Assembly (NCBI RefSeq): GCF_010499245.1
Contig: NZ_JAAGOW010000001.1
Location: 3,720,001-3,784,000, forward strand
DNA: 64,000 bases
Direction: 5' to 3'
From: Variovorax sp. WS11
Lineage (GTDB): Bacteria > Pseudomonadota > Gammaproteobacteria > Burkholderiales > Burkholderiaceae_C
Both the position numbers and the translations under genes were made by a program. Under the pieces are notes generated by a model, which saw only the letters and a list, made by a program, of their open reading frames with translations, was not told where the DNA came from and did no database searches. Positions within the stretch are counted from its first letter, which is position 1. Each line of letters begins with the position of its first letter. Shown one piece after another: positions 1 through 64,000 of this stretch.

Positions 1-1014
1 CGGCTTGCGAAAGGCGTCGCAGCGTTCGAGCAGCCGCACCAGCGCCTGCGCGCCGAGTCCGGCGCTGCGGTGGATGTTGCCGTGCTCGCGCGCCACCACC
101 TCGGCCAGCTCGCGCAGCTCCACCGGCACGCGCCAGCGCTCGCAGACCGCGCGCAGCAGGTCCACGCTGCGCTGCTCGTGGCCGATGTGGCGCGGCAGCA
201 CCTCGGCGGGCGTGGTGCCCTTGCCGAGGTCGTGCACCAGGCAGGCGAAGCGCACCGGGAGCGGCGCATCCAGGCGTGCCGCCATGTCCAGCACCAGCAT
301 CAGGTGCCGGCCGGTATCGACCTCGGGATGATGGGCCTCGGGCTGGGGAATGCCCCAGAGGCGGTCCACCTCGGGCAGCAGCACGGCGAGCGCACCGCAT
401 TCGCGCAGCAGCTCGAACATGCGCGAGGGCCTGGCTTCCATCAGGCCGCGCGCGAGTTCCTGCCAGACGCGCTCGGGCACCAGCGCGTCGGCCTCGCCGG
501 CGGCGACCATCTCGCGCATCAGCGCCAGGGTTTCGGGCGCGATGCTGAAGTCGGCGAAGCGGGCGGCGAAGCGCGCGACGCGCAGGATGCGCACCGGGTC
601 CTCGCGGAAGGCATCGGTCACGTGGCGCAGCACCTTGTGCTGCAGGTCTTGCCGGCCGTGGAAGGGATCGACCAGGTGGCCGAGGTCGGGCGTGGGTTCG
701 GCCCGGTCGGCGGGCAGCGCAATGGCATTGACCGTGAGGTCGCGCCGCGCGAGGTCCTGCTCCAGCGTGACTTCCGGCGAGGCATGGAGGACGAAGCCGC
801 GGTAGCCGGGCGCGCTCTTGCGCTCGGTACGCGCCAGCGCGTATTCCTCGCGCGTCACGGGGTGCAGGAAGACGGGGAAGTCGCGGCCCACCGGCAGATA
901 GCCCTGCGCGGCCATCTCTTCGGGCGTGGCGCCGACTACGACCCAGTCTCGGTCGCTGCCGGGCCGGCCCAGCAGGGCATCGCGAATGGCGCCGCCGACG
1001 AGGTAGGTTTGCAT
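1..1014 (-). CDS. cca: CCA tRNA nucleotidyltransferase (3' end cut by window edge)
   Basis: Adds or repairs the 3'-terminal CCA of tRNAs in the cytoplasm using CTP and ATP. The 338 residues visible start at the ATG at 1012-1014 ([18 protein letters not shown]). They carry the class II nucleotidyltransferase signature: GGAIRD followed by [12 protein letters not shown], then [10 protein letters not shown] and the [12 protein letters not shown] helix. After residue 220 there is an HD-type segment ([23 protein letters not shown]), as in the bacterial multifunctional CCA protein with phosphohydrolase activity. The reading frame is open to base 1, so the C-terminus is missing. It stands alone on the minus strand; the next gene upstream is a GST 42 bp away. 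Family call is secure; HD activity is inferred from the motif. Confidence 0.93.
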
Positions 1015-1056
1015 GCGCCGCAGTTTAGGTGCTGGGCGTCATGCAGGGGCGCGGTC

Positions 1057-1740
1057 TCAGCCTTCGATGCGGTACGGTTCGTCCATGACCACGAAGCGCT
1101 TCTCGACCAGTGCCTCGTCGATCCAGGCCTTGACGCCGGGCAACTGCTGCACGCACTCGATGTAGGCCGCGATTTCGGCGGGCACCGGCAGGCCGAAGGT
1201 CTTGATGCGCACGCCGACCGGGGCGAAGTAGGCATCCGCGATGCTGAATTCGCCGAAGAGCATCGGCCCGCCGTGGGCCTCCAGCAGGCCGCTCCACATC
1301 TGCACGATGCGCGCGAGGTCGGCGCGAACCTGCGGCTGGTCGCGCAGGACGATCTTGCCCTGCACGCGCAGGTCGGCCTCGATGTTCATGCCGCAGTGGG
1401 TGCGCAGCGCGCCGAAGCCCGCGTGCATCTCGGCGCAGACGCTGCGCGCGTGGGCTCGCAGGGCCTTGTCGCGCGGCCAGAGCTTCTTGTCGGGGTGGGT
1501 CTCGGCGAGGTATTCGCAGATCGCCAGCGTGTCGTAGATGACGATCTCGCCGTCGACCAGCACGGGCACCCGGCCGGCCGGGTTGAGGGCCTCGATGGTC
1601 TTCTTGAAGTGCGAGTCGGCATCGAAGGTATCGAAGGGCACCATCACCTCCTCGAAGGCGATGCCGGCCTGCTTCATGAGCACCCAGGGGCGCATCGACC
1701 AGGACGAGTAATTCTTGTTGCCGATATAGAGCTTGAGCAT
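1057..1740 (-). CDS. Glutathione S-transferase family protein
   Basis: Cytosolic thioredoxin-fold transferase of 227 aa, a normal GST length. The N-terminal domain (residues 1-80) begins MLKLYIGNKNYSSWSMRPWV, with the candidate catalytic Ser/Tyr region at 10-15. It has the cis-proline GRVPVLVDG and the glutathione-binding DTLAICEYL (Asp/Thr in place of the usual Glu-Ser). The all-helical C-terminal domain follows, with FSIADAYFAPV as the N-capping box. The SSWSMRPW start is typical of proteobacterial GSTs near maleylacetoacetate isomerases, but the substrate is unknown. It is a single gene between cca and the MgtC-like gene, with no obvious operon partner. Confidence 0.9.
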   Translation of the reverse strand: MLKLYIGNKNYSSWSMRPWVLMKQAGIAFEEVMVPFDTFDADSHFKKTIEALNPAGRVPVLVDGEIVIYDTLAICEYLAETHPDKKLWPRDKALRAHARSVCAEMHAGFGALRTHCGMNIEADLRVQGKIVLRDQPQVRADLARIVQMWSGLLEAHGGPMLFGEFSIADAYFAPVGVRIKTFGLPVPAEIAAYIECVQQLPGVKAWIDEALVEKRFVVMDEPYRIEG

Positions 1741-1830
1741 CGCGACCTCCGGGGGTTCTTGAAGGGAAAGCCTGCGATGCTAGCGCCCGGCCGCCGCGCG
1801 ATTGATGCCGAAGGCGCGCGGGATTGATGC

Positions 1831-2388
1831 TCAGCGCTGGGTCGTGTCGTCGTCGCTGCCGGGCGGCACGATCACGCGCTTGCCGTTGCCGCCCGACGGC
1901 GGACCGACGACGCGCTCGATGGCCTTCACCACATGCGGCACCAGCGAGAGCACGGCCAGCGCCAGAAGCGCACTGAGCACCGCCGTCAGCTCGCGGCCCA
2001 GGCCGCAGGCCATGCCGATGGCGGCCGTCATCCACAGGCCGGCTGCGGTGGTGAGACCCTGCACGTGCTGCTCGTCGCGGCCCTGCTTGAGGATGGTGCC
2101 GGCGCAGAGGAAGCCGACGCCCGCCACCAGGCCCTGGATCACGCGGCTCATGTCGGCCGGCTCGATGCCGGCCTGCTGCGGAACGAGCACGAAGAGGGCG
2201 GAGCCCACGGCCACCAGCATGTGCGTGCGCACGCCGGCTGCCTTGCCCTGCTGCTCGCGCTCGAAGCCCAGCGCGAAGCCCAGCACCGAGGCCAGCACCA
2301 GGCGAATGAGGATGCGGGTGACCTGGGCGACGTCGTCCACATCCGAGAATTCGGAGGCGAACGTGGCGGCGACCTGGTCCCACCACAT
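1831..2388 (-). CDS. MgtC/SapB family inner-membrane protein
   Basis: 185-aa integral membrane protein. Residues about 23-150 carry the MgtC/SapB domain: a conserved GFEREQQGKAAGVRTHMLVA block, then LFVLVPQQ, a second conserved hydrophobic block GFLCAGTILK, and TTAAGLWMTAAIGMACGLG. Four to five membrane helices are visible, with a short hydrophilic tail (GGNGKRVIVPPGSDDD). In characterised members MgtC modulates F-type ATP synthase or Mg2+ homeostasis; this protein lacks the long MgtC C-terminal domain, so a general SapB-type role is all that can be said. Its ATG overlaps the stop of slt (TGATG), so the two genes are probably translationally coupled with slt upstream. Confidence 0.88.
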   Translation of the reverse strand: MWWDQVAATFASEFSDVDDVAQVTRILIRLVLASVLGFALGFEREQQGKAAGVRTHMLVAVGSALFVLVPQQAGIEPADMSRVIQGLVAGVGFLCAGTILKQGRDEQHVQGLTTAAGLWMTAAIGMACGLGRELTAVLSALLALAVLSLVPHVVKAIERVVGPPSGGNGKRVIVPPGSDDDTTQR

Positions 2389-4409
2389 CAGGGCAGATCC
2401 TTGTTGGGCTCCGGCTCGGCGGCGTCGCGCGGGCCCACGGTGCCGAGGCGGTCCTTGAGCGACTGCGGCCGGCCGCTGATCAGGGCCGCATAGTTGGTGG
2501 TGTTGGCCAGCACCTTCTTGACGTAGTCGCGGGTCTCGTTAAAGGGCACGTTCTCGGCCCAGATCGCGGCCTCCATCACGGGGCCGTTGCGCCAGTTGCG
2601 CGGCCGGCCCGGGCCGGCGTTGTAGGCCGCCGCGGCCAGGGCCATGGAGCCGTCGAAGTCGTCGAGCGCCAGCTTGAGGTAGTTGGTGCCGATGGTGATG
2701 TTGGTGTCGCGGTCGTTGATCTGCCCGGGCGTGAAGCCCGACAGGCCGATCTTGCGCGCGGTCCAGCGCGCGGTGGCAGGCATCACCTGCATCAGGCCCG
2801 AGGCGCCGACGCCGGAGCGCGCGTCCATGATGAAGCGGCTTTCCTGGCGGATCAGGCCGTAGACGTAAGCGGGGTCGAGGCCGATCTCCTCGCTCTTGGC
2901 AACCACCGTCTCGCGGAAGGGCATGGGGAAGCGCTGCTCGACGTCGATCATGCCCTTGGTGCGTTCGCTGGTGTTGATGCAACGGTCCCAGATCTCGCGC
3001 TGGCAGGCAACGTCGGCGGCGGCCAGCAGCTCGCGGTCGCCCATGCCGCCCTTGTCGTGCAGGTTGGTCGCGTAGTTCCACTCGCGCACGCCCTCGGAGC
3101 GCAGGCCGATCTCGATGGCGTAGAGCGCGCGGGCGAGCGCGGGGTTGCTGCGTGCCGCCGCCTTCTCCTCGGGCGTGAGCGGCGCGGGGCGGGTGGGCGC
3201 GCTGGCGCGCTGGCCCAGCTCCTCGAGCGCCAGCAGCTCGTAGAAGCCGCGCGTGCCGGCGATGCTCTCGAACAGCGTGCGCGCCTCGGCCCGGCGCTCG
3301 TCGCCACCCTGCGCGTGCAGGGCGCGCGCCTTCCAGTACACCCAGGTCGGGTCTTCCTGGGTCGATTCGGCCATGCCGGCGATGGCGGCGCGCACTTCCT
3401 TCCAGTTGCCGGTGCGCAGGGCGGCGCGGGCCTTCCAGGCCAGCATGTCGTCGGACAGGTCGGCGTTCTTGGTGACGTTGGCGAAGGCGCCGCTGGCCGC
3501 CGGCGAGAGCTTCACCGCGTATTGGCGGCCGATCGCGCCCCACACCCAGTTGCGCTCCTCGGGCGAGAGCATCACGCTCCATTTGCTCTCGAGCTGGGAG
3601 GCGGCCATGTCCGGATCGGCGATGACCATCTTGATCAGCGCCAGCACCACCAGCTCGCGCCGCGCCTTGCCGGGGGCGATGCCGCGGCCGGCCAGGAACT
3701 TCGCCATGCTGGCGTTGAGCTCGTCGAACTGCGGCACCGCATCGGGCGCGGCCAGCAGCACCGCAGCGCGCGCGGCCTGCGGCCGGTTGGCCTCGATCGC
3801 GAAGCGCGCCTTCTTCCAGGCGTCGTTGGGCGACATCATGCGCGCCGAGATCATGCGGTCGGCCGCCGTGAGGCAGCCGTCGTCGAGCTCGCGCTGGCCG
3901 AGCCAGTTGCGGCGCACCTCCGCGGCCTGGGCGGCGGTGGGCGTGCCCGAGCGCAGCGCCTCGACCAGCACCGCGTAGCAGCGCACCTGAGCGTCGTCGT
4001 TCATGCGGAAGGCCGGGTGCAGCGTCGCGAAGCCGTCCCAGTCGCGGCGCTGGCCGAGCAGGACGAGCCAGTCGTTGCGCAGGCGGTCCTCCTGGTAGGT
4101 GCCGGCGTAGCGCGAGAGGAAGTCCTGCACCTCCGAAGCGCTGGCTTCGCCAAGGCGGGCTCTGAGCTCCCAATAGGCGGCCCAGGGTTCGAGCAGGTGG
4201 CCGCGCGCCTGCGGCAGCAGGGCGGCGAGACGCGCCTTGTCGCCGCGCTGCGTGGCCTGTTTCATCTGCGTGATGACATCGTCGCTTCCGTTCTGCGCGC
4301 GGGCCTGCTGCAGCAGCGCAGTGGCGGCGAAGGCGAGCGAAAGAAGGAGAGTGGGGAAGGGGGCGCGCAGACGGCCGCGCGCAGGTGCCAAAATGCTTGC
4401 TAACTGCAT
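2388..4409 (-). CDS. slt: Soluble lytic murein transglycosylase
   Basis: Periplasmic enzyme that cleaves the MurNAc-GlcNAc bond of peptidoglycan to give 1,6-anhydro ends. 673 aa. Signal peptide at about 1-38 (hydrophobic LLLSLAFAATALL, AxA-like site before QNGSDD). The long helical superhelix (about 40-490) is followed by the C-terminal SLT lysozyme-like domain. The catalytic glutamate is E523 in LIRQESRF, followed by GASGLMQVMPATA and the AAYNAGPGR motif. Length and order match E. coli Slt70. The ATG lies only 9 bp from the divergent fau start, so the promoters of the two genes must overlap each other or the coding sequences. Downstream, its stop overlaps the MgtC-like gene. Confidence 0.94.
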   Translation of the reverse strand: MQLASILAPARGRLRAPFPTLLLSLAFAATALLQQARAQNGSDDVITQMKQATQRGDKARLAALLPQARGHLLEPWAAYWELRARLGEASASEVQDFLSRYAGTYQEDRLRNDWLVLLGQRRDWDGFATLHPAFRMNDDAQVRCYAVLVEALRSGTPTAAQAAEVRRNWLGQRELDDGCLTAADRMISARMMSPNDAWKKARFAIEANRPQAARAAVLLAAPDAVPQFDELNASMAKFLAGRGIAPGKARRELVVLALIKMVIADPDMAASQLESKWSVMLSPEERNWVWGAIGRQYAVKLSPAASGAFANVTKNADLSDDMLAWKARAALRTGNWKEVRAAIAGMAESTQEDPTWVYWKARALHAQGGDERRAEARTLFESIAGTRGFYELLALEELGQRASAPTRPAPLTPEEKAAARSNPALARALYAIEIGLRSEGVREWNYATNLHDKGGMGDRELLAAADVACQREIWDRCINTSERTKGMIDVEQRFPMPFRETVVAKSEEIGLDPAYVYGLIRQESRFIMDARSGVGASGLMQVMPATARWTARKIGLSGFTPGQINDRDTNITIGTNYLKLALDDFDGSMALAAAAYNAGPGRPRNWRNGPVMEAAIWAENVPFNETRDYVKKVLANTTNYAALISGRPQSLKDRLGTVGPRDAAEPEPNKDLP

Positions 4410-4418
4410 CGGGGGATT

Positions 4419-5036
4419 ATGGACAAGTCAAAGGGTGCCGACACCTCGGCAACTGCCAACTTTCTCAAGCAACAGCTACGTTCCGCACTGATCGAGCAGC
4501 GGCTTGCCATGCCCGACCGCCAGGCGCGCGCCGATCTGCTGCAGCGCGTGATGCGCATCTGGCTGGTGGGCCGGCCCGACACGGTGATCGGCGCCTACTG
4601 GCCGATCAAGGGCGAGTTCGATCCGCTGCCCGCGCTGCACCGCTGGAAGGAAGACGGCGAGCTGCAGGGCGAGCCGCAGCGCCGCCGCATCGGCCTGCCG
4701 GTGATGGACCGGGTGCACAAGACACTGACTTTCCACGCCTGGCATCCGGGCTGTCCGATGGAGCCGGACGCCTACGACATCCCCAAGCCCAAGGACACCG
4801 AGCTGATCGTGCCCACGCTGCTGTTCGTGCCCTGCGTGGGCTACAGCGCCGGCGGCTTTCGGCTGGGCTATGGCGGGGGCTTCTACGACCGCACCCTGGC
4901 GGCGCTCGAGCCGCGGCCCTTCACGGTCGGGCTGGGCTTCACCAACGGCTTCCTCGATGACTTCGAGCCGGAGCCGCACGACCTGCCCTTGGACGCGATC
5001 CTCAACGACAACGGCGTGGTCTGGCCGGTGGGCTGA
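4419..5036 (+). CDS. fau: 5-formyltetrahydrofolate cyclo-ligase
   Basis: Converts 5-formyl-THF to 5,10-methenyl-THF with ATP, recycling folate in the cytoplasm. 205 aa, the usual size. An N-terminal Lys/Arg-rich helix (FLKQQLRSALIEQR) supplies the ATP site. The conserved glycine-rich motif GGFRLGYGGGFYDRTL lies near residue 150, with VPCVGYSAGG just before it, as in the family. The start ATG is 9 bp from the divergent slt start. It is convergent with the LysR gene at 5040, with only 3 bp between the stops. In many bacteria this gene follows 6S RNA; there is no room for ssrS here. Confidence 0.92.
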   Translation: MDKSKGADTSATANFLKQQLRSALIEQRLAMPDRQARADLLQRVMRIWLVGRPDTVIGAYWPIKGEFDPLPALHRWKEDGELQGEPQRRRIGLPVMDRVHKTLTFHAWHPGCPMEPDAYDIPKPKDTELIVPTLLFVPCVGYSAGGFRLGYGGGFYDRTLAALEPRPFTVGLGFTNGFLDDFEPEPHDLPLDAILNDNGVVWPVG

Positions 5037-5039
5037 GCT

Positions 5040-6023
5040 TCAGTCCATCTGATCCACGGTGTCCGGATCGGGCACCTCCCCGATGGTCTCCCGCGTGGTG
5101 GCCGCCTGCGCCTCCAGCCAATCGCGAAAGGCCTGGATCTCGGGCCGCTGCGTGCTGCGCGGGCCGACGATCAGCCAGTAGGCCATCGGCGAGTCCATGC
5201 GGTGCTGCGGCAGCACCTCCACCAGGTCGCCGTTGGCCAGGCTCTCGGCGATCAGCGAGCTGCGCGCCAGCACCAGGCCCTGGCCGGTGAGTGCGGCCTG
5301 CACCATCTGGTAGGCGTAGTTGAAATAGAGCCAGCGCTTGGGCTGCGCGCGCTGCAGGTCGTTCACCTCGAACCAGCGCCGCCAGGTCAGCCATTCCAGG
5401 TGGCTGCGGTGCGCGTCGCCGGCCTCGATCAAGGTGAAGCGCGCGATGTCGGCCGGCGTCTTGATCGGCGGGTTGCTCTTGATCAGCCAGGGGCTGGCCA
5501 CCGGCGTCAGGTTCTCGCCGAACAGGCGGATCGATCCGGCCGGCATGTTCTCGCCCGGGCCGTAGCGCAGGGCGATGTCGATGTCCGCGAGGTCCATGTC
5601 GAGCGCGGTGTCGGAGGCGTCGATGCGGATGTCGATGTCGGGGTTGTCGCGCTGGAAGGCCTCCAGCCGCGGGATCAGCCACATCGAGGCGAACGAGGCG
5701 AAGGTGGTGAGCGAGACGCTCTTGCGTCCCGCGCTCTGCCGGATCTGCCGCACCGCGCCGTCGATGCGCGGCAGCGCCTGCTGCACCGCCAGCAGCAGCT
5801 GAGCGCCCGCGCTGGTGAGCTCGACCGCGCGCGTGTGGCGCAGGAACAGGCCCACGCCCACCTCTTCTTCCAGCGACTGGATCTGCCGGCTGACCGCGGA
5901 CTGGGTCAGCGCCATCTCCTCGGCCGCGGCGCGAAAGTTCAGGTGGCGGGCCACGGCCTCGAAGGCGCGCAGGTGGCCGGCCGAGATCGGGCGGGAGCGC
6001 AGGTGGGTCTGAGAATGCTGCAT
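5040..6023 (-). CDS. LysR-type regulator, GcvA-like
   Basis: 327-aa transcription factor. I start it at the ATG at 6021-6023 (MQHSQTHLRSRPISAGHLRA) because longer in-frame starts run into the promoter region. The winged HTH occupies about 20-80 (LRAFEAVARHLNFRAAAEEM, TQSAVSRQIQSLEEEVG). The effector domain has the LTTFASFASMWLIPRL pattern typical of GcvA-group regulators. It is divergent from the DUF2917 gene at 6173, a pairing that suggests it controls that gene. Two dyads in the 149-bp gap (6030-6048 and 6126-6141) are candidate operators. Ligand unknown. Confidence 0.9.
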   Translation of the reverse strand: MQHSQTHLRSRPISAGHLRAFEAVARHLNFRAAAEEMALTQSAVSRQIQSLEEEVGVGLFLRHTRAVELTSAGAQLLLAVQQALPRIDGAVRQIRQSAGRKSVSLTTFASFASMWLIPRLEAFQRDNPDIDIRIDASDTALDMDLADIDIALRYGPGENMPAGSIRLFGENLTPVASPWLIKSNPPIKTPADIARFTLIEAGDAHRSHLEWLTWRRWFEVNDLQRAQPKRWLYFNYAYQMVQAALTGQGLVLARSSLIAESLANGDLVEVLPQHRMDSPMAYWLIVGPRSTQRPEIQAFRDWLEAQAATTRETIGEVPDPDTVDQMD

Positions 6024-6029
6024 GGGCTG

Positions 6030-6048
6030 AATCCGTGGGGTCCGGATT
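6030..6048. promoter_or_regulatory. Candidate LysR autoregulatory operator
   Basis: Perfect 6-bp inverted repeat AATCCG-N7-CGGATT, centred in the leader immediately upstream of the LysR ATG (6023). Size and dyad form fit a LysR-type site, and its position fits autorepression. Inferred from symmetry only. Confidence 0.4.
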
Positions 6049-6125
6049 GATGCGAAATCGGAATCAGTAGGGTACCGCGTTTTCATTGGACCGCGAACGA
6101 GGCAAGGCAGATCATTCATTCCCGA

Positions 6126-6141
6126 AGCGCGAAATTGCGCT
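6126..6141. promoter_or_regulatory. Candidate operator upstream of DUF2917 gene
   Basis: Inverted repeat AGCGC-GAAATT-GCGCT, about 30 bp upstream of the DUF2917 ATG (6173), in the divergent LysR intergenic region. It could be the activation or repression site of the neighbouring LysR protein. Symmetry-based call. Confidence 0.3.
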
Positions 6142-6172
6142 GATGGAGAAACCCCCTCTTTAGGAGCCTCGT

Positions 6173-6508
6173 ATGTCCGCCGTCTGCACCACCTCCACGT
6201 TCCCGTCGTCCCCGGTCCTGACCCAGCGTCCGGCCGCCGTACCGCCGGCCGTTCGCCGCGGTGCATGGCAGCTGGGCGCAGGCGAGGCGACCAGTCTCAA
6301 GGCTTCCGGCGCGAGCATTCTGCGCGTGCGCCAGGGCCGGGTCTGGGTCACACGCGATGCCACCGACCAATGGGGCAGCGAAGACCTGGTGCTGGCACCG
6401 GGCGAGACGCTGCGGGTCGAGGCCGGCGAGCGCATCGTGATGGAGCCGTGGGACAGCCACGGCGCCACCTACAGCTGGGACCTCGCGTCGGCCGCCGAGC
6501 GGGCTTGA
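6173..6508 (+). CDS. DUF2917 domain protein
   Basis: 111-aa small protein. Residues about 33-100 match the DUF2917 pattern: an alternating beta-rich segment with LRVRQGRVWVTRDATDQWG, then DLVLAPGETLRVEAGERIVM and a final aromatic strand. The shape is cupin-like (short strands, glycine turns), but no metal ligands are evident, and no function is established for the family. A strong ribosome-binding site (TAGGAG) precedes the ATG. It is divergent from a GcvA-like LysR, a common arrangement for DUF2917 genes in Burkholderiales as far as I recall, so it is probably that regulator's target. Confidence 0.8.
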   Translation: MSAVCTTSTFPSSPVLTQRPAAVPPAVRRGAWQLGAGEATSLKASGASILRVRQGRVWVTRDATDQWGSEDLVLAPGETLRVEAGERIVMEPWDSHGATYSWDLASAAERA

Positions 6509-6515
6509 ACCTGGA

Positions 6516-6905
6516 TCAGATGTCCAGGCGGGGGCGCAGCGCCATGAAGCGCGCCAGCGCCTCCACCCCATCGAACTGCTGGACGACGGCGATGTCCTCG
6601 CTGTCCTCGACCTGGGCGAGGCCCAGGTCGAAGGCGTGGTAGCGGCGCTGCAAGAGCTCGCCCTCGTACACCACCCGCATCTGCACGTGCCTGGGATCGG
6701 CTTCGAGCCGTTCCATCAGTTGCAGCACGTTCCGGCGCGGGCCCTCGAAGTGCTGGCAGAAGCGCATGCCGTCGAAGACCAGCAGCCCCGTGATCCCCTC
6801 CATCGCGTTGCGGGCGCGTGCCCGGGCCACGATCTGGCCCACGACGTCGGTGGGCTGGTTCGGCGCCAGCTGGCTGAAGTAGAGGATCTCGTGGAGTTCT
6901 GTCAT
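6516..6905 (-). CDS. BLUF domain blue-light sensor
   Basis: 129-aa protein that is essentially a single BLUF domain, which binds FAD non-covalently and switches hydrogen bonding on blue light. The photocycle residues are present: Tyr9 (ILYFSQLAP), Asn33 in RNAMEGITGLLVFD and Gln51 in FCQHFEGP. The C-terminal part (about 95-129) is a short helical extension with no output domain, so it must act through a partner protein. It is convergent with the DUF2917 gene and divergent (56 bp to the first possible start) from a Crp/Fnr regulator, which is a plausible partner or target. Confidence 0.9.
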   Translation of the reverse strand: MTELHEILYFSQLAPNQPTDVVGQIVARARARNAMEGITGLLVFDGMRFCQHFEGPRRNVLQLMERLEADPRHVQMRVVYEGELLQRRYHAFDLGLAQVEDSEDIAVVQQFDGVEALARFMALRPRLDI

Positions 6906-6997
6906 TCGCTTCGGAATCGGGGGGCGCCCGCAGTGTAGGAGCGCCCTGCGGCGCGCGAAATGTGAAAAGACACAGATCGCACGCCTATAGTCCGAAG

Positions 6998-7765
6998 GTG
7001 ACCCTTGACTATCCAGCGCTCAGTCACCCGCCGACCGGTCCGAATCCCTGCGACCGCTGCCTGCTGCGCTGCAACCCCGCCTTCCTTCCCATCTCCGCCG
7101 AGGACCTGCGCCTCCTCGAGGCCTTTCGCACCGGCACGCGCAGCGTCGAGGCCGGCCGGCCGGTGATCGAGGAAGACCGACCCAGCCCGCAGCTCTACAC
7201 GATCTATTCCGGCTGGGCCTTCCGCTACAAGACGCTGAGCGACGGGCGGCGCCAGATCCTGGGCTTCTTGTTGCCGGGCGACTTCATGGGCTTGCAGGAC
7301 GAGTTTGCCGACAGCCACACGCACGGCGTCGAGGCGGTGACCGACGTCACGCTCTGCACCTTCGCCCGCGAGCGCCTGTGGGAGCTGTTCCATGCCCAGC
7401 CGAAGCTGGGCTACCACATCACCTGGCTCGCGGCGCGCGAGGAGAAGATGGTGGACGACAACCTCGTGACCGCCGGCCGCCGCAACGCGGCCGAGCGGGT
7501 GGCGATGCTCTTGATGCATCTTTACCGGCGCGCCGAGCGCGTCGGCATGGCGCGCGACGGCTGGGTCCAGTTCCCCTTCAACCAGCAGCACATCGCCGAT
7601 GCGCTGGGCCTGTCTCTGGTGCATACCAACAAGACCTTGAGGCGGCTGCAGCAGCTGCGCCTGTACAAGCTCGATGCCGGCTGGCTGCGCATCCTCGAGC
7701 CGCATGCGCTGCAGGCGCTGGGCGACTACTTCGAGCGGCCGCTGCAGCCCACCCCGCTGATCTGA
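6998..7765 (+). CDS. Crp/Fnr family transcriptional regulator
   Basis: Cytoplasmic DNA-binding regulator of about 255 aa. The cyclic-nucleotide-binding-type beta roll covers about 25-150 (LPGDFMGLQDEF), followed by the long dimer helix and a C-terminal winged HTH (FPFNQQHIADALGLSLVHTN, KTLRRLQQLRLYKL). The N-terminus has a cysteine group Cys18-x2-Cys21-x3-Cys25 (CDRCLLRC). This recalls the FNR-type iron-sulfur or redox cysteines but has different spacing and lacks a matching central Cys. I use the GTG at 6998; a longer GTG start at 6962 adds 12 residues. A TATAGT hexamer at 6985-6990 could be a -10 box, which would favour the short form with almost no leader. Divergent from the BLUF gene. Confidence 0.85.
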   Translation: MTLDYPALSHPPTGPNPCDRCLLRCNPAFLPISAEDLRLLEAFRTGTRSVEAGRPVIEEDRPSPQLYTIYSGWAFRYKTLSDGRRQILGFLLPGDFMGLQDEFADSHTHGVEAVTDVTLCTFARERLWELFHAQPKLGYHITWLAAREEKMVDDNLVTAGRRNAAERVAMLLMHLYRRAERVGMARDGWVQFPFNQQHIADALGLSLVHTNKTLRRLQQLRLYKLDAGWLRILEPHALQALGDYFERPLQPTPLI

Positions 7766-7882
7766 TCGGTCCGTGAGCCGACCCGTCACGCCCATCGCGT
7801 ATCGTAGAGGCCTGTCCGCCCGCGCGGACGAAGCCCGACCCGGCAGCCGCCGGCCAACCCCATTGACCGTCGCCGCTCATCC

Positions 7883-9184
7883 GTGAAGCTCCTCCCTCGT
7901 CTGCGCCAGATCGCCCTGGTCGGCAGCGTCGAAACCTTCGGCGTGGCCATCGGCGGCATCGCCGGCCTGCTGATCGTCAACGTGCTGCCCAAGGACCAGT
8001 ACGCCGCCTATACCTTCCTGATCGCCTGCATGACCCTGATCCTGGGGATCAGCGACCTGGGTCTGGCCCACTGCACCATGCCCATCGTGGGCCAGCGCGC
8101 CAACGAACAGCCCTGGGTGGTGGGCGTGTGCCACCAGGTCTTCCGCAAGCGCTGGGTGCTGCTGGGGCTGGGGCTGGCCGTCATCGGGCCCTACTGGTTC
8201 TACAGCTCGCAGCAGCACGGCTGGTCCGGCGCGCCCTACCTGGCGGGCTCGCTGCTGATGCTGGCGGTGGTGCTGCTCACCCTGCGGGAGCATTACTGCA
8301 GCACGGTGCTGCTGATCCTCAGCCAGATCAACACGCTGAACCGCATCGCCTTCTACTCGCACAGCGTGCGCATCATCTTCGTGGGGGCGGTGCTGCTGCT
8401 GCCGATCACCTCCTGGTCGATGGTCGGCATCGTGGCCGCGACGGCCGCGGCCAGCTTCGTCAGCGTGATGTTCTACCGCAAGACCTTCCGCACGCAGCAG
8501 ATCGTGGACGCGCACCTCGACGCCGGTGACTCGAAGAAGGTGGATGCCGAGATCCTGCGCATCGCCAAGCCGCTGGTGCTGCCGGGCGTGTTCTACCAGG
8601 TGCAGGGCGTGATCACGGTGTTCCTGGTGTCGCTGTTCGGCACCGCCAGCATGCTGGCCGAGGTGGGCGCTTTCGGCCGGCTCGCCATGGTGCTGATGGT
8701 GGTGGACCGCGTGACCAACGTGCTGCTGTTCCCGGCCATCGCGCGCGCGCCCATGGGCCCTCGGCTGGGCAAGATCGTGGCGCAGGCCCATCTCGCCTAT
8801 TTCGCGATGGGGGGCGCGGTGCTGCTGACGTCCTTCTTGTTCCCGCAGTACTGGATCCTGCTGCTCGGCAAGCAGTACGAGAGCATGACGCCGCTGGTGT
8901 GGATGGTCTTCCTGGCTTCCATCGTGATGAACGCCTCGGGCTTTGCCTTCCGCACCCTGTCGGTGCGCGGTGCGACTGCTGGGCAGACCTACAGCATCGC
9001 GGTGACGCTGATCACCCAGGTGCTCTACCTGTGGCTGGTGGGCGTGAGCGACCTGCGCTCGGTGCTGTGGTTCGGCATCGCGACCAGCCTGGCCAACTTC
9101 GGCTACCAGTACGCGCTGCTGGCGGTGCGCTGGGTGGAGTGGCGCAAAGACAAACCACCCGAGGACGCTCAGGCGCGCTTGTAG
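7883..9184 (+). CDS. Polysaccharide flippase (Wzx-like, MOP superfamily)
   Basis: 433-aa polytopic inner-membrane protein with about 12 hydrophobic segments, the size and layout of Wzx/RfbX oligosaccharide flippases. It begins at GTG 7883 with a short basic stretch, then the first helix pair (ETFGVAIGGIAGLLIVNVLP, then YTFLIACMTLILG). The last membrane helices end in a charged tail (EWRKDKPPED). It probably moves lipid-linked glycans across the inner membrane. Its 3' end overlaps the convergent glycosyltransferase gene by 16 bp. These two genes are the only cell-surface glycan genes here, so no full O-antigen cluster is present. Confidence 0.75.
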   Translation: MKLLPRLRQIALVGSVETFGVAIGGIAGLLIVNVLPKDQYAAYTFLIACMTLILGISDLGLAHCTMPIVGQRANEQPWVVGVCHQVFRKRWVLLGLGLAVIGPYWFYSSQQHGWSGAPYLAGSLLMLAVVLLTLREHYCSTVLLILSQINTLNRIAFYSHSVRIIFVGAVLLLPITSWSMVGIVAATAAASFVSVMFYRKTFRTQQIVDAHLDAGDSKKVDAEILRIAKPLVLPGVFYQVQGVITVFLVSLFGTASMLAEVGAFGRLAMVLMVVDRVTNVLLFPAIARAPMGPRLGKIVAQAHLAYFAMGGAVLLTSFLFPQYWILLLGKQYESMTPLVWMVFLASIVMNASGFAFRTLSVRGATAGQTYSIAVTLITQVLYLWLVGVSDLRSVLWFGIATSLANFGYQYALLAVRWVEWRKDKPPEDAQARL

Positions 9185-10101
9185 ACCCGCCCGATCGCCG
9201 CCGCGATCTTCAGCGCCAGCGTGCTCTTGCGCAACTCGCCGTCCGAATACACGCGGATCGGCGCGTTGGCGTAGCGCCAGTACCACTTGCTCGCGGCCGA
9301 TGGCGGCCGCCCGCGCAGGGCCTGGCTGATGAAGCCGCCATGCCAGGGCTTGACCGAGCCGATGGCGTGCGAGAGGTAATAGCCGCCGGGCGCGAAGTCC
9401 ATCGCCTCGGGGCCCGCGGTGTTCAGGGGCGCCTCGCACACCGTCAAGGCGAAGTTCAGCGCGTCCTGGTCCGTCGAGTGGAAGAGCTCGGCCGAGCCGC
9501 CGGCCTTCAGTTGCTTGGCGCCCTTGTTGTAGTCGACCACCAGGTCGCACAGTCGGCGCCACAGGTCCAGGAACTCGAAGTGCGCGCGCGAGACTGCGAT
9601 GAAGCCCGCGTTGTAGTAGCGGTCCAGCCCGCGCCGCGGCGTGGCGCCGTGCGGTGCGAAGAAGCGGGCCCACAGCAGGCGCTTGGGATGCCGCGCCGGG
9701 AAGCACCAGTTGACGTCCTCGGCCAGCGAGATGCCATCTTCGGTGAACCAGCCGGCGAGCGACGGCCAGTCGCACTTCACGACGATGTCCGGGTCGATAT
9801 ACGCGCAGATGTCGGCCTGCGGGGCGTGCTTTTCCAGCATCTCGCGGATGAAGGTGGGCTTGTAGTAGGTGAAGTGCAGCGGCGTGTCCAGCTCCAGCAT
9901 GCACAGCGTGAGCTGGGGCGCGACCTTCAGCCGGCCGCTGGCGCGATCGAAGGCCGGCGCGTCGACGATCCAGCCCGGCAGGGCGCCGCGGTAGCCCACC
10001 CACAACTCGCCCTGGTAGCCGGCGGCGATCAGCGAGTTCGCCAGCGCCGCCACGCCGTAGTGGTAGTTTTTCTCGAAGAGCGTACAGAGCGTGATGTTCA
10101 T
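9169..10101 (-). CDS. Glycosyltransferase-like protein
   Basis: 310-aa cytoplasmic or membrane-associated enzyme. The ATG at 10099-10101 gives MNITLCTLFEKNYHYGVAAL, the start of a Rossmann-like nucleotide-sugar domain. It has a metal-binding DxD-type motif in AYIDPDIVVKCDW near residue 95 and a later DQDALNFAL element typical of GT-A folds (GT8/GT24-like). Longer in-frame starts would run through the promoter and the neighbouring lipoprotein frame. It overlaps the flippase 3' end; together they suggest surface glycan synthesis. Donor and acceptor sugars cannot be assigned. Confidence 0.72.
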   Translation of the reverse strand: MNITLCTLFEKNYHYGVAALANSLIAAGYQGELWVGYRGALPGWIVDAPAFDRASGRLKVAPQLTLCMLELDTPLHFTYYKPTFIREMLEKHAPQADICAYIDPDIVVKCDWPSLAGWFTEDGISLAEDVNWCFPARHPKRLLWARFFAPHGATPRRGLDRYYNAGFIAVSRAHFEFLDLWRRLCDLVVDYNKGAKQLKAGGSAELFHSTDQDALNFALTVCEAPLNTAGPEAMDFAPGGYYLSHAIGSVKPWHGGFISQALRGRPPSAASKWYWRYANAPIRVYSDGELRKSTLALKIAAAIGRVYKRA

Positions 10102-10168
10102 GGAAGCGTGGTCAGAGCGTTGCGGCTGAGTGTAAACAAATGTTCTACATGTTCGCGTGACATCGGTC

Positions 10169-11038
10169 TCAGTGCGCTGCAAACAGTTCGCCGAGCTCGC
10201 GTTCGTAGGCCTGCAGGCGGCGCACCGCCTGCTCGCGCTGGGCCGCGCTGGTGCTGTTGTGCAGGGCGGCCAGGTTTCGGCAGCCCTCCTGCTGCAACGC
10301 CTGCTGCCGCTCGCGCCACGGGCCCGGCGGCGGGTCGGCGATGCGCAGCACGTAGGCATGGATGGCCGCCCGCGCCTCGGCCGGCGGCGTTCGCTCGGCC
10401 TGGAAGCGGCGTAGCAGCGCCAGCACCTCCTGCTGGCGCCTGCGGCGCTCGGCATCGAAGGCCGGGGGGTCGAAGCCCGACTGCGCCACCTGCTGCTTGA
10501 GCAGCTCGCGCTGGGTCGGCTCGAGGCGGCCGTAGAAGTCCTCGTTGCGCTCGACGATGCGCTCGTAGCGCTTCTCCTGCCAGCGCGCCGGGCCGCGCTC
10601 CAGCCACTCCTTGCGGTACTCGGCGTTGTTTTTTGCGTACTTGCGTTCGAGCTGCTGCAGCTGGGCTTCGCCCAGGCTCAGGGCCAGCCCGGTGCCCGGG
10701 CCTTCGGCCTGCACGGCGACTGCCAGCAGCCGCTCGCGGATCTGGTCGGCGAACGCGCAGGCCTGCTGGGGCGTGATGTCCTCGGGCGCCAGTGCCTGGG
10801 CCCCGCGCAGCAGCTCGACCAGGCGCGGCAGCTCATGGCGGCGGTGCCAGGCCAGCAGCTCGGCCAGGTCGTCGCGCACCCGCGGGGTCTGCGCGCCGTC
10901 GAAATCCAGGTAGCCGTCCAGCCACCAGTAGCTCAGCTCGGGGAAGTTGTTGTAGGCCAGCTTGAGCGTGCTGCAGGCCGCGAGCGCCGCGGCCGCGAGC
11001 AGCACGCCGATAATTCGCGCCAGCCTGACCCAACGCAT
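10169..11038 (-). CDS. DUF6279-type lipoprotein
   Basis: 289-aa predicted outer-membrane or periplasmic lipoprotein. The start at 11036-11038 gives a signal peptide ending in the lipobox LAAC, with Cys22 the lipidated residue, followed by STLKLAYNNFPEL. The mature part is almost entirely helical and rich in Arg, Glu and Gln (KYAKNNAEYRKEWLERG, YERIVERNEDFYG), a pattern I associate with the DUF6279 family. No function is known. An alternative ATG at 11051-11053 would overlap the divergent glmU start. It shares the very short divergent region with glmU. Confidence 0.75.
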   Translation of the reverse strand: MRWVRLARIIGVLLAAAALAACSTLKLAYNNFPELSYWWLDGYLDFDGAQTPRVRDDLAELLAWHRRHELPRLVELLRGAQALAPEDITPQQACAFADQIRERLLAVAVQAEGPGTGLALSLGEAQLQQLERKYAKNNAEYRKEWLERGPARWQEKRYERIVERNEDFYGRLEPTQRELLKQQVAQSGFDPPAFDAERRRRQQEVLALLRRFQAERTPPAEARAAIHAYVLRIADPPPGPWRERQQALQQEGCRNLAALHNSTSAAQREQAVRRLQAYERELGELFAAH

Positions 11039-11051
11039 TCGAGAAAGTGGC

Positions 11052-12485
11052 ATGAACAAGACTCCGCAGGACAACCAGGAACCGGTCGATGTCGTCATCA
11101 TGGCGGCCGGCAAGGGCACGCGCATGAAAAGCAGCCTGCCCAAAGTGTTGCATCGTTTGGGTGGCCGCGCGCTGGTGGCGCACGTCGTGGACACGGCCGC
11201 GCGCATCGGCGCGCGCAAGGTGGTGGTGGTCACCGGCCACGGCGCCACCGATGTCGAGGCCGCGCTCGGCGAGGGTGCGGCGGGTGTGGTCCCGCAATTT
11301 GCGCGCCAGGTGCCGCAGCTGGGCACCGGCCACGCGATGCAGCAGGCCGCGCCGCTCCTGCCCGACGACGGCACGGTGGTGGTGCTCTCGGGCGACGTGC
11401 CCCTGATCGGCGACGCCACCCTGCGCTCGCTGATCGCGCAGAGCGGCGGCCGCCGGCTCGCGCTGCTCACCATCCGCGTCGAGGACCCGACCGGCTACGG
11501 CCGCATCGTGCGCGCGCCCGCCGCCGAGGGCGAAGGCGAGGTCCAGGCGATCGTGGAAGAGAAGGACGCGAGCGAGGCCCAGCGCACCATCCGCGAGACC
11601 TACAGCGGCGTGATGGCGGTGCCCTCCGCGCTGCTCAGGCCCTGGCTGGCGCGGCTGGACAACAAGAACGCCCAGGGCGAGTACTACCTGACCGACGTGG
11701 TGGGCCTGGCCACCGTCGACGGCGTGCCCGTCGTGGCGCACCGCATCGAAGACCCGCTGGAGGTGGCCGGCGTCAACACGCCGGCGCAGCTGGCGGCGCT
11801 CGAGCGCGCCTACCAGCGGCGCCAGGCCGAGGCGCTGATGGCGCAGGGCGTGCGCCTGGCCGACCCGGCGCGCATCGACGTGCGCGGCACCCTGGCCTGC
11901 GAGTCGGACGTGGAGATCGACGTCAACTGCGTCTTCGAGGGTGCGGTTTCGCTGGGCGCCGGCGTGCGCGTGGGCGCCAACTGCGTGATCGCCAACGCGC
12001 GCATCGAGACCGGCGCGGTGATCCATCCCTTCACCCACATCGACGGCGAGAAGACCGGCGTGACGGTCGGCGTCGGCGCGCTCGTCGGCCCCTTCGCACG
12101 GCTGCGGCCCGGCGCGCGGCTGGGCGCCGAGGTGCACATCGGCAACTTCGTCGAGGTCAAGAACTCCACGCTGGCCGCCGGCGCCAAGGCCAATCATTTG
12201 GCCTACCTGGGCGACGCCAGCGTGGGCGCGCGCGTCAACTACGGCGCCGGCAGCATCACGGCCAACTACGACGGCGCCAACAAGCACCGCACCGTGATCG
12301 GCGACGACGTGCACGTGGGCAGCAACTGCGTGCTGGTGGCGCCGGTCACCATCGGCGCCGGCGGCACGGTGGGGGGCGGCTCGACCGTGACCAAAAGCAC
12401 CGAGCCGGGCGTGCTGACCATCGCACGGGGCCGCCAGGTGAGCTACGCAAACTGGAAGCGGCCCCAAAAGGCGCCGAAGGACTAG
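11052..12485 (+). CDS. glmU: Bifunctional UDP-GlcNAc pyrophosphorylase / GlcN-1-P acetyltransferase
   Basis: Makes UDP-GlcNAc for peptidoglycan and LPS: it acetylates glucosamine-1-phosphate, then uridylylates it. 477 aa, usual length is about 455-460. The N-terminal uridyltransferase domain begins VDVVIMAAGKGTRMKSSLPK. The C-terminal half is a left-handed beta helix of hexapeptide repeats, with the acetyltransferase region around NFVEVKNSTLAAGAKANHL and GAGSITANYDG. I chose the ATG at 11052, since the upstream ORF extension lies in the divergent lipoprotein gene. The 3' end overlaps the convergent Lrp gene by 4 bp. glmS follows beyond Lrp, so the UDP-GlcNAc pathway is grouped here. Confidence 0.96.
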   Translation: MNKTPQDNQEPVDVVIMAAGKGTRMKSSLPKVLHRLGGRALVAHVVDTAARIGARKVVVVTGHGATDVEAALGEGAAGVVPQFARQVPQLGTGHAMQQAAPLLPDDGTVVVLSGDVPLIGDATLRSLIAQSGGRRLALLTIRVEDPTGYGRIVRAPAAEGEGEVQAIVEEKDASEAQRTIRETYSGVMAVPSALLRPWLARLDNKNAQGEYYLTDVVGLATVDGVPVVAHRIEDPLEVAGVNTPAQLAALERAYQRRQAEALMAQGVRLADPARIDVRGTLACESDVEIDVNCVFEGAVSLGAGVRVGANCVIANARIETGAVIHPFTHIDGEKTGVTVGVGALVGPFARLRPGARLGAEVHIGNFVEVKNSTLAAGAKANHLAYLGDASVGARVNYGAGSITANYDGANKHRTVIGDDVHVGSNCVLVAPVTIGAGGTVGGGSTVTKSTEPGVLTIARGRQVSYANWKRPQKAPKD

Positions 12486-12961
12486 GACGCCGGCGACAGC
12501 GGCACGCGCGGGTCGAACTTCGCGCGCTTGACGCTGAAGAAGGCCTTCACGTTGCGCACATTGGCATCGGTGGTGAACAGGCGCTGCGCGAGCGCCTGGT
12601 AGCCGGGCATGTCGCGCACGGTGGCGATCAGCACGAAGTCCGGGCCGGGCGAGACGCGGTAGCACTGCTGCACCGCCTCGTCGGCGACGACCCGCGCCTC
12701 GAAGGCCTCGAGTGCAGCGGCATCCTGGCGGTCCAGCGAAATCTCGATCACCGCGGTGAGCAGGGCGCCCACGCGCTCGGGGTCGAGGATCGCGACCTCG
12801 CGCGCGATCCAGCCCGCCTCGCGCAGCCGACGCACGCGCCGCAGGCAGGTGGCGGGCGACAGGCCGAAGCGCTCGGCCAAAGACTGGTTGCTCTGGGAGG
12901 CGTCTTGCTGGAGCGCATCGAGTAGCTGTAGGCCGACGGTATCCATGTCCGAGAATTTCAT
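12482..12961 (-). CDS. Lrp/AsnC family transcriptional regulator
   Basis: 159-aa feast/famine regulator. HTH at about 8-60 (DTVGLQLLDALQQDASQSNQ, then LAERFGLSPATCLRRVRRL), followed by the RAM ligand-binding domain from about residue 68 with the typical GPDFVLIATVRDMPGYQAL strand. It lies between glmU (convergent, 4-bp overlap) and glmS (divergent, 139 bp). The intergenic region has two dyads (12975-12993 and 13029-13048) suited to an octameric Lrp-type protein, so it may control itself and glmS. The ligand is probably an amino acid, not identifiable here. Confidence 0.9.
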   Translation of the reverse strand: MKFSDMDTVGLQLLDALQQDASQSNQSLAERFGLSPATCLRRVRRLREAGWIAREVAILDPERVGALLTAVIEISLDRQDAAALEAFEARVVADEAVQQCYRVSPGPDFVLIATVRDMPGYQALAQRLFTTDANVRNVKAFFSVKRAKFDPRVPLSPAS

Positions 12962-12974
12962 GTGGACAAGTGTA

Positions 12975-12993
12975 GTGAAATATTATTGCTCAC
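12975..12993. promoter_or_regulatory. Candidate Lrp/AsnC site at the lrp-like gene start
   Basis: GTGA-N11-TCAC with an AT-rich core (AATATTATT), 14 bp upstream of the Lrp-family ATG. An AT-rich centre with short outer arms is the usual form of Lrp-family sites. It would be autoregulatory. Confidence 0.4.
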
Positions 12994-13028
12994 GTCTATC
13001 ATGATGAAATGCAAAGGCTGAATTCGTC

Positions 13029-13048
13029 GAAATTTGACTGCAAATTTC
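13029..13048. promoter_or_regulatory. Candidate operator between Lrp-like gene and glmS
   Basis: Perfect 8-bp inverted repeat GAAATTTG-ACTG-CAAATTTC, about 52 bp upstream of the glmS ATG and 68 bp upstream of the Lrp-family ATG. It overlaps a TTGACT hexamer (13034-13039) that could serve as a -35 element, although no well-spaced -10 is evident. Confidence 0.45.
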
Positions 13049-13100
13049 ACATCAGCCTGCCTACCATCCTCGGACTTCCCAATCAGCAGGAGCTCATCCC

Positions 13101-14981
13101 ATGTGTGGCATCGTCGGCGCCGTCTCCGGCCGCAACATCGTTCCCATCCTCGTGCAGGGCTTGCAGCGCCTCGAATACCGCGGCTACGACTCCTGCGGCG
13201 TGGCCGTGCATGCGGGCGGCCTCGAGCGCGCCCGCACCACCGCCCGGGTGGCTGACCTGCTGGCCCAGGTGCGCGACGACCGCATCGAAGGCAGCACCGG
13301 CATCGCCCACACGCGCTGGGCCACGCACGGCGCGCCGGCCGTGCACAACGCGCACCCGCACTTCAGCCATGGCCCCGGCGCCGGTGCCGAATCCACCCGC
13401 CCCAGCCGCGTGGCGCTGGTGCACAACGGCATCATCGAGAACCACGAGGCTCTGCGCGCGAAGCTGCAGGCCAAGGGCTACGTGTTCGCGAGCCAGACCG
13501 ACACCGAGGTCATCGCCCACCTGATCGACAGCCACTACGACGGCGACCTGTTCGAGGCGCTGAAGGCCAGCGTGCTGCAGCTGCAGGGCGCCTACGCGAT
13601 CGCGGCGATCTGCCGCGACGAGCCGCACCGCGTCGTCGGCGCGCGCGCCGGTTCGCCGCTGATCCTCGGCGTGGGACAGGAGGGCGGCGAGAACTTCCTG
13701 GCCAGCGACGCGATGGCGCTGGCCGGCGTGACCGACCAGATCGTCTACCTGGACGAGGGCGACCTGGTCGACATCCAGCCCGGCCGCTACTGGATCCTGG
13801 ACCGGGCCCACAAGCCGGCCGAACGGCCCGTGCGCACCGTGCTCGCGCACAGCGGCGCCGCCGAACTGGGCCCGTATCGCCACTACATGCAGAAGGAAAT
13901 CTTCGAGCAGCCGCGCGCCATTGCCGACACGCTGGAGGGCATCGAAGGCATCGTGCCCGAGCTCTTCGACGGCGTCGGCCAGGACGGCATGCCGGGCGCT
14001 GCTGCCTGGCGCGTCTTCAAGGAGATCGACAAGGTGCTGATCCTGGCCTGCGGCACCAGCTACTACAGCGGCTGCACCGCCAAGTACTGGCTGGAGGGCA
14101 TCGCGAAGATCCCGACCCAGGTCGAGATCGCGAGCGAGTACCGCTACCGCGACTCCGTGCCCGACCCGAAGACCCTGGTCGTGACCATCAGTCAGTCCGG
14201 CGAAACGGCCGACACGCTGGCCGCGCTCAAGCATGCGCGCTCGCTGGGCATGGAGCACACGCTGACCATCTGCAACGTCGCGACCAGCGCGATGGTGCGC
14301 GAATGCAAGCTGGCCTACATCACGCGCGCCGGCGTCGAGATCGGCGTGGCTTCCACCAAGGCTTTCACCACGCAGCTGGCGGGCCTGTTCCTGCTGACGC
14401 TCGCACTGGCGCAGGCCAAGGAGCGCCTCGGCGAAGCCGACGAGGCGCGCTACCTGAAGGAGATGCGGCACCTGCCCGTCGCGCTGCAGTCGGTGCTGGC
14501 GCTGGAGCCGCAGATCATCAGCTGGGCCGAGGACTTCGCACGCAAGGAGAACGCGCTCTTCCTCGGCCGCGGCTTGCACTACCCCATTGCGCTGGAGGGT
14601 GCGCTCAAGCTCAAGGAAGTGACTTACATCCACGCCGAGGCCTACGCCGCCGGCGAGCTCAAGCACGGCCCGCTGGCGCTGGTGACCAGCGAGATGCCGG
14701 TGGTGGCGGTGGCGCCCAACGATGCGCTCCTGGAAAAGCTCAAGAGCAATCTGCAGGAAGTGCGCGCGCGCGGCGGCGTGCTCTACGTGCTGGCCGACGG
14801 CGACACCCACATCGAGAGCGGCGAGGACCTGCACGTGATCCGCATGCCCGAGCACTACGGGGCGCTGTCGCCGATGCTGCATGTGGTGCCGCTGCAGCTG
14901 CTGGCCTATCACACGGCTTGTGCGCGGGGGACGGACGTGGACAAGCCCAGGAATCTGGCGAAGAGTGTGACGGTGGAGTAG
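13101..14981 (+). CDS. glmS: Glutamine-fructose-6-phosphate aminotransferase (isomerizing)
   Basis: First step of amino-sugar synthesis: fructose-6-P plus glutamine gives glucosamine-6-P. 626 aa. Class II glutaminase domain at about 2-240 with the catalytic Cys2 exposed after Met removal ([10 protein letters not shown]), [11 protein letters not shown] and the [11 protein letters not shown] loop. Two SIS isomerase domains follow, with [25 protein letters not shown] and the C-terminal [14 protein letters not shown] and KSVTVE ends, all family hallmarks. A clear AGGAG precedes the ATG. The leader is 139 bp and shows no glmS-ribozyme features, as expected for a proteobacterium. Expression may depend on the divergent Lrp-family regulator. 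Confidence 0.97.
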
Positions 14982-15088
14982 GGGGCGCGCTTCGAGGGCG
15001 GCTCTTCTTCTCCAGACGAATAAATCTCTAGAAGTACGCTCGGCCGGATATGTCTGGCACGGAATCTGCTCGGGTAAACCCGATTGTC

Positions 15089-15103
15089 GATTGTCGAACA
15101 ATC
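15089..15103. promoter_or_regulatory. FadR-family (GntR) operator upstream of the amino-acid ABC operon
   Basis: GATTGT-CGA-ACAATC, a perfect 6-bp inverted repeat. Bases 15091-15101 fit the FadR-subfamily operator pattern TNGTNNNACNA exactly. It is preceded by a second copy of GATTGTCGA starting at 15082. It lies 34 bp before the start of the ATP-binding gene whose operon ends in a FadR-type GntR gene, which is the natural binder. Confidence 0.6.
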
Positions 15104-15136
15104 CAACAAGATCCGTCCATCGTGAACCGAGGCCCC

Positions 15137-15922
15137 ATGACACATCCGATCATTCGCATCAGCGGCTTGCACAAGTGGTTTGGCGATCACCATGTCCTGA
15201 AGGGGATCGACTTCGACGTTCAACCCGGGGATCGCGTCGCCATCTTGGGGTCCAGCGGTTCCGGCAAGAGCACCTTTCTGCGCTGCCTGAACTTCATGGA
15301 ACTGCCGACCACGGGTCGCGTTGAACTCAAGGGAAAGCTCATCGGCAAACCCACCGGCAAGCACCCGAAGGGCGAAGGCATGAGCTACTCGCAAGGCCAG
15401 CTCTCGGAGCTGCGCAAGGAGGTTGGCATGGTCTTCCAGCAGTTCAACCTGTTCCCCCACATGACGGTCGTCGGCAACGTGATGGAGGGCCTCGTGACCG
15501 TGCTCGGCGTCGGGTCCAAGGAGGCGCGAGAGCGGTCCATGGCCCAGCTCGAGAAGGTCGGCATGGCCCATAAGGCCGACGCCTACCCGGCCCGGCTGTC
15601 GGGTGGACAGCAGCAGCGCGTCGCCATCGCCCGAGCATTGGCGATGGAGCCGGAGGTCCTGCTGTTCGACGAGCCCACGTCGTCCCTCGATCCCGAACTC
15701 GTCGGCGAAGTGCTGAACGTCATCAAGGACTTGGCCCAAGAGGGCCGCACCATGCTTCTGGTGACCCATGAACTTGGGTTCGCCTACCACTACGCCAACA
15801 AGGTTCTCTTCCTGGCCGATGGCCAGTTCTACGAGACCGGGACGCCCGACGAAGTGCTCAAGCACCCGAAGAAGGAGCACACCCAACGCTTTCTCGAACG
15901 GTTCACGGCCTTCAGCTTCTGA
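15137..15922 (+). CDS. Polar amino-acid ABC transporter ATP-binding protein
   Basis: 261-aa ATPase of a PAAT-type importer (GlnQ/HisP group). Walker A is GSSGSGKST, Q-loop VFQQFNLFPHMT, signature LSGGQQQR, Walker B VLLFDEPTSSLD and the H-loop VTHELGF. It powers uptake through the two permeases at 17798 and 18485, with the receptor at 16928. I chose the ATG at 15137 (MTHPIIRISGLHKWFGDHHV); the longer frame would cover the operator at 15089. It is the first gene of a six-gene operon: ATPase, aminotransferase-fold protein, receptor, permease, permease, GntR. Between Q-loop and Walker A there is a slightly long insert (GKPTGKHPKGEGMSYSQGQ). Confidence 0.93.
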   Translation: MTHPIIRISGLHKWFGDHHVLKGIDFDVQPGDRVAILGSSGSGKSTFLRCLNFMELPTTGRVELKGKLIGKPTGKHPKGEGMSYSQGQLSELRKEVGMVFQQFNLFPHMTVVGNVMEGLVTVLGVGSKEARERSMAQLEKVGMAHKADAYPARLSGGQQQRVAIARALAMEPEVLLFDEPTSSLDPELVGEVLNVIKDLAQEGRTMLLVTHELGFAYHYANKVLFLADGQFYETGTPDEVLKHPKKEHTQRFLERFTAFSF

Positions 15923-15951
15923 TCCGACCCCTCATCTCATTGAAGTCACCC

Positions 15952-16893
15952 ATGCAACTCTCCCCACAAGCATCCAAGACAAGTTCGCAGGCCTACCAGG
16001 CCGACGACCGCAACGAGAAGGTCCTCGTCTACGTCAATGGCGAATTCGTTCCAAGGTCTGAAGCGCGCGTGTCCGTCTTCGATGCCGGGTACGTCTGCGG
16101 CGACGGGGTCTGGGAGGGCGTTCGTCTCGTGAAAGGCCGGGTCGTCTCCTTCGATGCACACGTCGACCGCCTGTTCGAGGGGGCCAATGTCATCGCCATG
16201 GACATCGGCCTGAGCAAGCAGGAGGTCAAGGACGTGATCCTGAAGACCTTCGAGGTCAACAAGATGCAGGACGGTGCGCACGCACGCCTGATGGTGACTC
16301 GGGGCGTGAAGAAGACACCCAATCAGGATCCGCGCTTTATCCTGGGCAAGGCGACCGTCGTTTGCGTCGCCGAACACAAGGTGGTCGATGCCGAAGCCAA
16401 AAAGCGCGGGCTCACGCTGCACACATCCACCATTCGATGCAGCACGCCGGATGTGTTCGACCTGCGGCTGAACTCCCACAGCCGGCTGAACTTCATCCAA
16501 GCGCTGATTCAAGCCATCAACGTCGGCGCGGACGAGGCCCTGATGCTCGACACGAATGGCTTCGTCTCCAGCTGCAACTCCACGAACTTCTTCGTGGTGC
16601 GCGACGGGGCGCTGTGGACCTCGTCGGGTCGCTACTGCTTCAACGGGATCACGCGCGCGACGATCTTGCGCCTGGCGCGCGAAGCCGGCATCGCTGTCCG
16701 CGAGGGCGACTACACGCTGGCCGAGGTCTACGCGGCCGACGAGGCCTTCGTCACCGGAACCCTCGGCGGCATCACGCCGGTGTCGGCGATCGACGGGCGC
16801 AAGTTGCCCGGTGCCGGAATGGGCCCGTTGACGGAACGCCTCGCAGACCTCTATCAGCAATACATCGCGGCCCCTCAAAAGGCCGCCGCCTGA
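15952..16893 (+). CDS. Class IV aminotransferase-fold protein lacking the usual catalytic Lys
   Basis: 313 aa (ATG at 15952; an in-frame TTG at 15940 is possible). Fold type IV PLP family (IlvE/D-amino-acid transaminase/PabC). Visible family features are VYVNGEFVPRSEARVSVFD, GVWEGVR, FDAHVDRL, and the phosphate-binding DEAFVTGTLGGITPVSAIDG. The segment that normally reads K-x-L-N, with the Schiff-base lysine, reads H176-S-R-L-N180 and has no lysine nearby. The glutamate that normally contacts the PLP ring nitrogen aligns with Ser207 (GFVSSCNSTN). It may thus be a divergent subfamily using another residue or a non-transaminase function. Being inside an amino-acid importer operon suggests it acts on the imported compound. 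Confidence 0.85.
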   Translation: MQLSPQASKTSSQAYQADDRNEKVLVYVNGEFVPRSEARVSVFDAGYVCGDGVWEGVRLVKGRVVSFDAHVDRLFEGANVIAMDIGLSKQEVKDVILKTFEVNKMQDGAHARLMVTRGVKKTPNQDPRFILGKATVVCVAEHKVVDAEAKKRGLTLHTSTIRCSTPDVFDLRLNSHSRLNFIQALIQAINVGADEALMLDTNGFVSSCNSTNFFVVRDGALWTSSGRYCFNGITRATILRLAREAGIAVREGDYTLAEVYAADEAFVTGTLGGITPVSAIDGRKLPGAGMGPLTERLADLYQQYIAAPQKAAA

Positions 16894-16927
16894 CTCCCTT
16901 TCAACTCGATCTTTCCAGGAGCTACCA

Positions 16928-17773
16928 ATGAACGTCCTGTCTCGCTTTGCGGCATTTCGCCGCGGATTCCTTGTCTGCCTGACTTGCCTGGGCCTGCTGG
17001 CCGGCACCTCGTCTCACGCGCAAACGCTGCAGAAGGTCAAGCAGACCGGCGAGCTGCGCATCGGCGTGGCGTCTGGCGATCCCTGGTACTACCGGGATCC
17101 CGTCTCGGGCCAGTGGTCCGGCGTGGGCGTGCTCGTGGGCGAGCAGATTGCGAAGAACCTCGGCGTGAAGATGGTTCCGGTCGAGACGACGTGGGGCAAC
17201 AGCGTCGCAGGCCTGCAGTCCGGCCAGATCGATGTCATGTTCGTTCTGGACGCGACCGAGGAACGCAAGCGCGCCATCGACTTCCCCACCACGCCGCTGC
17301 TGTGGTACGCGCAGGGCATCCTGGCCAAGGAGGGTCTGGTCGCCAAGAACTGGGAAGACCTGAACAAGCCGAACGTACGTGTGGGTGTGGCACTGGGAAC
17401 GGCGACCGACCGCGACCTCACCAAGCGTCTGCCGAACGCCAAGATCGAACGCTTTACCAACACCGACGAGACGGTGGCAGCGTTCAATGCGGGCCGGGTG
17501 GATGCGATTGGCTTCTACCACTCCGTGCTGGTGATCGCCTACTCGAAGATCAAAAAGGGCAGTGTGCAGATTCCCCAGCCCGTGGTGGCCATTCCCACCA
17601 GCGCCGGCGTTCGCCGTGAGCAGGACGCGTCCTTCCGCGACATGCTCGACGAGCAATTCAAGAAGATGTACGCGTCGGGCCAGACGCAGGCGCTGTACGC
17701 GCAATACCTCAAGACCAAGGGCCTCGATCCGGACAAGCTGCCCGGCGTCACCAAGGAAACCCTCGAAAAGTAG
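16928..17773 (+). CDS. Amino-acid ABC transporter substrate-binding protein (family 3)
   Basis: 281-aa periplasmic receptor. Signal peptide at about 1-31 (basic start, FLVCLTCLGLLAG, cleavage near SSHAQ). The SBP_bac_3 domain follows: KQTGELRIGVASGDPWYY, AGLQSGQIDVMFVLDATEER, then FPTTPLLWYAQGILAKEG and DETVAAFNAGRVDAIGF. Ligand residues include an Arg-rich loop (TEERKRAIDF), typical for alpha-amino-acid or dicarboxylic amino-acid receptors, but specificity is not certain. It follows the aminotransferase-fold gene by 34 bp with a GGAG ribosome-binding site, and precedes both permeases. Confidence 0.92.
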   Translation: MNVLSRFAAFRRGFLVCLTCLGLLAGTSSHAQTLQKVKQTGELRIGVASGDPWYYRDPVSGQWSGVGVLVGEQIAKNLGVKMVPVETTWGNSVAGLQSGQIDVMFVLDATEERKRAIDFPTTPLLWYAQGILAKEGLVAKNWEDLNKPNVRVGVALGTATDRDLTKRLPNAKIERFTNTDETVAAFNAGRVDAIGFYHSVLVIAYSKIKKGSVQIPQPVVAIPTSAGVRREQDASFRDMLDEQFKKMYASGQTQALYAQYLKTKGLDPDKLPGVTKETLEK

Positions 17774-17797
17774 TCGAGCGCGGCAACGGCGGTCGAC

Positions 17798-18478
17798 ATG
17801 AACTACGACTGGGATTTCGGCGCGGTCTGGGCCTATCGCCAGATGTTGCTGGAGGGCGCGCTGGGCACGATGCGGATCGCCGCGGTGGCGATCCTCATGG
17901 GCGTCGTCATCGGGGCGCTGCTGGCCACGATGCGGCTGTCGAAACTGCGCTGGCTGGCGTATCCGGCCCTCTGGTTCACCGAGTTCTACCGAAACACGCC
18001 GCCGCTGGTGCACTTCTTCTGGGCGTTCTATGCACTGCCGGTGATCCTGGGCGTGAGCCTGGACCCCTACGCGGCGGCCATCATTGCGCTGTCCACGCAG
18101 TCCGGCGCTTTCTACGCCGAGGTGTTTCGGGGCGGTGTGATCTCGGTGGAGCGAGGGCAGTGGGAGGGCGCCCGTGCGCTGGGCATGAAACCTCACAAGG
18201 TCTTGCGGCGCGTCGTCCTGCCTCAGGCACTGCAACGCATGCTGCCGCCCTTCATGGAGCGTTCGTTCGAGCTGATCAAGACGACGGCGCTCGCCTCGAC
18301 GCTGGCCTACTCGGATCTGCTCTACCAGGCGATGCAGGTCAATTCCATCACCTTCCGCCCCCTGGAGGTCTACACCTTCGTGGCGGGCATCTTCTTCATC
18401 ACCTTGCTGGCCCTGAGCATGCTCGCCCATCTGCTCGAATCGCGTCTTTCGCGCGCCAGCTATCAAACCGCGCGGTGA
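17798..18478 (+). CDS. Amino-acid ABC transporter permease (HisM/GlnP type)
   Basis: 226-aa inner-membrane permease with about five helices. The binding-protein-dependent transport fold shows the EAA loop at SVERGQWEGARALGMKPHKV, which contacts the ATPase. The N-terminal signature FTEFYRNTPPLVHFFWAFYA is characteristic of polar amino-acid permeases. It pairs with the next permease (6-bp spacing) to form a heterodimeric channel. Confidence 0.93.
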   Translation: MNYDWDFGAVWAYRQMLLEGALGTMRIAAVAILMGVVIGALLATMRLSKLRWLAYPALWFTEFYRNTPPLVHFFWAFYALPVILGVSLDPYAAAIIALSTQSGAFYAEVFRGGVISVERGQWEGARALGMKPHKVLRRVVLPQALQRMLPPFMERSFELIKTTALASTLAYSDLLYQAMQVNSITFRPLEVYTFVAGIFFITLLALSMLAHLLESRLSRASYQTAR

Positions 18479-18484
18479 GCCAAC

Positions 18485-19150
18485 ATGGAATTCTCCTGGG
18501 ACTTCACGCCGGTTCTGCAGAACTACCCTGTCTTGCTGAAGGGCGTCGCGATGACGGCGCTGCTCTGGCTCATCGCATTCCCGGTCTCGATGCTGATCGG
18601 CTTCTTCATCGCGCTGGCCACCGGCTCGCACAACAGGCTTGCCGTCGGCATCGGACGCTCGTATGTCGAGCTGTTCCGCAACACGCCGGTCATGATCCAG
18701 CTGATCTGGTTCTTCTACGCCTTTCCCATCCTCACCGGCCAGCAGCTGACGCCCATCGTCGCCGCACTGTGCGGCCTGGTCCTGAACGCGTCGGCCTACT
18801 GCTCGGAGATCTTCCGGGGCGGCATGGCCTCGGTGCCCAACGGTCAGTGGGAAGGTGCCAGGGCATTGGGGATGAGCCGCCAGCAGCTGATGCGGCGCGT
18901 CATCGTGCCGCAGGTTTTCGCGCGGATGCTGCCGGCCTTCACCAACCGCGGCATCGAGTTGGCCAAGAACACTTCCATCGCATCGGTCATCGCAGTGCAG
19001 GAGCTGATGTACCAGGGTCGGGCGCTGTCGGCCGCGTTCTACCGGCCGCTGGAAATCCTGACAGCGGTCGGCATCATCTACTTCCTGCTGATCTATCCGG
19101 GTTCGTACCTGGCCTCGCGGCTGGAAAAACGATTCGCGCTTCGCGCTTGA
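18485..19150 (+). CDS. Amino-acid ABC transporter permease (HisQ/GltK type)
   Basis: 221-aa inner-membrane permease, partner of the preceding one. It has YVELFRNTPVMIQLIWFFYA and the EAA loop ASVPNGQWEGARALGMSRQQ. The last helix ends in ASRLEKRFALRA, the usual basic tail. It is fifth in the operon, 40 bp ahead of the GntR regulator. Confidence 0.93.
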   Translation: MEFSWDFTPVLQNYPVLLKGVAMTALLWLIAFPVSMLIGFFIALATGSHNRLAVGIGRSYVELFRNTPVMIQLIWFFYAFPILTGQQLTPIVAALCGLVLNASAYCSEIFRGGMASVPNGQWEGARALGMSRQQLMRRVIVPQVFARMLPAFTNRGIELAKNTSIASVIAVQELMYQGRALSAAFYRPLEILTAVGIIYFLLIYPGSYLASRLEKRFALRA

Positions 19151-19190
19151 GCACATCGGCCGAGATCCGAAGGACAATCGGCGCACCACC

Positions 19191-19922
19191 ATGAGCAGCA
19201 TTCCCAAGTTCGCACCCGTCCCGACCCTCACGCGGCGTGACCAGGTCGCGGAGACCCTGCGCCGCGCCATCCTGTCCGGCCAGGTGGCGCCGGGAACTCA
19301 GCTGATCGAGAGTCGCCTGGCGGCCGACCTGGCAGTGAGCCGCGGCCTCCTGCGCGAAGCGATTCGGGAGTTGATCGAGAGCGGGCTGGCCGTCAATCGG
19401 CCCTACGCGGGCACCTTTGTCGCCGAGGTCAATGCCAGCGTGCTGCGTGACGTCTACGAGATGCGCCGCGTGATGGAGCGCCAGGCCTACATCCGCATCT
19501 GGCCGCAACGGGATCAGTCCTTCAGGACCGAGCTGCAACACCGCTTCGACCAGATGATCGAGGCGGTCAAGGGTGACGATCTGTCCGAGGAGATTCGGGC
19601 GGAGGCGCACTTCCACGGCCTCGTGTACGAGCGCTGCGGCAACCACCTGATGCCCGCCTTCTGGCAGCAGATGACCCAGAAGACGCAGTTGGGTTTCGCC
19701 ATCTGCCAGATCGCGCATGCGCCCAAGGTGGACTTCGAGGAAAACCACCACAAGTTCCTTGAATGTGCCTTGGGCGAAAGTCTGGAAGAGATGCTTGCCG
19801 AGCTGGACGCGCATCTCGATCGTGGCCTCGCGACGATCCAGTTCGAGACGGAATCGCCGATGTCTTCGGGGGCAGTGGCTTTGGCCTCGTCAGAGTCGGT
19901 CATTCCGTTGAAGCATCATTGA
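19191..19922 (+). CDS. GntR family regulator, FadR/FCD subfamily
   Basis: 243-aa regulator. The winged HTH at about 12-78 (RRDQVAETLRRAILSGQVAP, ESRLAADLAVSRGLLREAIR) is followed by an all-helical FCD domain. This contains the metal and carboxylate-binding pattern: Asp in LSEEIRAEAHFH, His near CGNH, and HH in EENHHKFLEC. It is the last gene of the amino-acid transporter operon and probably controls it through the palindrome at 15089-15103, responding to the imported amino acid or its keto acid. It is convergent with the CoA-transferase at 19994; the 71-bp gap holds a CGACA repeat. Confidence 0.91.
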   Translation: MSSIPKFAPVPTLTRRDQVAETLRRAILSGQVAPGTQLIESRLAADLAVSRGLLREAIRELIESGLAVNRPYAGTFVAEVNASVLRDVYEMRRVMERQAYIRIWPQRDQSFRTELQHRFDQMIEAVKGDDLSEEIRAEAHFHGLVYERCGNHLMPAFWQQMTQKTQLGFAICQIAHAPKVDFEENHHKFLECALGESLEEMLAELDAHLDRGLATIQFETESPMSSGAVALASSESVIPLKHH

Positions 19923-19924
19923 GT

Positions 19925-19949
19925 CGACACGACACGACACGACACGACA
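19925..19949. repeat. CGACA pentanucleotide tandem repeat (5 copies)
   Basis: Five perfect tandem copies of CGACA starting 3 bp after the GntR stop, between two convergent genes. A slippage-prone short repeat; no hairpin or poly-T, so not a terminator. Confidence 0.85.
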
Positions 19950-19993
19950 CGTCGCTTCTTCTCTCTCCAATCCAGGATCGAGCGCTGCAGCCC

Positions 19994-21226
19994 CTAAATG
20001 ACCCCGCCTCGACGCAGTTCCGCCATGTCGGCTGCCTCGACGCCCGCGAGGCGCCGCAATACCTCCGTCGTGTGCTCGCCCGGCTGCGGCGCGGGCGCAT
20101 CGTATCCGCCCGGCGTTCGACTGAACTTCAGCGGGAATCCGGGGGCCAGGCCCTTTACGAAGCTTTGTGCCAACGGATTGAAGACCCGATCGACCATCCG
20201 CCGCTCCTGCAAGTGCGGCCAATCCATGACTTGATCGATTTCTCGAACCGGACTGCACGGTACCTTGCCTGCGCCCAAGGCAGCGACCACTTCGAGTGTG
20301 CTTCGCCGGCCGGTCCACTCCGCCACCACCGCATCGACCTGCTCGTTGTTCTCGAGGCGCCAAGCAAGGCGGCTGAAACCGGGATGGTCGAGGAGGTCGA
20401 GGCGATCGACGATCTTCAGCAGCGCGATCCAGTCCTCCTGCGTCGCCGCGCCGGCCACGACCCAGCCATCGAGGGTGGGATAGGCATTGAAGGGCGAGAA
20501 ACGCATGATGCGGCTTCCCTGCTGGTGATCGAGGCCCAGTTCGCGATAGCAGTCCAGCGGCTCGTCGAAAATCAGCGAGAACAGACAGTCGGCCATCGAG
20601 ACATCGACAGCCTGGCCTTCGCCCGTGCGCTCGCGGTGGAGCAGGGCTGCGACGACGCCACTGGCCGCGAACACGCCGGCAATGGTGTCCGAGATGGGGG
20701 AACCCGCCTTCATCGGCCCGGCACCCGCCTGGCCTGTGATGCTCATCATTCCGACGGCTGCCTGGATCATCGGGTCGTAGGCCTTCAGCGACCGGTCGGG
20801 CCCGGTCGAACCGTAGCCGGTCAGCGCGCAGTAGACGATCGACGGATTCGCTTCGCGCAACTTCTCGTACCCGATCTCCAACCGATCCGAAACACCGACG
20901 CTGAAGTTCTCGATGACCACGTCGGCCCGCGCCACCATCGCCAGGAAGATCTCGCGGCCACGCGGGGATTTCAGGTCCAGCGTGATCGACTGCTTCGAGC
21001 GGGCTCGCTTGAGGTAAGCCAAGCCCATATCCTGGTCGGTCCTTCTTTCAAAGGACACGCCCTGCGGGCCGGCGAACGGCGGCGCGAAGGCTGTCGGGTC
21101 GCCACCCTTGGGCTCGTCGATCTTGATGACCTCCGCGCCCATCCCGGCAAGGAGGAGCGTGGCCTGCGGTCCGGACAGAAACCGGGTGAGGTCGAGGACG
21201 ATGATCCCTTCGAGAATCTTCTTCAT
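19994..21226 (-). CDS. CaiB/BaiF (class III) CoA-transferase
   Basis: 410-aa enzyme that moves CoA between carboxylic acids. The start at 21224-21226 gives MKKILEGIIVLDLTRFLSGP. Family marks are GAEVIKIDEP, SKQSITLDLKSPRGRE, ENFSVGVSDRLEIGYEKL and the putative catalytic Asp180 in SPISDTIAGVFA, followed by ALLHRERTGEGQAVDVSM. The C-terminal linker has the VPCSPVREIDQVMDWPHLQE pattern that sets the substrate site. It is downstream of a LysR on the same strand (103-bp gap) and could be its target or independently expressed. Substrate unknown. Confidence 0.9.
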   Translation of the reverse strand: MKKILEGIIVLDLTRFLSGPQATLLLAGMGAEVIKIDEPKGGDPTAFAPPFAGPQGVSFERRTDQDMGLAYLKRARSKQSITLDLKSPRGREIFLAMVARADVVIENFSVGVSDRLEIGYEKLREANPSIVYCALTGYGSTGPDRSLKAYDPMIQAAVGMMSITGQAGAGPMKAGSPISDTIAGVFAASGVVAALLHRERTGEGQAVDVSMADCLFSLIFDEPLDCYRELGLDHQQGSRIMRFSPFNAYPTLDGWVVAGAATQEDWIALLKIVDRLDLLDHPGFSRLAWRLENNEQVDAVVAEWTGRRSTLEVVAALGAGKVPCSPVREIDQVMDWPHLQERRMVDRVFNPLAQSFVKGLAPGFPLKFSRTPGGYDAPAPQPGEHTTEVLRRLAGVEAADMAELRRGGVI

Positions 21227-21329
21227 GGAAATGCCGTAGTGCTGGCGCAGGTGTCGATGAAGCACGCAGTCTAGGAAGAAGCGTTCGCGAGCCGGTAATA
21301 GGGGATGGGCCTGCGGGTATCGCTCGAAC

Positions 21330-22310
21330 TTATGGCTCTGTCGCCTGGCCTTGCCTCGCCGGCTTGGCGCCTGTCCAGGCACCGGTGCGCATCAGTGACG
21401 CGCTCACCTCGACGATGAGGTTCCACAAGCACTCCGCAGCTGCGCTCAGCGGAACGATGTCATAGGTGCACAGGGATACCTCGCGCCAAAGCTCGCGGTC
21501 GGAGATGCGATGCGCGCTGACGCCATCGTGCCTGGTCGCCCCGAGCAGAGACGAGGCCGAGAGGATGGTCGCCCCCAGGCCGGTCGACACCACCGATTTG
21601 ATCGTCGCCAGCGAGTCGAGCTCCGCGACGACGTTCAGGGGCAGCGCGGCGTCGCGGAACAAGCGGTCGATGAACTGCCTCGTGGCATTGGCACTGCCCG
21701 GCAGCACGAAGTCGTAACCCGCCGCTTGCGCCATCGTGACCGGCCGGCCGAAGCGACGCTTTCCGGCGGTCAGCAGGAAGAGTTCCTCCTCGAGCACCGG
21801 CGTGACCCGCAGCGGACCGCTCTTGACGCGAACCGCGTCCGTGCGCGAAGGCGCGGCACGCTCGTAATCGAAGAGCAAGGCCATCTCCACGCGTCCGTTT
21901 GCCACCAGCTCTTTCAAATGACCGCTCAGAGCTTCGATCACCTGGAGGCGAACACCCGGATGGCGATCGCGCGTGGCTGCGACAAGCGGTGCGGCCAGCA
22001 CATTGGCCACGCTGGTCGGCATGCCGATGGAGACCTCGCCGGTGGGTTGACTGCCCACGTGCTGCACATCGGATTTGAGGCGCTCCATTTGGCGCAGCAT
22101 GCTTTGCGCGCGACTGTAGAAGACCTGTCCCGCTTCGGTAGGCGTGACGCCTCGCACCGAGCGCGCGAGCAGTCGAACGCCAAGCTCGCCTTCGAGGTTC
22201 GCGAGCTGCTGGCTCAGCGCGGGCTGCGCAATGTGGAGGTCGCGCGCCGCGCGCGACAAGCTGCCGAGTTCGACGATCCGAACAAAGTACCGCAGCTGGC
22301 GGATTTCCAT
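21330..22310 (-). CDS. LysR-type regulator of the adjacent glutathione/CoA-transferase operon
   Basis: 326 aa from the ATG at 22308-22310 (MEIRQLRYFVRIVELGSLSR). HTH at about 1-60 (AARDLHIAQPALSQQLANLE), in the Cbl/Nac-like subgroup that begins MEIRQLRYF. Effector domain from about 90 (GEVSIGMPTSVANVLAAPLV). It is divergent from the five-gene operon at 22488 with a 177-bp intergenic region that contains a possible LysR box at 22375-22391, so it most likely controls that operon. The C-terminus has an unusual extended tail rich in Ala, Gly and Gln. Confidence 0.9.
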   Translation of the reverse strand: MEIRQLRYFVRIVELGSLSRAARDLHIAQPALSQQLANLEGELGVRLLARSVRGVTPTEAGQVFYSRAQSMLRQMERLKSDVQHVGSQPTGEVSIGMPTSVANVLAAPLVAATRDRHPGVRLQVIEALSGHLKELVANGRVEMALLFDYERAAPSRTDAVRVKSGPLRVTPVLEEELFLLTAGKRRFGRPVTMAQAAGYDFVLPGSANATRQFIDRLFRDAALPLNVVAELDSLATIKSVVSTGLGATILSASSLLGATRHDGVSAHRISDRELWREVSLCTYDIVPLSAAAECLWNLIVEVSASLMRTGAWTGAKPARQGQATEP

Positions 22311-22374
22311 CCTGATCACCTTTGCAAGGGGAACGCTTGGGCGCTGCTGCCCAGCGACGAGGGGTAGAGGGGGC

Positions 22375-22391
22375 TATAGATCGCCCTTATA
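22375..22391. promoter_or_regulatory. Possible LysR box upstream of the glutathione operon
   Basis: TATA-N9-TATA dyad, 65 bp upstream of the LysR start and about 97 bp upstream of the operon start. Spacing is similar to the T-N11-A dyads bound by LysR proteins. Weak evidence. Confidence 0.3.
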
Positions 22392-22487
22392 CCGCAATGT
22401 TGATTCCATATTTTCGCTTATCGAGGCGTCTTCCTAGACTGCCCTCACACGAACAGATGGACGCCTTGAACGGCCGGAAACCGAACC

Positions 22488-23123
22488 ATGAACAGCAGCA
22501 AGCAAGTCGAGATGTATTGGGACGCGGGCAGCACGAATACCTACTTCGCGATCAAGTTGATCAAGCCCATCCTCGAGCGCCACGGCGCGACCCTGGTGCT
22601 TCACCCCTACAACGTCGGTTATGTCTTCCGCTCGAACAACTACGAGCTCATGAAGGAGCCGAAGGAAAAGTTGCGCTACCGCAAGGCCGACCTCATGCGC
22701 TGGGCTGCGAAGTACCGGCTGCCCTTCCAGATCCCGCGGCAGTTCCCGATCAAGTCGAGCCGCATCCTGCGCGGATCGCTTGCCATGCGCCGACAGTCGC
22801 TCGAAATCCAGTTCGTCGAGGCGGTGTTCGACGCCTATTGGGAGCGCGGCGACGCCTCTGTCACAGAGTTCGCCGGCTTGCGGCCGATCGTCGAGAGTCT
22901 GGGGGTCGAACCGGACTGGTTCGAGCACCTGGCGGCCAGTGACGAGATCGCGGCCGAGGTGGCCGCAAGCACCGACCGCGGCATCCAGCGTGGCGTGTTC
23001 GGAGTGCCCAGCATCTTCGTGGGCGATGCGATGTTCTGGGGCAAGGACCGCATGGAATTCGTCGACGAGGAACTGGAGCGCCTGGGTGCCTCGCAGCCGG
23101 TCGGCACGGAGGACCGGGCATGA
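22488..23123 (+). CDS. 2-hydroxychromene-2-carboxylate isomerase-like (DsbA-fold, GSH-dependent)
   Basis: 211-aa kappa-class GST-like protein of the DsbA/HCCA isomerase family. The active-site Ser15 lies in YWDAGSTNTYF, where true DsbA has a Cys. The helical insertion follows, then the cis-Pro loop GVFGVPSIFVGDAMFWGKDR near the end, all diagnostic. Characterised members isomerise aromatic or enol double bonds with bound glutathione in naphthalene-type catabolism. First gene of the operon divergent from the LysR; its stop overlaps the GST start by 4 bp (ATGA), so the two are coupled. Substrate here unknown. Confidence 0.9.
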   Translation: MNSSKQVEMYWDAGSTNTYFAIKLIKPILERHGATLVLHPYNVGYVFRSNNYELMKEPKEKLRYRKADLMRWAAKYRLPFQIPRQFPIKSSRILRGSLAMRRQSLEIQFVEAVFDAYWERGDASVTEFAGLRPIVESLGVEPDWFEHLAASDEIAAEVAASTDRGIQRGVFGVPSIFVGDAMFWGKDRMEFVDEELERLGASQPVGTEDRA

Positions 23124-23833
23124 TCGACCTCTACTTCTGGAGCACGCCAAACGGCTACAAGGTGTCGATTCTGCTGGAGGAGCTTGGCGTCCCGTACCGC
23201 GTGATTCCGGTGCACATCGGCAAAGGCGAACAGTTCCAGCCGGAGTTTCTTGCGATCAGCCCCAACAACAAGATCCCGGCCATCGTGGATCCGCATGGGC
23301 CCGACGGTGAGCCCATCGCACTGTTCGAATCCGGCGCAATCATGATGTACCTCGCCGAGAAAGCGGGCGCCGCGGGGGAAAGCTTTCTGCCCGCCGGCGT
23401 TCGCCAGCGCTGCGAAGTCATCCAGTGGCTCATGTTCCAGATGGGCGGCGTCGGCCCGATGCTGGGGCAAGCCCATCACTTCCGGAAGTACGCGCCCGAG
23501 ACCATTCCCTATGCAGTCGATCGCTACACGAACGAGGCCACCCGGCTTTACCGCGTGATCGACAAGCGGCTGTCCGAGGCGGCGTTCCTCGGCGGGGCGG
23601 CCTATTCGATCGCCGACATGGCCACTTATCCCTGGCTGCGCGCCTACAAGTGGCAAGGGCAGGACATCGAGGACTATCCCCACCTGAAGCGCTGGTACCT
23701 CGAAGTCCGCGGGCGGCCTGCGGTGCAGCGCGGCCTGGCCGTGCTCGAAGAGAAAGTCGACCGCTCCGGCGCCAAGCCTGACGGCGAGCGCTGGAACAAC
23801 CTGTTCGGAAGCGCGCAGTTCGACAAGCACTGA
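23120..23833 (+). CDS. yfcG: Nu-class glutathione transferase, YfcG-like disulfide-bond oxidoreductase
   Basis: 237 aa. The N-terminus MIDLYFWSTPNGYKVSILLE and the SPNNKIPAIVDPHG and LFESGAIMMYLAEK segments closely match E. coli YfcG, which binds two glutathiones and reduces disulfides or removes glutathione. The second half has GGVGPMLGQAHHFRKYAPE, also typical. Related proteins act in isoprene and styrene catabolic clusters (IsoJ/StyJ role, from memory). Coupled by ATGA overlap to the preceding isomerase and 18 bp before the CoA-transferase. Confidence 0.92.
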   Translation: MIDLYFWSTPNGYKVSILLEELGVPYRVIPVHIGKGEQFQPEFLAISPNNKIPAIVDPHGPDGEPIALFESGAIMMYLAEKAGAAGESFLPAGVRQRCEVIQWLMFQMGGVGPMLGQAHHFRKYAPETIPYAVDRYTNEATRLYRVIDKRLSEAAFLGGAAYSIADMATYPWLRAYKWQGQDIEDYPHLKRWYLEVRGRPAVQRGLAVLEEKVDRSGAKPDGERWNNLFGSAQFDKH

Positions 23834-23851
23834 CCGAAAAGGCACGACGAC

Positions 23852-25120
23852 ATGACATCACCCATGCTCAAGGGCTTCCGTGTCCTCGATCTCACGCAGA
23901 TCGTGGCGGGCCCGACCTGTACCCGGATCATGGCCGAGCTCGGTGCCGAGGTGGTCAAGCTCGAACTCGCTCCTTTCGGCGACCGGACCCGTGTGGGAGG
24001 ACTTCGCACCACCCGACCCGAGCTCAAGGGCGACACGCAGAGCACCTACTTCTTTCAGCACAACCATTCGAAGAAGAGCCTGGCGCTCGATTTCAAGAAT
24101 CCGAAAGGCCGCGCGCTGATCAAGCGCCTCGCGACCGAGTTCGACGTGCTGGTCGAGAACTTCTCGCCCGGCGTCATGCAACGCGCAGGCCTGGGCTACG
24201 AAGACCTGCGGCGGATCAACCCACGCCTTGTGATGTGCTCGATCTCGCTGGCGGGCCAGAGCGGGCCTCTGAGCCAAAAGCCGGGCTACGACTACATCGC
24301 GCAGGCCTATGCCGGAATCACCGACCTGATCGGAGCGCCGCAAGGGGATCCGGCGCTGATCACGATGGCGATCGGCGACACGTCCACGGGCCTCGCTGCG
24401 GCGATGGCGGTCGGCTTCGCACTGCTGCACCGCGAGCGCACCGGCGAGGGACAGCACGTTGAAGCCACCCTGCTGGACACCTACTTCCACATGCACGAGG
24501 TCGCGGTGCCGCGGGTGGCACTGAGGAAGAACTACACGCCCCGGCGCACCGGATCGCAGCACCCCGATGGCGGGCCGACGGGCATCTTCCGCTGCTCGGA
24601 CGGCAGCTACGTGAGCATCGCGACCCTGCCCCACCAGTGGAAGGCCTTCGTCAGCGTCCTCGGGACGCCCGAACTGCTCGCCGATCCGCGCTTCGCCACC
24701 GCTTCCCTGCGCCGCGACAACAACGAGGCGTTGAAGGACATCCTGGAGCGCTGGCTTGCGGGATTTCCATCGCGGGACGCGGCCGTCGCGAAACTGGAAG
24801 AGAACCGCATCCCGGTTGCGCCGGTGCTCACGCTGAACGAAGCCATGGCACATCCGCATCTGCGCGAACGCGGCACCGTGCGCCGCGTGCATGACCGGGC
24901 ACTCGGAACGTTTGACGTGCCGGGCATGCCGGTGAAGTTCTCCGCATGGCCGATCGCGCATGAACTGCGCGCCGATCGACTTGGCGAGCACAACGAGGCG
25001 CTGCTGCGCAAGCATCTCGGCCTCAGTGCGGAGGAGATAGCGCTCCTGCATGAAGAGGGTGTTCTGGTGCAAGACCCCATGCTCGACAGGCTCGCGTCGG
25101 CATCTGCGACCGGCGCCTGA
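23852..25120 (+). CDS. CaiB/BaiF CoA-transferase of the glutathione operon
   Basis: 422-aa class III CoA-transferase. It starts MTSPMLKGFRVLDLTQIVAG, and has GAEVVKLELAPFGDRTR, the KKSLALDFKNPKGR block, and the putative catalytic Asp176 in ITMAIGDTSTG followed by LLHRERTGEGQHVEATLLDT. Position between a GST and glutathione reductase is like IsoG/StyG, CoA-transferases proposed to activate glutathione-conjugated acids. Equivalent activity here is an inference from context. Confidence 0.92.
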   Translation: MTSPMLKGFRVLDLTQIVAGPTCTRIMAELGAEVVKLELAPFGDRTRVGGLRTTRPELKGDTQSTYFFQHNHSKKSLALDFKNPKGRALIKRLATEFDVLVENFSPGVMQRAGLGYEDLRRINPRLVMCSISLAGQSGPLSQKPGYDYIAQAYAGITDLIGAPQGDPALITMAIGDTSTGLAAAMAVGFALLHRERTGEGQHVEATLLDTYFHMHEVAVPRVALRKNYTPRRTGSQHPDGGPTGIFRCSDGSYVSIATLPHQWKAFVSVLGTPELLADPRFATASLRRDNNEALKDILERWLAGFPSRDAAVAKLEENRIPVAPVLTLNEAMAHPHLRERGTVRRVHDRALGTFDVPGMPVKFSAWPIAHELRADRLGEHNEALLRKHLGLSAEEIALLHEEGVLVQDPMLDRLASASATGA

Positions 25121-25138
25121 ACCGAGGGCTTGCACACC

Positions 25139-26539
25139 ATGACAAAGACCTCGATCCTCGATGTGGACCTGTTCGTCATCGGCGCTGGTTCCGGCGGCGT
25201 TCGCGCGGCGCGCATTGCCGCAGGCCATGGCGCTGCAGTCGCCATCGCCGAATCCGACCGCGTCGGGGGCACCTGCGTGATACGCGGATGCGTTCCGAAG
25301 AAGCTGCTGGTGGTCGCAAGCCGCTTTGCGGAGACCTTCGATGCGGCGTCCGGCTTCGGCTGGAGTCACGCCGGGCGGCACTTCGATTGGAAAACCCTGA
25401 TCGGCAACACGCAGGGCGAAGTGGCCCGGCTCGAGTCGCTGTATCGTGGAAACCTCGAGGCCTCGGGCGTGGTCCTGTGCCAGGAGCACGCTTGCCTCGT
25501 CGATGCGCACACGATCCGCCTGCGCAGCGGCCGTCTGATTCGAGCCCGGCACATTCTGGTCGCGACCGGCGCTCGAGCGGTGCGACCCGAATTTCCCGGC
25601 GCCGAGCACCTGCTGAGCTCCGATGATCTGTTCGAACTGCCGGCACTGCCACGCAGCTTCTGCGTCATGGGTGGAGGCTATATCGCTGTCGAGGTGGCCG
25701 GGCTGCTGGCGGGCCTCGGTGTCTCGACCACCCTCGTGCATCGCGGCAGTCAGCTGTTGCGCGGCTTCGATGAAGATCTGCAGCGCAGCCTGCACCAGGC
25801 GTTGGTGGAGCGCGGCATCCGGGTGGAGTTGAACGCAGTCGTTTCGCGCGTCGATGCGGCCGGCGAGGGCTTTCAGATCCGCCTTGCGGATGGCCGCAGC
25901 CTGGCCGCCGATCGGGTGCTTGCCGCCACGGGACGCAGGCCGAACACCGATGGCCTCGGGCTCGAAGCGGCCGGTGTCTCGCTCGATGGCGCGGGTGCGA
26001 TTCCAGTCGATCAGGACTCTCGCACCAGAATTCCGGGCATCTTCGCGGTCGGCGATGTCACGAACCGCGTCAACCTTACGCCGGTCGCCCTCCGCGAGGG
26101 GCAGGCAGTGGCAGAGCTGCTCTTTGGCAGCCGAACAGCGCCTGTGGACCATCGGAACGTGCCGACCGCCGTCTTCTCGACTCCCGAGATCGGCACTGTG
26201 GGGCCGTCCGAACAGCAGGCGCGCGAGCTCTATCCACGGCTGCAGGTCTATCGGTCGTCTTTCGTTCCGCTGGCCTCTGCGTTGAGCCGGCGAAAGGATC
26301 GGATGCTCATCAAGCTGCTGGTGGACGGCGACAGTGGCCGGGTCGTGGCCGCCCATCTGCTCGGCACGGATGCGGCGGAGCTGATCCAACTCATGGCGGT
26401 CGCGATCCGCGGCGGCCTCACCAAATCGGACTTCGACGCGACCGTCGCGGTGCACCCCACCGTCGCGGAGGAACTGGTCACTCTCCGAATGGCCGTTCCT
26501 GCTGCGCCGTCGATGGCTGCCGCTGCCACCGTCGACTAG
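25139..26539 (+). CDS. gor: Glutathione-disulfide reductase
   Basis: 466-aa FAD/NADPH flavoenzyme that reduces GSSG. ATG at 25139; a TTG three codons earlier is less likely. FAD site DLFVIGAGSGGVRAARIAAG; redox disulfide GGTCVIRGCVPKKLL; second dinucleotide site VMGGGYIAVEVAGLLAGLG; C-terminal dimer domain ending with the catalytic His-Glu pair in VAVHPTVAEELVTL. Fourth in the operon, 18 bp after the CoA-transferase, so GSSG or mixed-disulfide recycling is built into the pathway. Length and motifs match Gor rather than lipoamide dehydrogenase. Confidence 0.92.
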   Translation: MTKTSILDVDLFVIGAGSGGVRAARIAAGHGAAVAIAESDRVGGTCVIRGCVPKKLLVVASRFAETFDAASGFGWSHAGRHFDWKTLIGNTQGEVARLESLYRGNLEASGVVLCQEHACLVDAHTIRLRSGRLIRARHILVATGARAVRPEFPGAEHLLSSDDLFELPALPRSFCVMGGGYIAVEVAGLLAGLGVSTTLVHRGSQLLRGFDEDLQRSLHQALVERGIRVELNAVVSRVDAAGEGFQIRLADGRSLAADRVLAATGRRPNTDGLGLEAAGVSLDGAGAIPVDQDSRTRIPGIFAVGDVTNRVNLTPVALREGQAVAELLFGSRTAPVDHRNVPTAVFSTPEIGTVGPSEQQARELYPRLQVYRSSFVPLASALSRRKDRMLIKLLVDGDSGRVVAAHLLGTDAAELIQLMAVAIRGGLTKSDFDATVAVHPTVAEELVTLRMAVPAAPSMAAAATVD

Positions 26540-26581
26540 GCCCGGAATGCTCGAGGCTTCGGCAACTCCAGGAGACAAGAC

Positions 26582-27547
26582 ATGATGAAGAGATTGATCG
26601 CGACCGCCGTTCTCGGCGCCTGTGTCGTCGCAAATGCTCAGACCTATCCGAGCAAGCCGGTGATCCTCGTGGTGCCGTTCTCTCCAGGCGGCCCCACGGA
26701 TGTGGTGGCCCGCAGCCTGGCGCTGGCAATGGGGCGCACGCTCGGCCAATCGGTGATCGTCGAGAACAAGGCCAGTTCCGGCGGCATCGTCGGCAGCGAG
26801 GCCGTGCAGCGCGCCGAGCCCGACGGCTACACGCTTCTGATCCACAACATCGGCATGTCGACCTTGCCCGCGCTGTCGCGCAATCTGCGCTTCAATCCGC
26901 TCAAGGATTTCGCCTACGTCGGTGAGGTGGTCGACGTTCCCATGACCCTTGTGGGACGCAAGGATCTGAAGCCTGCAGGCTTCAAGGAACTGCAACCGTA
27001 TCTCAAGGTGCAGCAGCGCCAGGTCAACATCGCCAATGCCGGAATGGGCACCGCCTCGCATCTGTGCGGACTGCTGCTGATGAGCCGGCTCGACGTCGCG
27101 ATGACGTCGGTGTCGTACAAGGGTGCGGCTCCGGCGCTCACCGATCTGATGGGAGGCCACGTCGACCTTCTCTGCGACCAGGTGACGACCACGACGCAGC
27201 CCATTCGCGGGGGCCTCGTGAAAGCCTACGGGGCGACGACCGCTGAGCGCCTCCCGACGCTGGCAGAGGTCCCTACCTTGTCCGAGCAAGGCTTGAGCGA
27301 GTTTCGGATTGCGGTGTGGCATGGCGTGTACGCCCCCAAGGCCACGCCCAAGGAGATCGTGGACCGCTTGGCTGGAGCGCTGCGCGCCGCATTGGTTGAC
27401 AAGGGCTTCGAGGAAGCGATGGCCAGGCTCGGCGCGCTGCCGGTGTCGCCGGACCGCGCGTCGCCCGCCGGATTGCAAAAGCAACTCGCGCGCGAGATCG
27501 AGCGCTGGACGCCCATCATCCAGAGGGCGCACGTCTATCTCGACTGA
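26582..27547 (+). CDS. Bug-family (TTT) periplasmic substrate receptor
   Basis: 321 aa. Signal peptide at about 1-19 (MMKRLIATAVLGACVVANAQ). Bug pattern: YPSKPVILVVPFSPGGPTDV, VENKASSGGIVGSEAV, PDGYTLLIHNIG, and later DLMGGHVDLLCDQV. It catches a carboxylic acid in the periplasm; no TctA/TctB membrane genes are nearby, so it is an orphan receptor like most Bug proteins. Last gene of the glutathione operon, giving a hint that the substrate is an organic acid. 42 bp after gor, with AGGAG before the ATG. Confidence 0.92.
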   Translation: MMKRLIATAVLGACVVANAQTYPSKPVILVVPFSPGGPTDVVARSLALAMGRTLGQSVIVENKASSGGIVGSEAVQRAEPDGYTLLIHNIGMSTLPALSRNLRFNPLKDFAYVGEVVDVPMTLVGRKDLKPAGFKELQPYLKVQQRQVNIANAGMGTASHLCGLLLMSRLDVAMTSVSYKGAAPALTDLMGGHVDLLCDQVTTTTQPIRGGLVKAYGATTAERLPTLAEVPTLSEQGLSEFRIAVWHGVYAPKATPKEIVDRLAGALRAALVDKGFEEAMARLGALPVSPDRASPAGLQKQLAREIERWTPIIQRAHVYLD

Positions 27548-27755
27548 GGTGGTGAAAAGCCCTCGGGCGGGTCGAGTCAGGCAGCCTGCGCGGGTGTATG
27601 CTGCCCCGATTCTCGTCCTGCAGGGACGCTTCAGGCGCGGCCTCCCACGGTCTTCGGAGGCAGCGCGCAGCCTCGGAGCAAGAAGGGTGCGCCCCAAGCT
27701 GTTGACCCGCAAGGAGCTGTCGCCGGCCAAGACTGCTTCGCTCGAAGAGCGAGTG

Positions 27756-30062
27756 ATGCAGGCAGGCGCGCTGCGGTATGCGCTGGCGCCCGCGTGGGTG
27801 CTGCTCGCAGTGCTGGTGTACCTCTCGCCCGCCGGTCCGATTCTCAGTCTTGCGGGCTTGTTCATGTTTGCCGTGATCGCCGCGGCGTGGTTCGGCGGCG
27901 CCGGCCCCGGACTCGTGGCTGCAGTGCTGGCCACGTTCACGCTCCCCCAGCTGATTGCAGTGACCTATCCGTTGCTCGGCGGCTTTCTCGATCTGCCCCG
28001 CTTCATCACGTTCTCCGTCGTGGGATGGATCGTGGGGTGGGGGAGCTCCCGACGAGCCAGGGCACTGCGCGACCAGGAGCGCTACGCGCGTGCCATGGGG
28101 GCGAGCGACGATGGTTTCTGGGACTGGATCGTCGCCGACGACGCCATCTACACCTCGCCGCGCTTGCTGGAGATCTATGGCTTTGCGCCCGGCACGCGCT
28201 TCGCCGGTCGCGATGACCTTGTCGCACGGATTCCGTTTCACCCCGAGGATCGCCCGCTGTTGCTGCGGGCGTTCACGGAACACTTCGCCGGCAAGACGGT
28301 GCGCTACGACGTCGAGCCCCGAGTCATCCGGAACGGGGAGACGCGTTGGGTGCACCTGACCGGCATCGCAGCGCGCGATCCTTCCGGCGCTGTCGTTCGC
28401 TGGACCGGCACGGTGCGGGACGTGACGGAGCGCAAGCGCGCCGAAGAGGCGCTGCGCGAATCCGAGCAACGCTACGAGCTCGCAATGGCTGCGAGCGAGT
28501 CGGGATACTGGGATTGGCAAGTCCCCACCAACAAGTATGTGGTCTCGCCGAGAGCGTACGAACTGAGCGGGTATCCGCCTGGAACCAAGTGGGTGAACAG
28601 GGACGAGTACAGGGCACGCATCAACATGCACCCGGAGGATTTCACGCGATGGGAAGCTGCGCGGGAGGCGTTGTTCGCCGGAACCGGCGACCGGCTCGCC
28701 ATGGAGGTGCGCTACATCGTCCGCGGCGAGGCCCGCTGGCACAGCCTCCAGGCCATCTGCAGGCGCGACGACGCCGGCAAGGTCATCCGGTGGACCGGCT
28801 CGACCACCGACATCACGGCGCGCAAGCTGGCCGAGCAAGAGCTGAAGACAATGGAACGCAAGCTGCGCCAGGCGCAACAGCTCGAGTCGATGGGAACGCT
28901 GGCGGGCGGAATCGCGCACGACTTCAACAACATCCTCGGCGCGATCCTCGGCTACGGCGAGATGGCGCTGCGCGACGCGCCCAAGGGGAGCCGCCTCGCG
29001 CGCGACCTCGACAGCATCATGGTCGCCGGCGAGCGCGGGCGCGCGCTCGTCGAGCGCTTGCTGGCCTTCAGCCGCAGTGCGGTCGGCGAGCGTGTGCCGG
29101 TCCATGTCGAGCGGGTGGTACGCGAAGTGCTCGACCTGGTTTCGGGGAAGTTGCCGCCGAGCGTGGCCGTGCAGGCCAGGCTGCACGCGGGGCCCGCGGC
29201 GGTACTCGGCGACGCGACACAGGTGCACCAGGTGGTGGCCAATCTTGCGACCAATGCCATCCAGGCCATGCCGGCCGGCGGAACCTTGCGTATCGAGCTC
29301 GCCATCGAGCGCGTCGAGGTGCCTCGCGTCGGGACGATCGGTGCGCGCGGGCCGGGAGAGTATGTCGTGCTGACGGTCGCGGATACCGGCGCCGGCATGG
29401 CGCCGGAGATCATCGATCGCATCTTCGACCCCTTCTTCACCACCAAGGAAGTGGGCACCGGTACTGGCCTGGGACTGTCGCTCGTGCACGGCATCGTCAC
29501 CGAGCTCGGCGGCGCGATCGACGTCGCGAGCACGCCCGGCATCGGCAGCACGTTCATCGTCTACATGCCGCGCTCCGGGGACGCGGCGGAGCCAGACGAA
29601 GAAAAGGAACCGAGCCTGGCACGCGGCGACGGCCAGCGCGTGCTGGTCGTCGACGACGAAGAGCCGTTGATGCAGCTTGCGACCCGCATCCTGGCGGAGC
29701 TGGGCTATGTGCCCATCGGCTTCAGCTCGAGTACGGCTGCGCTCGCGGCGTTTCGTGCCGACCCCGAGCACTTCGATGCTCTCGTCACCGACGAGCGCAT
29801 GCCGGAAATGTCGGGCTCCGCGCTGATCCGCGAAGTGCGTGGCATGCGCAGCACCATGCCCGTCGTGCTGATGAGCGGCTACCTGGGAGCGACGGCGGGG
29901 AAGGCGGGTGAAAGCGCTTCGGGCGATGCGCGTGGCGTGGCGCCGGAAGGCGTCTCGGCGATCGTGGCCGACGAAGTCCTGCAGAAGCCGCTTTCGGCGC
30001 GCGACCTCGCGACCGGCCTGGCCAGGGTGTTCGCGCCCCGGGCTGGAAGGGGCGACACCTAG
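27756..30062 (+). CDS. Membrane-bound hybrid histidine kinase with two PAS domains
   Basis: 768 aa from the ATG at 27756 (GAAGAG upstream); GTG at 27687 is an alternative. Membrane segments at about 5-95 resemble DUF4118 (AAAWFGGAGPGLVAAVLATF). PAS domains at about 108-225 and 236-355 are PAS_3-like (FHPEDRPLL, MHPEDFTRW). HisKA has phospho-acceptor His388 in TLAGGIAHDFNNILGAILGY. The ATPase domain follows (FDPFFTTKEVGTGTGLGLSL). The C-terminal receiver begins RVLVVDDEEPLMQLA, with phospho-acceptor Asp679 in LVTDERMPEMSG. No separate response regulator or output gene is adjacent, so signal and target are unknown. Confidence 0.88.
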   Translation: MQAGALRYALAPAWVLLAVLVYLSPAGPILSLAGLFMFAVIAAAWFGGAGPGLVAAVLATFTLPQLIAVTYPLLGGFLDLPRFITFSVVGWIVGWGSSRRARALRDQERYARAMGASDDGFWDWIVADDAIYTSPRLLEIYGFAPGTRFAGRDDLVARIPFHPEDRPLLLRAFTEHFAGKTVRYDVEPRVIRNGETRWVHLTGIAARDPSGAVVRWTGTVRDVTERKRAEEALRESEQRYELAMAASESGYWDWQVPTNKYVVSPRAYELSGYPPGTKWVNRDEYRARINMHPEDFTRWEAAREALFAGTGDRLAMEVRYIVRGEARWHSLQAICRRDDAGKVIRWTGSTTDITARKLAEQELKTMERKLRQAQQLESMGTLAGGIAHDFNNILGAILGYGEMALRDAPKGSRLARDLDSIMVAGERGRALVERLLAFSRSAVGERVPVHVERVVREVLDLVSGKLPPSVAVQARLHAGPAAVLGDATQVHQVVANLATNAIQAMPAGGTLRIELAIERVEVPRVGTIGARGPGEYVVLTVADTGAGMAPEIIDRIFDPFFTTKEVGTGTGLGLSLVHGIVTELGGAIDVASTPGIGSTFIVYMPRSGDAAEPDEEKEPSLARGDGQRVLVVDDEEPLMQLATRILAELGYVPIGFSSSTAALAAFRADPEHFDALVTDERMPEMSGSALIREVRGMRSTMPVVLMSGYLGATAGKAGESASGDARGVAPEGVSAIVADEVLQKPLSARDLATGLARVFAPRAGRGDT

Positions 30063-30157
30063 TTCCTTGGATTTTTCGGCCGAGTCGCTATTCTTGTGGA
30101 TGCCATTCCTCGCGGGGCCGCGGGGGACTTCACCATCACTGACGACGAGCTTGCACC

Positions 30158-30937
30158 ATGACCGGTCAAACGAAATCTGGTGGACACGACCTTGCCGCGG
30201 ACGCCGAGAAGCTGCGCAAGCTGCATGTTCCGGGCGATCCTCTGCTCTTGGCCAACGTTTGGGACCCCGAGAGCGCCCGCGTCGTCGAAGCCGCCGGCAT
30301 GCGCGCGATTGCCACCGCCAGCGCGGCGCTTGCGCCCGTGAACGGGTACGAGGATCACGGCCATCTTCCACCCGATGTCGCGTTCGGTGCGCTTCGACGC
30401 ATTACTGACGCCGTGACGCTGCCGGTCACGGCCGACCTGGAGGATGGCTACGGACTGTCGCCGCAGGAATTCGTCGATCGGCTTGCCGGCGCAGGCGCCT
30501 GCGGGGCCAACCTCGAAGACACCGATCATCGTGCCGGCGCTCTGGTCGACGCCGATCGGCACGCGGAACGCATTGCCTCCATCAAGGCAGCGGCGCGTGC
30601 CCGTGGCTTCGACCCGGTCATCAACGCGCGCATCGACGTGCACTATCGCCAAGGCCCTCTGGAGGAGGGCCTGAAGCGCGCGCGGAAGTACCTCGATGCC
30701 GGTGCCGATTGCGTCTACCCGATCTTCTTGTCGGACGCATCGGCCATACGCCAGTACGTCGCTCTCGGCCCGACGAACATCCTGTACGGACCGGAAAGCA
30801 TCGCGATTTCCGAGCTCGCCGGGCTGGGCGTGGCGAGGCTCAGCGTCGGGCCGTTTCTGTTCCGGCTCCTGCTGAAGCGGCTCGAGGCTGCTGCCGATGC
30901 GTTCCGCCGGCACGACGACAAGGGCATCTGGGCCTGA
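30158..30937 (+). CDS. Isocitrate lyase / PEP mutase family protein
   Basis: 259-aa TIM-barrel enzyme. Typical segments: LLLANVWDPESARVVEAAGM, then ATASAALAPVNGYEDHG, the metal site LPVTADLEDGYGLSP, CGANLEDTDHR, and FDPVINARIDVHY. It belongs to the ICL/PEPM superfamily subgroup that forms or breaks C-C or C-P bonds of 2-oxo and hydroxy acids. The key Cys of isocitrate and methylisocitrate lyases (KKCGH) is absent, so it is more likely an oxaloacetate decarboxylase-like or PEP mutase-like protein. It has no clear operon partner. Confidence 0.87.
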   Translation: MTGQTKSGGHDLAADAEKLRKLHVPGDPLLLANVWDPESARVVEAAGMRAIATASAALAPVNGYEDHGHLPPDVAFGALRRITDAVTLPVTADLEDGYGLSPQEFVDRLAGAGACGANLEDTDHRAGALVDADRHAERIASIKAAARARGFDPVINARIDVHYRQGPLEEGLKRARKYLDAGADCVYPIFLSDASAIRQYVALGPTNILYGPESIAISELAGLGVARLSVGPFLFRLLLKRLEAAADAFRRHDDKGIWA

Positions 30938-31124
30938 TTGCCGGATCTCGCGCGGCGCACGCTTGCGCTCAGTCGTCGTCCCAGTCGTAGCTTCCCGCCC
31001 GCGACGGTCGCGGCGTCGATGCCCGAACTCGTGCGCTCAGGTCGACGCCGAGCGCTGGCGCGAAGGCTGGCAACGCACGATACTTGCCCCCACTCCCGTG
31101 GCGGAGAGCAAGGATACAGACGGA

Positions 31125-32111
31125 GTGGACAGCCTCAGAAGAATCCTCTTGACGCTCGCGATGGGTGCTGCCTGTGCCCCGCGCGCCTCCTTCGCGCAAC
31201 GGCCATCGTCGAAGCTGATGCGCATCGGATACCTGGACACCAGCTCGGCGCGCATCGCGAGCGACCGGCTCAATCGGCTTCGGGCAGGCCTGCGCGACCT
31301 GGGGTACGTCGAGGGCAAAGACATCGCCATCGAGGCCCGGTGGGCAGAAAGCGCCTACGAGCGTCTTCCCGATCTCGCGGCGGCGTTGCTGGAGCAGAAG
31401 CTGGACGTCATGGTGGCCGCGGGGCCCGCTGCCATCCAGGTCGTCCGGCAAGCCACGACCACCTTGCCCATCGTCTTCGCGGCGAGCGGCGATCCGCTCG
31501 TCTTCGGCTTTGTTCAGAGCCTGTCGCGGCCGGGAGGCAACGTGACCGGCGTGTCGAGCGTCGGTGCCGACCTCAGCTACAAGTACCTGGAGTTTCTGCG
31601 CGAGGCGATCACCAGCCTCTCGACGGTCGCCGTGCTGGTGAATCCCGGTCATCCGGGCCACGCTGTCTACTTGAAGAACATCCAGACGGCGGCGCGGGAG
31701 GCCGTGCGGGTCCTTCCCATGCAGGTGGCGAGCGCCGGCCAGATCGAGGCTGCTTTCGGTGCGATCAGGAAGAGCCGCGCGCAGGCGCTCATCGTGCCTG
31801 GCGACGGGCTGTTTTTCTCACAGGCGCGGCGGATCGCCGAACTCGCCGTCCAGCAACATCTGCCCACGCTGTTCTCGACCCGGGAACCCGTTCAGGCCGG
31901 TGGCTTGATGAGCTACGGCCCGAACCTGGCGGAGCAGTTCTACCGGGCAGCGAGCTACGTCGGCAAGATACTGGGAGGTGCGCACCCCCGGGATTTGCCT
32001 GTCGAGCAACCCACGACCTTCGAACTGGTCATCAACCTCAAGACCGCCAAGGCGATCGGGCTGACCCTGCGGCGGGAACTGCTCCTGCGGGCCGATGTTC
32101 TGGTGGAGTGA
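31125..32111 (+). CDS. ABC transporter substrate-binding protein (PF04392 type)
   Basis: 328 aa with a GTG start at 31125 supported by AAGGA 10 bp upstream; GTG at 31098 is possible. Signal peptide region RRILLTLAMGAACAPRASFA. Mature protein: MRIGYLDTSSARIASDRLNR, GYVEGKDIAIEARWAESAYE, then PIVFAASGDPLVFGFVQSLS and RPGGNVTGVSS. This is the tryptophan/phenol-type ABC_sub_bind family. No permease or ATPase is adjacent, so it is an orphan receptor. The 187-bp gap before it shows no gene. Convergent with the fusion protein at 32129. Confidence 0.87.
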   Translation: MDSLRRILLTLAMGAACAPRASFAQRPSSKLMRIGYLDTSSARIASDRLNRLRAGLRDLGYVEGKDIAIEARWAESAYERLPDLAAALLEQKLDVMVAAGPAAIQVVRQATTTLPIVFAASGDPLVFGFVQSLSRPGGNVTGVSSVGADLSYKYLEFLREAITSLSTVAVLVNPGHPGHAVYLKNIQTAAREAVRVLPMQVASAGQIEAAFGAIRKSRAQALIVPGDGLFFSQARRIAELAVQQHLPTLFSTREPVQAGGLMSYGPNLAEQFYRAASYVGKILGGAHPRDLPVEQPTTFELVINLKTAKAIGLTLRRELLLRADVLVE

Positions 32112-32128
32112 GGCCCGGAAACACGCAG

Positions 32129-33139
32129 CTATGCGACACGCAGACGCTGCAATCTGCCCGTCGCACAAGCGCCGCGCAGGAACGTTGCCACGACGGACGA
32201 TGCATGGACGTGAATCTCGATGGGACTGGGCGACGCCCGCAGTCCGAAGACGATCTCCAGCAGCAGATCCCCCCGCAGCATCGACACGAACCGGCGCGCT
32301 GCAAGCCTGCAATCGTCGAAGCCGACTTCGCCGCGGCGCCTTGCATCCTCCAGCACCTCGCAGATGCGGTCGATCGCCCGCTGCGGCCCGAAGGTCCAGT
32401 AGGCGCCCGCGGCGTCCTTGAATCGGTTGGAATCGGACACCGCCGCCTTGTACAGGCTGATCGCCGACGAAGACGTCATGGCGCTCATGACGCCGGTGCC
32501 AAGAGCCAGCAGGACTTCCTCCAGCGGCTCGTCGCCTCGCCTGGGGAGCAGCTTCAAGGCCTTGTCGGCATTCTTGTTCGCCACGCGCTCGAAGTGGTCG
32601 CACAGGAATTGCGACAGGTCGACCGGCTCCGTGCCGGCCTCGGCCAGGAGTCGCCGATAGAGCCCGTTGGGCGTCCACGTCCAGTAGGAGCGGCCGAGCA
32701 GCAAGGAAACCAGCACCGCGCAGTTCGACCAGCCGCGCGCCTGGCTGCCTTGTCCCGGAATCGCCTCGCGCACCTTGAGGATGTTGCCGACGGCGCCCCA
32801 GCGGAGGAACTTGATGGCTTCGTCGAGCGTCAGGACGTTGACCATCATCCGTGTCCACCACGGTTCCAGGAGCAGCCATGTGTCGTCGTCGACCAGCCGC
32901 ATCGCGAAGACGTGCTTGTGCTTGGGATTGGTGAAGCGATGCCACCATTGCCGTTGCAGGCCAGGGACGAAGCAGACGTACCAATGGCCTTCATGGACGG
33001 TGATCGGCGAACCGTCGGCGTCGATCTCCATCGCCAGTTCGTCCGGGACGCCGGGGACGTGCGAACGACCATCGGTGGTGCCGCGCGGAACGGGATCCGT
33101 GTTCGACGCCAAGGCCCTGATCAGCTTAGTGAGCGACAT
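32129..33139 (-). CDS. Fusion: cysteine-peptidase-like domain with TetR (AefR-type) C-terminal domain
   Basis: 336 aa (a second ATG at 33145 adds two residues). N-terminal part at about 50-165 has WYVCFVPG, HKHVFAMRLVDDDTWLLLEP with His74/His76, then RGWSNCAVLVSLLLGR with Cys140 and WTPNGLYRRLLAE. A His-before-Cys order with such flanking is what I would expect in a permuted papain/NlpC-like hydrolase, but this is inference. The C-terminal part (about 175-325) resembles the AefR-type TetR ligand domain: ALGTGVMSAM, SLYKAAVSDSNRF, FVSMLRGDLLLEIVFGL. No N-terminal HTH is present. Overlaps the 3' end of the upstream TetR gene by 14 bp, so it is coupled to the efflux operon. Confidence 0.6.
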   Translation of the reverse strand: MSLTKLIRALASNTDPVPRGTTDGRSHVPGVPDELAMEIDADGSPITVHEGHWYVCFVPGLQRQWWHRFTNPKHKHVFAMRLVDDDTWLLLEPWWTRMMVNVLTLDEAIKFLRWGAVGNILKVREAIPGQGSQARGWSNCAVLVSLLLGRSYWTWTPNGLYRRLLAEAGTEPVDLSQFLCDHFERVANKNADKALKLLPRRGDEPLEEVLLALGTGVMSAMTSSSAISLYKAAVSDSNRFKDAAGAYWTFGPQRAIDRICEVLEDARRRGEVGFDDCRLAARRFVSMLRGDLLLEIVFGLRASPSPIEIHVHASSVVATFLRGACATGRLQRLRVA

Positions 33140-33764
33140 GCGCATTCTCGGCTCCTGTGTGAATGCCGGCACAGAACAGGTCGACGATCTGCGAGACATC
33201 GCCCTGGTCATGGGACGAGTCCTTCGACACGTCGGAAGGAAAGGTGTCGGAAAGGTCGAAGCTGGCCCTGAGCAGCGCCAGGAGGTGACTCGCCAGCGCG
33301 TGGCTGTCTTCTTCCAGCACGATGCCGGCCCCCCGTGCAGCTTCGAAGAAGCGGGCCAGCTCGGCCGTCAGCAAGCCCGGGCCGTGCTTGTAGAAGTCAC
33401 GGCCGATGCCGGTGTTCCGGATGACGTCGGTGAGCGCGATTCGATAAAGGCGCTTCAGCTGCGCGGCCGAGTACACGTTCGTGACTCGATGGCCGAATGC
33501 AATGAGTTTGGGCCGGAAAGACGCCGCCGTCGTGGGGCCCTCGAGCGGCTCCAGCATCGAGGCCGCGAGCATCTCTGCCAGGGCAATGACGAGGCCTTGG
33601 TTGTTGCCGAACGCGTCGGCGATCTCCTGGGCGCCGAGATCGGTCGTGGCGATGACGGCCTCGATGCTCCTGACGCCGCTGTCCGCGGCCCGAAGAGCAT
33701 CTGCCACTTCGCTCAGGATGGTGTATCGCCGGTTCTCGGCGACCGATGGCTGGACCATGGACAT
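33126..33764 (-). CDS. TetR/AcrR family regulator of the efflux operon
   Basis: 212 aa. N-terminal HTH at about 12-62 (RYTILSEVADALRAADSGVR, TDLGAQEIADAFGNNQGLVI) is recognisable but degenerate. The AefR-like C-terminal domain spans about 80-175 (LKRLYRIALTDVIRNTGIGR, ARFFEAARGAGIVLEED). GAAAGGAG-like ribosome-binding site 8 bp before the ATG. It is the fourth gene of outer-membrane factor - MFS - adaptor - TetR, a normal place for a local repressor. A Ser/Asp/His-rich tail (SDVSKDSSHDQG) is unusual. Confidence 0.8.
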   Translation of the reverse strand: MSMVQPSVAENRRYTILSEVADALRAADSGVRSIEAVIATTDLGAQEIADAFGNNQGLVIALAEMLAASMLEPLEGPTTAASFRPKLIAFGHRVTNVYSAAQLKRLYRIALTDVIRNTGIGRDFYKHGPGLLTAELARFFEAARGAGIVLEEDSHALASHLLALLRASFDLSDTFPSDVSKDSSHDQGDVSQIVDLFCAGIHTGAENAHVAH

Positions 33765-33788
33765 GGAGGCGCTCCTTTCGGCTTGGGG

Positions 33789-34862
33789 TCAGAGGTTGGG
33801 TGCTGTCCACGCCGGTGCCGAGCCGCGCCGTTGATCGACATGGATCTTCGGCGTGACGGACATGCCGACCCTCAGCTTGGCCACCGCGGCTTGACCGGGA
33901 TCGATGCGGATGCGAACGGGAAGCCGCTGCACGATCTTCGTGAAGTTGCCCGTGGCGTTGTGGGGCGCCACGGCGGAGTAGCTGGCGCCGCTGGCCGGTC
34001 CCAGGCTTTCCACCACGCCTTTCAGCACCTCGCCCGGCAAGGCATCGACTTCGATGTCCACGGCGTGGCCGGCCTGCACGCGCGCCAGCTGCGTCTCGCG
34101 GAAGTTGGCGGCGACGTAGACCGCGTCGAGCGGAACGATTGCGAGCAACGGCTTTCCCGCGCTCACGAAGGCCCCGACGCGCACCGATTTGTGCCCGATC
34201 GTCCCGTCGACCGGCGCCGTGATGCGCGTATAGGAAAGCTTGAGCTCCGCGGCGTCCTGCGCAGACTGCGTCTGCGAAAGTGCCGCCTTGGCCTTCTCGA
34301 GGTCGGCCCTGAGAACGCCGGTCTGCTGACGGGCAGCCTGCAGTCCCGCCAGGTCCTTCTCTCGTGCCGCCAGCTGGATGCTCAACTGCGCTTCGGCCTG
34401 TTGCAGGGCCTGCACGGTGCCCGATCCGTCTGCGGCGAGGTTGCGATAGCGCGCCTGGTTCGTCTTGGCCAGCTTGAACGAAGCGTCGTTCGCCTCCACG
34501 GCGGCTTGTGCCTGGCGGATCGCCGATTCCTGGAGGATCAGGCGCGCCTGCAGCCCGGCGATGTTTGCCTTGGCGCCTTCGACCTGGGCCTTCGCCGCGC
34601 TCACGGCAACGACGAAATCACGGTCGTCGATGGTGGCGAGCAAGTCGCCGGCCTTCACGGGCTGGTTGTCTTCGATCAGGACCTTCTCCACCGTTCCCGA
34701 CACCTGGGGCGCCACGGTCGTGAAGTCGGCTTGCACGTAGGCGTCATCCGTGGACTGCGTGGAGGCGCTGGAGGCGGGGCGGTTCAGGTAGAGCGCGCCG
34801 CCGATCACGACTGCGAGCAGCAGTGCGGCACTGGTGATCCTGGCTGTCTTCGGCAATGCCAT
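33789..34862 (-). CDS. emrA: EmrA/HlyD-type membrane fusion protein
   Basis: 357-aa periplasmic adaptor. N-terminal membrane anchor at about 10-27 (ITSAALLLAVVIGGALYL). Lipoyl/barrel-sandwich halves are at TDDAYVQADFTTVAPQVSGT and ITAPVDGTIGHKSVRVGAFV, separated by a long coiled coil rich in Ala, Gln and Lys (about 85-210). Links the inner-membrane MFS pump to the outer-membrane factor; typical MFS-type drug or organic-compound export. The gene follows the MFS gene by 6 bp. Confidence 0.92.
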   Translation of the reverse strand: MALPKTARITSAALLLAVVIGGALYLNRPASSASTQSTDDAYVQADFTTVAPQVSGTVEKVLIEDNQPVKAGDLLATIDDRDFVVAVSAAKAQVEGAKANIAGLQARLILQESAIRQAQAAVEANDASFKLAKTNQARYRNLAADGSGTVQALQQAEAQLSIQLAAREKDLAGLQAARQQTGVLRADLEKAKAALSQTQSAQDAAELKLSYTRITAPVDGTIGHKSVRVGAFVSAGKPLLAIVPLDAVYVAANFRETQLARVQAGHAVDIEVDALPGEVLKGVVESLGPASGASYSAVAPHNATGNFTKIVQRLPVRIRIDPGQAAVAKLRVGMSVTPKIHVDQRRGSAPAWTAPNL

Positions 34863-34868
34863 GGCGGT

Positions 34869-36437
34869 TCATCCGTTGGAAGAAGTGGGAGATGCAGCGC
34901 CCAGGTCGGGCGCGGGGATACGGGCCAGGCGCAGCACGAGCGGAATCATCAGCAGCGCCAGAACGCCGAGCACGCGGTAGGCATCGGCGATCGACAGCAC
35001 CAGCGATTGCGGGCCGATCACGCTCATCAGCTGGGACGGGTCCGGCGGATTCGGCAGCGAGTTGCCGACCAGGCCCGCGTGGTCCAGCAGCATCTCGGCA
35101 TGGAAGCGCGCACGCACCGTCGTGAACTGCCCGACCACGGCGGCGCCGAGCAAGGAGCCGAAGGCGCGCAGTGCGTTGATCGTGCCGGATATGTAAGGCC
35201 CTTCCTCGGGCTGCACGACGCTGGTGATCAAGAAAAGCATCGACACCACGGCCATCGGTTGGCCGAAGGCCTGCAAGGCCTGTGCGACGGCGAACTGTTC
35301 CCAGATCCAGTCGGAGGTCAGCCGCGATCCGGCGAGGCATGCCAACGCAATGAGGGCCAGCCCGAGCGAGAACACCAGCCGCGCATCGACCCACTTCTGA
35401 TACAGCAGCACGGCCACTGCCGATCCGAGCACCAGTTGCGGCAAGGCCACGATCAGGCCGATCGGCGCCGTCTGCATGGAACGGTAGCCCTGGGCCTGCC
35501 CCAGGTAGGCGGCCGGCAACAGCGAGCCGGACAGCAGCACCACCAGCAGCAGGACGAAGAGGGTGCAGCCCAGCGCCAGGTTGCGGCGCCCGAGGATCTG
35601 CAGCTTGAGGAAGGGCGAAGGGTGATGCCACTCGGTCAACAGGTAGACGAACAGAAGGATGAAGCCGCCCAGCAGCGCTACCGTGATCAAGGGCGAGTTG
35701 AACCAGTCGAGGCGCGCGCCCTGGTCGAGCGCGACCGTGATCAGGCACAGGGCCGGGATGCCGATGGCCATGCCGAGCCAGTTGGCCTGCCCGAAGCGCT
35801 CCATCTGGATCGCATCGCGCGACAGTCCCCACTTCACGAGCAGTCCGGCGACGACCGCCACCGGAACGATCTGCCAGTACACCCAGCGCCAGTCGGCGAT
35901 GCCATCCGTCCATTGGCCTGCCAGCCAGATCGAGAGGTTGGGCGCGAAGGTGGCGGTCATCGCATAGAGCGCCAGTCCATGCAGGCGAATGTTCGGCGGC
36001 AGGAACTTCAGGGCCGCCATCATCAGGATCGGGATCAGGGTGCCGCTGCCGATGCCTTGCAGGAAGCGCAGGGCCAGCAGCAGGTTCAAGTCCTCGACGA
36101 AGGGCAGCAGCACGGCCAGCACCGTGCAGGTGCCGAGCATCCACAGGTGAAAGCGGCGCACCGACAAGGTGACGGCGAACCATGCCGCAAACGGCATCGC
36201 GATCAGTTCGCCGGCGGTGTAGGCGGTGGAGAGCCAGGACGCGTCGTCCACGCCGAAGCCGAGGGCGCCGCGCACGTCGGCCAGCGCCAGCGCGCCGACG
36301 CGATTGTTCAGCCCCGACATCATCGCGGCCAGGAAGATGCCGAGCAGTCCGGCCATGGGACGCAGGGCGGAGGGCTTGGCAGGTGCGGCGTCGGCAATGG
36401 GCGAGCCGGGTCGCGCCGGCAAGGTGGTGCTGGTCAT
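34869..36437 (-). CDS. emrB: EmrB/DHA2 family MFS efflux pump
   Basis: 522 aa, about 14 helices, the size of DHA2 (14-TMS) drug:H+ antiporters. The DHA2 motif region after helix 1 is LGIFLAAMMSGLNNRVGALA, with LALRFLQGIGSGTLIPIL for motif C-like packing. Its ATG overlaps the stop of the outer-membrane gene by 4 bp. Unlike the classic EmrB motif LDxTIVNVA at helix 1, here the equivalent reads MSGLNNRVGALALAD, so the conserved Asp is missing; this subgroup is common in proteobacterial EmrAB-like pumps paired with NodT proteins. Substrate unknown. Confidence 0.92.
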   Translation of the reverse strand: MTSTTLPARPGSPIADAAPAKPSALRPMAGLLGIFLAAMMSGLNNRVGALALADVRGALGFGVDDASWLSTAYTAGELIAMPFAAWFAVTLSVRRFHLWMLGTCTVLAVLLPFVEDLNLLLALRFLQGIGSGTLIPILMMAALKFLPPNIRLHGLALYAMTATFAPNLSIWLAGQWTDGIADWRWVYWQIVPVAVVAGLLVKWGLSRDAIQMERFGQANWLGMAIGIPALCLITVALDQGARLDWFNSPLITVALLGGFILLFVYLLTEWHHPSPFLKLQILGRRNLALGCTLFVLLLVVLLSGSLLPAAYLGQAQGYRSMQTAPIGLIVALPQLVLGSAVAVLLYQKWVDARLVFSLGLALIALACLAGSRLTSDWIWEQFAVAQALQAFGQPMAVVSMLFLITSVVQPEEGPYISGTINALRAFGSLLGAAVVGQFTTVRARFHAEMLLDHAGLVGNSLPNPPDPSQLMSVIGPQSLVLSIADAYRVLGVLALLMIPLVLRLARIPAPDLGAASPTSSNG

Positions 36438-37897
36438 GGCCTGGCCTCCGCCGGGTCCCAGCCGCCGCCCAGCGACTTGTAGAGGTTGACGAGGGTGAGC
36501 GTGGCGCCTGTCGCGCTGGCATTCAGGCTGGTCTGGCTGGCCAGCAGGTTGCGCTGCGCGGTCAGCACGCTCAGGTAGTCGGCCGCGCCCTCTTGATATC
36601 CGCGCTCGGCAACCCGCAGCGCCTCGCTGCTCTGCTCGTACGAGACTCGCAACTCGGCATGCTGATGCTGCTGGGCCGCCCAGGCATCCAGCGCGTTGTC
36701 CACTTCGTGCCAGGCGCGCAGCACCGTCTGCCTGTAGGCAAGGGCGGCGGCTTTTTGCTGCGCCTCGTTCAGCGCCAGCCGCTGGGTCAGCCTGCCGCCC
36801 TGGAAGATGGGGAGGAACACCGTCGGCCCCACCGAGAAGAACCGCGAGTCCCAGCTGCCGAGATCGCCGAACTCGAAGGCTTCGACGCCCACGCGGCCTC
36901 TCAGGCTGATGCGCGGATAGAACTCGGCCTTCGCGACGCCGATGGCGGCCGTCGCGGCATGGAGCTGCGCTTCGGCGCGCAGGATGTCCGGCCGCCTGCG
37001 CGCCAGCTCGGACGGGACACCGACCGGCACATCGCTCGGCAGCGTGGGCAAGGGCAGGGCGTTGCGCAGCTGCGCATCGACGGCGCGCGGCGGCTCGCCG
37101 AGCAACGATGCAAGCGCGTTCGTCTGGGCATTGCGGCGCTGGATCAGCTCGGGCACCAGGGCCTTGATCGTCGCCAGCTGCGCGCGTGCCGACGAGGTCT
37201 CGAAGCGCGTGGCGACCCCGTTGCGCTCACGGCTGTCGGCCAGGCCGAGCGTGCGTTCGGCGACGACTCGATTCTGTTGCGCGATGTCCAGCTGCGCCTG
37301 CGTTCCGCGCAGCTGCAGATAGCTTCGAGCCACTTCGGCCGCGAGGCTCACGCGCGTCGCTTCGCGCTCGTACACCGCCGCGTCCAGCGTGGCCGCTGCC
37401 CCTTCGCGCGCACGCCGGATGCGGCCCCACAGATCGATCTCCCAGCTGGCATCGAAGCCCAGCTGCCAAAAGTCGCTGGGCGTGGTCGGTGCGCCGAGCG
37501 CGGCGAACTTGCCGTGTTCGCTGAGTGCCTCGCGCGAGTAGCTGGCGCCTGCCCCCACGCTGGGCAGCCGCTCCGCCGAAGCAATGCCCAGCTGCGCACG
37601 GGCCTGCTCGATGCGGGTGGCCGCGACTTGCAGATCGAGATTGGCGGATTGCGCACGCCCTTGCAGCTCGGTCAGCAGCGGGTCGTTGAACAGGTTCCAC
37701 CATTGAGACGGAACCTCGGATCCGGAAGGCTGTGCGGCACCGGCGTAGTCCGCCCTGGGGCTCAATGCGATCTCGTTCAGTCCGTTCTCGGGCCTCACGA
37801 ACTCCGGGCCCACCGTGCAGCCGGACGACAGCAGGGCAACGCACAATGCCACGCCCGCGCGCAGGCGGAGTCTGGAGAGCGCGGGTTGTGAGGTCAT
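36434..37897 (-). CDS. NodT/OprM-type outer-membrane efflux lipoprotein
   Basis: 487 aa from the second of two ATGs (37895-37897), which sits 5 nt after AAGGA. Lipoprotein signal ends LLSSGC, lipidated Cys near 26. Two OEP repeats: first half LLTELQGRAQSANLDLQVAA and QARAQLGIASAERLPSVGAG, second half RRRPDILRAEAQLHAATAAI and FYPRISLRGRVG. Forms the outer-membrane channel of the tripartite pump with the MFS and adaptor genes downstream. First gene of the efflux operon; the 87-bp gap before it has no visible regulator site. Confidence 0.93.
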   Translation of the reverse strand: MTSQPALSRLRLRAGVALCVALLSSGCTVGPEFVRPENGLNEIALSPRADYAGAAQPSGSEVPSQWWNLFNDPLLTELQGRAQSANLDLQVAATRIEQARAQLGIASAERLPSVGAGASYSREALSEHGKFAALGAPTTPSDFWQLGFDASWEIDLWGRIRRAREGAAATLDAAVYEREATRVSLAAEVARSYLQLRGTQAQLDIAQQNRVVAERTLGLADSRERNGVATRFETSSARAQLATIKALVPELIQRRNAQTNALASLLGEPPRAVDAQLRNALPLPTLPSDVPVGVPSELARRRPDILRAEAQLHAATAAIGVAKAEFYPRISLRGRVGVEAFEFGDLGSWDSRFFSVGPTVFLPIFQGGRLTQRLALNEAQQKAAALAYRQTVLRAWHEVDNALDAWAAQQHQHAELRVSYEQSSEALRVAERGYQEGAADYLSVLTAQRNLLASQTSLNASATGATLTLVNLYKSLGGGWDPAEARP

Positions 37898-37984
37898 CAT
37901 GGTCCTTGGAAGGGGAAGCCCGGCCCATCGACCTTGTCCAGCAGTGCGACCGGAGGTGGTTCTTCAGCGGGAGGGCAGCGCCGT

Positions 37985-38740
37985 TCAGCGTGCCGGCTTC
38001 GGCAGCGCGAACCACGCATCGAAGTCGAGCTTGCCGATGCGCGGGTTCTTGCCTGGCACGAGCGTGTCGTCCTTGAGCTCGGCGCCGAAGTAGCGCGAAT
38101 GCACATCCGGCACGACGGTGCGCGGGTCCTTCGTCTTCGAAAGGTAGCGCTGGACCAGCTCCGACAGGCGCACGCGCTCGGGCCCCGCGATCTCGACCAC
38201 GCCGTTGCGGGGGGCGCCCAGCGTGAACTCGGCCATGGCGGCAGCCACGTCGTCCGAGGCGATCGGCTGCACGAAGGCGGGCGACAGGCGCACTGTGTTC
38301 CCCTCGGTTCCCGACTGCGCGATCCCGCCCAGGAACTCGAAGAACTGGGTGGAGTGGACGATGGTGTAGGGGATCTTCGATTCCCGGATCAGCTTCTCCT
38401 GCGCGATCTTGCCGCGGAAGTAGCCGCTTTCGGCGAGACGGTCCGTGCCCACCACGGAGAGGGCAACGTGGTGCTTGACGCCTGCCTTCTCCTCGGCGGC
38501 CAGCAGGTTGCGCCCGGAGGTCTGGAAGAACTCGAGCACGGCCTTGTCCTCGAAGGAGGGCGAGTTGGCGACGTCGACCACGACCTGGGTGCCGGCAAGC
38601 ACCTCGGCCAGGCCCTCGCCCGTGATGGTGTCGACGCCGGACGCGGGCGACGCGGCGATGGCTTCGTGGTCGAGCGCGCGCAGGTTGCTGACGAGCTTGC
38701 TGCCGATGAGGCCGGTGCCTCCGATGACGACGATCTTCAT
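37985..38740 (-). CDS. NAD(P)-binding atypical SDR family protein
   Basis: 251 aa from ATG 38738-38740. Rossmann start MKIVVIGGTGLIGSKLVSNL with the GxxGxxG dinucleotide motif, then TQVVVDVANSPSFEDKAVLE and HHVALSVVGTDRLAESGYF, as in NmrA-like/atypical short-chain proteins. No Tyr-x3-Lys catalytic pair is seen, so it may be a sensor or isomerase-like protein. It stands between the efflux operon and HPPD on the same strand; the hairpin at 38838-38866 separates it from hppD. Confidence 0.85.
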   Translation of the reverse strand: MKIVVIGGTGLIGSKLVSNLRALDHEAIAASPASGVDTITGEGLAEVLAGTQVVVDVANSPSFEDKAVLEFFQTSGRNLLAAEEKAGVKHHVALSVVGTDRLAESGYFRGKIAQEKLIRESKIPYTIVHSTQFFEFLGGIAQSGTEGNTVRLSPAFVQPIASDDVAAAMAEFTLGAPRNGVVEIAGPERVRLSELVQRYLSKTKDPRTVVPDVHSRYFGAELKDDTLVPGKNPRIGKLDFDAWFALPKPAR

Positions 38741-38837
38741 GATGGGTCTTTCCGGGGCCCCGAAGGGGCGTTGGGTTGCAGGGTTGGCGCCGGAACAGAT
38801 CGTAGTTTTGCGCGACTGCCGCCGGTAGGCACGCAGA

Positions 38838-38866
38838 GGTGCCCGCGGTGTTTCCCGGCGGGCACC
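38838..38866 (-). terminator. GC-rich hairpin, possible terminator after the hppD operon
   Basis: 9-bp perfect stem GGTGCCCGC / GCGGGCACC with an 11-nt loop, 20 bp past the stop of the hppD-coupled mini ORF. No poly-T follows, so a Rho-independent role is uncertain; it may instead block read-through or protect the mRNA end. Confidence 0.4.
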
Positions 38867-38885
38867 AATCAAGCGCCGCTTGCCC

Positions 38886-38978
38886 TCAGAGGCTCCAGGG
38901 ATAGCGCGCTTCGGGCCCCGATGCGGCTGCTGCAAAGCGCGCGTTCTGCGAAAGCGACTGGTCGATGTCACAGTTCAT
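38886..38978 (-). CDS. 30-aa mini ORF coupled to hppD
   Basis: ATG overlaps the hppD stop (ATGA), giving a 30-residue peptide [14 protein letters not shown]... ending RYPWSL and a stop. I do not recognise it. Perfect stop/start overlap suggests coupling, but chance is possible at this size. It may also be the remnant of a downstream gene. Confidence 0.25.
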
Positions 38979-40069
38979 GGCGTCGCCGGTCCATCGGCCT
39001 TCAGCACGCCGCGGCGCACCTGGTCGCGCTCGATCGACTGGAACAGCGCCTTGAAGTTGCCTTCGCCGAAACCATCGTCGCCCTTGCGCTGGATGAACTC
39101 GAAGAAGACCGGGCTGCCGAACGCCGTCTGCGAGAAGATCTGCAGCAGCAGGCGCGGCCGTCCGCCCTCGGTGCTGCCGTCCAGCAGGATGCCCCTTGCC
39201 TGCAGTTCGGGCACGGGCTGGCCGTGGCCGGGCAGCCGCGTCTCCAGCATCTCGTAGTAGATGTCGTTGGGGGCGGTCATCAGCGGCACGCCGGCAAGCC
39301 CCAGCTGGTCGATGGTGTCGATCAGGTTGTCGCTCAGCAGTGCGATGTGCTGGATGCCTTCGCCGTTGAACTTCATGAGGAACTCCTCGATCTGGCCCGA
39401 GCCCTTGGAGGATTCCTCGTTCAGCGGGATGCGGATCTTGCCGTCCGGCGCCGTCAGGGCCTTGGAGGTCAGGCCGGTGTACTCGCCCTGGATGTCGAAG
39501 TAGCGGATCTCGCGGAAGTTGAAGAGCTTCTCGTAGAAATTGGCCCAGTAGCCCATGCGGCCGCGGTAGACGTTGTGCGTCAGGTGGTCGATCACCCTGA
39601 GGCCATGGCCCGCAGGATGCCGGTCCGCGCCCTCGATGAACTCGAAGTCGATGTCGTAGATCGACTTGCCGTCCTCGAAGCGGTCGATGAGGTAGAGCGG
39701 CGCGCCGCCGATGCCCTTGATCGCGGGCAGGCGCAGCTCCATCGGCCCGGTCGCGATCTCGACCGGCTGGGCGCCCAGCTCGAGCGCCCGCGCGTAGGCC
39801 CGGTGCGAGTCCTTCACGCGAAAGGCCATGCCGCAGGCCGAGGGGCCGTGCTCCGCGGCGAAGTAGGCCGCAGGGCTGTTCGGTTCGCGGTTGACGATGA
39901 AGTTGATGTCGCCCTGGCGGTAGAGCACCACATCTTTCGAGCGGTGCTTGGCGACTTGTGCGAAGCCGAGCTGCTCGAAAAAGGGTTCCAGCGTATTGGG
40001 TGTGGGCGAGGCGAATTCGACGAACTCGAAGCCCTGCAGCCCCATCGGGTTTTCGAACAGATCGGTCAT
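38975..40069 (-). CDS. hppD: 4-hydroxyphenylpyruvate dioxygenase
   Basis: Converts 4-hydroxyphenylpyruvate to homogentisate in tyrosine catabolism. 364 aa, usual bacterial size. Non-haem Fe(II) ligands: His162 (VIDHLTHNV), His241 ([10 protein letters not shown]) and Glu324 ([11 protein letters not shown]). The N-terminal VOC domain ([16 protein letters not shown]) is intact. Other homogentisate genes are not adjacent. It starts 32 bp after the stop of the Bug gene of cassette A on the same strand, so it may be read from that operon. Confidence 0.95.
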
Positions 40070-40101
40070 GGGCGCTCCGTGAAGGGTTGGGATGTGTGCG
40101 A

Positions 40102-41079
40102 TCAGTCAGCCGTAATGCTGGCCTTCTTGACCAGCGCTGCATAGCGCTCCTGTTCCGTCTTGAAGAACTGCAGCGAGGCCTCGGGCGTCATCGGGTGGAT
40201 GATGTTCTCCTGCTTGGCCATCGCGTCCTTGGTCTCGGGTGTCGCGAAGGCGGCGACGACTGCGGCATGCAGGCGCTTGACCTCGGCAGGCGGGAGCTTG
40301 GCGGGGCCGACCACGGCGAACCATCCGCCGATGTCGACCGCCGGGAAGCCCTGCTCGGCCAGGGTGGGCACATCGGGCAGCGAGGGCACGCGCGTCTTGC
40401 CCATCACGCCGATGGCCCGCAGCGATCCGGCCTTGAGCTGCCCCTGCACGGCGGGCACCGCGAGCACGCCCATCTCGACCTGCCCGCCGATGATGTCGGC
40501 CACCATCGGGCCGACCCCCTTGTAGGGGATGTGGCGCGCCTCCGCGCCCGCCGCGTCGAGGAACATCGCGGCGGCCAGGTGCAGGATGGTGCCGTTGCCG
40601 GAGGACGCGTAGTTGTAGGCCTCGGGCTTGGCCTTGAGCATCGCCTGCAGTTCCTTCGCGTTCTTCGCCGGCACCTTGGGGTTGACGACCAGCACGAAAG
40701 GCGTGGCGCCCACCACCGAGATGGGCGTGATGTCGTTGACGGCATCGAAGGGCATCTTCTTGAACACGCTGGGGTTCACGACATGGTTGTTCGACACCAC
40801 GCCGATCGTCTGCCCGTCGGCGGGCGCGCGGACGATCACCGATGCGCCCGTGATGCCGCCGGCACCGGGCAGGTTCTCGATCACCACGCCCTGGCCGCCC
40901 AGGGCTTTGGTCAGCGAGGGGGCCGCGGCCCGCATGATGGTGTCGACACCGGAGCCGGCGCCCACCGGCAGGACGACGCGAAGCGGCTTGTCCGAAGCTT
41001 GAGCCATGGCGCCGGTGCCGAAGAGGGCCAGCGTGGCGAAGAATGCAGCGACGCCGCGTCGTTGGATTGCGTGGGGCAT
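40102..41079 (-). CDS. Bug-family receptor, cassette A
   Basis: 325 aa from ATG 41077-41079. Signal peptide at about 1-26 ([16 protein letters not shown]). Bug domain: [73 protein letters not shown]. Captures an organic acid in the periplasm; no TctAB nearby. Paralogue of the receptor at 44342, which shares the SGVDTI and [11 protein letters not shown] segments. Third gene of the HMG-lyase-like, CoA-transferase, Bug unit; hppD follows closely. Confidence 0.92.
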
Positions 41080-41119
41080 CTCGTTTGTCTCTTTGAGTTG
41101 CGGTTGCGGGTTGCGGATG

Positions 41120-42274
41120 TCAGGCGGGAGCGTGGCTCTTGAGCCCCGAGAGCACCTCCTCGGTGTGCTGGCCGACGCCCGGCAGGGCACTGCGCACACC
41201 GGGGCGGCGCCCGCCCATCAGCAGGGGAAGGAGCACCACGTCGGTCATGCTGCCGTCGTCGGTTTCCATCGGCACGAGGCCGCCGCTGGCCTTCAGGTGC
41301 GGGTCGCTCATGAGCTGGTCGGGCCGCATGATGGGTGCGTAGGGAATGCCCGCGGCCTCGAGCTTGGGCGACAGCTCCTCGACGCGGTGGTGCCTGAGGT
41401 ATTCGGCCAGCCGCTGCAGCAGGGCCGGGCGCACCGCGACCCGCAGCGCGTTGGTGGCCAGCGCCGGATCGGCGGCGAGCTCGGGCGCCTCGATCACTCG
41501 GCACAGCGTGAGGAACTGCTTGTCGCTCACCGCGCCGATGAAGAGCTGCTCGCCGCCCGCCAGCGTGAACACGTCGTACACGCTCCAGGCCGACACGCGC
41601 GAGGGCATCGGCGGCGGCGCCTCGCCCGTCATGGCGAACTGCTGCATGTGCTGGGACGACAGGAACACGCAGTTCTCGAACAGCGCGCTCTGCACCTCCT
41701 GGCCCTTGGCGGTGCGCTCGCGTTCGCGCAGCGCGGCCAGCACGCCGATGGCGCCGAACATGCCGCCCATGATGTCGTTGACCGAGGTGCCCGCGCGCAG
41801 CGGCCGGCCCTCGGGGCCGGTCATGTAGGAGAGTCCGCCCATCATCTGCACTACCTCGTCGAGCGCGAGCCGGTTCTCGTAGGGGCCGGGCAGGAAGCCC
41901 TTGTGCGTGACGTAGATGAGCTTCGGATACTTCTTCGACAGCGTCTCGTAGTCGAGCCCGAAGCCGGCCATCAGGCCCGGGCGAAAGTTCTCCAGCACGA
42001 CGTCGCATTCGCCGGCCAGTTCCGCGGCCGTGGCGCGGCCCTCGTCGGTGCCGATGTCGATGACCACGCTCTTCTTGTTGCGGTTGAAGGAGCGGAAGAA
42101 GCCGATGCCCAGGCCGGGCAGCTTGCGCGTCTTGTCGCCGCCCGGAGGCTCGACCTTGATCACTTCGGCGCCGAGGTCGGCCAGGATCATCCCGCAGGTC
42201 GGGCCCATGACCATGTGGGTGAACTCGAGGACGCGGACGCCTGCGAGGGGGAGGGGTCGTTCGGTGGTTGTCAT
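41120..42274 (-). CDS. CaiB/BaiF CoA-transferase, cassette A
   Basis: 384 aa from ATG 42272-42274 (MTTTERPLPLAGVRVLEFTH). Family segments: GPTCGMILADLGAEVIKVEP, NRNKKSVVIDIGTDEGRATA, ENFRPGLMAGFGLDYETLSK and putative catalytic Asp167 in GTSVNDIMGGMFGAIG. Likely activates the acid that the neighbouring lyase cleaves as a CoA thioester. Paralogue of 45378-46583. Order and spacing suggest co-transcription with the lyase (22 bp upstream). Confidence 0.93.
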   Translation of the reverse strand: MTTTERPLPLAGVRVLEFTHMVMGPTCGMILADLGAEVIKVEPPGGDKTRKLPGLGIGFFRSFNRNKKSVVIDIGTDEGRATAAELAGECDVVLENFRPGLMAGFGLDYETLSKKYPKLIYVTHKGFLPGPYENRLALDEVVQMMGGLSYMTGPEGRPLRAGTSVNDIMGGMFGAIGVLAALRERERTAKGQEVQSALFENCVFLSSQHMQQFAMTGEAPPPMPSRVSAWSVYDVFTLAGGEQLFIGAVSDKQFLTLCRVIEAPELAADPALATNALRVAVRPALLQRLAEYLRHHRVEELSPKLEAAGIPYAPIMRPDQLMSDPHLKASGGLVPMETDDGSMTDVVLLPLLMGGRRPGVRSALPGVGQHTEEVLSGLKSHAPA

Positions 42275-42296
42275 GAGGTGGTTGTTTCCGTGAGGA

Positions 42297-43250
42297 TTAA
42301 GCGGCCACGGCTTGTGCGAGGCCGAAAGTCTTGGGCAGGCCGGCCTGCCACAGCGAGCCGTGCAGGGTTTCGCCGGCGAGCCATTGCGCCACCCGGGCGC
42401 GCAGGGCCAGCAACCGCCCGATGTCGACGCCGGTGGCGATGCCCATGCTGCCGAGCATGTAGGCGAGGTCTTCGGTCGAGACGTTGCCGCTCGCGCCCGG
42501 CGCGTGCGGGCAGCCGCCGATGCCGGCGAGGCAGGCATCGAAGCGGGCCACGCCGCCTTCGAGCGCGGCATAGACGTTGGCCAGGCCGAGCCCGCGCGTG
42601 TCGTGGAAGTGGCCGCACCAGAAGCGGTCGCCGGCGATCTTCACGGCGTCCTCGAACAGGTCGCGCACCATGCCCGGATCGGCATAGCCGACCGTGTCGG
42701 CGATGCTCACGCGGTCGGCGCCGGCGTCGAGCAAGGCCTGCATCAGGCGCAGCACTTCGCTCTTCTCCACACGGCCCTGGATCGTGCAGCCGAAGGCGGT
42801 GCCGACACCGCCTTCGATCAGCGTCTTCGATCCGGCGGCGTCGCGGGCGGCGCGGATTCTTCCCACCTCGGCGACCACATCGTCGGGCGTCTTGCGCAGG
42901 TTGGCCAGGCTGTGTGCGTGGCTCGCGGACAGCGGCACGATCATCAGGTCCGCTTCGGCAGCGATGGCGTTCTCCGCACCGCGCAGATTGGGAACCAGCA
43001 CCGACACGAAGAGACCGGGCAGCGTTTTCGCGAAGGCCACGAGCTCGACCGTGTCGGCCAGCTGCGGCAGCAGGCGCGCCGGGACGAAGGAGCCGACCTC
43101 GATCTCGCGCTGCCCGGCGTCGTAGGCGGCGCGAATCCATTCACGCTTGTGCTCGCTCGCAAGGATGGTTGCGATGCTTTGCAGGCCATCGCGCAGGCCC
43201 ACTTCGCGAATGACAGCGCTGCGCGGCAGCCGGCTGCTGGAAGAAATCAT
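42297..43250 (-). CDS. Hydroxymethylglutaryl-CoA lyase-like enzyme, cassette A
   Basis: 317 aa from ATG 43248-43250. HMGL-like TIM barrel: VIREVGLRDGLQSI (catalytic Arg-Asp), FGCTIQGRVEK, GHFHDTRGLGLANVYAAL (metal His) and the Cys loop GIGGCPHAPGASGNVSTEDL. Standard HMGL has GGCPYAKG in the loop; His-Ala-Pro here points to a subgroup whose real substrate may be another 3-hydroxy-3-methyl acyl-CoA or citramalyl-type thioester. First gene after the LysR-divergent region. Paralogue of 46580-47524. Confidence 0.92.
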   Translation of the reverse strand: MISSSSRLPRSAVIREVGLRDGLQSIATILASEHKREWIRAAYDAGQREIEVGSFVPARLLPQLADTVELVAFAKTLPGLFVSVLVPNLRGAENAIAAEADLMIVPLSASHAHSLANLRKTPDDVVAEVGRIRAARDAAGSKTLIEGGVGTAFGCTIQGRVEKSEVLRLMQALLDAGADRVSIADTVGYADPGMVRDLFEDAVKIAGDRFWCGHFHDTRGLGLANVYAALEGGVARFDACLAGIGGCPHAPGASGNVSTEDLAYMLGSMGIATGVDIGRLLALRARVAQWLAGETLHGSLWQAGLPKTFGLAQAVAA

Positions 43251-43334
43251 CAACTTGTCTCCTGGCTGTGGCGCACGGTGCGGCGCCATGAGGAGACTTT
43301 AGGGATTCCCAACACATCAGGAAAGCGGTAGATT

Positions 43335-43361
43335 GGAACGACGGGCGTTCCATGTTGGAAT
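43335..43361. promoter_or_regulatory. LysR operator of cassette A
   Basis: GGAAC-N7-GTTCC followed by TTCC-N5-GGAA-T: three linked GGAA/TTCC half sites in two overlapping dyads. It is 85 bp from the lyase start and 20 bp from the LysR ATG. The same element order, with TTCC-N5-GGAAT spacing identical, occurs at 47611-47636. Confidence 0.6.
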
Positions 43362-43381
43362 GCCACGAAGCGAAGACATCC

Positions 43382-44293
43382 ATGCGCGATCTCGACCTGA
43401 CCACCCTGCGCCTGTTCCTGACGGTGTGCGAGACCCGCAACATCGCCCGTGCCGCCGAGATCCACAACATCGTGGCTTCCGCGATCAGCAAGCGGCTTCT
43501 GCAGCTCGAGGACTCGGTCGGCAACGTGCTGCTCGAACGGCGCCGGCGCGGCGTGATTCCGACGGCCGCCGGGGAAATCCTCCTGGAGCACGCGCGCGCG
43601 ATCCTGGCCGGCGCGGATCGCGTGGCGCGTGACATGGCGGCTTACGGCAAGGGCATCCAGGGCCAGGTCCGCGTGCTGGCCACAGTGTCCTCCATCGCGG
43701 AATTCCTGCCGGACGACATCGCGAACTTCCTGCAGGTGCCCGCGCACCGGGACATTCGCATCGACATCGAGGAGGCGATCAGCCGCGACTTGGTGCGCGG
43801 CTTGCGCGAAGGCGTGGCGCCGGTGGGTGTGTGCTGGGATGCCGCCGACCTGGAGGGGCTGCAGACGCGCGGCTACCGCCACGACCACCTCGCCATCGTG
43901 GCGCACCCTTCGCATCCGATCGCGCGACGCAGCCGCTGTTCGTTCGAGCAAACGCTGGGGTTCGACCACGTGGGCCTGCCCGCGTCCACCGCGGTGCACA
44001 CGATGCTGGCACGCGCGGCGGCCATCATCGGCCACCCGATCAGCTACCGCGCGGTGGTCAGCACCTTCGACGCATCGCTGCGCTGCGTGCGCGCGAACCT
44101 CGGCATCGCGGTGGTGCCGCGCGAGGTTGCAGAGCCGGTCGCGGAGAGCTTCGGCGTGAAGGTGGTGCAGCTGTCCGACGCGTGGGCCAAGCGAAGATTC
44201 GCATTGTGCTTTCGCGATGCGGAGAAGCTGTCGCCGGCGGCGAAGCTGCTGCTCGCGCATCTGGAGGGATTGGCCTCTGCGCGTGCCAAGTGA
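43382..44293 (+). CDS. LysR-type regulator, cassette A
   Basis: 303 aa from ATG 43382 (MRDLDLTTLRLFLTVCETRN). HTH at about 1-60 (ARAAEIHNIVASAISKRLLQ). Effector domain from about 90 (GQVRVLATVSSIAEFLPDDI), with GVAPVGVCWDAADLEGLQTR and DHVGLPASTAVHTML in common with the cassette B paralogue. Divergent from the HMGL-like gene; the shared 131-bp region contains the operator at 43335. Likely activator of cassette A. Confidence 0.92.
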   Translation: MRDLDLTTLRLFLTVCETRNIARAAEIHNIVASAISKRLLQLEDSVGNVLLERRRRGVIPTAAGEILLEHARAILAGADRVARDMAAYGKGIQGQVRVLATVSSIAEFLPDDIANFLQVPAHRDIRIDIEEAISRDLVRGLREGVAPVGVCWDAADLEGLQTRGYRHDHLAIVAHPSHPIARRSRCSFEQTLGFDHVGLPASTAVHTMLARAAAIIGHPISYRAVVSTFDASLRCVRANLGIAVVPREVAEPVAESFGVKVVQLSDAWAKRRFALCFRDAEKLSPAAKLLLAHLEGLASARAK

Positions 44294-44341
44294 TCGATCC
44301 CATCGCTGCGACCGCGACCGCGACCGCGGGCGCCAACGGCG

Positions 44342-45331
44342 TCACTGCGGCTCGATGCCCGCCTTCTTGACCAGCGCCGCGTACTTCGCCAGCTCGCTGC
44401 GGAATGTCGCCTGCGCCTGCTCGGGTGTGCCGATGGAAATCGTGTTGCCCTGCTTGGTCATCGCCTCCCGCACGGCAGGATCGTCGAAAGCGGCGACCAC
44501 CGCATCGTGCGCCTTCTTCACGTGGGCGGGACTCAGGCCCTTGGGGCCGATGACGGCGAACCAGGCGTCCACCACGAAATTCGGCAGCCCCTGCTCGGCG
44601 AAGGTGGGGATCTCCGGTGCGGCCGGCGTGCGCTGTGCCGTGAGAACGCCGATCGCCCGCAGCGCGCCGCTCTTGATGTGCGCCTGGACGCTGGGCAGGG
44701 CGGCGGTGCCGAACTCGACCTGTCCGCCGATGAGGTCGGTCACCATCGGGCCCACGCCTTTGTAGGGGATGTGCTTGGCGCTCACGCCGGCCTGCTCCAG
44801 GAACAGCTCGGTCGCAAGGTGCAGGATGGTGCCGTTGCCTCCCGAGGCGAAGTTGAGCGCGCCCGGCTTGCTCTTGAGCAGCGCAATGAACTCCTTGCTG
44901 TTGGTCGCCTGCACCTTGGACGGGTTGACCACCAGCACCATCGGCGTGGCGCCGACCACGGCAATGGGTGTGAAGTCGCCCGGCATGTCGAAGGGCAGCG
45001 ACTTGAGCACGCTGGGGAAGATCACGACGTTGTTCGAGACGATCGACAGCGTGTTCCCATCGGGTGCGGAGCGCGCGAGCGCCTGCAGCCCGACCACGCC
45101 GCCCGCGCCGGGCTGGTTGTCGACGACCACCGAGGCGTTGAAGGCCTTGGAAAGCGCGGGCTGCGCTGCCCGCGTGATCGTGTCCACGCCGGATCCGGTG
45201 GCGTTGGGCAGGATGAAGCGCACCGTGCCGGATTGGGCGCGCGCGGCAAGAGGCCACGCACCCATCGCGAGGGCGGCGGCCACCGAGCCCGACAGGATCG
45301 AGCGGCGCGAGAAGTTCTGTCTCGAAATCAT
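44342..45331 (-). CDS. Bug-family receptor, cassette B
   Basis: 329 aa. Signal peptide with a twin-arginine-like start (NFSRRSILSGSVAAALAMGA) and cleavage near ARAQ. Bug domain: [76 protein letters not shown]. Paralogue of 40102-41079. Last of the cassette B operon; begins 46 bp after the CoA-transferase stop. Confidence 0.92.
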   Translation of the reverse strand: MISRQNFSRRSILSGSVAAALAMGAWPLAARAQSGTVRFILPNATGSGVDTITRAAQPALSKAFNASVVVDNQPGAGGVVGLQALARSAPDGNTLSIVSNNVVIFPSVLKSLPFDMPGDFTPIAVVGATPMVLVVNPSKVQATNSKEFIALLKSKPGALNFASGGNGTILHLATELFLEQAGVSAKHIPYKGVGPMVTDLIGGQVEFGTAALPSVQAHIKSGALRAIGVLTAQRTPAAPEIPTFAEQGLPNFVVDAWFAVIGPKGLSPAHVKKAHDAVVAAFDDPAVREAMTKQGNTISIGTPEQAQATFRSELAKYAALVKKAGIEPQ

Positions 45332-45377
45332 GTTTTGTCTCCTTCCGTCTTGGATGCAGGTCCGCGAGAGCGGTGAT

Positions 45378-46583
45378 TCATGCCACGACGTTTCGGGATC
45401 GTAGGCCTTCCACGTCGGCTTCGCTGTAGCCCATTTCCTTCAGCAGCCCTGCGGTGTGCTCGCCCAGTTTGGGCGGACTCATTCGCACGCCCAGGCGCCG
45501 GCCCTGCAAGGTGATGGGGAAGAGCGTGGTCTTGACGGTCTGCCCTGCCTTCGGGCCGTCGGGCAGCTGCATGTCGGCCAGGCCGCCGGTCGCGAGCAGG
45601 TGCTCGTCGTCGTAGAGCTCCTCGGGCCGGCGGATCGGCGCGAAGGGCAGGCCGGCCTTCTCCATGGCCTGCGCCAGCTCTGCCGCGCTGCGATGGGCGA
45701 TGCGCTTGCCGATGGTCTCGAGCAGCCGCGGCCGGTGCGCGATGCGCTCGTTGTTGGTGGACAGCTCCGGCTGCGCCTTCAGGTCGGCAAAGCCGAGCGC
45801 GTCGCAGAAAGCCGACCACTGCGCATCGCTCACGGCAGCCAGGAAGATCTGCTCGCCGTCCTTGACGGTGAACACGTCGTACACGGCCCAGGGGTTGTCG
45901 CGTGCCGGCATGGGTGCCGGGTGCTTGCCCGTCATCGCGAACTGCAGCATGTGCTGGCCCATCAGGAACACGTTGTTCTCGTACAGGGCGGACTGCACTT
46001 CCATGCCGCGGCCGCTGATGCCGCGCTGGATGAGGGCGCCCAGGACGGCGATGGCGCCGAACAGGCCGCCCATGATGTCGTTGACGCTGGTGCCGGCCCG
46101 CAGCGGGTCGCCCGGCCTGCCGGTCATGTAGGCCAGGCCTCCCATCATCTGCACGACTTCGTCGAGGGCGGTGCGATGGTCGTACGGGCCCGGCAGAAAG
46201 CCCTTGTGGCTGGCGTAGATGATGCGCGGGTTCACCTTGGACAGGGCAGCGTAGTCCAGGCCGTACTTGGCCATGGTGCCCGGCTTGAAGTTCTCGGCCA
46301 CCACGTCGGCCGTCGCGGCCAGGCGCCGGGCCGTTTCTGCTCCCTCGGCGCTGTGCAGATCGATGCCGATGCTCTTCTTGTTGCGGTTGAACATCGGAAA
46401 GAAGCCGGACCCCGCACCCAGCAGCCGGCGGCTGTGATCGCCGTTCACCGGTTCGATCTTGATGACCTCTGCGCCCAGATCCGCCAGCACCATGCCGCAG
46501 GTGGGGCCCATCACCATGTGGGTGAACTCGACGACGCGCAGGCCCTTCAAGGGCTGCGCAAGCTCATGGCTTTCTTCGCTCAT
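45378..46583 (-). CDS. CaiB/BaiF CoA-transferase, cassette B
   Basis: 401 aa. LKGLRVVEFTHMVMGPTCGM, GAEVIKIEPVNGDHSRRLLG, NRNKKSIGIDLHSAEGAETA, ENFKPGTMAKYGLDYAALSK and putative catalytic Asp169 in GTSVNDIMGG. The ATG overlaps the HMGL-like stop (ATGA), so the two enzymes are translated together, supporting sequential steps: CoA activation, then cleavage. Paralogue of 41120-42274, including HKGFLPGPYDHRTALDEVVQ. Confidence 0.93.
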   Translation of the reverse strand: MSEESHELAQPLKGLRVVEFTHMVMGPTCGMVLADLGAEVIKIEPVNGDHSRRLLGAGSGFFPMFNRNKKSIGIDLHSAEGAETARRLAATADVVAENFKPGTMAKYGLDYAALSKVNPRIIYASHKGFLPGPYDHRTALDEVVQMMGGLAYMTGRPGDPLRAGTSVNDIMGGLFGAIAVLGALIQRGISGRGMEVQSALYENNVFLMGQHMLQFAMTGKHPAPMPARDNPWAVYDVFTVKDGEQIFLAAVSDAQWSAFCDALGFADLKAQPELSTNNERIAHRPRLLETIGKRIAHRSAAELAQAMEKAGLPFAPIRRPEELYDDEHLLATGGLADMQLPDGPKAGQTVKTTLFPITLQGRRLGVRMSPPKLGEHTAGLLKEMGYSEADVEGLRSRNVVA

Positions 46584-47524
46584 GCGGGCTGTTCCTGCTT
46601 CATGGTTTTGGGAAGGCCGGCGCGCCAGAGCGTGCCGTGCAGGCTTTCACCTTCCAGCCAGTTCGCCACCTTCTTGCGAAGCTCGAGCAGCGCGTCGAAA
46701 TCCTGCCCCGTCTCGATGCCCATGCTGGCCAGCATGTAGGCCAGGTCTTCGGTGGCGACGTTGCCGCTCGCGCCCGGCGCATGCGGGCAGCCGCCAATGC
46801 CGCCCAGGCATGCGTCGAAGCGGCTGATGCCGAGTTCGAGCGCGGCATACACGTTGGCCATGCCCATGCCGCGCGTGTCGTGGAAATGCCCGCAGTTCAA
46901 CTTGTCGCCCGCGACCGGCAGCACCAACTCGAAGAGCGAGCGCACCATCGCCGGGTCGGCGTAGCCCACCGTGTCGGCCAGGCTCACCGCGTCGGCGCCG
47001 GCGTCCAGCACGGCCTTGACGAGGCGCACGACCTCCGCCGGGTCGACCCGCCCCTGGATCGTGCAGCCGAAGGCGGTGCTGATGCCGACCTCGATCAAGG
47101 TCTTCGAGCCCCGTGCGTCGCGCGCCTCGCGAATGCGCGCGAAGTCCTGCACCACCTCGTCGGGCGTCTTGCGCTGGTTGGCGAGGCTGTGGGCGTGGCT
47201 GGCCGATAGGGGCAACAGCATGAACTCGGCTTCGCAGTCCATCGCGCGCTCGGCGCCCTTGAAGTTGGGCACCAGTACCGAGGCCTTGAGGCCCGGCAAG
47301 GTCCTTGCAAAAGCGAGCACGTCGGCCGTGTCGGCCAGTTGCGGCAGCAGCCGGGGCGGCACGAAGGAGCCGACCTCGATCTCGCGTTGGCCGGCGGCGT
47401 AGGCGTCGCAAACCCATTCGAGCTTGGCGGCCGTGGGCACGACGCGGGCGATGCTTTGCAGGCCGTCGCGCAGGCCCGTCTCGCGGATCGAGACCTGGCG
47501 GGGCAGGGGGGAAGATGGCATCAA
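46580..47524 (-). CDS. Hydroxymethylglutaryl-CoA lyase-like enzyme, cassette B
   Basis: 314 aa. SIRETGLRDGLQSIARVVPT, AFGCTIQGRVDPAEVVRLVK, GHFHDTRGMGMANVYAALEL and GIGGCPHAPGASGNVATEDL, the same GGCPHAPG loop as cassette A and different from standard HMGL. Coupled by ATGA overlap to the CoA-transferase. First gene of the cassette B operon, divergent from its LysR by 115 bp. Confidence 0.92.
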   Translation of the reverse strand: MMPSSPLPRQVSIRETGLRDGLQSIARVVPTAAKLEWVCDAYAAGQREIEVGSFVPPRLLPQLADTADVLAFARTLPGLKASVLVPNFKGAERAMDCEAEFMLLPLSASHAHSLANQRKTPDEVVQDFARIREARDARGSKTLIEVGISTAFGCTIQGRVDPAEVVRLVKAVLDAGADAVSLADTVGYADPAMVRSLFELVLPVAGDKLNCGHFHDTRGMGMANVYAALELGISRFDACLGGIGGCPHAPGASGNVATEDLAYMLASMGIETGQDFDALLELRKKVANWLEGESLHGTLWRAGLPKTMKQEQPA

Positions 47525-47610
47525 GCGGGTCTCCTCGGTGGCGTGGGCGCCATTGCGTTGATCGGACCGGCAAGTCTAGAATTTCCCACACGACAAATCT
47601 TCGCTATTTA

Positions 47611-47636
47611 GGAACATCAGAGTTCCGAACCGGAAT
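47611..47636. promoter_or_regulatory. LysR operator of cassette B
   Basis: GGAAC-N6-GTTCC followed by TTCC-N5-GGAA-T, matching the cassette A element. It is 87 bp from the lyase start, as in cassette A, but ends 3 bp before the LysR TTG, so binding would also block translation or transcription of the regulator. Confidence 0.6.
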
Positions 47637-47639
47637 ATC

Positions 47640-48551
47640 TTGCGCGACTTCGACCTCACCACCCTGCGTCTCTTCGTGGCCGTCTGCGAGACCGGCAACA
47701 TGTCCCGTGCGGGAGAGCGCGCAAGCATCGTCGGCTCGGCCATCAGCAAGCGATTGGCGCAGCTCGAGCACCAGGTGCGCACGCCGCTACTGGTACGCAA
47801 GCGCCACGGAGTGGTGCCGACGCCAGCGGGCCAGACGCTGCTGGAGCACGCGCGCAGCATGCTCGACGGCGCGGCGCGCATCGAGCGCGACATGGAAAGC
47901 TACGTGGCGGGCGCGCACGGTCAAGTGCGCATGCTGGCCAGCATTTCCGCGATGACCGAGTCTTTGGCCGGCGACGTGGCCGCCTTCCTGAACATGCGGG
48001 CGCATCGCACCATCCAGGTGGACGTGGAGGAGCGGATCAGCCCCGAGGTCGTGCGCGGCGTGCACGAGGGCATGGCGTCCCTGGGCGTGTGCTGGGATGC
48101 GGTCGAGCTCGGATCGCTGCAGGCGCGGCCCTACCGAAGCGACCACTTGTGCATCGTGGTGCCGCCCGGGCACCCGCTGGCCAGGCGCAAGAGCCTGCGC
48201 TTCGAGCAGACGCTCGATCACGAGCACGTCGGCCTGCGGGTCAACAGCGCCTTGCAGGTCATGCTGCAACGTGCCGCCGCACAACTGGGGCGCACGCTGG
48301 TCCACCGCATCGTCGTCAGCAACTTCGAGGCCGCGCTGCACGTGGTGCGCGCGGGCCTGGCCATCAGCCTGGTACCGCGGGAGGTGGTCGAACGACAAGG
48401 CGCCAGCGATGGGCTGGCTGTCATCCCGCTGGCCGAAGCCTGGGCCGAGCGCCGGTTCGTGGTGTGCTTTCGCGAAGTCGATCAGCTCTCGCTTGCCGCG
48501 CGCGCATTGATGGAGCACTTGGTGGCGAGAGGCAATCCCGGCTCCCGATGA
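47640..48551 (+). CDS. LysR-type regulator, cassette B
   Basis: 303 aa with a TTG start, placed by alignment with the cassette A paralogue (both read MRD-DLTTLRLF). HTH GERASIVGSAISKRLAQLEH; effector region GQVRMLASISAMTESLAGDV, then GMASLGVCWDAVELGSLQ and EHVGLRVNSALQVML. A rare TTG and an operator overlapping the start suggest low, self-limited expression. Divergent from the HMGL-like gene. Confidence 0.9.
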   Translation: MRDFDLTTLRLFVAVCETGNMSRAGERASIVGSAISKRLAQLEHQVRTPLLVRKRHGVVPTPAGQTLLEHARSMLDGAARIERDMESYVAGAHGQVRMLASISAMTESLAGDVAAFLNMRAHRTIQVDVEERISPEVVRGVHEGMASLGVCWDAVELGSLQARPYRSDHLCIVVPPGHPLARRKSLRFEQTLDHEHVGLRVNSALQVMLQRAAAQLGRTLVHRIVVSNFEAALHVVRAGLAISLVPREVVERQGASDGLAVIPLAEAWAERRFVVCFREVDQLSLAARALMEHLVARGNPGSR

Positions 48552-48579
48552 CCCGGCGATGGCCTCGGTCGCACTGGCT

Positions 48580-49347
48580 TCAGGTGAACGAAGCGACCCA
48601 GTCCCACACCCGCGCGGGCGCTTCGACCATCACGTTGTGGCCGTGCGGCCCCAGGTCCGAGGCCTCGGGATCGAGCGCGCGCATCTGCTCCATCGTGACC
48701 AGCGCGTCATCGCGCCCGCGGCCCAGATGGACCGGGCAGCGGGCCAGCGCCATCAGCTCCGACATCGGCGGCTTGCCGACGCCATGGGCGCGAGGATCCA
48801 TCGCGAGACGCCACCCCTCGGTGCTGCGTTGGATGCCCCGCGCGACCACGGGGGCCGCTGCGTCGGCGATCCCTGCGAGGCCCGAGACCTTCAGGTACCG
48901 CTCCCACGCTTCTTCTTCCGTGGAGAAGTTCTTGGCGGGCTGGGATGCCAGGGTCTCCATGCGGCGGAGCTCATCGTCGCTCCACGCGATCTTGATGCCG
49001 GCTGCGAAGACGCGGTGCGGCGTGAGGCCGAACCAGCCGGTGGCCAGGGCAAGACCGATCACGCCGCCCAGCGAGTGTCCGAGCACCACGAGCCGGCCTG
49101 CGGGATCGACGTGCGGCAGCGCGGCGCGTGCCACCGCCGCGGCGGTCTGCCCGATGGCGTAGGCATCCTGGCGATCGGATTGCCCGTGGCCGGGCAAGTC
49201 CAGCGCGATCCACCGGCCCGCCCAGCGACTGCCGGCCCCTGCGCATAAGGGCGACCACACAGCCCCCGTCGCGCCCATCCCATGCAGCATGAGCAGCAGG
49301 TCCGGGCCTTCGCCGCCTCGTTCCAGGTACATGTCCACCGCCTCCAT
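48580..49347 (-). CDS. Alpha/beta hydrolase
   Basis: 255 aa. Oxyanion segment LLLMLHGMGATGAVW, nucleophile elbow VVLGHSLGGVIG (Ser), and a late HGHNVMVEAP with the catalytic His. Short cap domain between. Starts 49 bp after the Bug gene stop on the same strand, so it likely belongs to the CoA-transferase, Bug, hydrolase unit. May open a lactone or ester of the imported substrate; substrate unknown. Only 28 bp from the convergent cassette B LysR. Confidence 0.87.
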   Translation of the reverse strand: MEAVDMYLERGGEGPDLLLMLHGMGATGAVWSPLCAGAGSRWAGRWIALDLPGHGQSDRQDAYAIGQTAAAVARAALPHVDPAGRLVVLGHSLGGVIGLALATGWFGLTPHRVFAAGIKIAWSDDELRRMETLASQPAKNFSTEEEAWERYLKVSGLAGIADAAAPVVARGIQRSTEGWRLAMDPRAHGVGKPPMSELMALARCPVHLGRGRDDALVTMEQMRALDPEASDLGPHGHNVMVEAPARVWDWVASFT

Positions 49348-49396
49348 CTCAATGTCGATGGGGGCGAGACTACCCGACCTGGGCCCGGACGCTTCC

Positions 49397-50356
49397 TCAG
49401 TGCGCCTGCTTCGGCAGGTTCAGGCTCTGCAACAGCGGCACCCAGCGATTGAACTCGGTGTTGACGAACTTCGCGAGATCCTCCGGGCTGCCGCCGCGCG
49501 GCTCCATGCCGACGGCCCGGGCGCGCTCGACGAACTCCGGGTCGGCGATCACCTGGTTGACGGCGCGGTTCAGCCGCTCGATCGCTTCCTTCGGCGTGCC
49601 GGCGGGCACCGAGAGCGAGTACCACAGGGTGGCCTCGAGGTCGTAGCCCAGTTCCTTGAAGGTCGGTGCGTCCGGCACCTGGGGCATCCTCTTGCTGTCC
49701 ATCACGCCCAGGACCCGGAGCTTGCCGCTGCGCACATGGGGCAGCGAGCCCGTGATGGAGGTGCCGTGGATGTCGATCTCGCCGCTCAGCAGTGCCTGGA
49801 CCGCGGGGGCATCGCCATTGAAGGGGATGTGGGTCGTGCTGAAGCCGTTGTTCTTCTCGAAGCTCAGGGGCGCGAGGTTGGTCAGGATGGCCGCGCCGGG
49901 CGAACCCCGGTTGATCTTGCCGGGGTTGGCCTTGGCATAGTCCACCATCTCGCGGATGTTCTTGTAGGGCAGGTCGGCCCGCCCGACGATGATCGCCGGC
50001 TGGTAGGCGATCTGCGTGACAGGCGCGAAGTCCTTCTTGGGGTCGTAGGGCAGCTTCTCGTACAGGATGGTGTTGTTGGCCAGCGTGCCCAGCGACGACA
50101 CCAGCACCGTGTTGCCGTCCGGGCGGGAGCGCGCCACGTAGTCCGCGGCGACGATGCCGCTGGCACCCGGCTTGTTGTCCACGATGACCTGCGTGCCGCG
50201 CTTGGTGAGTTCGGCCGCGAGGATGCGCACGTACTGGTCGGTGCCGCCGCCTGCGGCGAAGGGGACGACGATGCGGATGGGCTGCTGCGCCTGGGCCGGG
50301 CCCAGTGTCGCGAACAGTCCGAACAGCACGCCGGAGATGAATTTCCTGTAGCTCAC
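49397..50356 (-). CDS. Bug-family receptor, third unit
   Basis: 319 aa from a GTG at 50354-50356, chosen because AGGAGA lies 6 nt upstream and a signal peptide follows (MSYRKFISGVLFGLFATLGP, AQAQ). An ATG at 50380 adds eight residues. Bug segments: IRIVVPFAAGGGTDQYVRIL, VDNKPGASGIVAADYVA, TTHIPFNGDAPAVQALLSGE. Gap to the upstream CoA-transferase is 159 bp and holds a copy of the shared palindrome at 50468-50484. Confidence 0.92.
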   Translation of the reverse strand: MSYRKFISGVLFGLFATLGPAQAQQPIRIVVPFAAGGGTDQYVRILAAELTKRGTQVIVDNKPGASGIVAADYVARSRPDGNTVLVSSLGTLANNTILYEKLPYDPKKDFAPVTQIAYQPAIIVGRADLPYKNIREMVDYAKANPGKINRGSPGAAILTNLAPLSFEKNNGFSTTHIPFNGDAPAVQALLSGEIDIHGTSITGSLPHVRSGKLRVLGVMDSKRMPQVPDAPTFKELGYDLEATLWYSLSVPAGTPKEAIERLNRAVNQVIADPEFVERARAVGMEPRGGSPEDLAKFVNTEFNRWVPLLQSLNLPKQAH

Positions 50357-50467
50357 TTTTGTCTCCTGATTGACTCTCATAGGGCCTGCGTTGCGGCGGT
50401 ATGCCCGACCGGGACCGACGCGCCGGGCCAGTCTAGGGCGGGGCAGGGCGAGCCGGCGTGCAAGGAA

Positions 50468-50484
50468 TGAAAAGCTGCTTTGTA
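50468..50484. promoter_or_regulatory. Shared palindrome, copy 1 (upstream of Bug gene)
   Basis: TGAAAAGCTGCTTTGTA, 15 of 17 bases identical to the perfect palindrome at 51788-51804. 111 bp upstream of the Bug GTG. Probably bound by the same unlinked regulator. Confidence 0.5.
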
Positions 50485-50515
50485 TGCCGTGCACGCGGGC
50501 CGGACGCGCGCGCCT

Positions 50516-51742
50516 TCACCGTGGGGCACCCGCCGGCTCTGCCTTGACCACGCCCTCCGCATGCAGCGCCGCGATCTCTTCCTCCCCGAAGCCCGCCCCG
50601 CGCAGAACCTCTTCGGTATGCGCCCCGTGCGCCGGCGCGGCCTGGGTCGGCCGGCGCGGTGTGTCGCACAGCTCATAGGGTAGGCCGAAGCTGGGATAGC
50701 CCGGCCGCTCGCCGTTCGGCGCCACGTCGATGACCATGCGGCTCGAACGGAAGTCCTCGCCCGCCAGGGCCTCGCTGTAGCTGCGCACCACGCCCACCAC
50801 GATGTTGTTGCGCGTGAGCAGCGCCACGCACTCCTGCGTGCTGCAGTGCGACAGGCGCGCGCTCACCACCTCCTTCATCGCCGGGCGGTTGGCCACCCGC
50901 AGCTCGTTGGTGAGAAAGCGCGCATCCGCCGCCAGCTCGGGGCAGCCGATCGCCTCGCACAGCCGCACCCAGTGCGATTGCACGTAGGCCGAGACCACCA
51001 CCATCCCGTCGCGCGTGCGAAAGATGTCCGCCGCCGGGGCGTTCATCGGCTGGCCGTCGCCGCTGCGGGTGGGCTCCACGCCGCGCACCAGGTAGTCGCT
51101 CCAGTTCGGCAACTGCAGGTTCAGCGCCACCTCCAGCAGCGAGACGCGGATGGTCTCGCCGAGGCCCGTGCGCTCGCGCCGGAACAGCGCGGCCAGCGTG
51201 GCCTGCGCCGCCACCTGCACGGTCGCCGCGTCGATGATGGTGGCGCCCACCTTCTGCGGCAGGCCCCCGGGCTCGCCGGTGACGGACATCATCCCGCTCT
51301 CCGCCTGCGCCGCGATGTCGTAGCCGGGCCGGTCCCGCGAAGGCGCCTCGGCGGGGAAGCCGGCGATCGACACGTGGACCAGTCCGGGGTGCTGCGCGCG
51401 CAGGGCCTCGGCGCCCAGGCCCAGCGCCTCGGCGGCGCCGGGCCGCAGGTTCTGCACCAGCACGTCGGCGCCCGCGATCAGGCGCCGCGCGATCTCCTTG
51501 CCGCGCGGCTGGCGCAGGTCGAGGGCGATCGACTTCTTGCTGCGGTTGTAGGCCCGCAGCATGGCGTGGCCGAAGTGGCCGGTGTGGCGCGCCATGTCGC
51601 CTTCCATCGACTCGATCTTCACCACCTCGGCACCGAGGTCGCCGAGCGTCATCGCGGTGCCCGGGCCCGCGATGTAGTTGCCGAGTTCGATGACGCGGAT
51701 GCCCTGCAGGGGCGGCGGGGGAGGTGCGGCTCGTTCGTTCAT
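50516..51742 (-). CDS. CaiB/BaiF CoA-transferase, third unit
   Basis: 408 aa from ATG 51740-51742 (MNERAAPPPPPLQGIRVIEL; the proline run is before the domain). GDLGAEVVKIESMEGDMARH, RSKKSIALDLRQPRGKEIAR, QNLRPGAAEALGLGAEAL and putative catalytic Asp171 in GATIIDAATVQVAA, then FRRERTGLGETIRVSLLEVA. Divergent from the SMP-30-like gene; the palindrome at 51788 lies between. Heads the unit with Bug and the hydrolase. Confidence 0.92.
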   Translation of the reverse strand: MNERAAPPPPPLQGIRVIELGNYIAGPGTAMTLGDLGAEVVKIESMEGDMARHTGHFGHAMLRAYNRSKKSIALDLRQPRGKEIARRLIAGADVLVQNLRPGAAEALGLGAEALRAQHPGLVHVSIAGFPAEAPSRDRPGYDIAAQAESGMMSVTGEPGGLPQKVGATIIDAATVQVAAQATLAALFRRERTGLGETIRVSLLEVALNLQLPNWSDYLVRGVEPTRSGDGQPMNAPAADIFRTRDGMVVVSAYVQSHWVRLCEAIGCPELAADARFLTNELRVANRPAMKEVVSARLSHCSTQECVALLTRNNIVVGVVRSYSEALAGEDFRSSRMVIDVAPNGERPGYPSFGLPYELCDTPRRPTQAAPAHGAHTEEVLRGAGFGEEEIAALHAEGVVKAEPAGAPR

Positions 51743-51787
51743 CCGCGGGACTCTAGGAGCCCGCGGCGGCACCGGGAAACCGGCAAC

Positions 51788-51804
51788 TGCAAAGCTGCTT
51801 TGCA
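51788..51804. promoter_or_regulatory. Shared palindrome, copy 2 (CoA-transferase / SMP-30 divergent region)
   Basis: TGCAAAG-CTG-CTTTGCA, perfect 7-bp arms with a 3-bp centre. 46 bp upstream of the CoA-transferase ATG and 70 bp upstream of the SMP-30-like ATG, so it can serve both. Confidence 0.55.
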
Positions 51805-51873
51805 CGGCGCGGCGCTGCAGGCGCCGGATCGTTGCCACACTGCGGCGCAACACGCGAACACCGAAGCATCACC

Positions 51874-52758
51874 ATGGCCATCGAGATTCGAAGAATTGGA
51901 GACACGAAGGACCTGCTGGGCGAGAGCCCCTGCTGGGACGCGCCCGCGGGCGCCCTCTGCTGGATCGACTCGCTGGCGGGCACGCTGCGGCGCATGCGGC
52001 CCGCCACCGGGGCGATCGAGCAGCACAGCCTGCCCGCGCCGGTCGGCTCGATCGCGCCCTGCGAGAGCGGTGCCGTGGTCGCGGCGCTGAAGAACGGTTT
52101 TGCCCGCTACGACTTCGCCACGCGCGAGTTGGAGGTGATTGCGAGCATCGACGTCGACCACCCGGACGTGCGCCTCAACGACGGCAAGTGCGACCCCTGG
52201 GGCAACTTCGTCGCAGGCACCATGCACATCAACCGCCAGCCGGGCGACGCCATCCTCGGCGGCGTGTACCGGCTGCGGCCGGACCGCTCGGTGGAGAAGA
52301 TCGCCGACGGCTTCGGGCTGACCAACGGACCCTGCTTCGGCCTGGATGGCCGCACGCTGTATGTGGCCGACAGCACGGTGCGCACGATCTGGGCCTATGA
52401 CTACGCGCCCGACGCGCCGCTCGCCAACCGGCGCGTTTTCGCGCAGACCGAGGACTTCGGATCCGGCCCCGACGGCGCGACCGTGGACGCGCAGGGCTTC
52501 GTGTGGACGGTGCTGCCACGCATTGGGAAGATGGCCCGCTTTGCGCCCGACGGCCGGTTGGACTGCATGGTCGAGTTGCCGGCGACCTACCCGACCAGCC
52601 TGTGCTTCGGTGGTCTGCGCTTCGATGTCGCCTATGTCACGTCGATCTCCAGGAGCACGCACCTTGCGGGAGAGCGGGTGCAGGATGGTGGGCTGTTCGA
52701 GGTGAGGGGGTTGCCTGCGGGGGGTGTTGCGCCGCATCGGTTCGCGGACGGACACTAG
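51874..52758 (+). CDS. SMP-30/gluconolactonase-like beta-propeller enzyme
   Basis: 294 aa from ATG 51874 (MAIEIRRIGDTKDLLGESPC). SMP-30 pattern: LLGESPCWDAPAGALCWIDS (Glu metal ligand), DHPDVRLNDGKCDPWGNFVA (Asn/Asp ligands), GFGLTNGPCFGLDGRTLYVA and GPDGATVDAQGFVW. Cytosolic lactonase of sugar acids in characterised relatives. Divergent from the CoA-transferase with a shared palindrome, so it probably acts in the same pathway, opening a lactone before or after CoA transfer. Length is normal for the family. Confidence 0.92.
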   Translation: MAIEIRRIGDTKDLLGESPCWDAPAGALCWIDSLAGTLRRMRPATGAIEQHSLPAPVGSIAPCESGAVVAALKNGFARYDFATRELEVIASIDVDHPDVRLNDGKCDPWGNFVAGTMHINRQPGDAILGGVYRLRPDRSVEKIADGFGLTNGPCFGLDGRTLYVADSTVRTIWAYDYAPDAPLANRRVFAQTEDFGSGPDGATVDAQGFVWTVLPRIGKMARFAPDGRLDCMVELPATYPTSLCFGGLRFDVAYVTSISRSTHLAGERVQDGGLFEVRGLPAGGVAPHRFADGH

Positions 52759-53181
52759 AGTCGGTACTCTGATGGTCGGCAGTTGCGCCGCATAAGGCCA
52801 CTCGCAATTGAGTCCCAACACTTGTCCCGCCGTGAACGTGTGAGCAGACGCGATGTCCGGCTGCCATCGACAAATGCTCCAGCTGCGCCGATGGCTTGGC
52901 TCCCGCTTTCAAGAATCAAGCCCTCCGCGGTACTCTGCGCGAAGCGTCGTGTCGCCGCTGCTTCGCAGCTGATGTCCGTCGCGTCGAGCGTGGCGCGCGC
53001 CAGGCTCCGCGAGAATTCACTTTCTTACCTGCGGTTCGGGCACGTTCGCCATCCTGGGACTTCCTTGACGTTCGAGTTTCATCTCTCATGCTGCGGTAAA
53101 GAACACAGCAGTCAGGATCGATAGATGATCAAGCCGGCATCCACTGAACGCGGCGCGCTTTGGCCTCACCGATTCACGGCA
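52759..53181. other. Non-coding stretch at the left edge of the toxin island
   Basis: 423 bp with no convincing gene. An ORF at 52783-53124 has an Arg/Ser-rich random composition and no family look. Composition becomes less GC-rich than flanking genes. No inverted repeats, transposase fragment or tRNA end that I could recognise; probably decayed DNA beside the immunity gene. Confidence 0.5.
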
Positions 53182-53808
53182 TCAGGTCAGCGCGGCAGGC
53201 ATCACAAGGCGCCCGCGCTCCAGGTCGCGGGCTACGGCATTCAATGGAAGATCCGGCGGAAGCTCTACTCCTGACCGCACGTATAGGGCTCTGTCAAGGA
53301 ACGGGCCGTGCTCTTGCTGGGCATCGCGTGCCACTCGAGAGAAAACGACGGCCCATTCCGGATCCCATGGACCAACCAGAGCCACCATCAGTTTCGCAAC
53401 CGCCTCCGTGGAGCTCACATCAAAGCTCATCGGCAGGCTAAGCACCACTGAATTGCTCAACCCCGAGACTGTCGAATGCATACCGCAACAAATACCAAGC
53501 GATGCAACGCGATGAGCAGATAGGCCGTTCCATATTCCCATCTCGAAACCCAAATGTTCAATCACCTCGCCTCCGATGTCCTTGTGGTTGAGCCCTTTGA
53601 CGAAGAGTTCCTTCAGCACGTCCAAGGATTCCGAAGTGATAGGCGGATTGCTCAGTGCGGCTTTGCGGGTCATCCCCTTGGCACGCCAAGTAGAAAAATC
53701 GTCACTCACTTGAGCCAGCGAAGCTAGGCACTGCTGTGTACGCGCCACACATGCGGTAAGTTCTTCCCGCCGAGCCCCCCAGTATGCGCAGGCAAAAAAA
53801 GACTCCAT
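53182..53808 (-). CDS. Immunity protein 52 (Imm52)
   Basis: 208 aa from ATG 53806-53808 with AAGGA 8 nt upstream. N-terminus MESFFACAYWGARREELTAC is typical of Imm52, followed by FSTWRAKGMTRKAALSNPPI, GFEMGIWNGLSAH, NSVVLSLPMSFDV and WDPEWAVVFSR. Neutralises a cognate toxin in the same cell. It lies 19 bp after the toxin stop, and the toxin ends in a Tox-REase-5-like domain, the partner type usually seen with Imm52. Codon and base use are AT-richer than the surrounding catabolic genes, so it was probably acquired. The gene appears intact although its toxin gene is broken. Confidence 0.85.
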   Translation of the reverse strand: MESFFACAYWGARREELTACVARTQQCLASLAQVSDDFSTWRAKGMTRKAALSNPPITSESLDVLKELFVKGLNHKDIGGEVIEHLGFEMGIWNGLSAHRVASLGICCGMHSTVSGLSNSVVLSLPMSFDVSSTEAVAKLMVALVGPWDPEWAVVFSRVARDAQQEHGPFLDRALYVRSGVELPPDLPLNAVARDLERGRLVMPAALT

Positions 53809-53827
53809 CTGCTTTCCTTCAGTCACG

Positions 53828-56513
53828 TTATTTTGGTGGGACGTGCACAACGTTGATCCCCTTGATCCCACGATCGCTAAGTAGATTTTGCATCGCTATT
53901 GCCGCCGATGGCTCTGCAACACTCCACTGAATTGGCGTGCCGTTCGCTGCTTCAACCTGCCGCCTTGCCTGTTCGACAAGGCTTTGCTCGCCTGCGAACC
54001 AAGGGGCAAATTCTCCATTGCCCAAGACGAAGTTGGCATAGCCACTTCCTTTCGCATCAAGCAAGATTCCATTGCTGCCGACACCATCGAACTTCACGCC
54101 GCTCACGACATACGCTTGGCCCGATACGCCTGTAATTTGCGTTTGATAGGCACGCGCCTGCGGAGACATTGACTCATTCACCTGAACCCAGCCAGTTTGG
54201 CTCATCATGATCGAGCCACCCAGCGGACCGTTGTTCGGCAGTGAGGTCGACGTATCTGTCAGCCATGGCTCTGCAACGTTGAATCCGGGCGGCCCCAAAC
54301 TACCTACTACAGTTCCAGGCGTCGTCGTGATGTTCGACCCTTGCATGACATCCGCCGACGTGCTGGTAGACCCATCCAAAACCCGAACGCCGCCTGCGCC
54401 ATACCCCGTCGGGATCTGATCCGCAAGCGATGGCTGGTGCGCCGCCATCTGAGCACCGATGGCCCAGGTCGCTGCGGCGCCCACTGGCAGGAGCGCGTTG
54501 CAAGCCGCCGAACCAATACAACGCTCGACCAACGTGGTCTCTGCCGAACTCAGAGCGCTCGCGCCCAAGCGGACGGCGCGCTCGAGATAGTTGCTCACGC
54601 GCGGCGCGAGCGTGAGCAGGTAGCCGAAATTGTTCTCCGCTGCGTTCTCGCCGGCTGAAGCCCCGATATAGATGCCCCGCTCGTCACCACCGGCAATGGC
54701 CGCTGCCACGCTACCCATCAGGCGGCTGAACTGTACGGTTTGATCCAGGGGAACGCCCTCACCGACGAATTGCGCGAACAGGTGCCCAGCGACGGCACCT
54801 ACAGCACCGGCCGCGCACCCGTCGCCGGTCGCGCCCCCGGTCGCGCTCGCACGACCTGCACCGACGGCGCATCCCGCGATCGCGTGCGCGAGTTCGGACG
54901 TGAAGCGGTTGAGTGCGGAACCCTCTCCCGTGTTCAAGGCAATCGCATTGGCGCTTTGCGTGGCCGCGGTCGTCAGCAGCGCGTTCGCCAAGCCATACCG
55001 AAGTTCGTCTTCGAGGGGCGTTCCGTTGATGGCGCTGCGCACCACGGCACTGGCTGTGCCGTCCGCGACGTTGCGGCCCAGTTGTTGCTGCCAGCTCAGA
55101 TCCGCTGACGGAGCGCCCAAACCAACGGCGTCATTGAGACCCTGAATCACGCCCGCCGTCACCATGGACGTGGCAATGGCCTTGATGCCCTCGCTGCTGC
55201 TCAGCTCCTCGAGCACCTTGCCCAAGTCGCCATCGTTGTTGGCCAGCGAGAGGGTCGCCCTGCTCACCATCGTCGTGATGCCGGCCTGGATGGCCGCGGT
55301 CGTCGCGGGATAGGCGGCTGCGCCGGCAGCGCCCATCACGGACGTGCCCGCACCTGCCGTCGCGACGCCCACTACCAGGGTCACCACCAGCGCCGTCACC
55401 GGCCCCATGCCGCTCTGGTGCCCGCATTGGCCAGCGTGCCCTGGGTGGCGATCTTGAGGTCCCCGCCGCTCGTGATGCGGCCGCTGTTGGCGAGGCTCTG
55501 GGCCGCGATGTCGGCACGCCTCGCGGCCTGCATCGTCCCGATGTTCTCCAGCCGCCCGGCCGCAGTGACGACCAGTTCGCCGACACCGCCCAGCGGCCCC
55601 GAGCCGTCCGCGGCCATGATCGTGCCCGCATTGCGCGCACCGACGCCATGTTCCGTGCCGATCAGGGTGATCTTGCCCGCGTACATACCCCCGAGCAGCG
55701 ACGAATCCAGCGCGAAGACGGGCGCGGTGCCGGTGCCGGTGGTCGGGCTGATCTGCCCTTGATCGGCCGAGACCTGATTCGCGCCGGTCACCACCTTGAG
55801 CTCGTTGGCCCAGAGGCCCGCATTGACCTTGATGGCGCGCGCGAGGATGGCCGCGTAGTCGGTGCTCCTGGCATCCAGGCCCGCCCCATCGATGCTGACG
55901 GTGCCGCCGCGCACCACGTAGCCGTCCAGCCCGCCGGCAGCATTGAGCTGCGGCGCTCCGGTGGTGAGCGTGGCACGGCTGGCGTTGATGAAGGAGCCGC
56001 CATCGACGGCGATGCCCGCGGGGTTGGCGACGATGACCTCGGCCCGCTGCCCGCCCACCTCGATGGCCCCGCGCAGCTGCGTCGGCTTGCCGCTGACCAC
56101 TTCGTTGAGGATGATCCGCGCCGGCCCGGTCGCAAGATAGGGATTGGCCTGCACCCAGCCGCCCAATTGCGTCTGCACATCGCTGCGGCTGTTGTTGAGG
56201 ATGACGCCGCCCCGCTGGACGTCGAACTGGTGGTAGAGGTTGCGCGAGACACCCGCGGCCGAGGGGGTCTGGATGTTGATCAGGGGCACGCCGTTGGGCG
56301 CCACCAGCACCGTGGGCCGCAGGCCAGGCGCCACGCCCGGCGCGCCCACGATCTGGCTTGGCCGGGTAGCGCCACCAGCACGCCAAAAAGAGCGCCCGCC
56401 GCGATCGCGGGCGTTGTCCCCGTTGCCTTGCCCGCGCTCCTGGCCGTTTCCTGCACCACCACGCGCAGGCCGCGCACAGCATTGAAGACCACCCTGTGAA
56501 GGTGCTTGTTCAT
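53828..56513 (-). pseudogene. Degraded CdiA/FHA-like contact-dependent toxin (orphan, two frame breaks)
   Basis: Starts at ATG 56511-56513 with an extended signal peptide (MNKHLHRVVFNAVRGLRVVV...). Frame break 1 at about 56355: the + strand has GG where GGG would keep the frame (GQA-QIVGAPG). The TPS secretion domain runs to 55396 (QTPSAAGVSRNLYHQFDVQR, NPAGIAVDGGSFINASRATL). Break 2 at about 55410 joins it directly to the pre-toxin DUF637 region in another frame (first Met 55408, LASNN-like LSLANNDGDLGKVLEELSSS). The final about 95 residues are a Tox-REase-5-like nuclease (VSGVKFDG, LLDAKGSGYANFV, NVVHVPPK). Normal CdiA/FHA has over a thousand residues between these parts, so the middle is deleted. 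No CdiB/TpsB gene is near. The C-terminal ORF (55408-53828, 526 aa) may still be readable. Confidence 0.85.
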
Positions 56514-56690
56514 GTTCTTCCTTCCGGCCTGGGCGTCAGAAGGAAGCCTCCCCTGGCATTCATCACATCGACCCTTCTTGTTTTTGAAGGGCCGGATTCT
56601 GGTGCGCACCTCCGCAATAGCGGCGGCGTCAGAAAACACCAGATTTGCCTGATCGAATGCGCGGCCCTACGGCTTGGGCCGATCGACTTC

Positions 56691-57614
56691 TTAGTTCTTT
56701 TGGGCTAGCGCGTCGCCCTCGCGCAGCGCATCGGCCATGAAGTCGACAAAGGCGCGCACCTTCAACGGCAGCGTGCGGCTCTGGCGAAACACCGCGTAGA
56801 TCCCGTTGGAGAAGGCCCGCACCGCAAACCGGTGCTCGGGCAGGAGCCGCACCAGCGTGCCGTCCTGGATGCAGCTGCGCACGGTGGGTTCCGACAGCAG
56901 CGCAATCCCCATCCCGCCGATCGCGGCCAGCCGCAGCAGCTCGCCGTTGTTCGAGCTCAGCACGCCCTGGATCACCAGCACCTGCTGTTCCCCCTGTTCG
57001 TCGATGTACTTCCAGGTCGTGGCCTCGTGCTCTCGGCGGTAGGTGAGGCAGCGAACCTGCGTGAGGTCGCGCGGATGGTGGATGCGCTTGTGCACCTTCA
57101 TGAAAGACGGGCTGGCCACCAGCACTTCGTCGCTGCTGAGCAGCCGCTTGATCACGAAGCTCGAATCGTTCGACTCCCCGGTGCGGATGTCGATGTCGAA
57201 ATCCTGCTCCACCAGGTTCACCGGGTGTTCGGAGAGTTCGAACTCGAGCTGGATGTCCGGATGGCGCTGGGCGAAGCGCGGCAGCAGGGGCGCGATCACG
57301 CGCAGGCCGATCTGCGTGCGCGAGTGGATGCGCAGCCGGCCCTCGGGCAGTAGCTTGGAGCTGCGCGCCGCCTCTTCTGCCTCCGCCATCGCCTCCAGCA
57401 CCACCTCCGCCCGCGCCAGGAAGGCCTTGCCCGCCTCGGTGACTTTGAGATTGCGGCTGGTGCGGTCGACCAGCTGAACCCCGAGCTCATCTTCCAGCGC
57501 GCTGATGCGGCGCGAAATGGTGGCGGGCGACAGGCTGAGGCTGCGCGCCGCGGCCGAGAGGCTGCCCTTGCGCAGCGTCGTCACGAAGATCCGCAGCGAG
57601 TCGAGGGCCTTCAT
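56691..57614 (-). CDS. LysR-type regulator of the LLM operon
   Basis: 307 aa. MKALDSLRIFVTTLRKGSLS start with HTH AARSLSLSPATISRRISALE. Effector domain: GRLRIHSRTQIGLRVIAPLL, then HPVNLVEQDFDIDIRTGESN. This CrgA-like group often acts on aldehyde, quinone or acid catabolism. Divergent from the LLM gene by 95 bp, so it probably controls the operon from 57710. No strong dyad seen in the gap. Confidence 0.9.
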   Translation of the reverse strand: MKALDSLRIFVTTLRKGSLSAAARSLSLSPATISRRISALEDELGVQLVDRTSRNLKVTEAGKAFLARAEVVLEAMAEAEEAARSSKLLPEGRLRIHSRTQIGLRVIAPLLPRFAQRHPDIQLEFELSEHPVNLVEQDFDIDIRTGESNDSSFVIKRLLSSDEVLVASPSFMKVHKRIHHPRDLTQVRCLTYRREHEATTWKYIDEQGEQQVLVIQGVLSSNNGELLRLAAIGGMGIALLSEPTVRSCIQDGTLVRLLPEHRFAVRAFSNGIYAVFRQSRTLPLKVRAFVDFMADALREGDALAQKN

Positions 57615-57709
57615 TTCAGAAAACGCAAAGAAGGTGTACGCGGCGTGGCGAACAGGAGAGGCACCCCACTCCTACCATCGACCGCACGCAACCAACAAGG
57701 AGCCCGGCC

Positions 57710-58801
57710 ATGGATTTCGGAATCTTCATTCTGATGCAGCAGCGAAACAAACATAAGACCTCCCATCAGATCCTGCGCGACGCCGTGGAGCAGACGCGGC
57801 TGGCGGACGAACTGGGCTTCGGCGGCGCGTGGTTCGCAGAGCATCATTTCAGCAACTACGGCATGTGCTCGTCGCCGCTCACGATGATCGCGCACTGCGC
57901 CGCCGTCACCCGCAACATTCGCCTGGGCACCGGCATTGTCGTCGCACCGCTGTACACCCCGGCCCGCCTGATCGCCGACGTGGCGATGGTGGACCAGCTG
58001 TCCGACGGCCGCCTGAACCTGGGCATCGGCTCCGGCTACCAGCACTTCGAGTTCGAGCGCTTCGGCGTTTCGCTGGAAACCTCCAAGCAGCGCACGCTGG
58101 AGATGCTGGACATGCTGGAGCTGGGCCTGAAGGAGCCGAAGTTCGCCTACGACGGCCAGTTCTACCAGCAGCCCGAGAGCGCGATCAGCCAGCGCGCGGT
58201 GCAGCAGCCGATGCCGCCGCTGTGGGTGACCAGCGTGGACCCGACCTTCCTGGCCCGCGCCGTGCGTGGCGGCCACCACGTGTTCGTCTCCGGCGGCGAC
58301 GGCGGCGTCGAGAAGCTGCAGGCCACCCGCGCCCTGATCGATAAGGTAGCCCTGGGTGAAGGCAAGGACCCGGCCCAGGTGCCGGTCGGCGTGCTGCGTG
58401 CGGCCTACGCCAGCGACAACAAGGCCGAGGTCGACCGCTACCTCGATTGCGCCCGCTACCAGCGCCGCGTGGCCCTCAGCCTGAAGCGCCGCACGGCGCA
58501 GATCGGCGAGGACTACCAGGTGGCCGAGACGATGGTGGACGGCGAGCCGACCCTCGACGAAATGCGTGCCCTCCTGCCCGTGGGCCCGGTGGACACGGTG
58601 ATCGAGCGGGTGGTGCGCGAGATCCGCGCCATCAAGCCCGTGCACTACTGCTTCCAGACGCAGATGGGCGACTTCGACCACCCCACGATGCTGAAGCACC
58701 TGGAGCTGTGGGCCAAGGTGATCATGCCCGCCGTGCAGCGGGAGATCGCCAACGACCCGCCTCACGTGGCCCAGCCGGTCATCGAGACAGCCGCTGCCTG
58801 A
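57710..58801 (+). CDS. LLM-class flavin-dependent monooxygenase
   Basis: 363-aa bacterial-luciferase-like TIM barrel that uses reduced FMN and O2. Start MDFGIFILMQQRNKHKTSHQ after AAGGAG. AFEHHFSNYG-type motif: WFAEHHFSNYGMCSSPLTMI, then TRNIRLGTGIVVAPLYTPAR, MVDQLSDGRLNLGIGSGYQH and the late PVGPVDTVIERVVREI. The reduced flavin is probably supplied by the next gene's flavin reductase domain (18 bp downstream), giving a two-component monooxygenase. First gene of a catabolic operon; substrate not identifiable. Confidence 0.92.
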   Translation: MDFGIFILMQQRNKHKTSHQILRDAVEQTRLADELGFGGAWFAEHHFSNYGMCSSPLTMIAHCAAVTRNIRLGTGIVVAPLYTPARLIADVAMVDQLSDGRLNLGIGSGYQHFEFERFGVSLETSKQRTLEMLDMLELGLKEPKFAYDGQFYQQPESAISQRAVQQPMPPLWVTSVDPTFLARAVRGGHHVFVSGGDGGVEKLQATRALIDKVALGEGKDPAQVPVGVLRAAYASDNKAEVDRYLDCARYQRRVALSLKRRTAQIGEDYQVAETMVDGEPTLDEMRALLPVGPVDTVIERVVREIRAIKPVHYCFQTQMGDFDHPTMLKHLELWAKVIMPAVQREIANDPPHVAQPVIETAAA

Positions 58802-58819
58802 GGCGCCAAGGCGTACGCC

Positions 58820-59794
58820 ATGACTCGCACGACCTTGCAACGCGATGGCATCGAGCCGGCACTGTTCCGGCAGCTGCTCGGCTGCTTTCCGACCGGCGTG
58901 GCCGTCATCACCACGCGCGCGGCCGACGGGACGCCCGCGGGCCTGACCTGCAATTCCTTCAGCTCCGTCTCGCTGGAGCCGCCGCTGGTGCTGTTCAGCC
59001 TGCGCAAGGAGAGCCGGCTGATGGCGACCTTCGCCGAGGCCGAGGGCTTCGCCATCAACATCCTGTCGCAGCGGCAGGATGCGCTGTCGGGCCGCTTCGC
59101 CTCCAGCAAGATCGCGGACAAGTTCGAGGGCGTGGCCTGGCACGCGGGGCCGCTGGGCATGCCCGTCATCGAGGACTGCCTGGCCAGCTTCGAATGCAGC
59201 GTCTACGCCCGCCACGAGGCCGGCGATCACCATGTCTTCATCGGGGAAGTCAGGCACATGAGCAGCGGCCCGACCGACCAGGCCCTGGTGTTCTACAAGG
59301 GCGCCTACATGATGCTGGCGGAGTCGCTGCGCAACCTGGTGGTCCAGGGGCGGCTCGGCTCGCCCGACATCGACGAGGCCTACCGCACGCTGTACGGCAC
59401 GCTGCTGCGGCTGGCCTGCGAGCGCGCCAGCGACGGCGAGATCGACGCGATCGAGGCCGCTGTCGACGTCATAGAAGCGCACCAGGCCACCGACACGCTT
59501 GCGCAGCGCATCGACTCGGCCAGCCGCTTCTTCTCCGCCATCGCAACGGCCGGGCACAACGAGGCCCTCACGCTGATGGCACAGACGATGACCACCATCT
59601 TGCGCGAACGCATGACGCACGTCCCGGTGCGGCCGCGGCCGGACCTCTTCCCGCTGCGGCGCAAGGTCGTGCACTGCCTGCGGGCACGCGACGCGGACGG
59701 CGCCGCCGCCGCGCTCGACGAGCTGATTGACAAGCTGCGCAAGGGCGGCGAGCTGCAGGCCGGCGCGGACGCCGCCCCGGCCGAGGCCCGATAG
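58820..59794 (+). CDS. Flavin reductase fused to a GntR-type FCD ligand domain
   Basis: 324 aa. Residues about 15-168 are a flavin reductase (split-barrel FMN-binding) domain: LLGCFPTGVAVITTRAADGT, LTCNSFSSVSLEPPLVLFSL and KGAYMMLAES. Residues about 183-308 are an all-helical segment with the FCD pattern of GntR regulators: LACERASDGEIDAIEAAVDV, DSASRFFSAIATAGHNEALT, HCLRARDADGAAAALDELID. No DNA-binding HTH exists. The FCD metal ligands are changed: Asp232 is kept, His is replaced by Phe237/238, and the later His by Arg/Lys. Likely a substrate-sensing or dimerising extension of the reductase for the LLM enzyme; an inference. Confidence 0.88.
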   Translation: MTRTTLQRDGIEPALFRQLLGCFPTGVAVITTRAADGTPAGLTCNSFSSVSLEPPLVLFSLRKESRLMATFAEAEGFAINILSQRQDALSGRFASSKIADKFEGVAWHAGPLGMPVIEDCLASFECSVYARHEAGDHHVFIGEVRHMSSGPTDQALVFYKGAYMMLAESLRNLVVQGRLGSPDIDEAYRTLYGTLLRLACERASDGEIDAIEAAVDVIEAHQATDTLAQRIDSASRFFSAIATAGHNEALTLMAQTMTTILRERMTHVPVRPRPDLFPLRRKVVHCLRARDADGAAAALDELIDKLRKGGELQAGADAAPAEAR

Positions 59795-59820
59795 ACAAAA
59801 ACACTTTGACAGGAGACCAC

Positions 59821-61008
59821 ATGTCGAACACCGACGCCCCCGGCGCCGAGGCGGATGCCTACGCCGCCTTTCGCCGCGAGCTGGAAGACTTCGCCCGCAG
59901 CGCCTGCCCGCCGGAAATCCGCGCCGTGGTGGCCGCGGGCCAGAAGGTCACCAAGCGCGAGTACCTGGGCTGGCACCAGGTCCTGCACGCCAAGGGTTGG
60001 GGCGCGCCCAGCTGGCCCAAGGAGTACGGCGGCACCGGCTGGGACCTGAAGCAGCGGCTGATCTTCGAGGAGGTGATGGCGGAGGCGGAGTGCCCGCCGC
60101 TCTACCACCACGGCCTCGGCCACATCGGCCCGGTCATCATCCGCTTCGGCACGCCCGAGCAGAAGGCGCGCCTCCTGCCGCGCATCCTGGATGGCTCCGA
60201 CTGGTGGTGCCAGGGCTACTCGGAGCCGGGCTCGGGCTCGGACCTGGCCTCGCTCAGCACCAGCGCCCGGCGCGACGGCGACGACTACGTGGTCAACGGC
60301 CAGAAGATCTGGACCTCGCATGCCCACGAGGCCAGCATGATCTACATGCTGGTGCGCACCTCGAAGGAGGCGAAGAAGCAGGAGGGCATCTCGCTGATCC
60401 TGGTGCCGATGGGCACGCCCGGCATCACGGTGCGCCCCATCCGCACCATCGACGGCTGGCACCACCTCAACGAGGTGTTCTTCGACGAGGTGCGCGTCCC
60501 CGCCGCCAACCTGATCGGCGAGGAGGGCAAGGGCTGGACCTGCGCCAAGTACCTGCTCGAGCGCGAGCGCCTGCCGCCCGCGAGCGTCTCCCGGCTGGAG
60601 CTGGTGAGAAGGCAGGTCACCCGTGTGGTGGACGAGGCCGCCAGGGACAGCGCCGGGCGCCGGGATTTCGGCAGCCTGCGCTACCGGCTGCTGCTGGCCG
60701 AGGCCGACCTGAAAGGCGCGCGCGCCGTACTGGCCAACGCCACCGACGACCTGATGCACCAGCGCCCGCTCGGTGCGCAGCCCTCGACGCTCAAGCTCTT
60801 GTGCAGCGATGTCGCGCAGCGGCTGACCACCATCGCGCTCGACGCGGTCGGGCCGGATGCGGCGCATCGCTTCCTCGTCGACGAGGGCGAGGGCGAGCCC
60901 GGCGCGACCTGGGTGCAGAACTACCTGTTCACGCGGGCAAGAACGATCGCGGGCGGCACTTCCGAAGTGCAGCGCAACGTCGTCGCCCACGAACTGCTCG
61001 GAGCCTGA
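59821..61008 (+). CDS. Acyl-CoA dehydrogenase, subunit 1
   Basis: 395 aa from ATG 59821 (AGGAG upstream). KGWGAPSWPKEYGGTGW, CQGYSEPGSGSDLASLSTSA (FAD/acyl site), VNGQKIWTSHAHEASMIYML and the C-terminal TIAGGTSEVQRNVVAHELLG, where Glu is the candidate catalytic base. Catalyses alpha,beta-dehydrogenation of an acyl-CoA. Next to a second, smaller ACAD (3-bp gap), as in heterotetrameric FadE28/29 or ChsE1/E2-type enzymes. Confidence 0.93.
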   Translation: MSNTDAPGAEADAYAAFRRELEDFARSACPPEIRAVVAAGQKVTKREYLGWHQVLHAKGWGAPSWPKEYGGTGWDLKQRLIFEEVMAEAECPPLYHHGLGHIGPVIIRFGTPEQKARLLPRILDGSDWWCQGYSEPGSGSDLASLSTSARRDGDDYVVNGQKIWTSHAHEASMIYMLVRTSKEAKKQEGISLILVPMGTPGITVRPIRTIDGWHHLNEVFFDEVRVPAANLIGEEGKGWTCAKYLLERERLPPASVSRLELVRRQVTRVVDEAARDSAGRRDFGSLRYRLLLAEADLKGARAVLANATDDLMHQRPLGAQPSTLKLLCSDVAQRLTTIALDAVGPDAAHRFLVDEGEGEPGATWVQNYLFTRARTIAGGTSEVQRNVVAHELLGA

Positions 61009-61011
61009 CCT

Positions 61012-62139
61012 GTGCCCACCTCATTCAATCCCCTGTTCCCCGGCATGCTGCTCGACGCAGCCAGCCGCTTCGCCCAGGACCACGCCGCGGCGCACGACTT
61101 CGCGGACACCGACCCGATCGCCGAGATGGGCTGGGCCTGCACGCTGGTGCCCGAGGAACTCGACGGAGCAGGCGGCACGCTGGCCGATCTCGCCTCCATC
61201 GTCGAGGGCCTCGCCACGCACGGCCTGCACCTGCCGGTGGTGGAGGCCTGTGCCATCGCGCCCCTCCTGCTGCAGGCAGCGCAGCCCGAAGCCGCCGCGC
61301 GCTGGCTGCAGGCCGTGTGCGAGGGCAGCGCCAGGATCGCGCCGCTCACGGCGCTGGCCGCGCCGCTGGACGAGATCGCCGTGCAGGCGCAGCAGCTCGA
61401 CATCGGCTTTGCGCTGACAGGCGACGCGCTGGGCGTCGACGTCTCGCGGGCCGCCACCCACTACCTGGTGCCCGCCGTGCTGCAGGGCACGCAGGAGACG
61501 GCGATCTTCCTCGTCGACGCCGAGCGCGTCGCGCCTGCCGCCGCCTACCGCACCATGGAAGGCCGGCACACAGAGGACTTCAGGCTGGTGCAGCTCGCCG
61601 TGCCCGCCAGTGCCTGCCTCGCGCGCGGTGCCGAGGCGCAGGATGCCTTGCTGCGTGCCCAGGACGCGGCCCTTCTGCTGACGGCAGCCGATACCGTGGC
61701 AGCGCTTGCCACGCTCATCGAGCAGACCGTCAACCATCTCAAGGAGCGGCGCCAGTTCGGCGTCGCGCTCTCGTCCTTTCAGGTGCTGCGCCACCGCGCG
61801 GCCGACATGTACGTGCGCTACCTCGGCGCGAGGGGGCAGCTGATGCACGCCTTTCACGAGCATGAAACCGATGCCGCCGGCCTGCGCCGCACGCTGGCGT
61901 TGATGAAGGTGTCGCTGGCCGAGACCGCCAGGGCCTGCGCCGAAGCCGCGATCCAGATGCACGGCGGCATGGGCGTGAGCGAGGAAGTGCTGGCCACCCG
62001 CATGGCCCAGCGCCTGCTCGCTTCCGAGTTCCGCTACGGCGACCGCCTCGCGCATGCCACGCGCCTGCTCGCGCCACAGGACCCCGAGGGCGCGCTGCGC
62101 GACCTCGGCACCCCCCACGTTTCCAGGAGTTCACGATGA
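61012..62139 (+). CDS. Acyl-CoA dehydrogenase, subunit 2
   Basis: 375 aa from a GTG. Same fold as the preceding gene, but it lacks the GGTSE motif near the end: the C-terminal segment reads AAIQMHGGMGVSEEVLATRM. The mid-domain is more divergent, ALTGDALGVDVSRAATHYLV. This fits a structural partner in an alpha2beta2 ACAD. Overlaps the enoyl-CoA hydratase start by 4 bp. Confidence 0.9.
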   Translation: MPTSFNPLFPGMLLDAASRFAQDHAAAHDFADTDPIAEMGWACTLVPEELDGAGGTLADLASIVEGLATHGLHLPVVEACAIAPLLLQAAQPEAAARWLQAVCEGSARIAPLTALAAPLDEIAVQAQQLDIGFALTGDALGVDVSRAATHYLVPAVLQGTQETAIFLVDAERVAPAAAYRTMEGRHTEDFRLVQLAVPASACLARGAEAQDALLRAQDAALLLTAADTVAALATLIEQTVNHLKERRQFGVALSSFQVLRHRAADMYVRYLGARGQLMHAFHEHETDAAGLRRTLALMKVSLAETARACAEAAIQMHGGMGVSEEVLATRMAQRLLASEFRYGDRLAHATRLLAPQDPEGALRDLGTPHVSRSSR

Positions 62140-62897
62140 GCGTCAGCCTCGAAGTTTCCGAATACGTCGCCGTGGTGCGGCTGGACAAGCCGCCGGTGAA
62201 CGCGCTGGCCCGCGAAACGCGGCGGCGCCTGATCGAGGTCTTCGACGAGATCTCCGAGCGCAGCGACATCCGCGCCGCCATCCTCACCGGCACCGGCAAG
62301 TTCTTCTGCTCCGGCGCCGACCTCAAGGACCGTCCCGACCCAGACAAGGCCGGCGACTTCCTCGGCCACAACCGCCTGACGCGCGAGACCGGCAACGCGA
62401 TCCGCGAGTGCGCCAAGCCGGTGATCGCGGCCGTCAACGGCCCCGCGCTGGGCGCCGGCATGGGCCTGATGGCCGCCTGCGACATCTTCCTCGCCTCCGA
62501 GGACGCGAGCTTCGCGATGCCCGAGATCAACGTGGGCCTGGCCGGTGGCGTGTCGATGCTCAGGACCATGGTGGGGCGCTCCTTCACCCGCCGCATGTTC
62601 TTCACCGGCATGCGGGTGCCGGCGGCGGAGATGTACCGCCGCGGCGTGCTGGACGAAGTGGTTCCCGCCGAGCAGTTGATGCCCCTCGCGATGCAGATCG
62701 CGCAGGACATCGCGTCGAAGAGCCCGGTCGCCATCGCCTATGCCAAGCAGGCCGCGAACATGATGGACCTGATGCCGCAGCGCGACGGCTACCGCTTCGA
62801 GCAGAACTTCACCATGGCCTTGTCGAAGACCGACGACGCGAAGGAGGCCCGCCAGGCTTTCCTGGAAAAGCGCAAGCCGGTCTACAAGGGGCAATGA
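62136..62897 (+). CDS. Enoyl-CoA hydratase/isomerase
   Basis: 253 aa crotonase. VAVVRLDKPPVNALARETRR start, oxyanion-hole segments FFCSGADLKDRP and AAVNGPALGAGMGLMAACD, and the Glu-type position in MPEINVGLAGGVSMLRTMVG. Only one acidic residue is evident, so hydratase versus isomerase is not settled. ATGA overlap with the ACAD gene puts it right after dehydrogenation in a beta-oxidation-like sequence. Confidence 0.92.
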   Translation: MSVSLEVSEYVAVVRLDKPPVNALARETRRRLIEVFDEISERSDIRAAILTGTGKFFCSGADLKDRPDPDKAGDFLGHNRLTRETGNAIRECAKPVIAAVNGPALGAGMGLMAACDIFLASEDASFAMPEINVGLAGGVSMLRTMVGRSFTRRMFFTGMRVPAAEMYRRGVLDEVVPAEQLMPLAMQIAQDIASKSPVAIAYAKQAANMMDLMPQRDGYRFEQNFTMALSKTDDAKEARQAFLEKRKPVYKGQ

Positions 62898-62900
62898 ACC

Positions 62901-64000
62901 ATGGGCGTGGCTGAACTCGACAAGGTGGCGCCAGTGACTGAAGTGGCTGAAGTAGCCGAAGTGGGAAGGGGTCTCGACGCGCTGTTCCGGCCGCGCTCGA
63001 TCGCCATCTTCGGCGCCTCGGACGACGTGACCAAGATCGGCGGCCGGCCGCTGCAGTTCCTGCAGAAGTACGGCTACGCCGGTGCGATCTACCCCATCAA
63101 CCGCAAGGCCGGCAAGGTCCAGTCGCTGCGCGCCTACGCCGGCGTGGGCGATCTGCCGGAAGTGCCCGAGCTGGCCGTTGTGGCGGTGCCGCCCGGCGGC
63201 GTGCTGGAGGTCGTGCAGGACTGCGCTGCTCGCGGCGTGCGCGCGGCGGTCATCCTCACCGCGGGCTTCTCCGAGATGGGCGAGGAGGGCGCCCGGCTGC
63301 AGCGCGCCATCGGCGAAGTGGCCCGAGCGTCGGGCATGCGCGTCGTCGGCCCCAACTGCCTGGGCTCGATCGGCGTGCCCGAGAAGAGCATCGCCACCTT
63401 CTCCGTGGCGCTGGAGTCGGCCTTGCCCGCCGCGGGGCCGGTGGGCATCGTGTCGCAGAGCGGCAACCTCGGCAGCTACACCATGCGGCTGGCGGCCGAG
63501 CGCGGCATCGGCATCAGCAGACTGCTCACCACCGGCAACGAATGCGACGTCGACATCGCCGATGCCATCGCCTCGCTGGCGCGCGACCCCGGCACCTCGG
63601 TGATCCTGTGCTGCATGGAAACCTGCCGAGACGGCGCCAAGCTGCTGCGCGCCATGGCGATGGCGCGCGAGGCCGGCAAACCCCTGGTGGTGCTGAAGGT
63701 CGGCGTTTCCGCCGCGGGCAGCGAGGCGGCTGCATCGCACACCGGCGCGCTGGCGGGCTCCGACGCCGTGTTCGACGTGGTGCTGCGCAACGGCGGCGCC
63801 CTGCGGGTGCCCAGCATCGAGCAGTTGCTGGAAGTGGGCCACGCGATCGCGGTGGTCGGCGCGGACCGCGCGCCGAAGGGCAACCGCACCGCGTTGATGA
63901 CCGCCTCGGGCGGCTTCGGCGTGCTGATGGCCGATGCGGCCAGCATGCACGGCCTGGCCTTGCCGAAGCTCTCGGCGCGCACGCAGGAGCGTATCGTCGC
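62901..64000 (+). CDS. NDP-forming acyl-CoA synthetase (succinyl-CoA synthetase-like), 3' end cut
   Basis: First 366 residues only. After a short repetitive lead (TEVAEVAEV) comes the CoA-binding domain ALFRPRSIAIFGASDDVTKI, then GGRPLQFLQKYGYAGAIYPI, MRVVGPNCLGSIGVPEKSIA, the SCS-alpha-like GPVGIVSQSGNLGSYTMRLA and ASHTGALAGSDAVFD, with the candidate phospho-histidine. Typical of acetate/acyl--CoA ligase (ADP-forming). Would activate an acid as the first step of the operon's pathway. The window ends before the ATP-grasp part. Confidence 0.9.
   Translation, partial: MGVAELDKVAPVTEVAEVAEVGRGLDALFRPRSIAIFGASDDVTKIGGRPLQFLQKYGYAGAIYPINRKAGKVQSLRAYAGVGDLPEVPELAVVAVPPGGVLEVVQDCAARGVRAAVILTAGFSEMGEEGARLQRAIGEVARASGMRVVGPNCLGSIGVPEKSIATFSVALESALPAAGPVGIVSQSGNLGSYTMRLAAERGIGISRLLTTGNECDVDIADAIASLARDPGTSVILCCMETCRDGAKLLRAMAMAREAGKPLVVLKVGVSAAGSEAAASHTGALAGSDAVFDVVLRNGGALRVPSIEQLLEVGHAIAVVGADRAPKGNRTALMTASGGFGVLMADAASMHGLALPKLSARTQERIV

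Follow-up and report, generated by a model that had tools for sequence, protein, structure and literature searches.

What might a compact group of glutathione- and CoA-dependent enzymes do when no oxygenase is encoded beside them? The window (the whole 64-kb stretch of DNA analysed here) raises this question with five genes on the plus strand, which encode a kappa/HCCA-isomerase-like protein of the DsbA fold (22488-23123; PF01323, E 5.9e-33), a Nu-class (YfcG-like), IsoJ-related glutathione transferase (GST; 23120-23833; GST_N/GST_C), a class III CoA-transferase (CoAT1; 23852-25120; PF02515, 378 bits), a glutathione reductase (GR; 25139-26539; PRK06116, 551 bits, cut-off 480) and a Bug/TctC-type periplasmic receptor (26582-27547; PF03401). 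The genes are spaced by -4 (one ATGA overlap), 18, 18 and 42 bp, and a LysR-type regulator gene (21330-22310; PF00126 and PF03466) diverges from them on the minus strand. This arrangement is as described in the initial annotation, with all frames intact, and the protein families proposed there are confirmed by Pfam and NCBIfam profile matches. A simple consensus scan returned no sigma-70-like promoters; it gave three terminator-like sites, each of them on the minus strand, where shuffled sequence would give 4.4. This speaks neither for nor against an operon structure.

Gene neighbourhood in related genomes

In other genomes, the five-gene order did not prove to be the conserved unit: GR is present in just 6 of 20 clusters, and a further gene had been overlooked. 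This gene, CoAT2, encodes a second class III (CaiB/BaiF, Frc-type) CoA-transferase of 410 aa on the minus strand (19994-21226, start ATG at 21226; PF02515, 366 bits). We collected 34 related loci via the isomerase (first) gene alone, and found CoAT2, CoAT1, GST and isomerase together in 20 clusters, namely 18 of the 34 loci, one genome of the same genus (G348) and the window. GST, CoAT1 and CoAT2 thus adjoin the first gene more often than expected by chance. Hence, the conserved unit, which is a rare one, consists of CoAT2, CoAT1, GST and isomerase and is different from the five-gene operon; it begins at 19994 rather than at 22488 because CoAT2 is part of it. The isomerase gene stands without these partners in the other 16 of the 34 loci, some of them on short contigs, which suggests that the isomerase clade also acts in other settings.

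The 20 clusters (15 beta-type and 5 alpha-type) span the Burkholderiales and Bradyrhizobium/Hyphomicrobiales, the latter with another gene order and another LysR. Pairwise GST distances correlate with those of CoAT1 (r 0.80), CoAT2 (0.80), LysR (0.81), Bug (0.76) and the isomerase (0.62) over 14-15 clusters, and more weakly with those of GR (r 0.46, 6 clusters only). CoAT2 is broken across two frames in one cluster (L052). A Bug gene is adjacent in 17/20 clusters, and the transporter differs among clusters (Bug, TRAP or MFS), so that a single common substrate is not certain.

Predicted operators and regulation

A predicted operator of 42 nt, with an ATA-N9-TAT core that contains T-N11-A and is followed by CC and TATT, was derived from the divergent regions; loci were scored with a matrix of these regions from which the tested locus and its listed near relatives were left out. 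From the 15 aligned divergent intergenic regions, one copy is placed upstream of the five-gene operon (22373-22414, plus strand), where it has the top leave-one-out score in the 64 kb (40.9) and 23.2 bits with model R1. A second copy lies upstream of CoAT2 (21295-21336, minus strand); its score (28.8) is second in the window after the site at 22373, and its 27.0 bits with model R1 are the best listed in the 8.49-Mb genome. With 150 of 1,934 first-look candidates scored, that genome has two clear matches, both at this locus, the next reaching 11.6 bits. G348 likewise has two clear matches (24.2 and 17.4 bits, the next at 12.9; 150 of 1,523 first-look candidates scored). Each predicted operator in the window is accompanied by the same 13-nt -10-like block, TCTTCCTAGACTG, at 22429-22441 on the plus strand and at 21267-21279 on the minus strand, and an exact-match search of both strands of the window found it at these two putative promoters only. 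TA..AT occurs at the -10-like position in at least 13 of the 15 aligned divergent regions; in the window and in L080, this position reads TAGACT.

In the leave-one-out analysis, the predicted operator precedes the divergent operon in 15/15 beta-type clusters, and the isomerase gene wherever this is detached (5/5, scores 31.8-41.2). It also precedes CoAT2 in 14 of the 15 (scores 6.7-28.8); in the remaining one, L050, no CoAT2-side operator is among the matches listed by this matrix, and another scan gave 4.4. The CoAT2-side sites are weaker: nine of the 14 score less than 22.3, which is the top value that shuffling gave at any locus (L048). Compared with the shuffled maximum at the same locus, 13 of them score higher, and only that of L048 scores lower (15.3 vs 22.3). 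In the five clusters of the alpha type, the search detected no operator. As in a LysR regulon, the member genes of the beta-type clusters are thus preceded by a common predicted operator whose core is a T-N11-A dyad, and the window's regulator is 47-63% identical to its counterparts in the 14 other beta-type clusters (tblastn). From these sequences we infer that the whole gene set would be co-regulated by one LysR switch. Common operators are a sign of co-regulation and no proof of common chemistry; they mark the genes as ones to be studied jointly.

Enzymes and a candidate pathway

The isomerase-like protein matches PDB 2imd (E 3.9e-21), and its predicted model (pLDDT 93.5) superposes on 2imd (Z 24.8, rmsd 2.2, 198 aligned) and on the kappa GST 1r4w (Z 23.5, rmsd 2.2, 198 aligned). 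Its Ser15 aligns with Ser11 of 2imd, which we take to be the catalytic Ser. A GSTN motif is present in 36/36 members of its clade and in 0/35 other HCCA-like homologues, and CxxC occurs in 0/36 members. By modelled fold, catalytic-Ser place and absence of CxxC, the protein fits an HCCA isomerase/kappa-class GST.

For the GST, the best NCBIfam match is the YfcG family (254.9 bits, under the cut-off of 332), and the match to PDB YfcG 3gx0 is strong (E 1.9e-72). A Thr-Pro-Asn (TPN) motif is present in all 20 cluster GSTs. The account of Nu-class GSTs in PMC5892560 has this motif activating GSH, a lyase reaction that releases GSSG, disulfide reductase activity in YfcG-type enzymes and physiological roles that are largely unknown. 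The window GR carries the redox CxxxxC as CVIRGC, falls short of the TIGR01424 and TIGR01421 cut-offs, and shares 47% and 43% identity with two further GR-like genes in this genome. GR is accessory, and with its presence in only 6/20 clusters, heavy GSSG production need not be a general trait.

The catalytic Asp is kept in 19/19 aligned members of both CoAT1 and CoAT2 (G348 lies outside the alignment). As to whether they form a two-subunit enzyme of the benzylsuccinate type, both keep this Asp and each has its own predicted operator copy. The likeness to IsoG that the initial annotation saw in the CoA-transferase stands as far as the Pfam family is concerned, but not in closeness, since CoAT1 and CoAT2 each share 31% identity with the IsoG-like protein of L101, a separate iso-type cluster in this genome, compared to 34% with each other.

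The idea of a catabolic-looking unit that combines glutathione and CoA enzymes is supported by these data, and our literature searches found no description of such a regulon. We see about an even chance that it is a LysR-controlled regulon for organic-acid catabolism with the following scheme, for which families, catalytic motifs, the conserved set and the common operator are the basis, and in which the chemical steps and the substrate are conjectural. The LysR-type regulator would govern CoAT2 on one side and isomerase, GST, CoAT1, GR and Bug on the other. The substrate, probably a small dicarboxylate that is unsaturated or electrophilic in some other way, would be captured by the Bug receptor for uptake, as the receptor's family suggests, and one or both CoA-transferases would form the CoA thioester of this acid; the second may shift CoA between two carboxylates or act on a later intermediate. 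Judging from its family and conserved Ser, the kappa/HCCA-isomerase-like enzyme may put glutathione on the activated double bond, leading to isomerisation or an adduct. The Nu-class GST would then use a second GSH to take off the glutathionyl group, yielding GSSG, like its relative in lignin ether breakdown, and GR, where present, would regenerate GSH. The acyl-CoA would enter general beta-oxidation, in some relatives perhaps via a neighbouring glutaryl-CoA dehydrogenase.

A glutaryl-CoA-dehydrogenase-type gene directly follows the isomerase gene in 3/5 alpha-type clusters, and in L050 one lies with a CoA-transferase and a Bug gene next to CoAT2. This neighbour hints at a C5 dicarboxylate substrate; it adjoins only 4/20 clusters, of which three are closely related, and among solved structures the alpha-type dehydrogenases match best to 4w9u, an acyl-CoA dehydrogenase of unstated substrate, followed by glutaryl-CoA dehydrogenases. 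Tentatively, and with clear doubts, we consider an undescribed O2-independent route in which two class III CoA-transferases activate a C5 (glutaconate-like) unsaturated dicarboxylate, glutathione serves to isomerise or reduce its C=C, and the product passes to glutaryl-CoA dehydrogenase. Kappa-type addition would be followed by Nu-class reductive removal, with net electrons from NADPH via GR. If true, this would be an iso-like pathway whose oxygenase front end has been swapped for the uptake of a ready-made acid. To our knowledge, carbon pathways through both glutathione and CoA thioesters belong mainly to epoxide chemistry (isoprene, styrene). The same back end without an oxygenase would suggest a wider use of glutathione on activated double bonds in acid catabolism, and would provide candidate functions for the HCCA-isomerase-like clade and a group of Nu-class GSTs.

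Alternatively, the glutathione enzymes could protect from a reactive acyl-CoA (a Michael acceptor) made by the CoA-transferases, with the carbon flowing elsewhere. Such scavenging would fit GST, isomerase and GR, and also the accessory nature of GR; however, GST and isomerase accompany the CoA-transferases in 20/20 clusters, at identities that are similar or higher, and in the beta-type clusters they have the predicted operator in common. We therefore find protection unlikely, on grounds other than the presence of the isomerase, which is itself no test because the clusters were collected via its gene. It is rather improbable that the unit serves the catabolism of a disulfide or thioether acid, whereby the Nu-class GST would reduce an organic disulfide with GSH, GR would recycle GSSG, and the CoA-transferases would activate the thiol- or sulfino-acid, like Act on 3-sulfinopropionate. 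Act is indeed described as a class III CoA-transferase in Variovorax (PMC6370202), and the disulfide reductase activity of YfcG-type enzymes (PMC5892560) and the GR of six clusters would agree with this. However, no Mdo-like dioxygenase was recognised by eye in 15 of the 20 clusters (first 90-100 residues of chosen frames), the acyl-CoA dehydrogenases encoded nearby have strong matches to solved glutaryl-CoA dehydrogenases but score far under the cut-off of the desulfinase family, and the isomerase-like protein, which has no CxxC, is left without a role.

Comparison with known systems

HCCA isomerase, the closest solved homologue of the window protein, acts in naphthalene breakdown (NahD), and together with kappa-class GSTs it has the same fold and catalytic-Ser place. 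Unlike NahD, the window protein has the GSTN clade motif and CoA-transferase partners, and no naphthalene genes were recognised. That the unit processes an aromatic ring-cleavage product is very improbable: in one cluster (L042), an MFS gene nearest to the aromatic-acid/H+ symport family (170 bits, cut-off 418) does take the place of Bug, but the conserved set has no ring dioxygenase, ring-cleavage enzyme or aldolase, and the clade motif is foreign to the other HCCA-like homologues.

The glutarate operon usually comprises gcdH, the class III CoA-transferase gene gcdG and a LysR gene. The unit resembles it in having a class III CoA-transferase under LysR and, beside 4/20 clusters, a gcdH-type gene, and differs from it in its glutathione enzymes and in that its two CoA-transferases are other ones. 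The window's genome has a gcdH-type gene at another place (C3 2809990-2811174), and some 200 bp further on there is a match to a class III CoA-transferase (2811373).

In the lignin beta-aryl-ether pathway (LigF/LigE with LigG or a Nu-class GST), as outlined in PMC5892560, glutathione is likewise added and then removed to give GSSG. The unit differs in having one GST and no LigD-kind dehydrogenase (Pfam of the unit), and in its additional CoA-transferases and Bug receptor.

The comparison with isoprene degradation proved apt. The WS11 iso cluster comprises isoGHIJ, aldH, isoABCDEF and garB, GarB being a GR (PMC9804861). Over 242 columns, the window GST shares 43% identity with the IsoJ-like GST of L101 (E 2e-67), a cluster that also has monooxygenase, IsoG-, IsoH-, IsoI-, AldH- and GarB-like genes. 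The operon was correctly said to have no monooxygenase or AldH-like gene, and an IsoH-like gene is likewise absent (Pfam of its products); among the unit's seven gene products, Pfam finds no oxygenase that could serve as an adjacent epoxide-forming monooxygenase, and neither the IsoH-like dehydrogenase nor the AldH that L101 has. The genome's only PF02332 (di-iron monooxygenase) match is on another contig than the window (C2:547713-551037). That the unit is a partial isoprene- or styrene-type epoxide cluster which either serves this genome's iso pathway or descends from it is hardly credible despite that cluster and the IsoJ-like GST, given CoA-transferases only 31% identical to the IsoG-like protein, an own regulator and predicted operator, maintenance as a separate unit in 20 clusters and a reading of 15 of them by eye that revealed no monooxygenase. 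In summary, the unit and the Variovorax sp. WS11 iso cluster, as described (PMC9804861, PMC10057887), have in common an Frc-type CoA-transferase, an IsoJ-like GST, GR and a nearby LysR gene. Unlike the iso cluster, the unit has no monooxygenase, IsoI, IsoH or AldH; it has two CoA-transferases and an uptake receptor, a separate genomic place, and a kappa/HCCA-isomerase-like enzyme where the iso cluster has IsoI. Our best reading is that the unit may be an oxygenase-free relative of the isoprene logic, working by a presumed glutathione and CoA chemistry on a putative ready-made organic acid.

Gene content and distribution of the unit

All six genes proposed in the initial annotation were found in the window: a five-gene operon encoding an isomerase-like protein with a DsbA fold (22488-23123), a YfcG-like GST (23120-23833), the class III CoA-transferase CoAT1 (23852-25120), glutathione reductase (GR, 25139-26539) and a Bug receptor (26582-27547), together with a divergent LysR gene (21330-22310). 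The operon joints consist of a single ATGA overlap and gaps of 18, 18 and 42 bp. The conserved unit extends past these five genes and includes a second class III CoA-transferase, CoAT2, which lies beyond lysR on the minus strand (19994-21226). A PAS-containing hybrid histidine kinase with a receiver domain is located just downstream of the operon, within 27309-30062. The window holds five class III CoA-transferase matches (starting at 20069, 23867, 41162, 45453 and 50615) and the whole genome 56 PF02515 matches, a very large set.

When 84,980 species genomes were scanned for the isomerase protein, 34 loci were obtained, and GST, CoAT1 and CoAT2 lie near the isomerase gene in 18 of them (L039-L050, L052-L055, L057 and L061). 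These counts were based on tblastn because the ORFs of the other loci were picked by script and some frames were wrong, for example that of the GST in L039, L040, L048 and L049. In the other 16 loci, some on short contigs, the isomerase gene occurs without these three partners. The window and L080, from the same-genus genome G348, bring the total to 20 clusters, of which 15 are beta-type and 5 alpha-type. In the 14 other beta-type clusters, identity to the window protein is 66-78% for the isomerase, 67-84% for the GST, 69-79% for CoAT1, 59-72% for CoAT2, 57-72% for Bug and 47-63% for LysR. The alpha-type clusters (Bradyrhizobium and relatives) have a different gene order and a different LysR, with the four enzymes still together; among them, the CoAT2 of L052 is split across two frames.

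Relatives are rare within the samples searched. Among the matches listed, an isomerase of at least 55% identity occurred in one of the 99 other genomes from this genus (G348, 79%), in none of 298 other genomes of the family sample (best 37%), in one of 398 order genomes (query from L046, E 1e-55) and in one of 397 phylum genomes (query from L057, E 1e-55). On plasmids, the isomerase matches (171 records) were all below 60% identity, with no close relative found, and no CoAT1 match was found at E 1e-100. In the family of genome G531, the isomerase is present in 4 of 75 genomes, and the cluster partners were not found in four contexts taken from it (L089, L094-L096).

No constant partner emerged for clade members outside the clusters, such as those of the marine Alphaproteobacteria L069-L072, which lie beside a RidA-like gene; the neighbours in these contexts were named by eye. 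A RidA-like gene, also named by eye, directly precedes the isomerase-clade gene in ten loci of uncultured Alphaproteobacteria without CoAT1, CoAT2 or GST (L056, L058-L060, L062 and L064-L067, at about 9.55-10.6 kb, and L068, at 0.6-1.6 kb). L039 has a second HCCA-isomerase/DsbA-like gene (7061-7681), which comes after a Bug-like gene and precedes the detached isomerase gene by about 2.3 kb; its product found no match in NCBIfam at 1e-10.

A candidate operator in the beta-type clusters

Alignment of the LysR-isomerase divergent regions of the 15 beta-type clusters revealed a block ATA-N9-TAT, which contains T-N11-A, followed by CC and TATT, as well as a TA..AT element resembling a -10 box. A 42-nt matrix was built from these regions, omitting the tested locus and its listed near relatives, except that the window and L080 were not omitted for each other. 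With this matrix, the divergent operator was found in 15/15 beta-type clusters, and a site was also present upstream of the detached isomerase gene wherever there is one (5/5; L039-L042 and L048; scores 31.8-41.2). Upstream of CoAT2, a site was found in 14 of the 15 clusters (scores 6.7-28.8), L050 having none among the hits listed. In first-order shuffles (five per locus), the maximum stayed below 11 in 13 of the 15 loci and reached 13.7 and 22.3 in the other two. Measured against the shuffles of the same locus, 13 of the 14 CoAT2-side sites score above the maximum, L048 being the exception, and 9 of the 14 score below 22.3; hence, what convinces in these putative sites is less their score than their constant position.

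The window contains two sites (22373-22414, plus strand, and 21295-21336, minus strand), scoring 40.9 and 28.8, and no other site above 0 in 64 kb. Both promoters carry TCTTCCTAGACTG, of which the window has no other copy. In the 8.49-Mb genome of this strain, a 34-site profile clearly matched only these two window sites (27.0 bits at 21295-21336 and 23.2 at 22373-22414; next 11.6; 150 of 1,934 first-look candidates scored), and in G348 the two matching sites reached 24.2 and 17.4 (next 12.9; 150 of 1,523 scored). Since the site pairs of both genomes belonged to the training set and the candidates were scored in part, all that these searches tell is that they encountered no additional strong site. 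The operator was not found in the alpha-type clusters, whose regulator differs. In summary, a single predicted operator serves the beta-type set.

Enzymes, substrate and accessory genes

The closest solved sequence to the isomerase-like protein is the HCCA isomerase 2imd (E 3.9e-21), which its predicted model (mean pLDDT 93.5) also matches at Z 24.8, with kappa-class GSTs only slightly lower (23.0-23.5). GSTN occupies the place of the catalytic Ser in 36/36 clade members, compared to 0/35 other homologues, and CxxC is present in none of the 36. Because GSTN without CxxC runs throughout the clade and the fold matches the HCCA-isomerase/kappa type, a role as a DsbA-type thiol oxidase is unlikely. 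The TPN motif is found in all 20 cluster GSTs. According to excerpts of PMC5892560, this motif activates GSH in NaGSTNu, which strips glutathione from a conjugate, yielding GSSG, and the conjugate can also be cleaved by E. coli Nu-class GSTs. The active-site Asp is kept in 19/19 sequences for CoAT1 and likewise for CoAT2.

What the sequence supports is co-regulation and the enzyme set, and we infer all chemical steps from the protein families. An organic acid would be taken up and receive CoA, glutathione would be added, either for isomerisation or as an adduct, and then be reductively removed by the Nu-class GST, with GSSG recycled and beta-oxidation as the last step. Rival readings would make the unit a thio-acid pathway, a detoxification system or a route acting on an aromatic product.

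For the organic-acid pathway, the neighbouring genes offer a hint of the substrate. Neighbours were read in part for 15 of the 20 clusters (L040, L047, L053 and L080 left out) and over 19-32 kb in the window. A glutaryl-CoA-dehydrogenase-type gene adjoins 4/20 clusters, across two classes. In L052, L055 and L057 it comes right after the isomerase gene; in L050, from a Polynucleobacter MAG, it lies beside CoAT2, accompanied by genes for a Bug protein and a class III CoA-transferase (928-4389). The L050 enzyme best matches a Burkholderia glutaryl-CoA dehydrogenase (E 1e-212), while those of L057 and L055 best match 4w9u, an acyl-CoA dehydrogenase with its substrate unstated, with glutaryl-CoA dehydrogenases second (E 6e-184 and 1.5e-187); the L052 enzyme was typed by its 78% identity to that of L057. 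These neighbours favour, though they are far from proving, a C5 dicarboxylate as the substrate. The genome of this strain has such a gene, but away from the unit.

GR lies within six of the 20 clusters (window, L080 and L039-L042), a count leaving out an L057 homologue that lies 8 kb away from the isomerase gene. It stands after Bug in L080, before Bug in four clusters and without Bug in L042. Mean identity in these six clusters is 52% for GR versus 78% for the GST, and GR distances correlate with GST distances at r 0.46, compared to 0.76-0.81 for CoAT1, CoAT2, LysR and Bug (14-15 clusters). Hence, GR looks to have been recruited more than once. Bug adjoins 17/20 clusters; in L042 it is replaced by an MFS gene, nearest to the aromatic-acid/H+ symport family and far below the cut-off, and the transporter of L052 and L055 is a TRAP system. 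In L044 (Advenella kashmirensis; 29-4321), CoAT2 is followed on the same strand by genes for a TRAP transporter, an alpha/beta hydrolase and an amidohydrolase-like protein, the last named by eye and with no match found in NCBIfam at 1e-10; these genes are possibly extra regulon members.

Comparison with the iso-type cluster of the same genome

Outside the window, this genome carries a second glutathione-related cluster, L101 (G000 contig C2:541000-560900), with genes for an IsoG-like CoA-transferase, an SDR, two GSTs, an aldehyde dehydrogenase, di-iron monooxygenase parts and GR, the likenesses being to IsoG/H/I/J, AldH, monooxygenase and GarB. The nearest PDB entries to its monooxygenase alpha subunit are toluene monooxygenases. 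Compared to PMC9804861 and PMC10057887, its gene content is of the iso type, so that isoprene or a similar alkene may support growth of Variovorax sp. WS11.

A further, improbable rival reading would make the window unit itself an iso derivative acting on an epoxide. Its GST is 43% identical to the IsoJ-like GST and its GR 43% to the GarB-like GR; however, CoAT1 and CoAT2 are each just 31% identical to the IsoG-like protein (34% to each other), and no significant match to the isomerase was found among the five L101 proteins compared. No description of the gene set was found in the PMC literature, the search lying outside preprints and most subscription-journal papers. The unit is probably a glutathione-CoA catabolic cluster that lacks an oxygenase, which sets it apart from the known kind. 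The likeness of GST and GR, together with the low CoA-transferase identity and the missing isomerase match, marks the unit as a system that has back-end enzymes in common with the iso logic and yet is separate.
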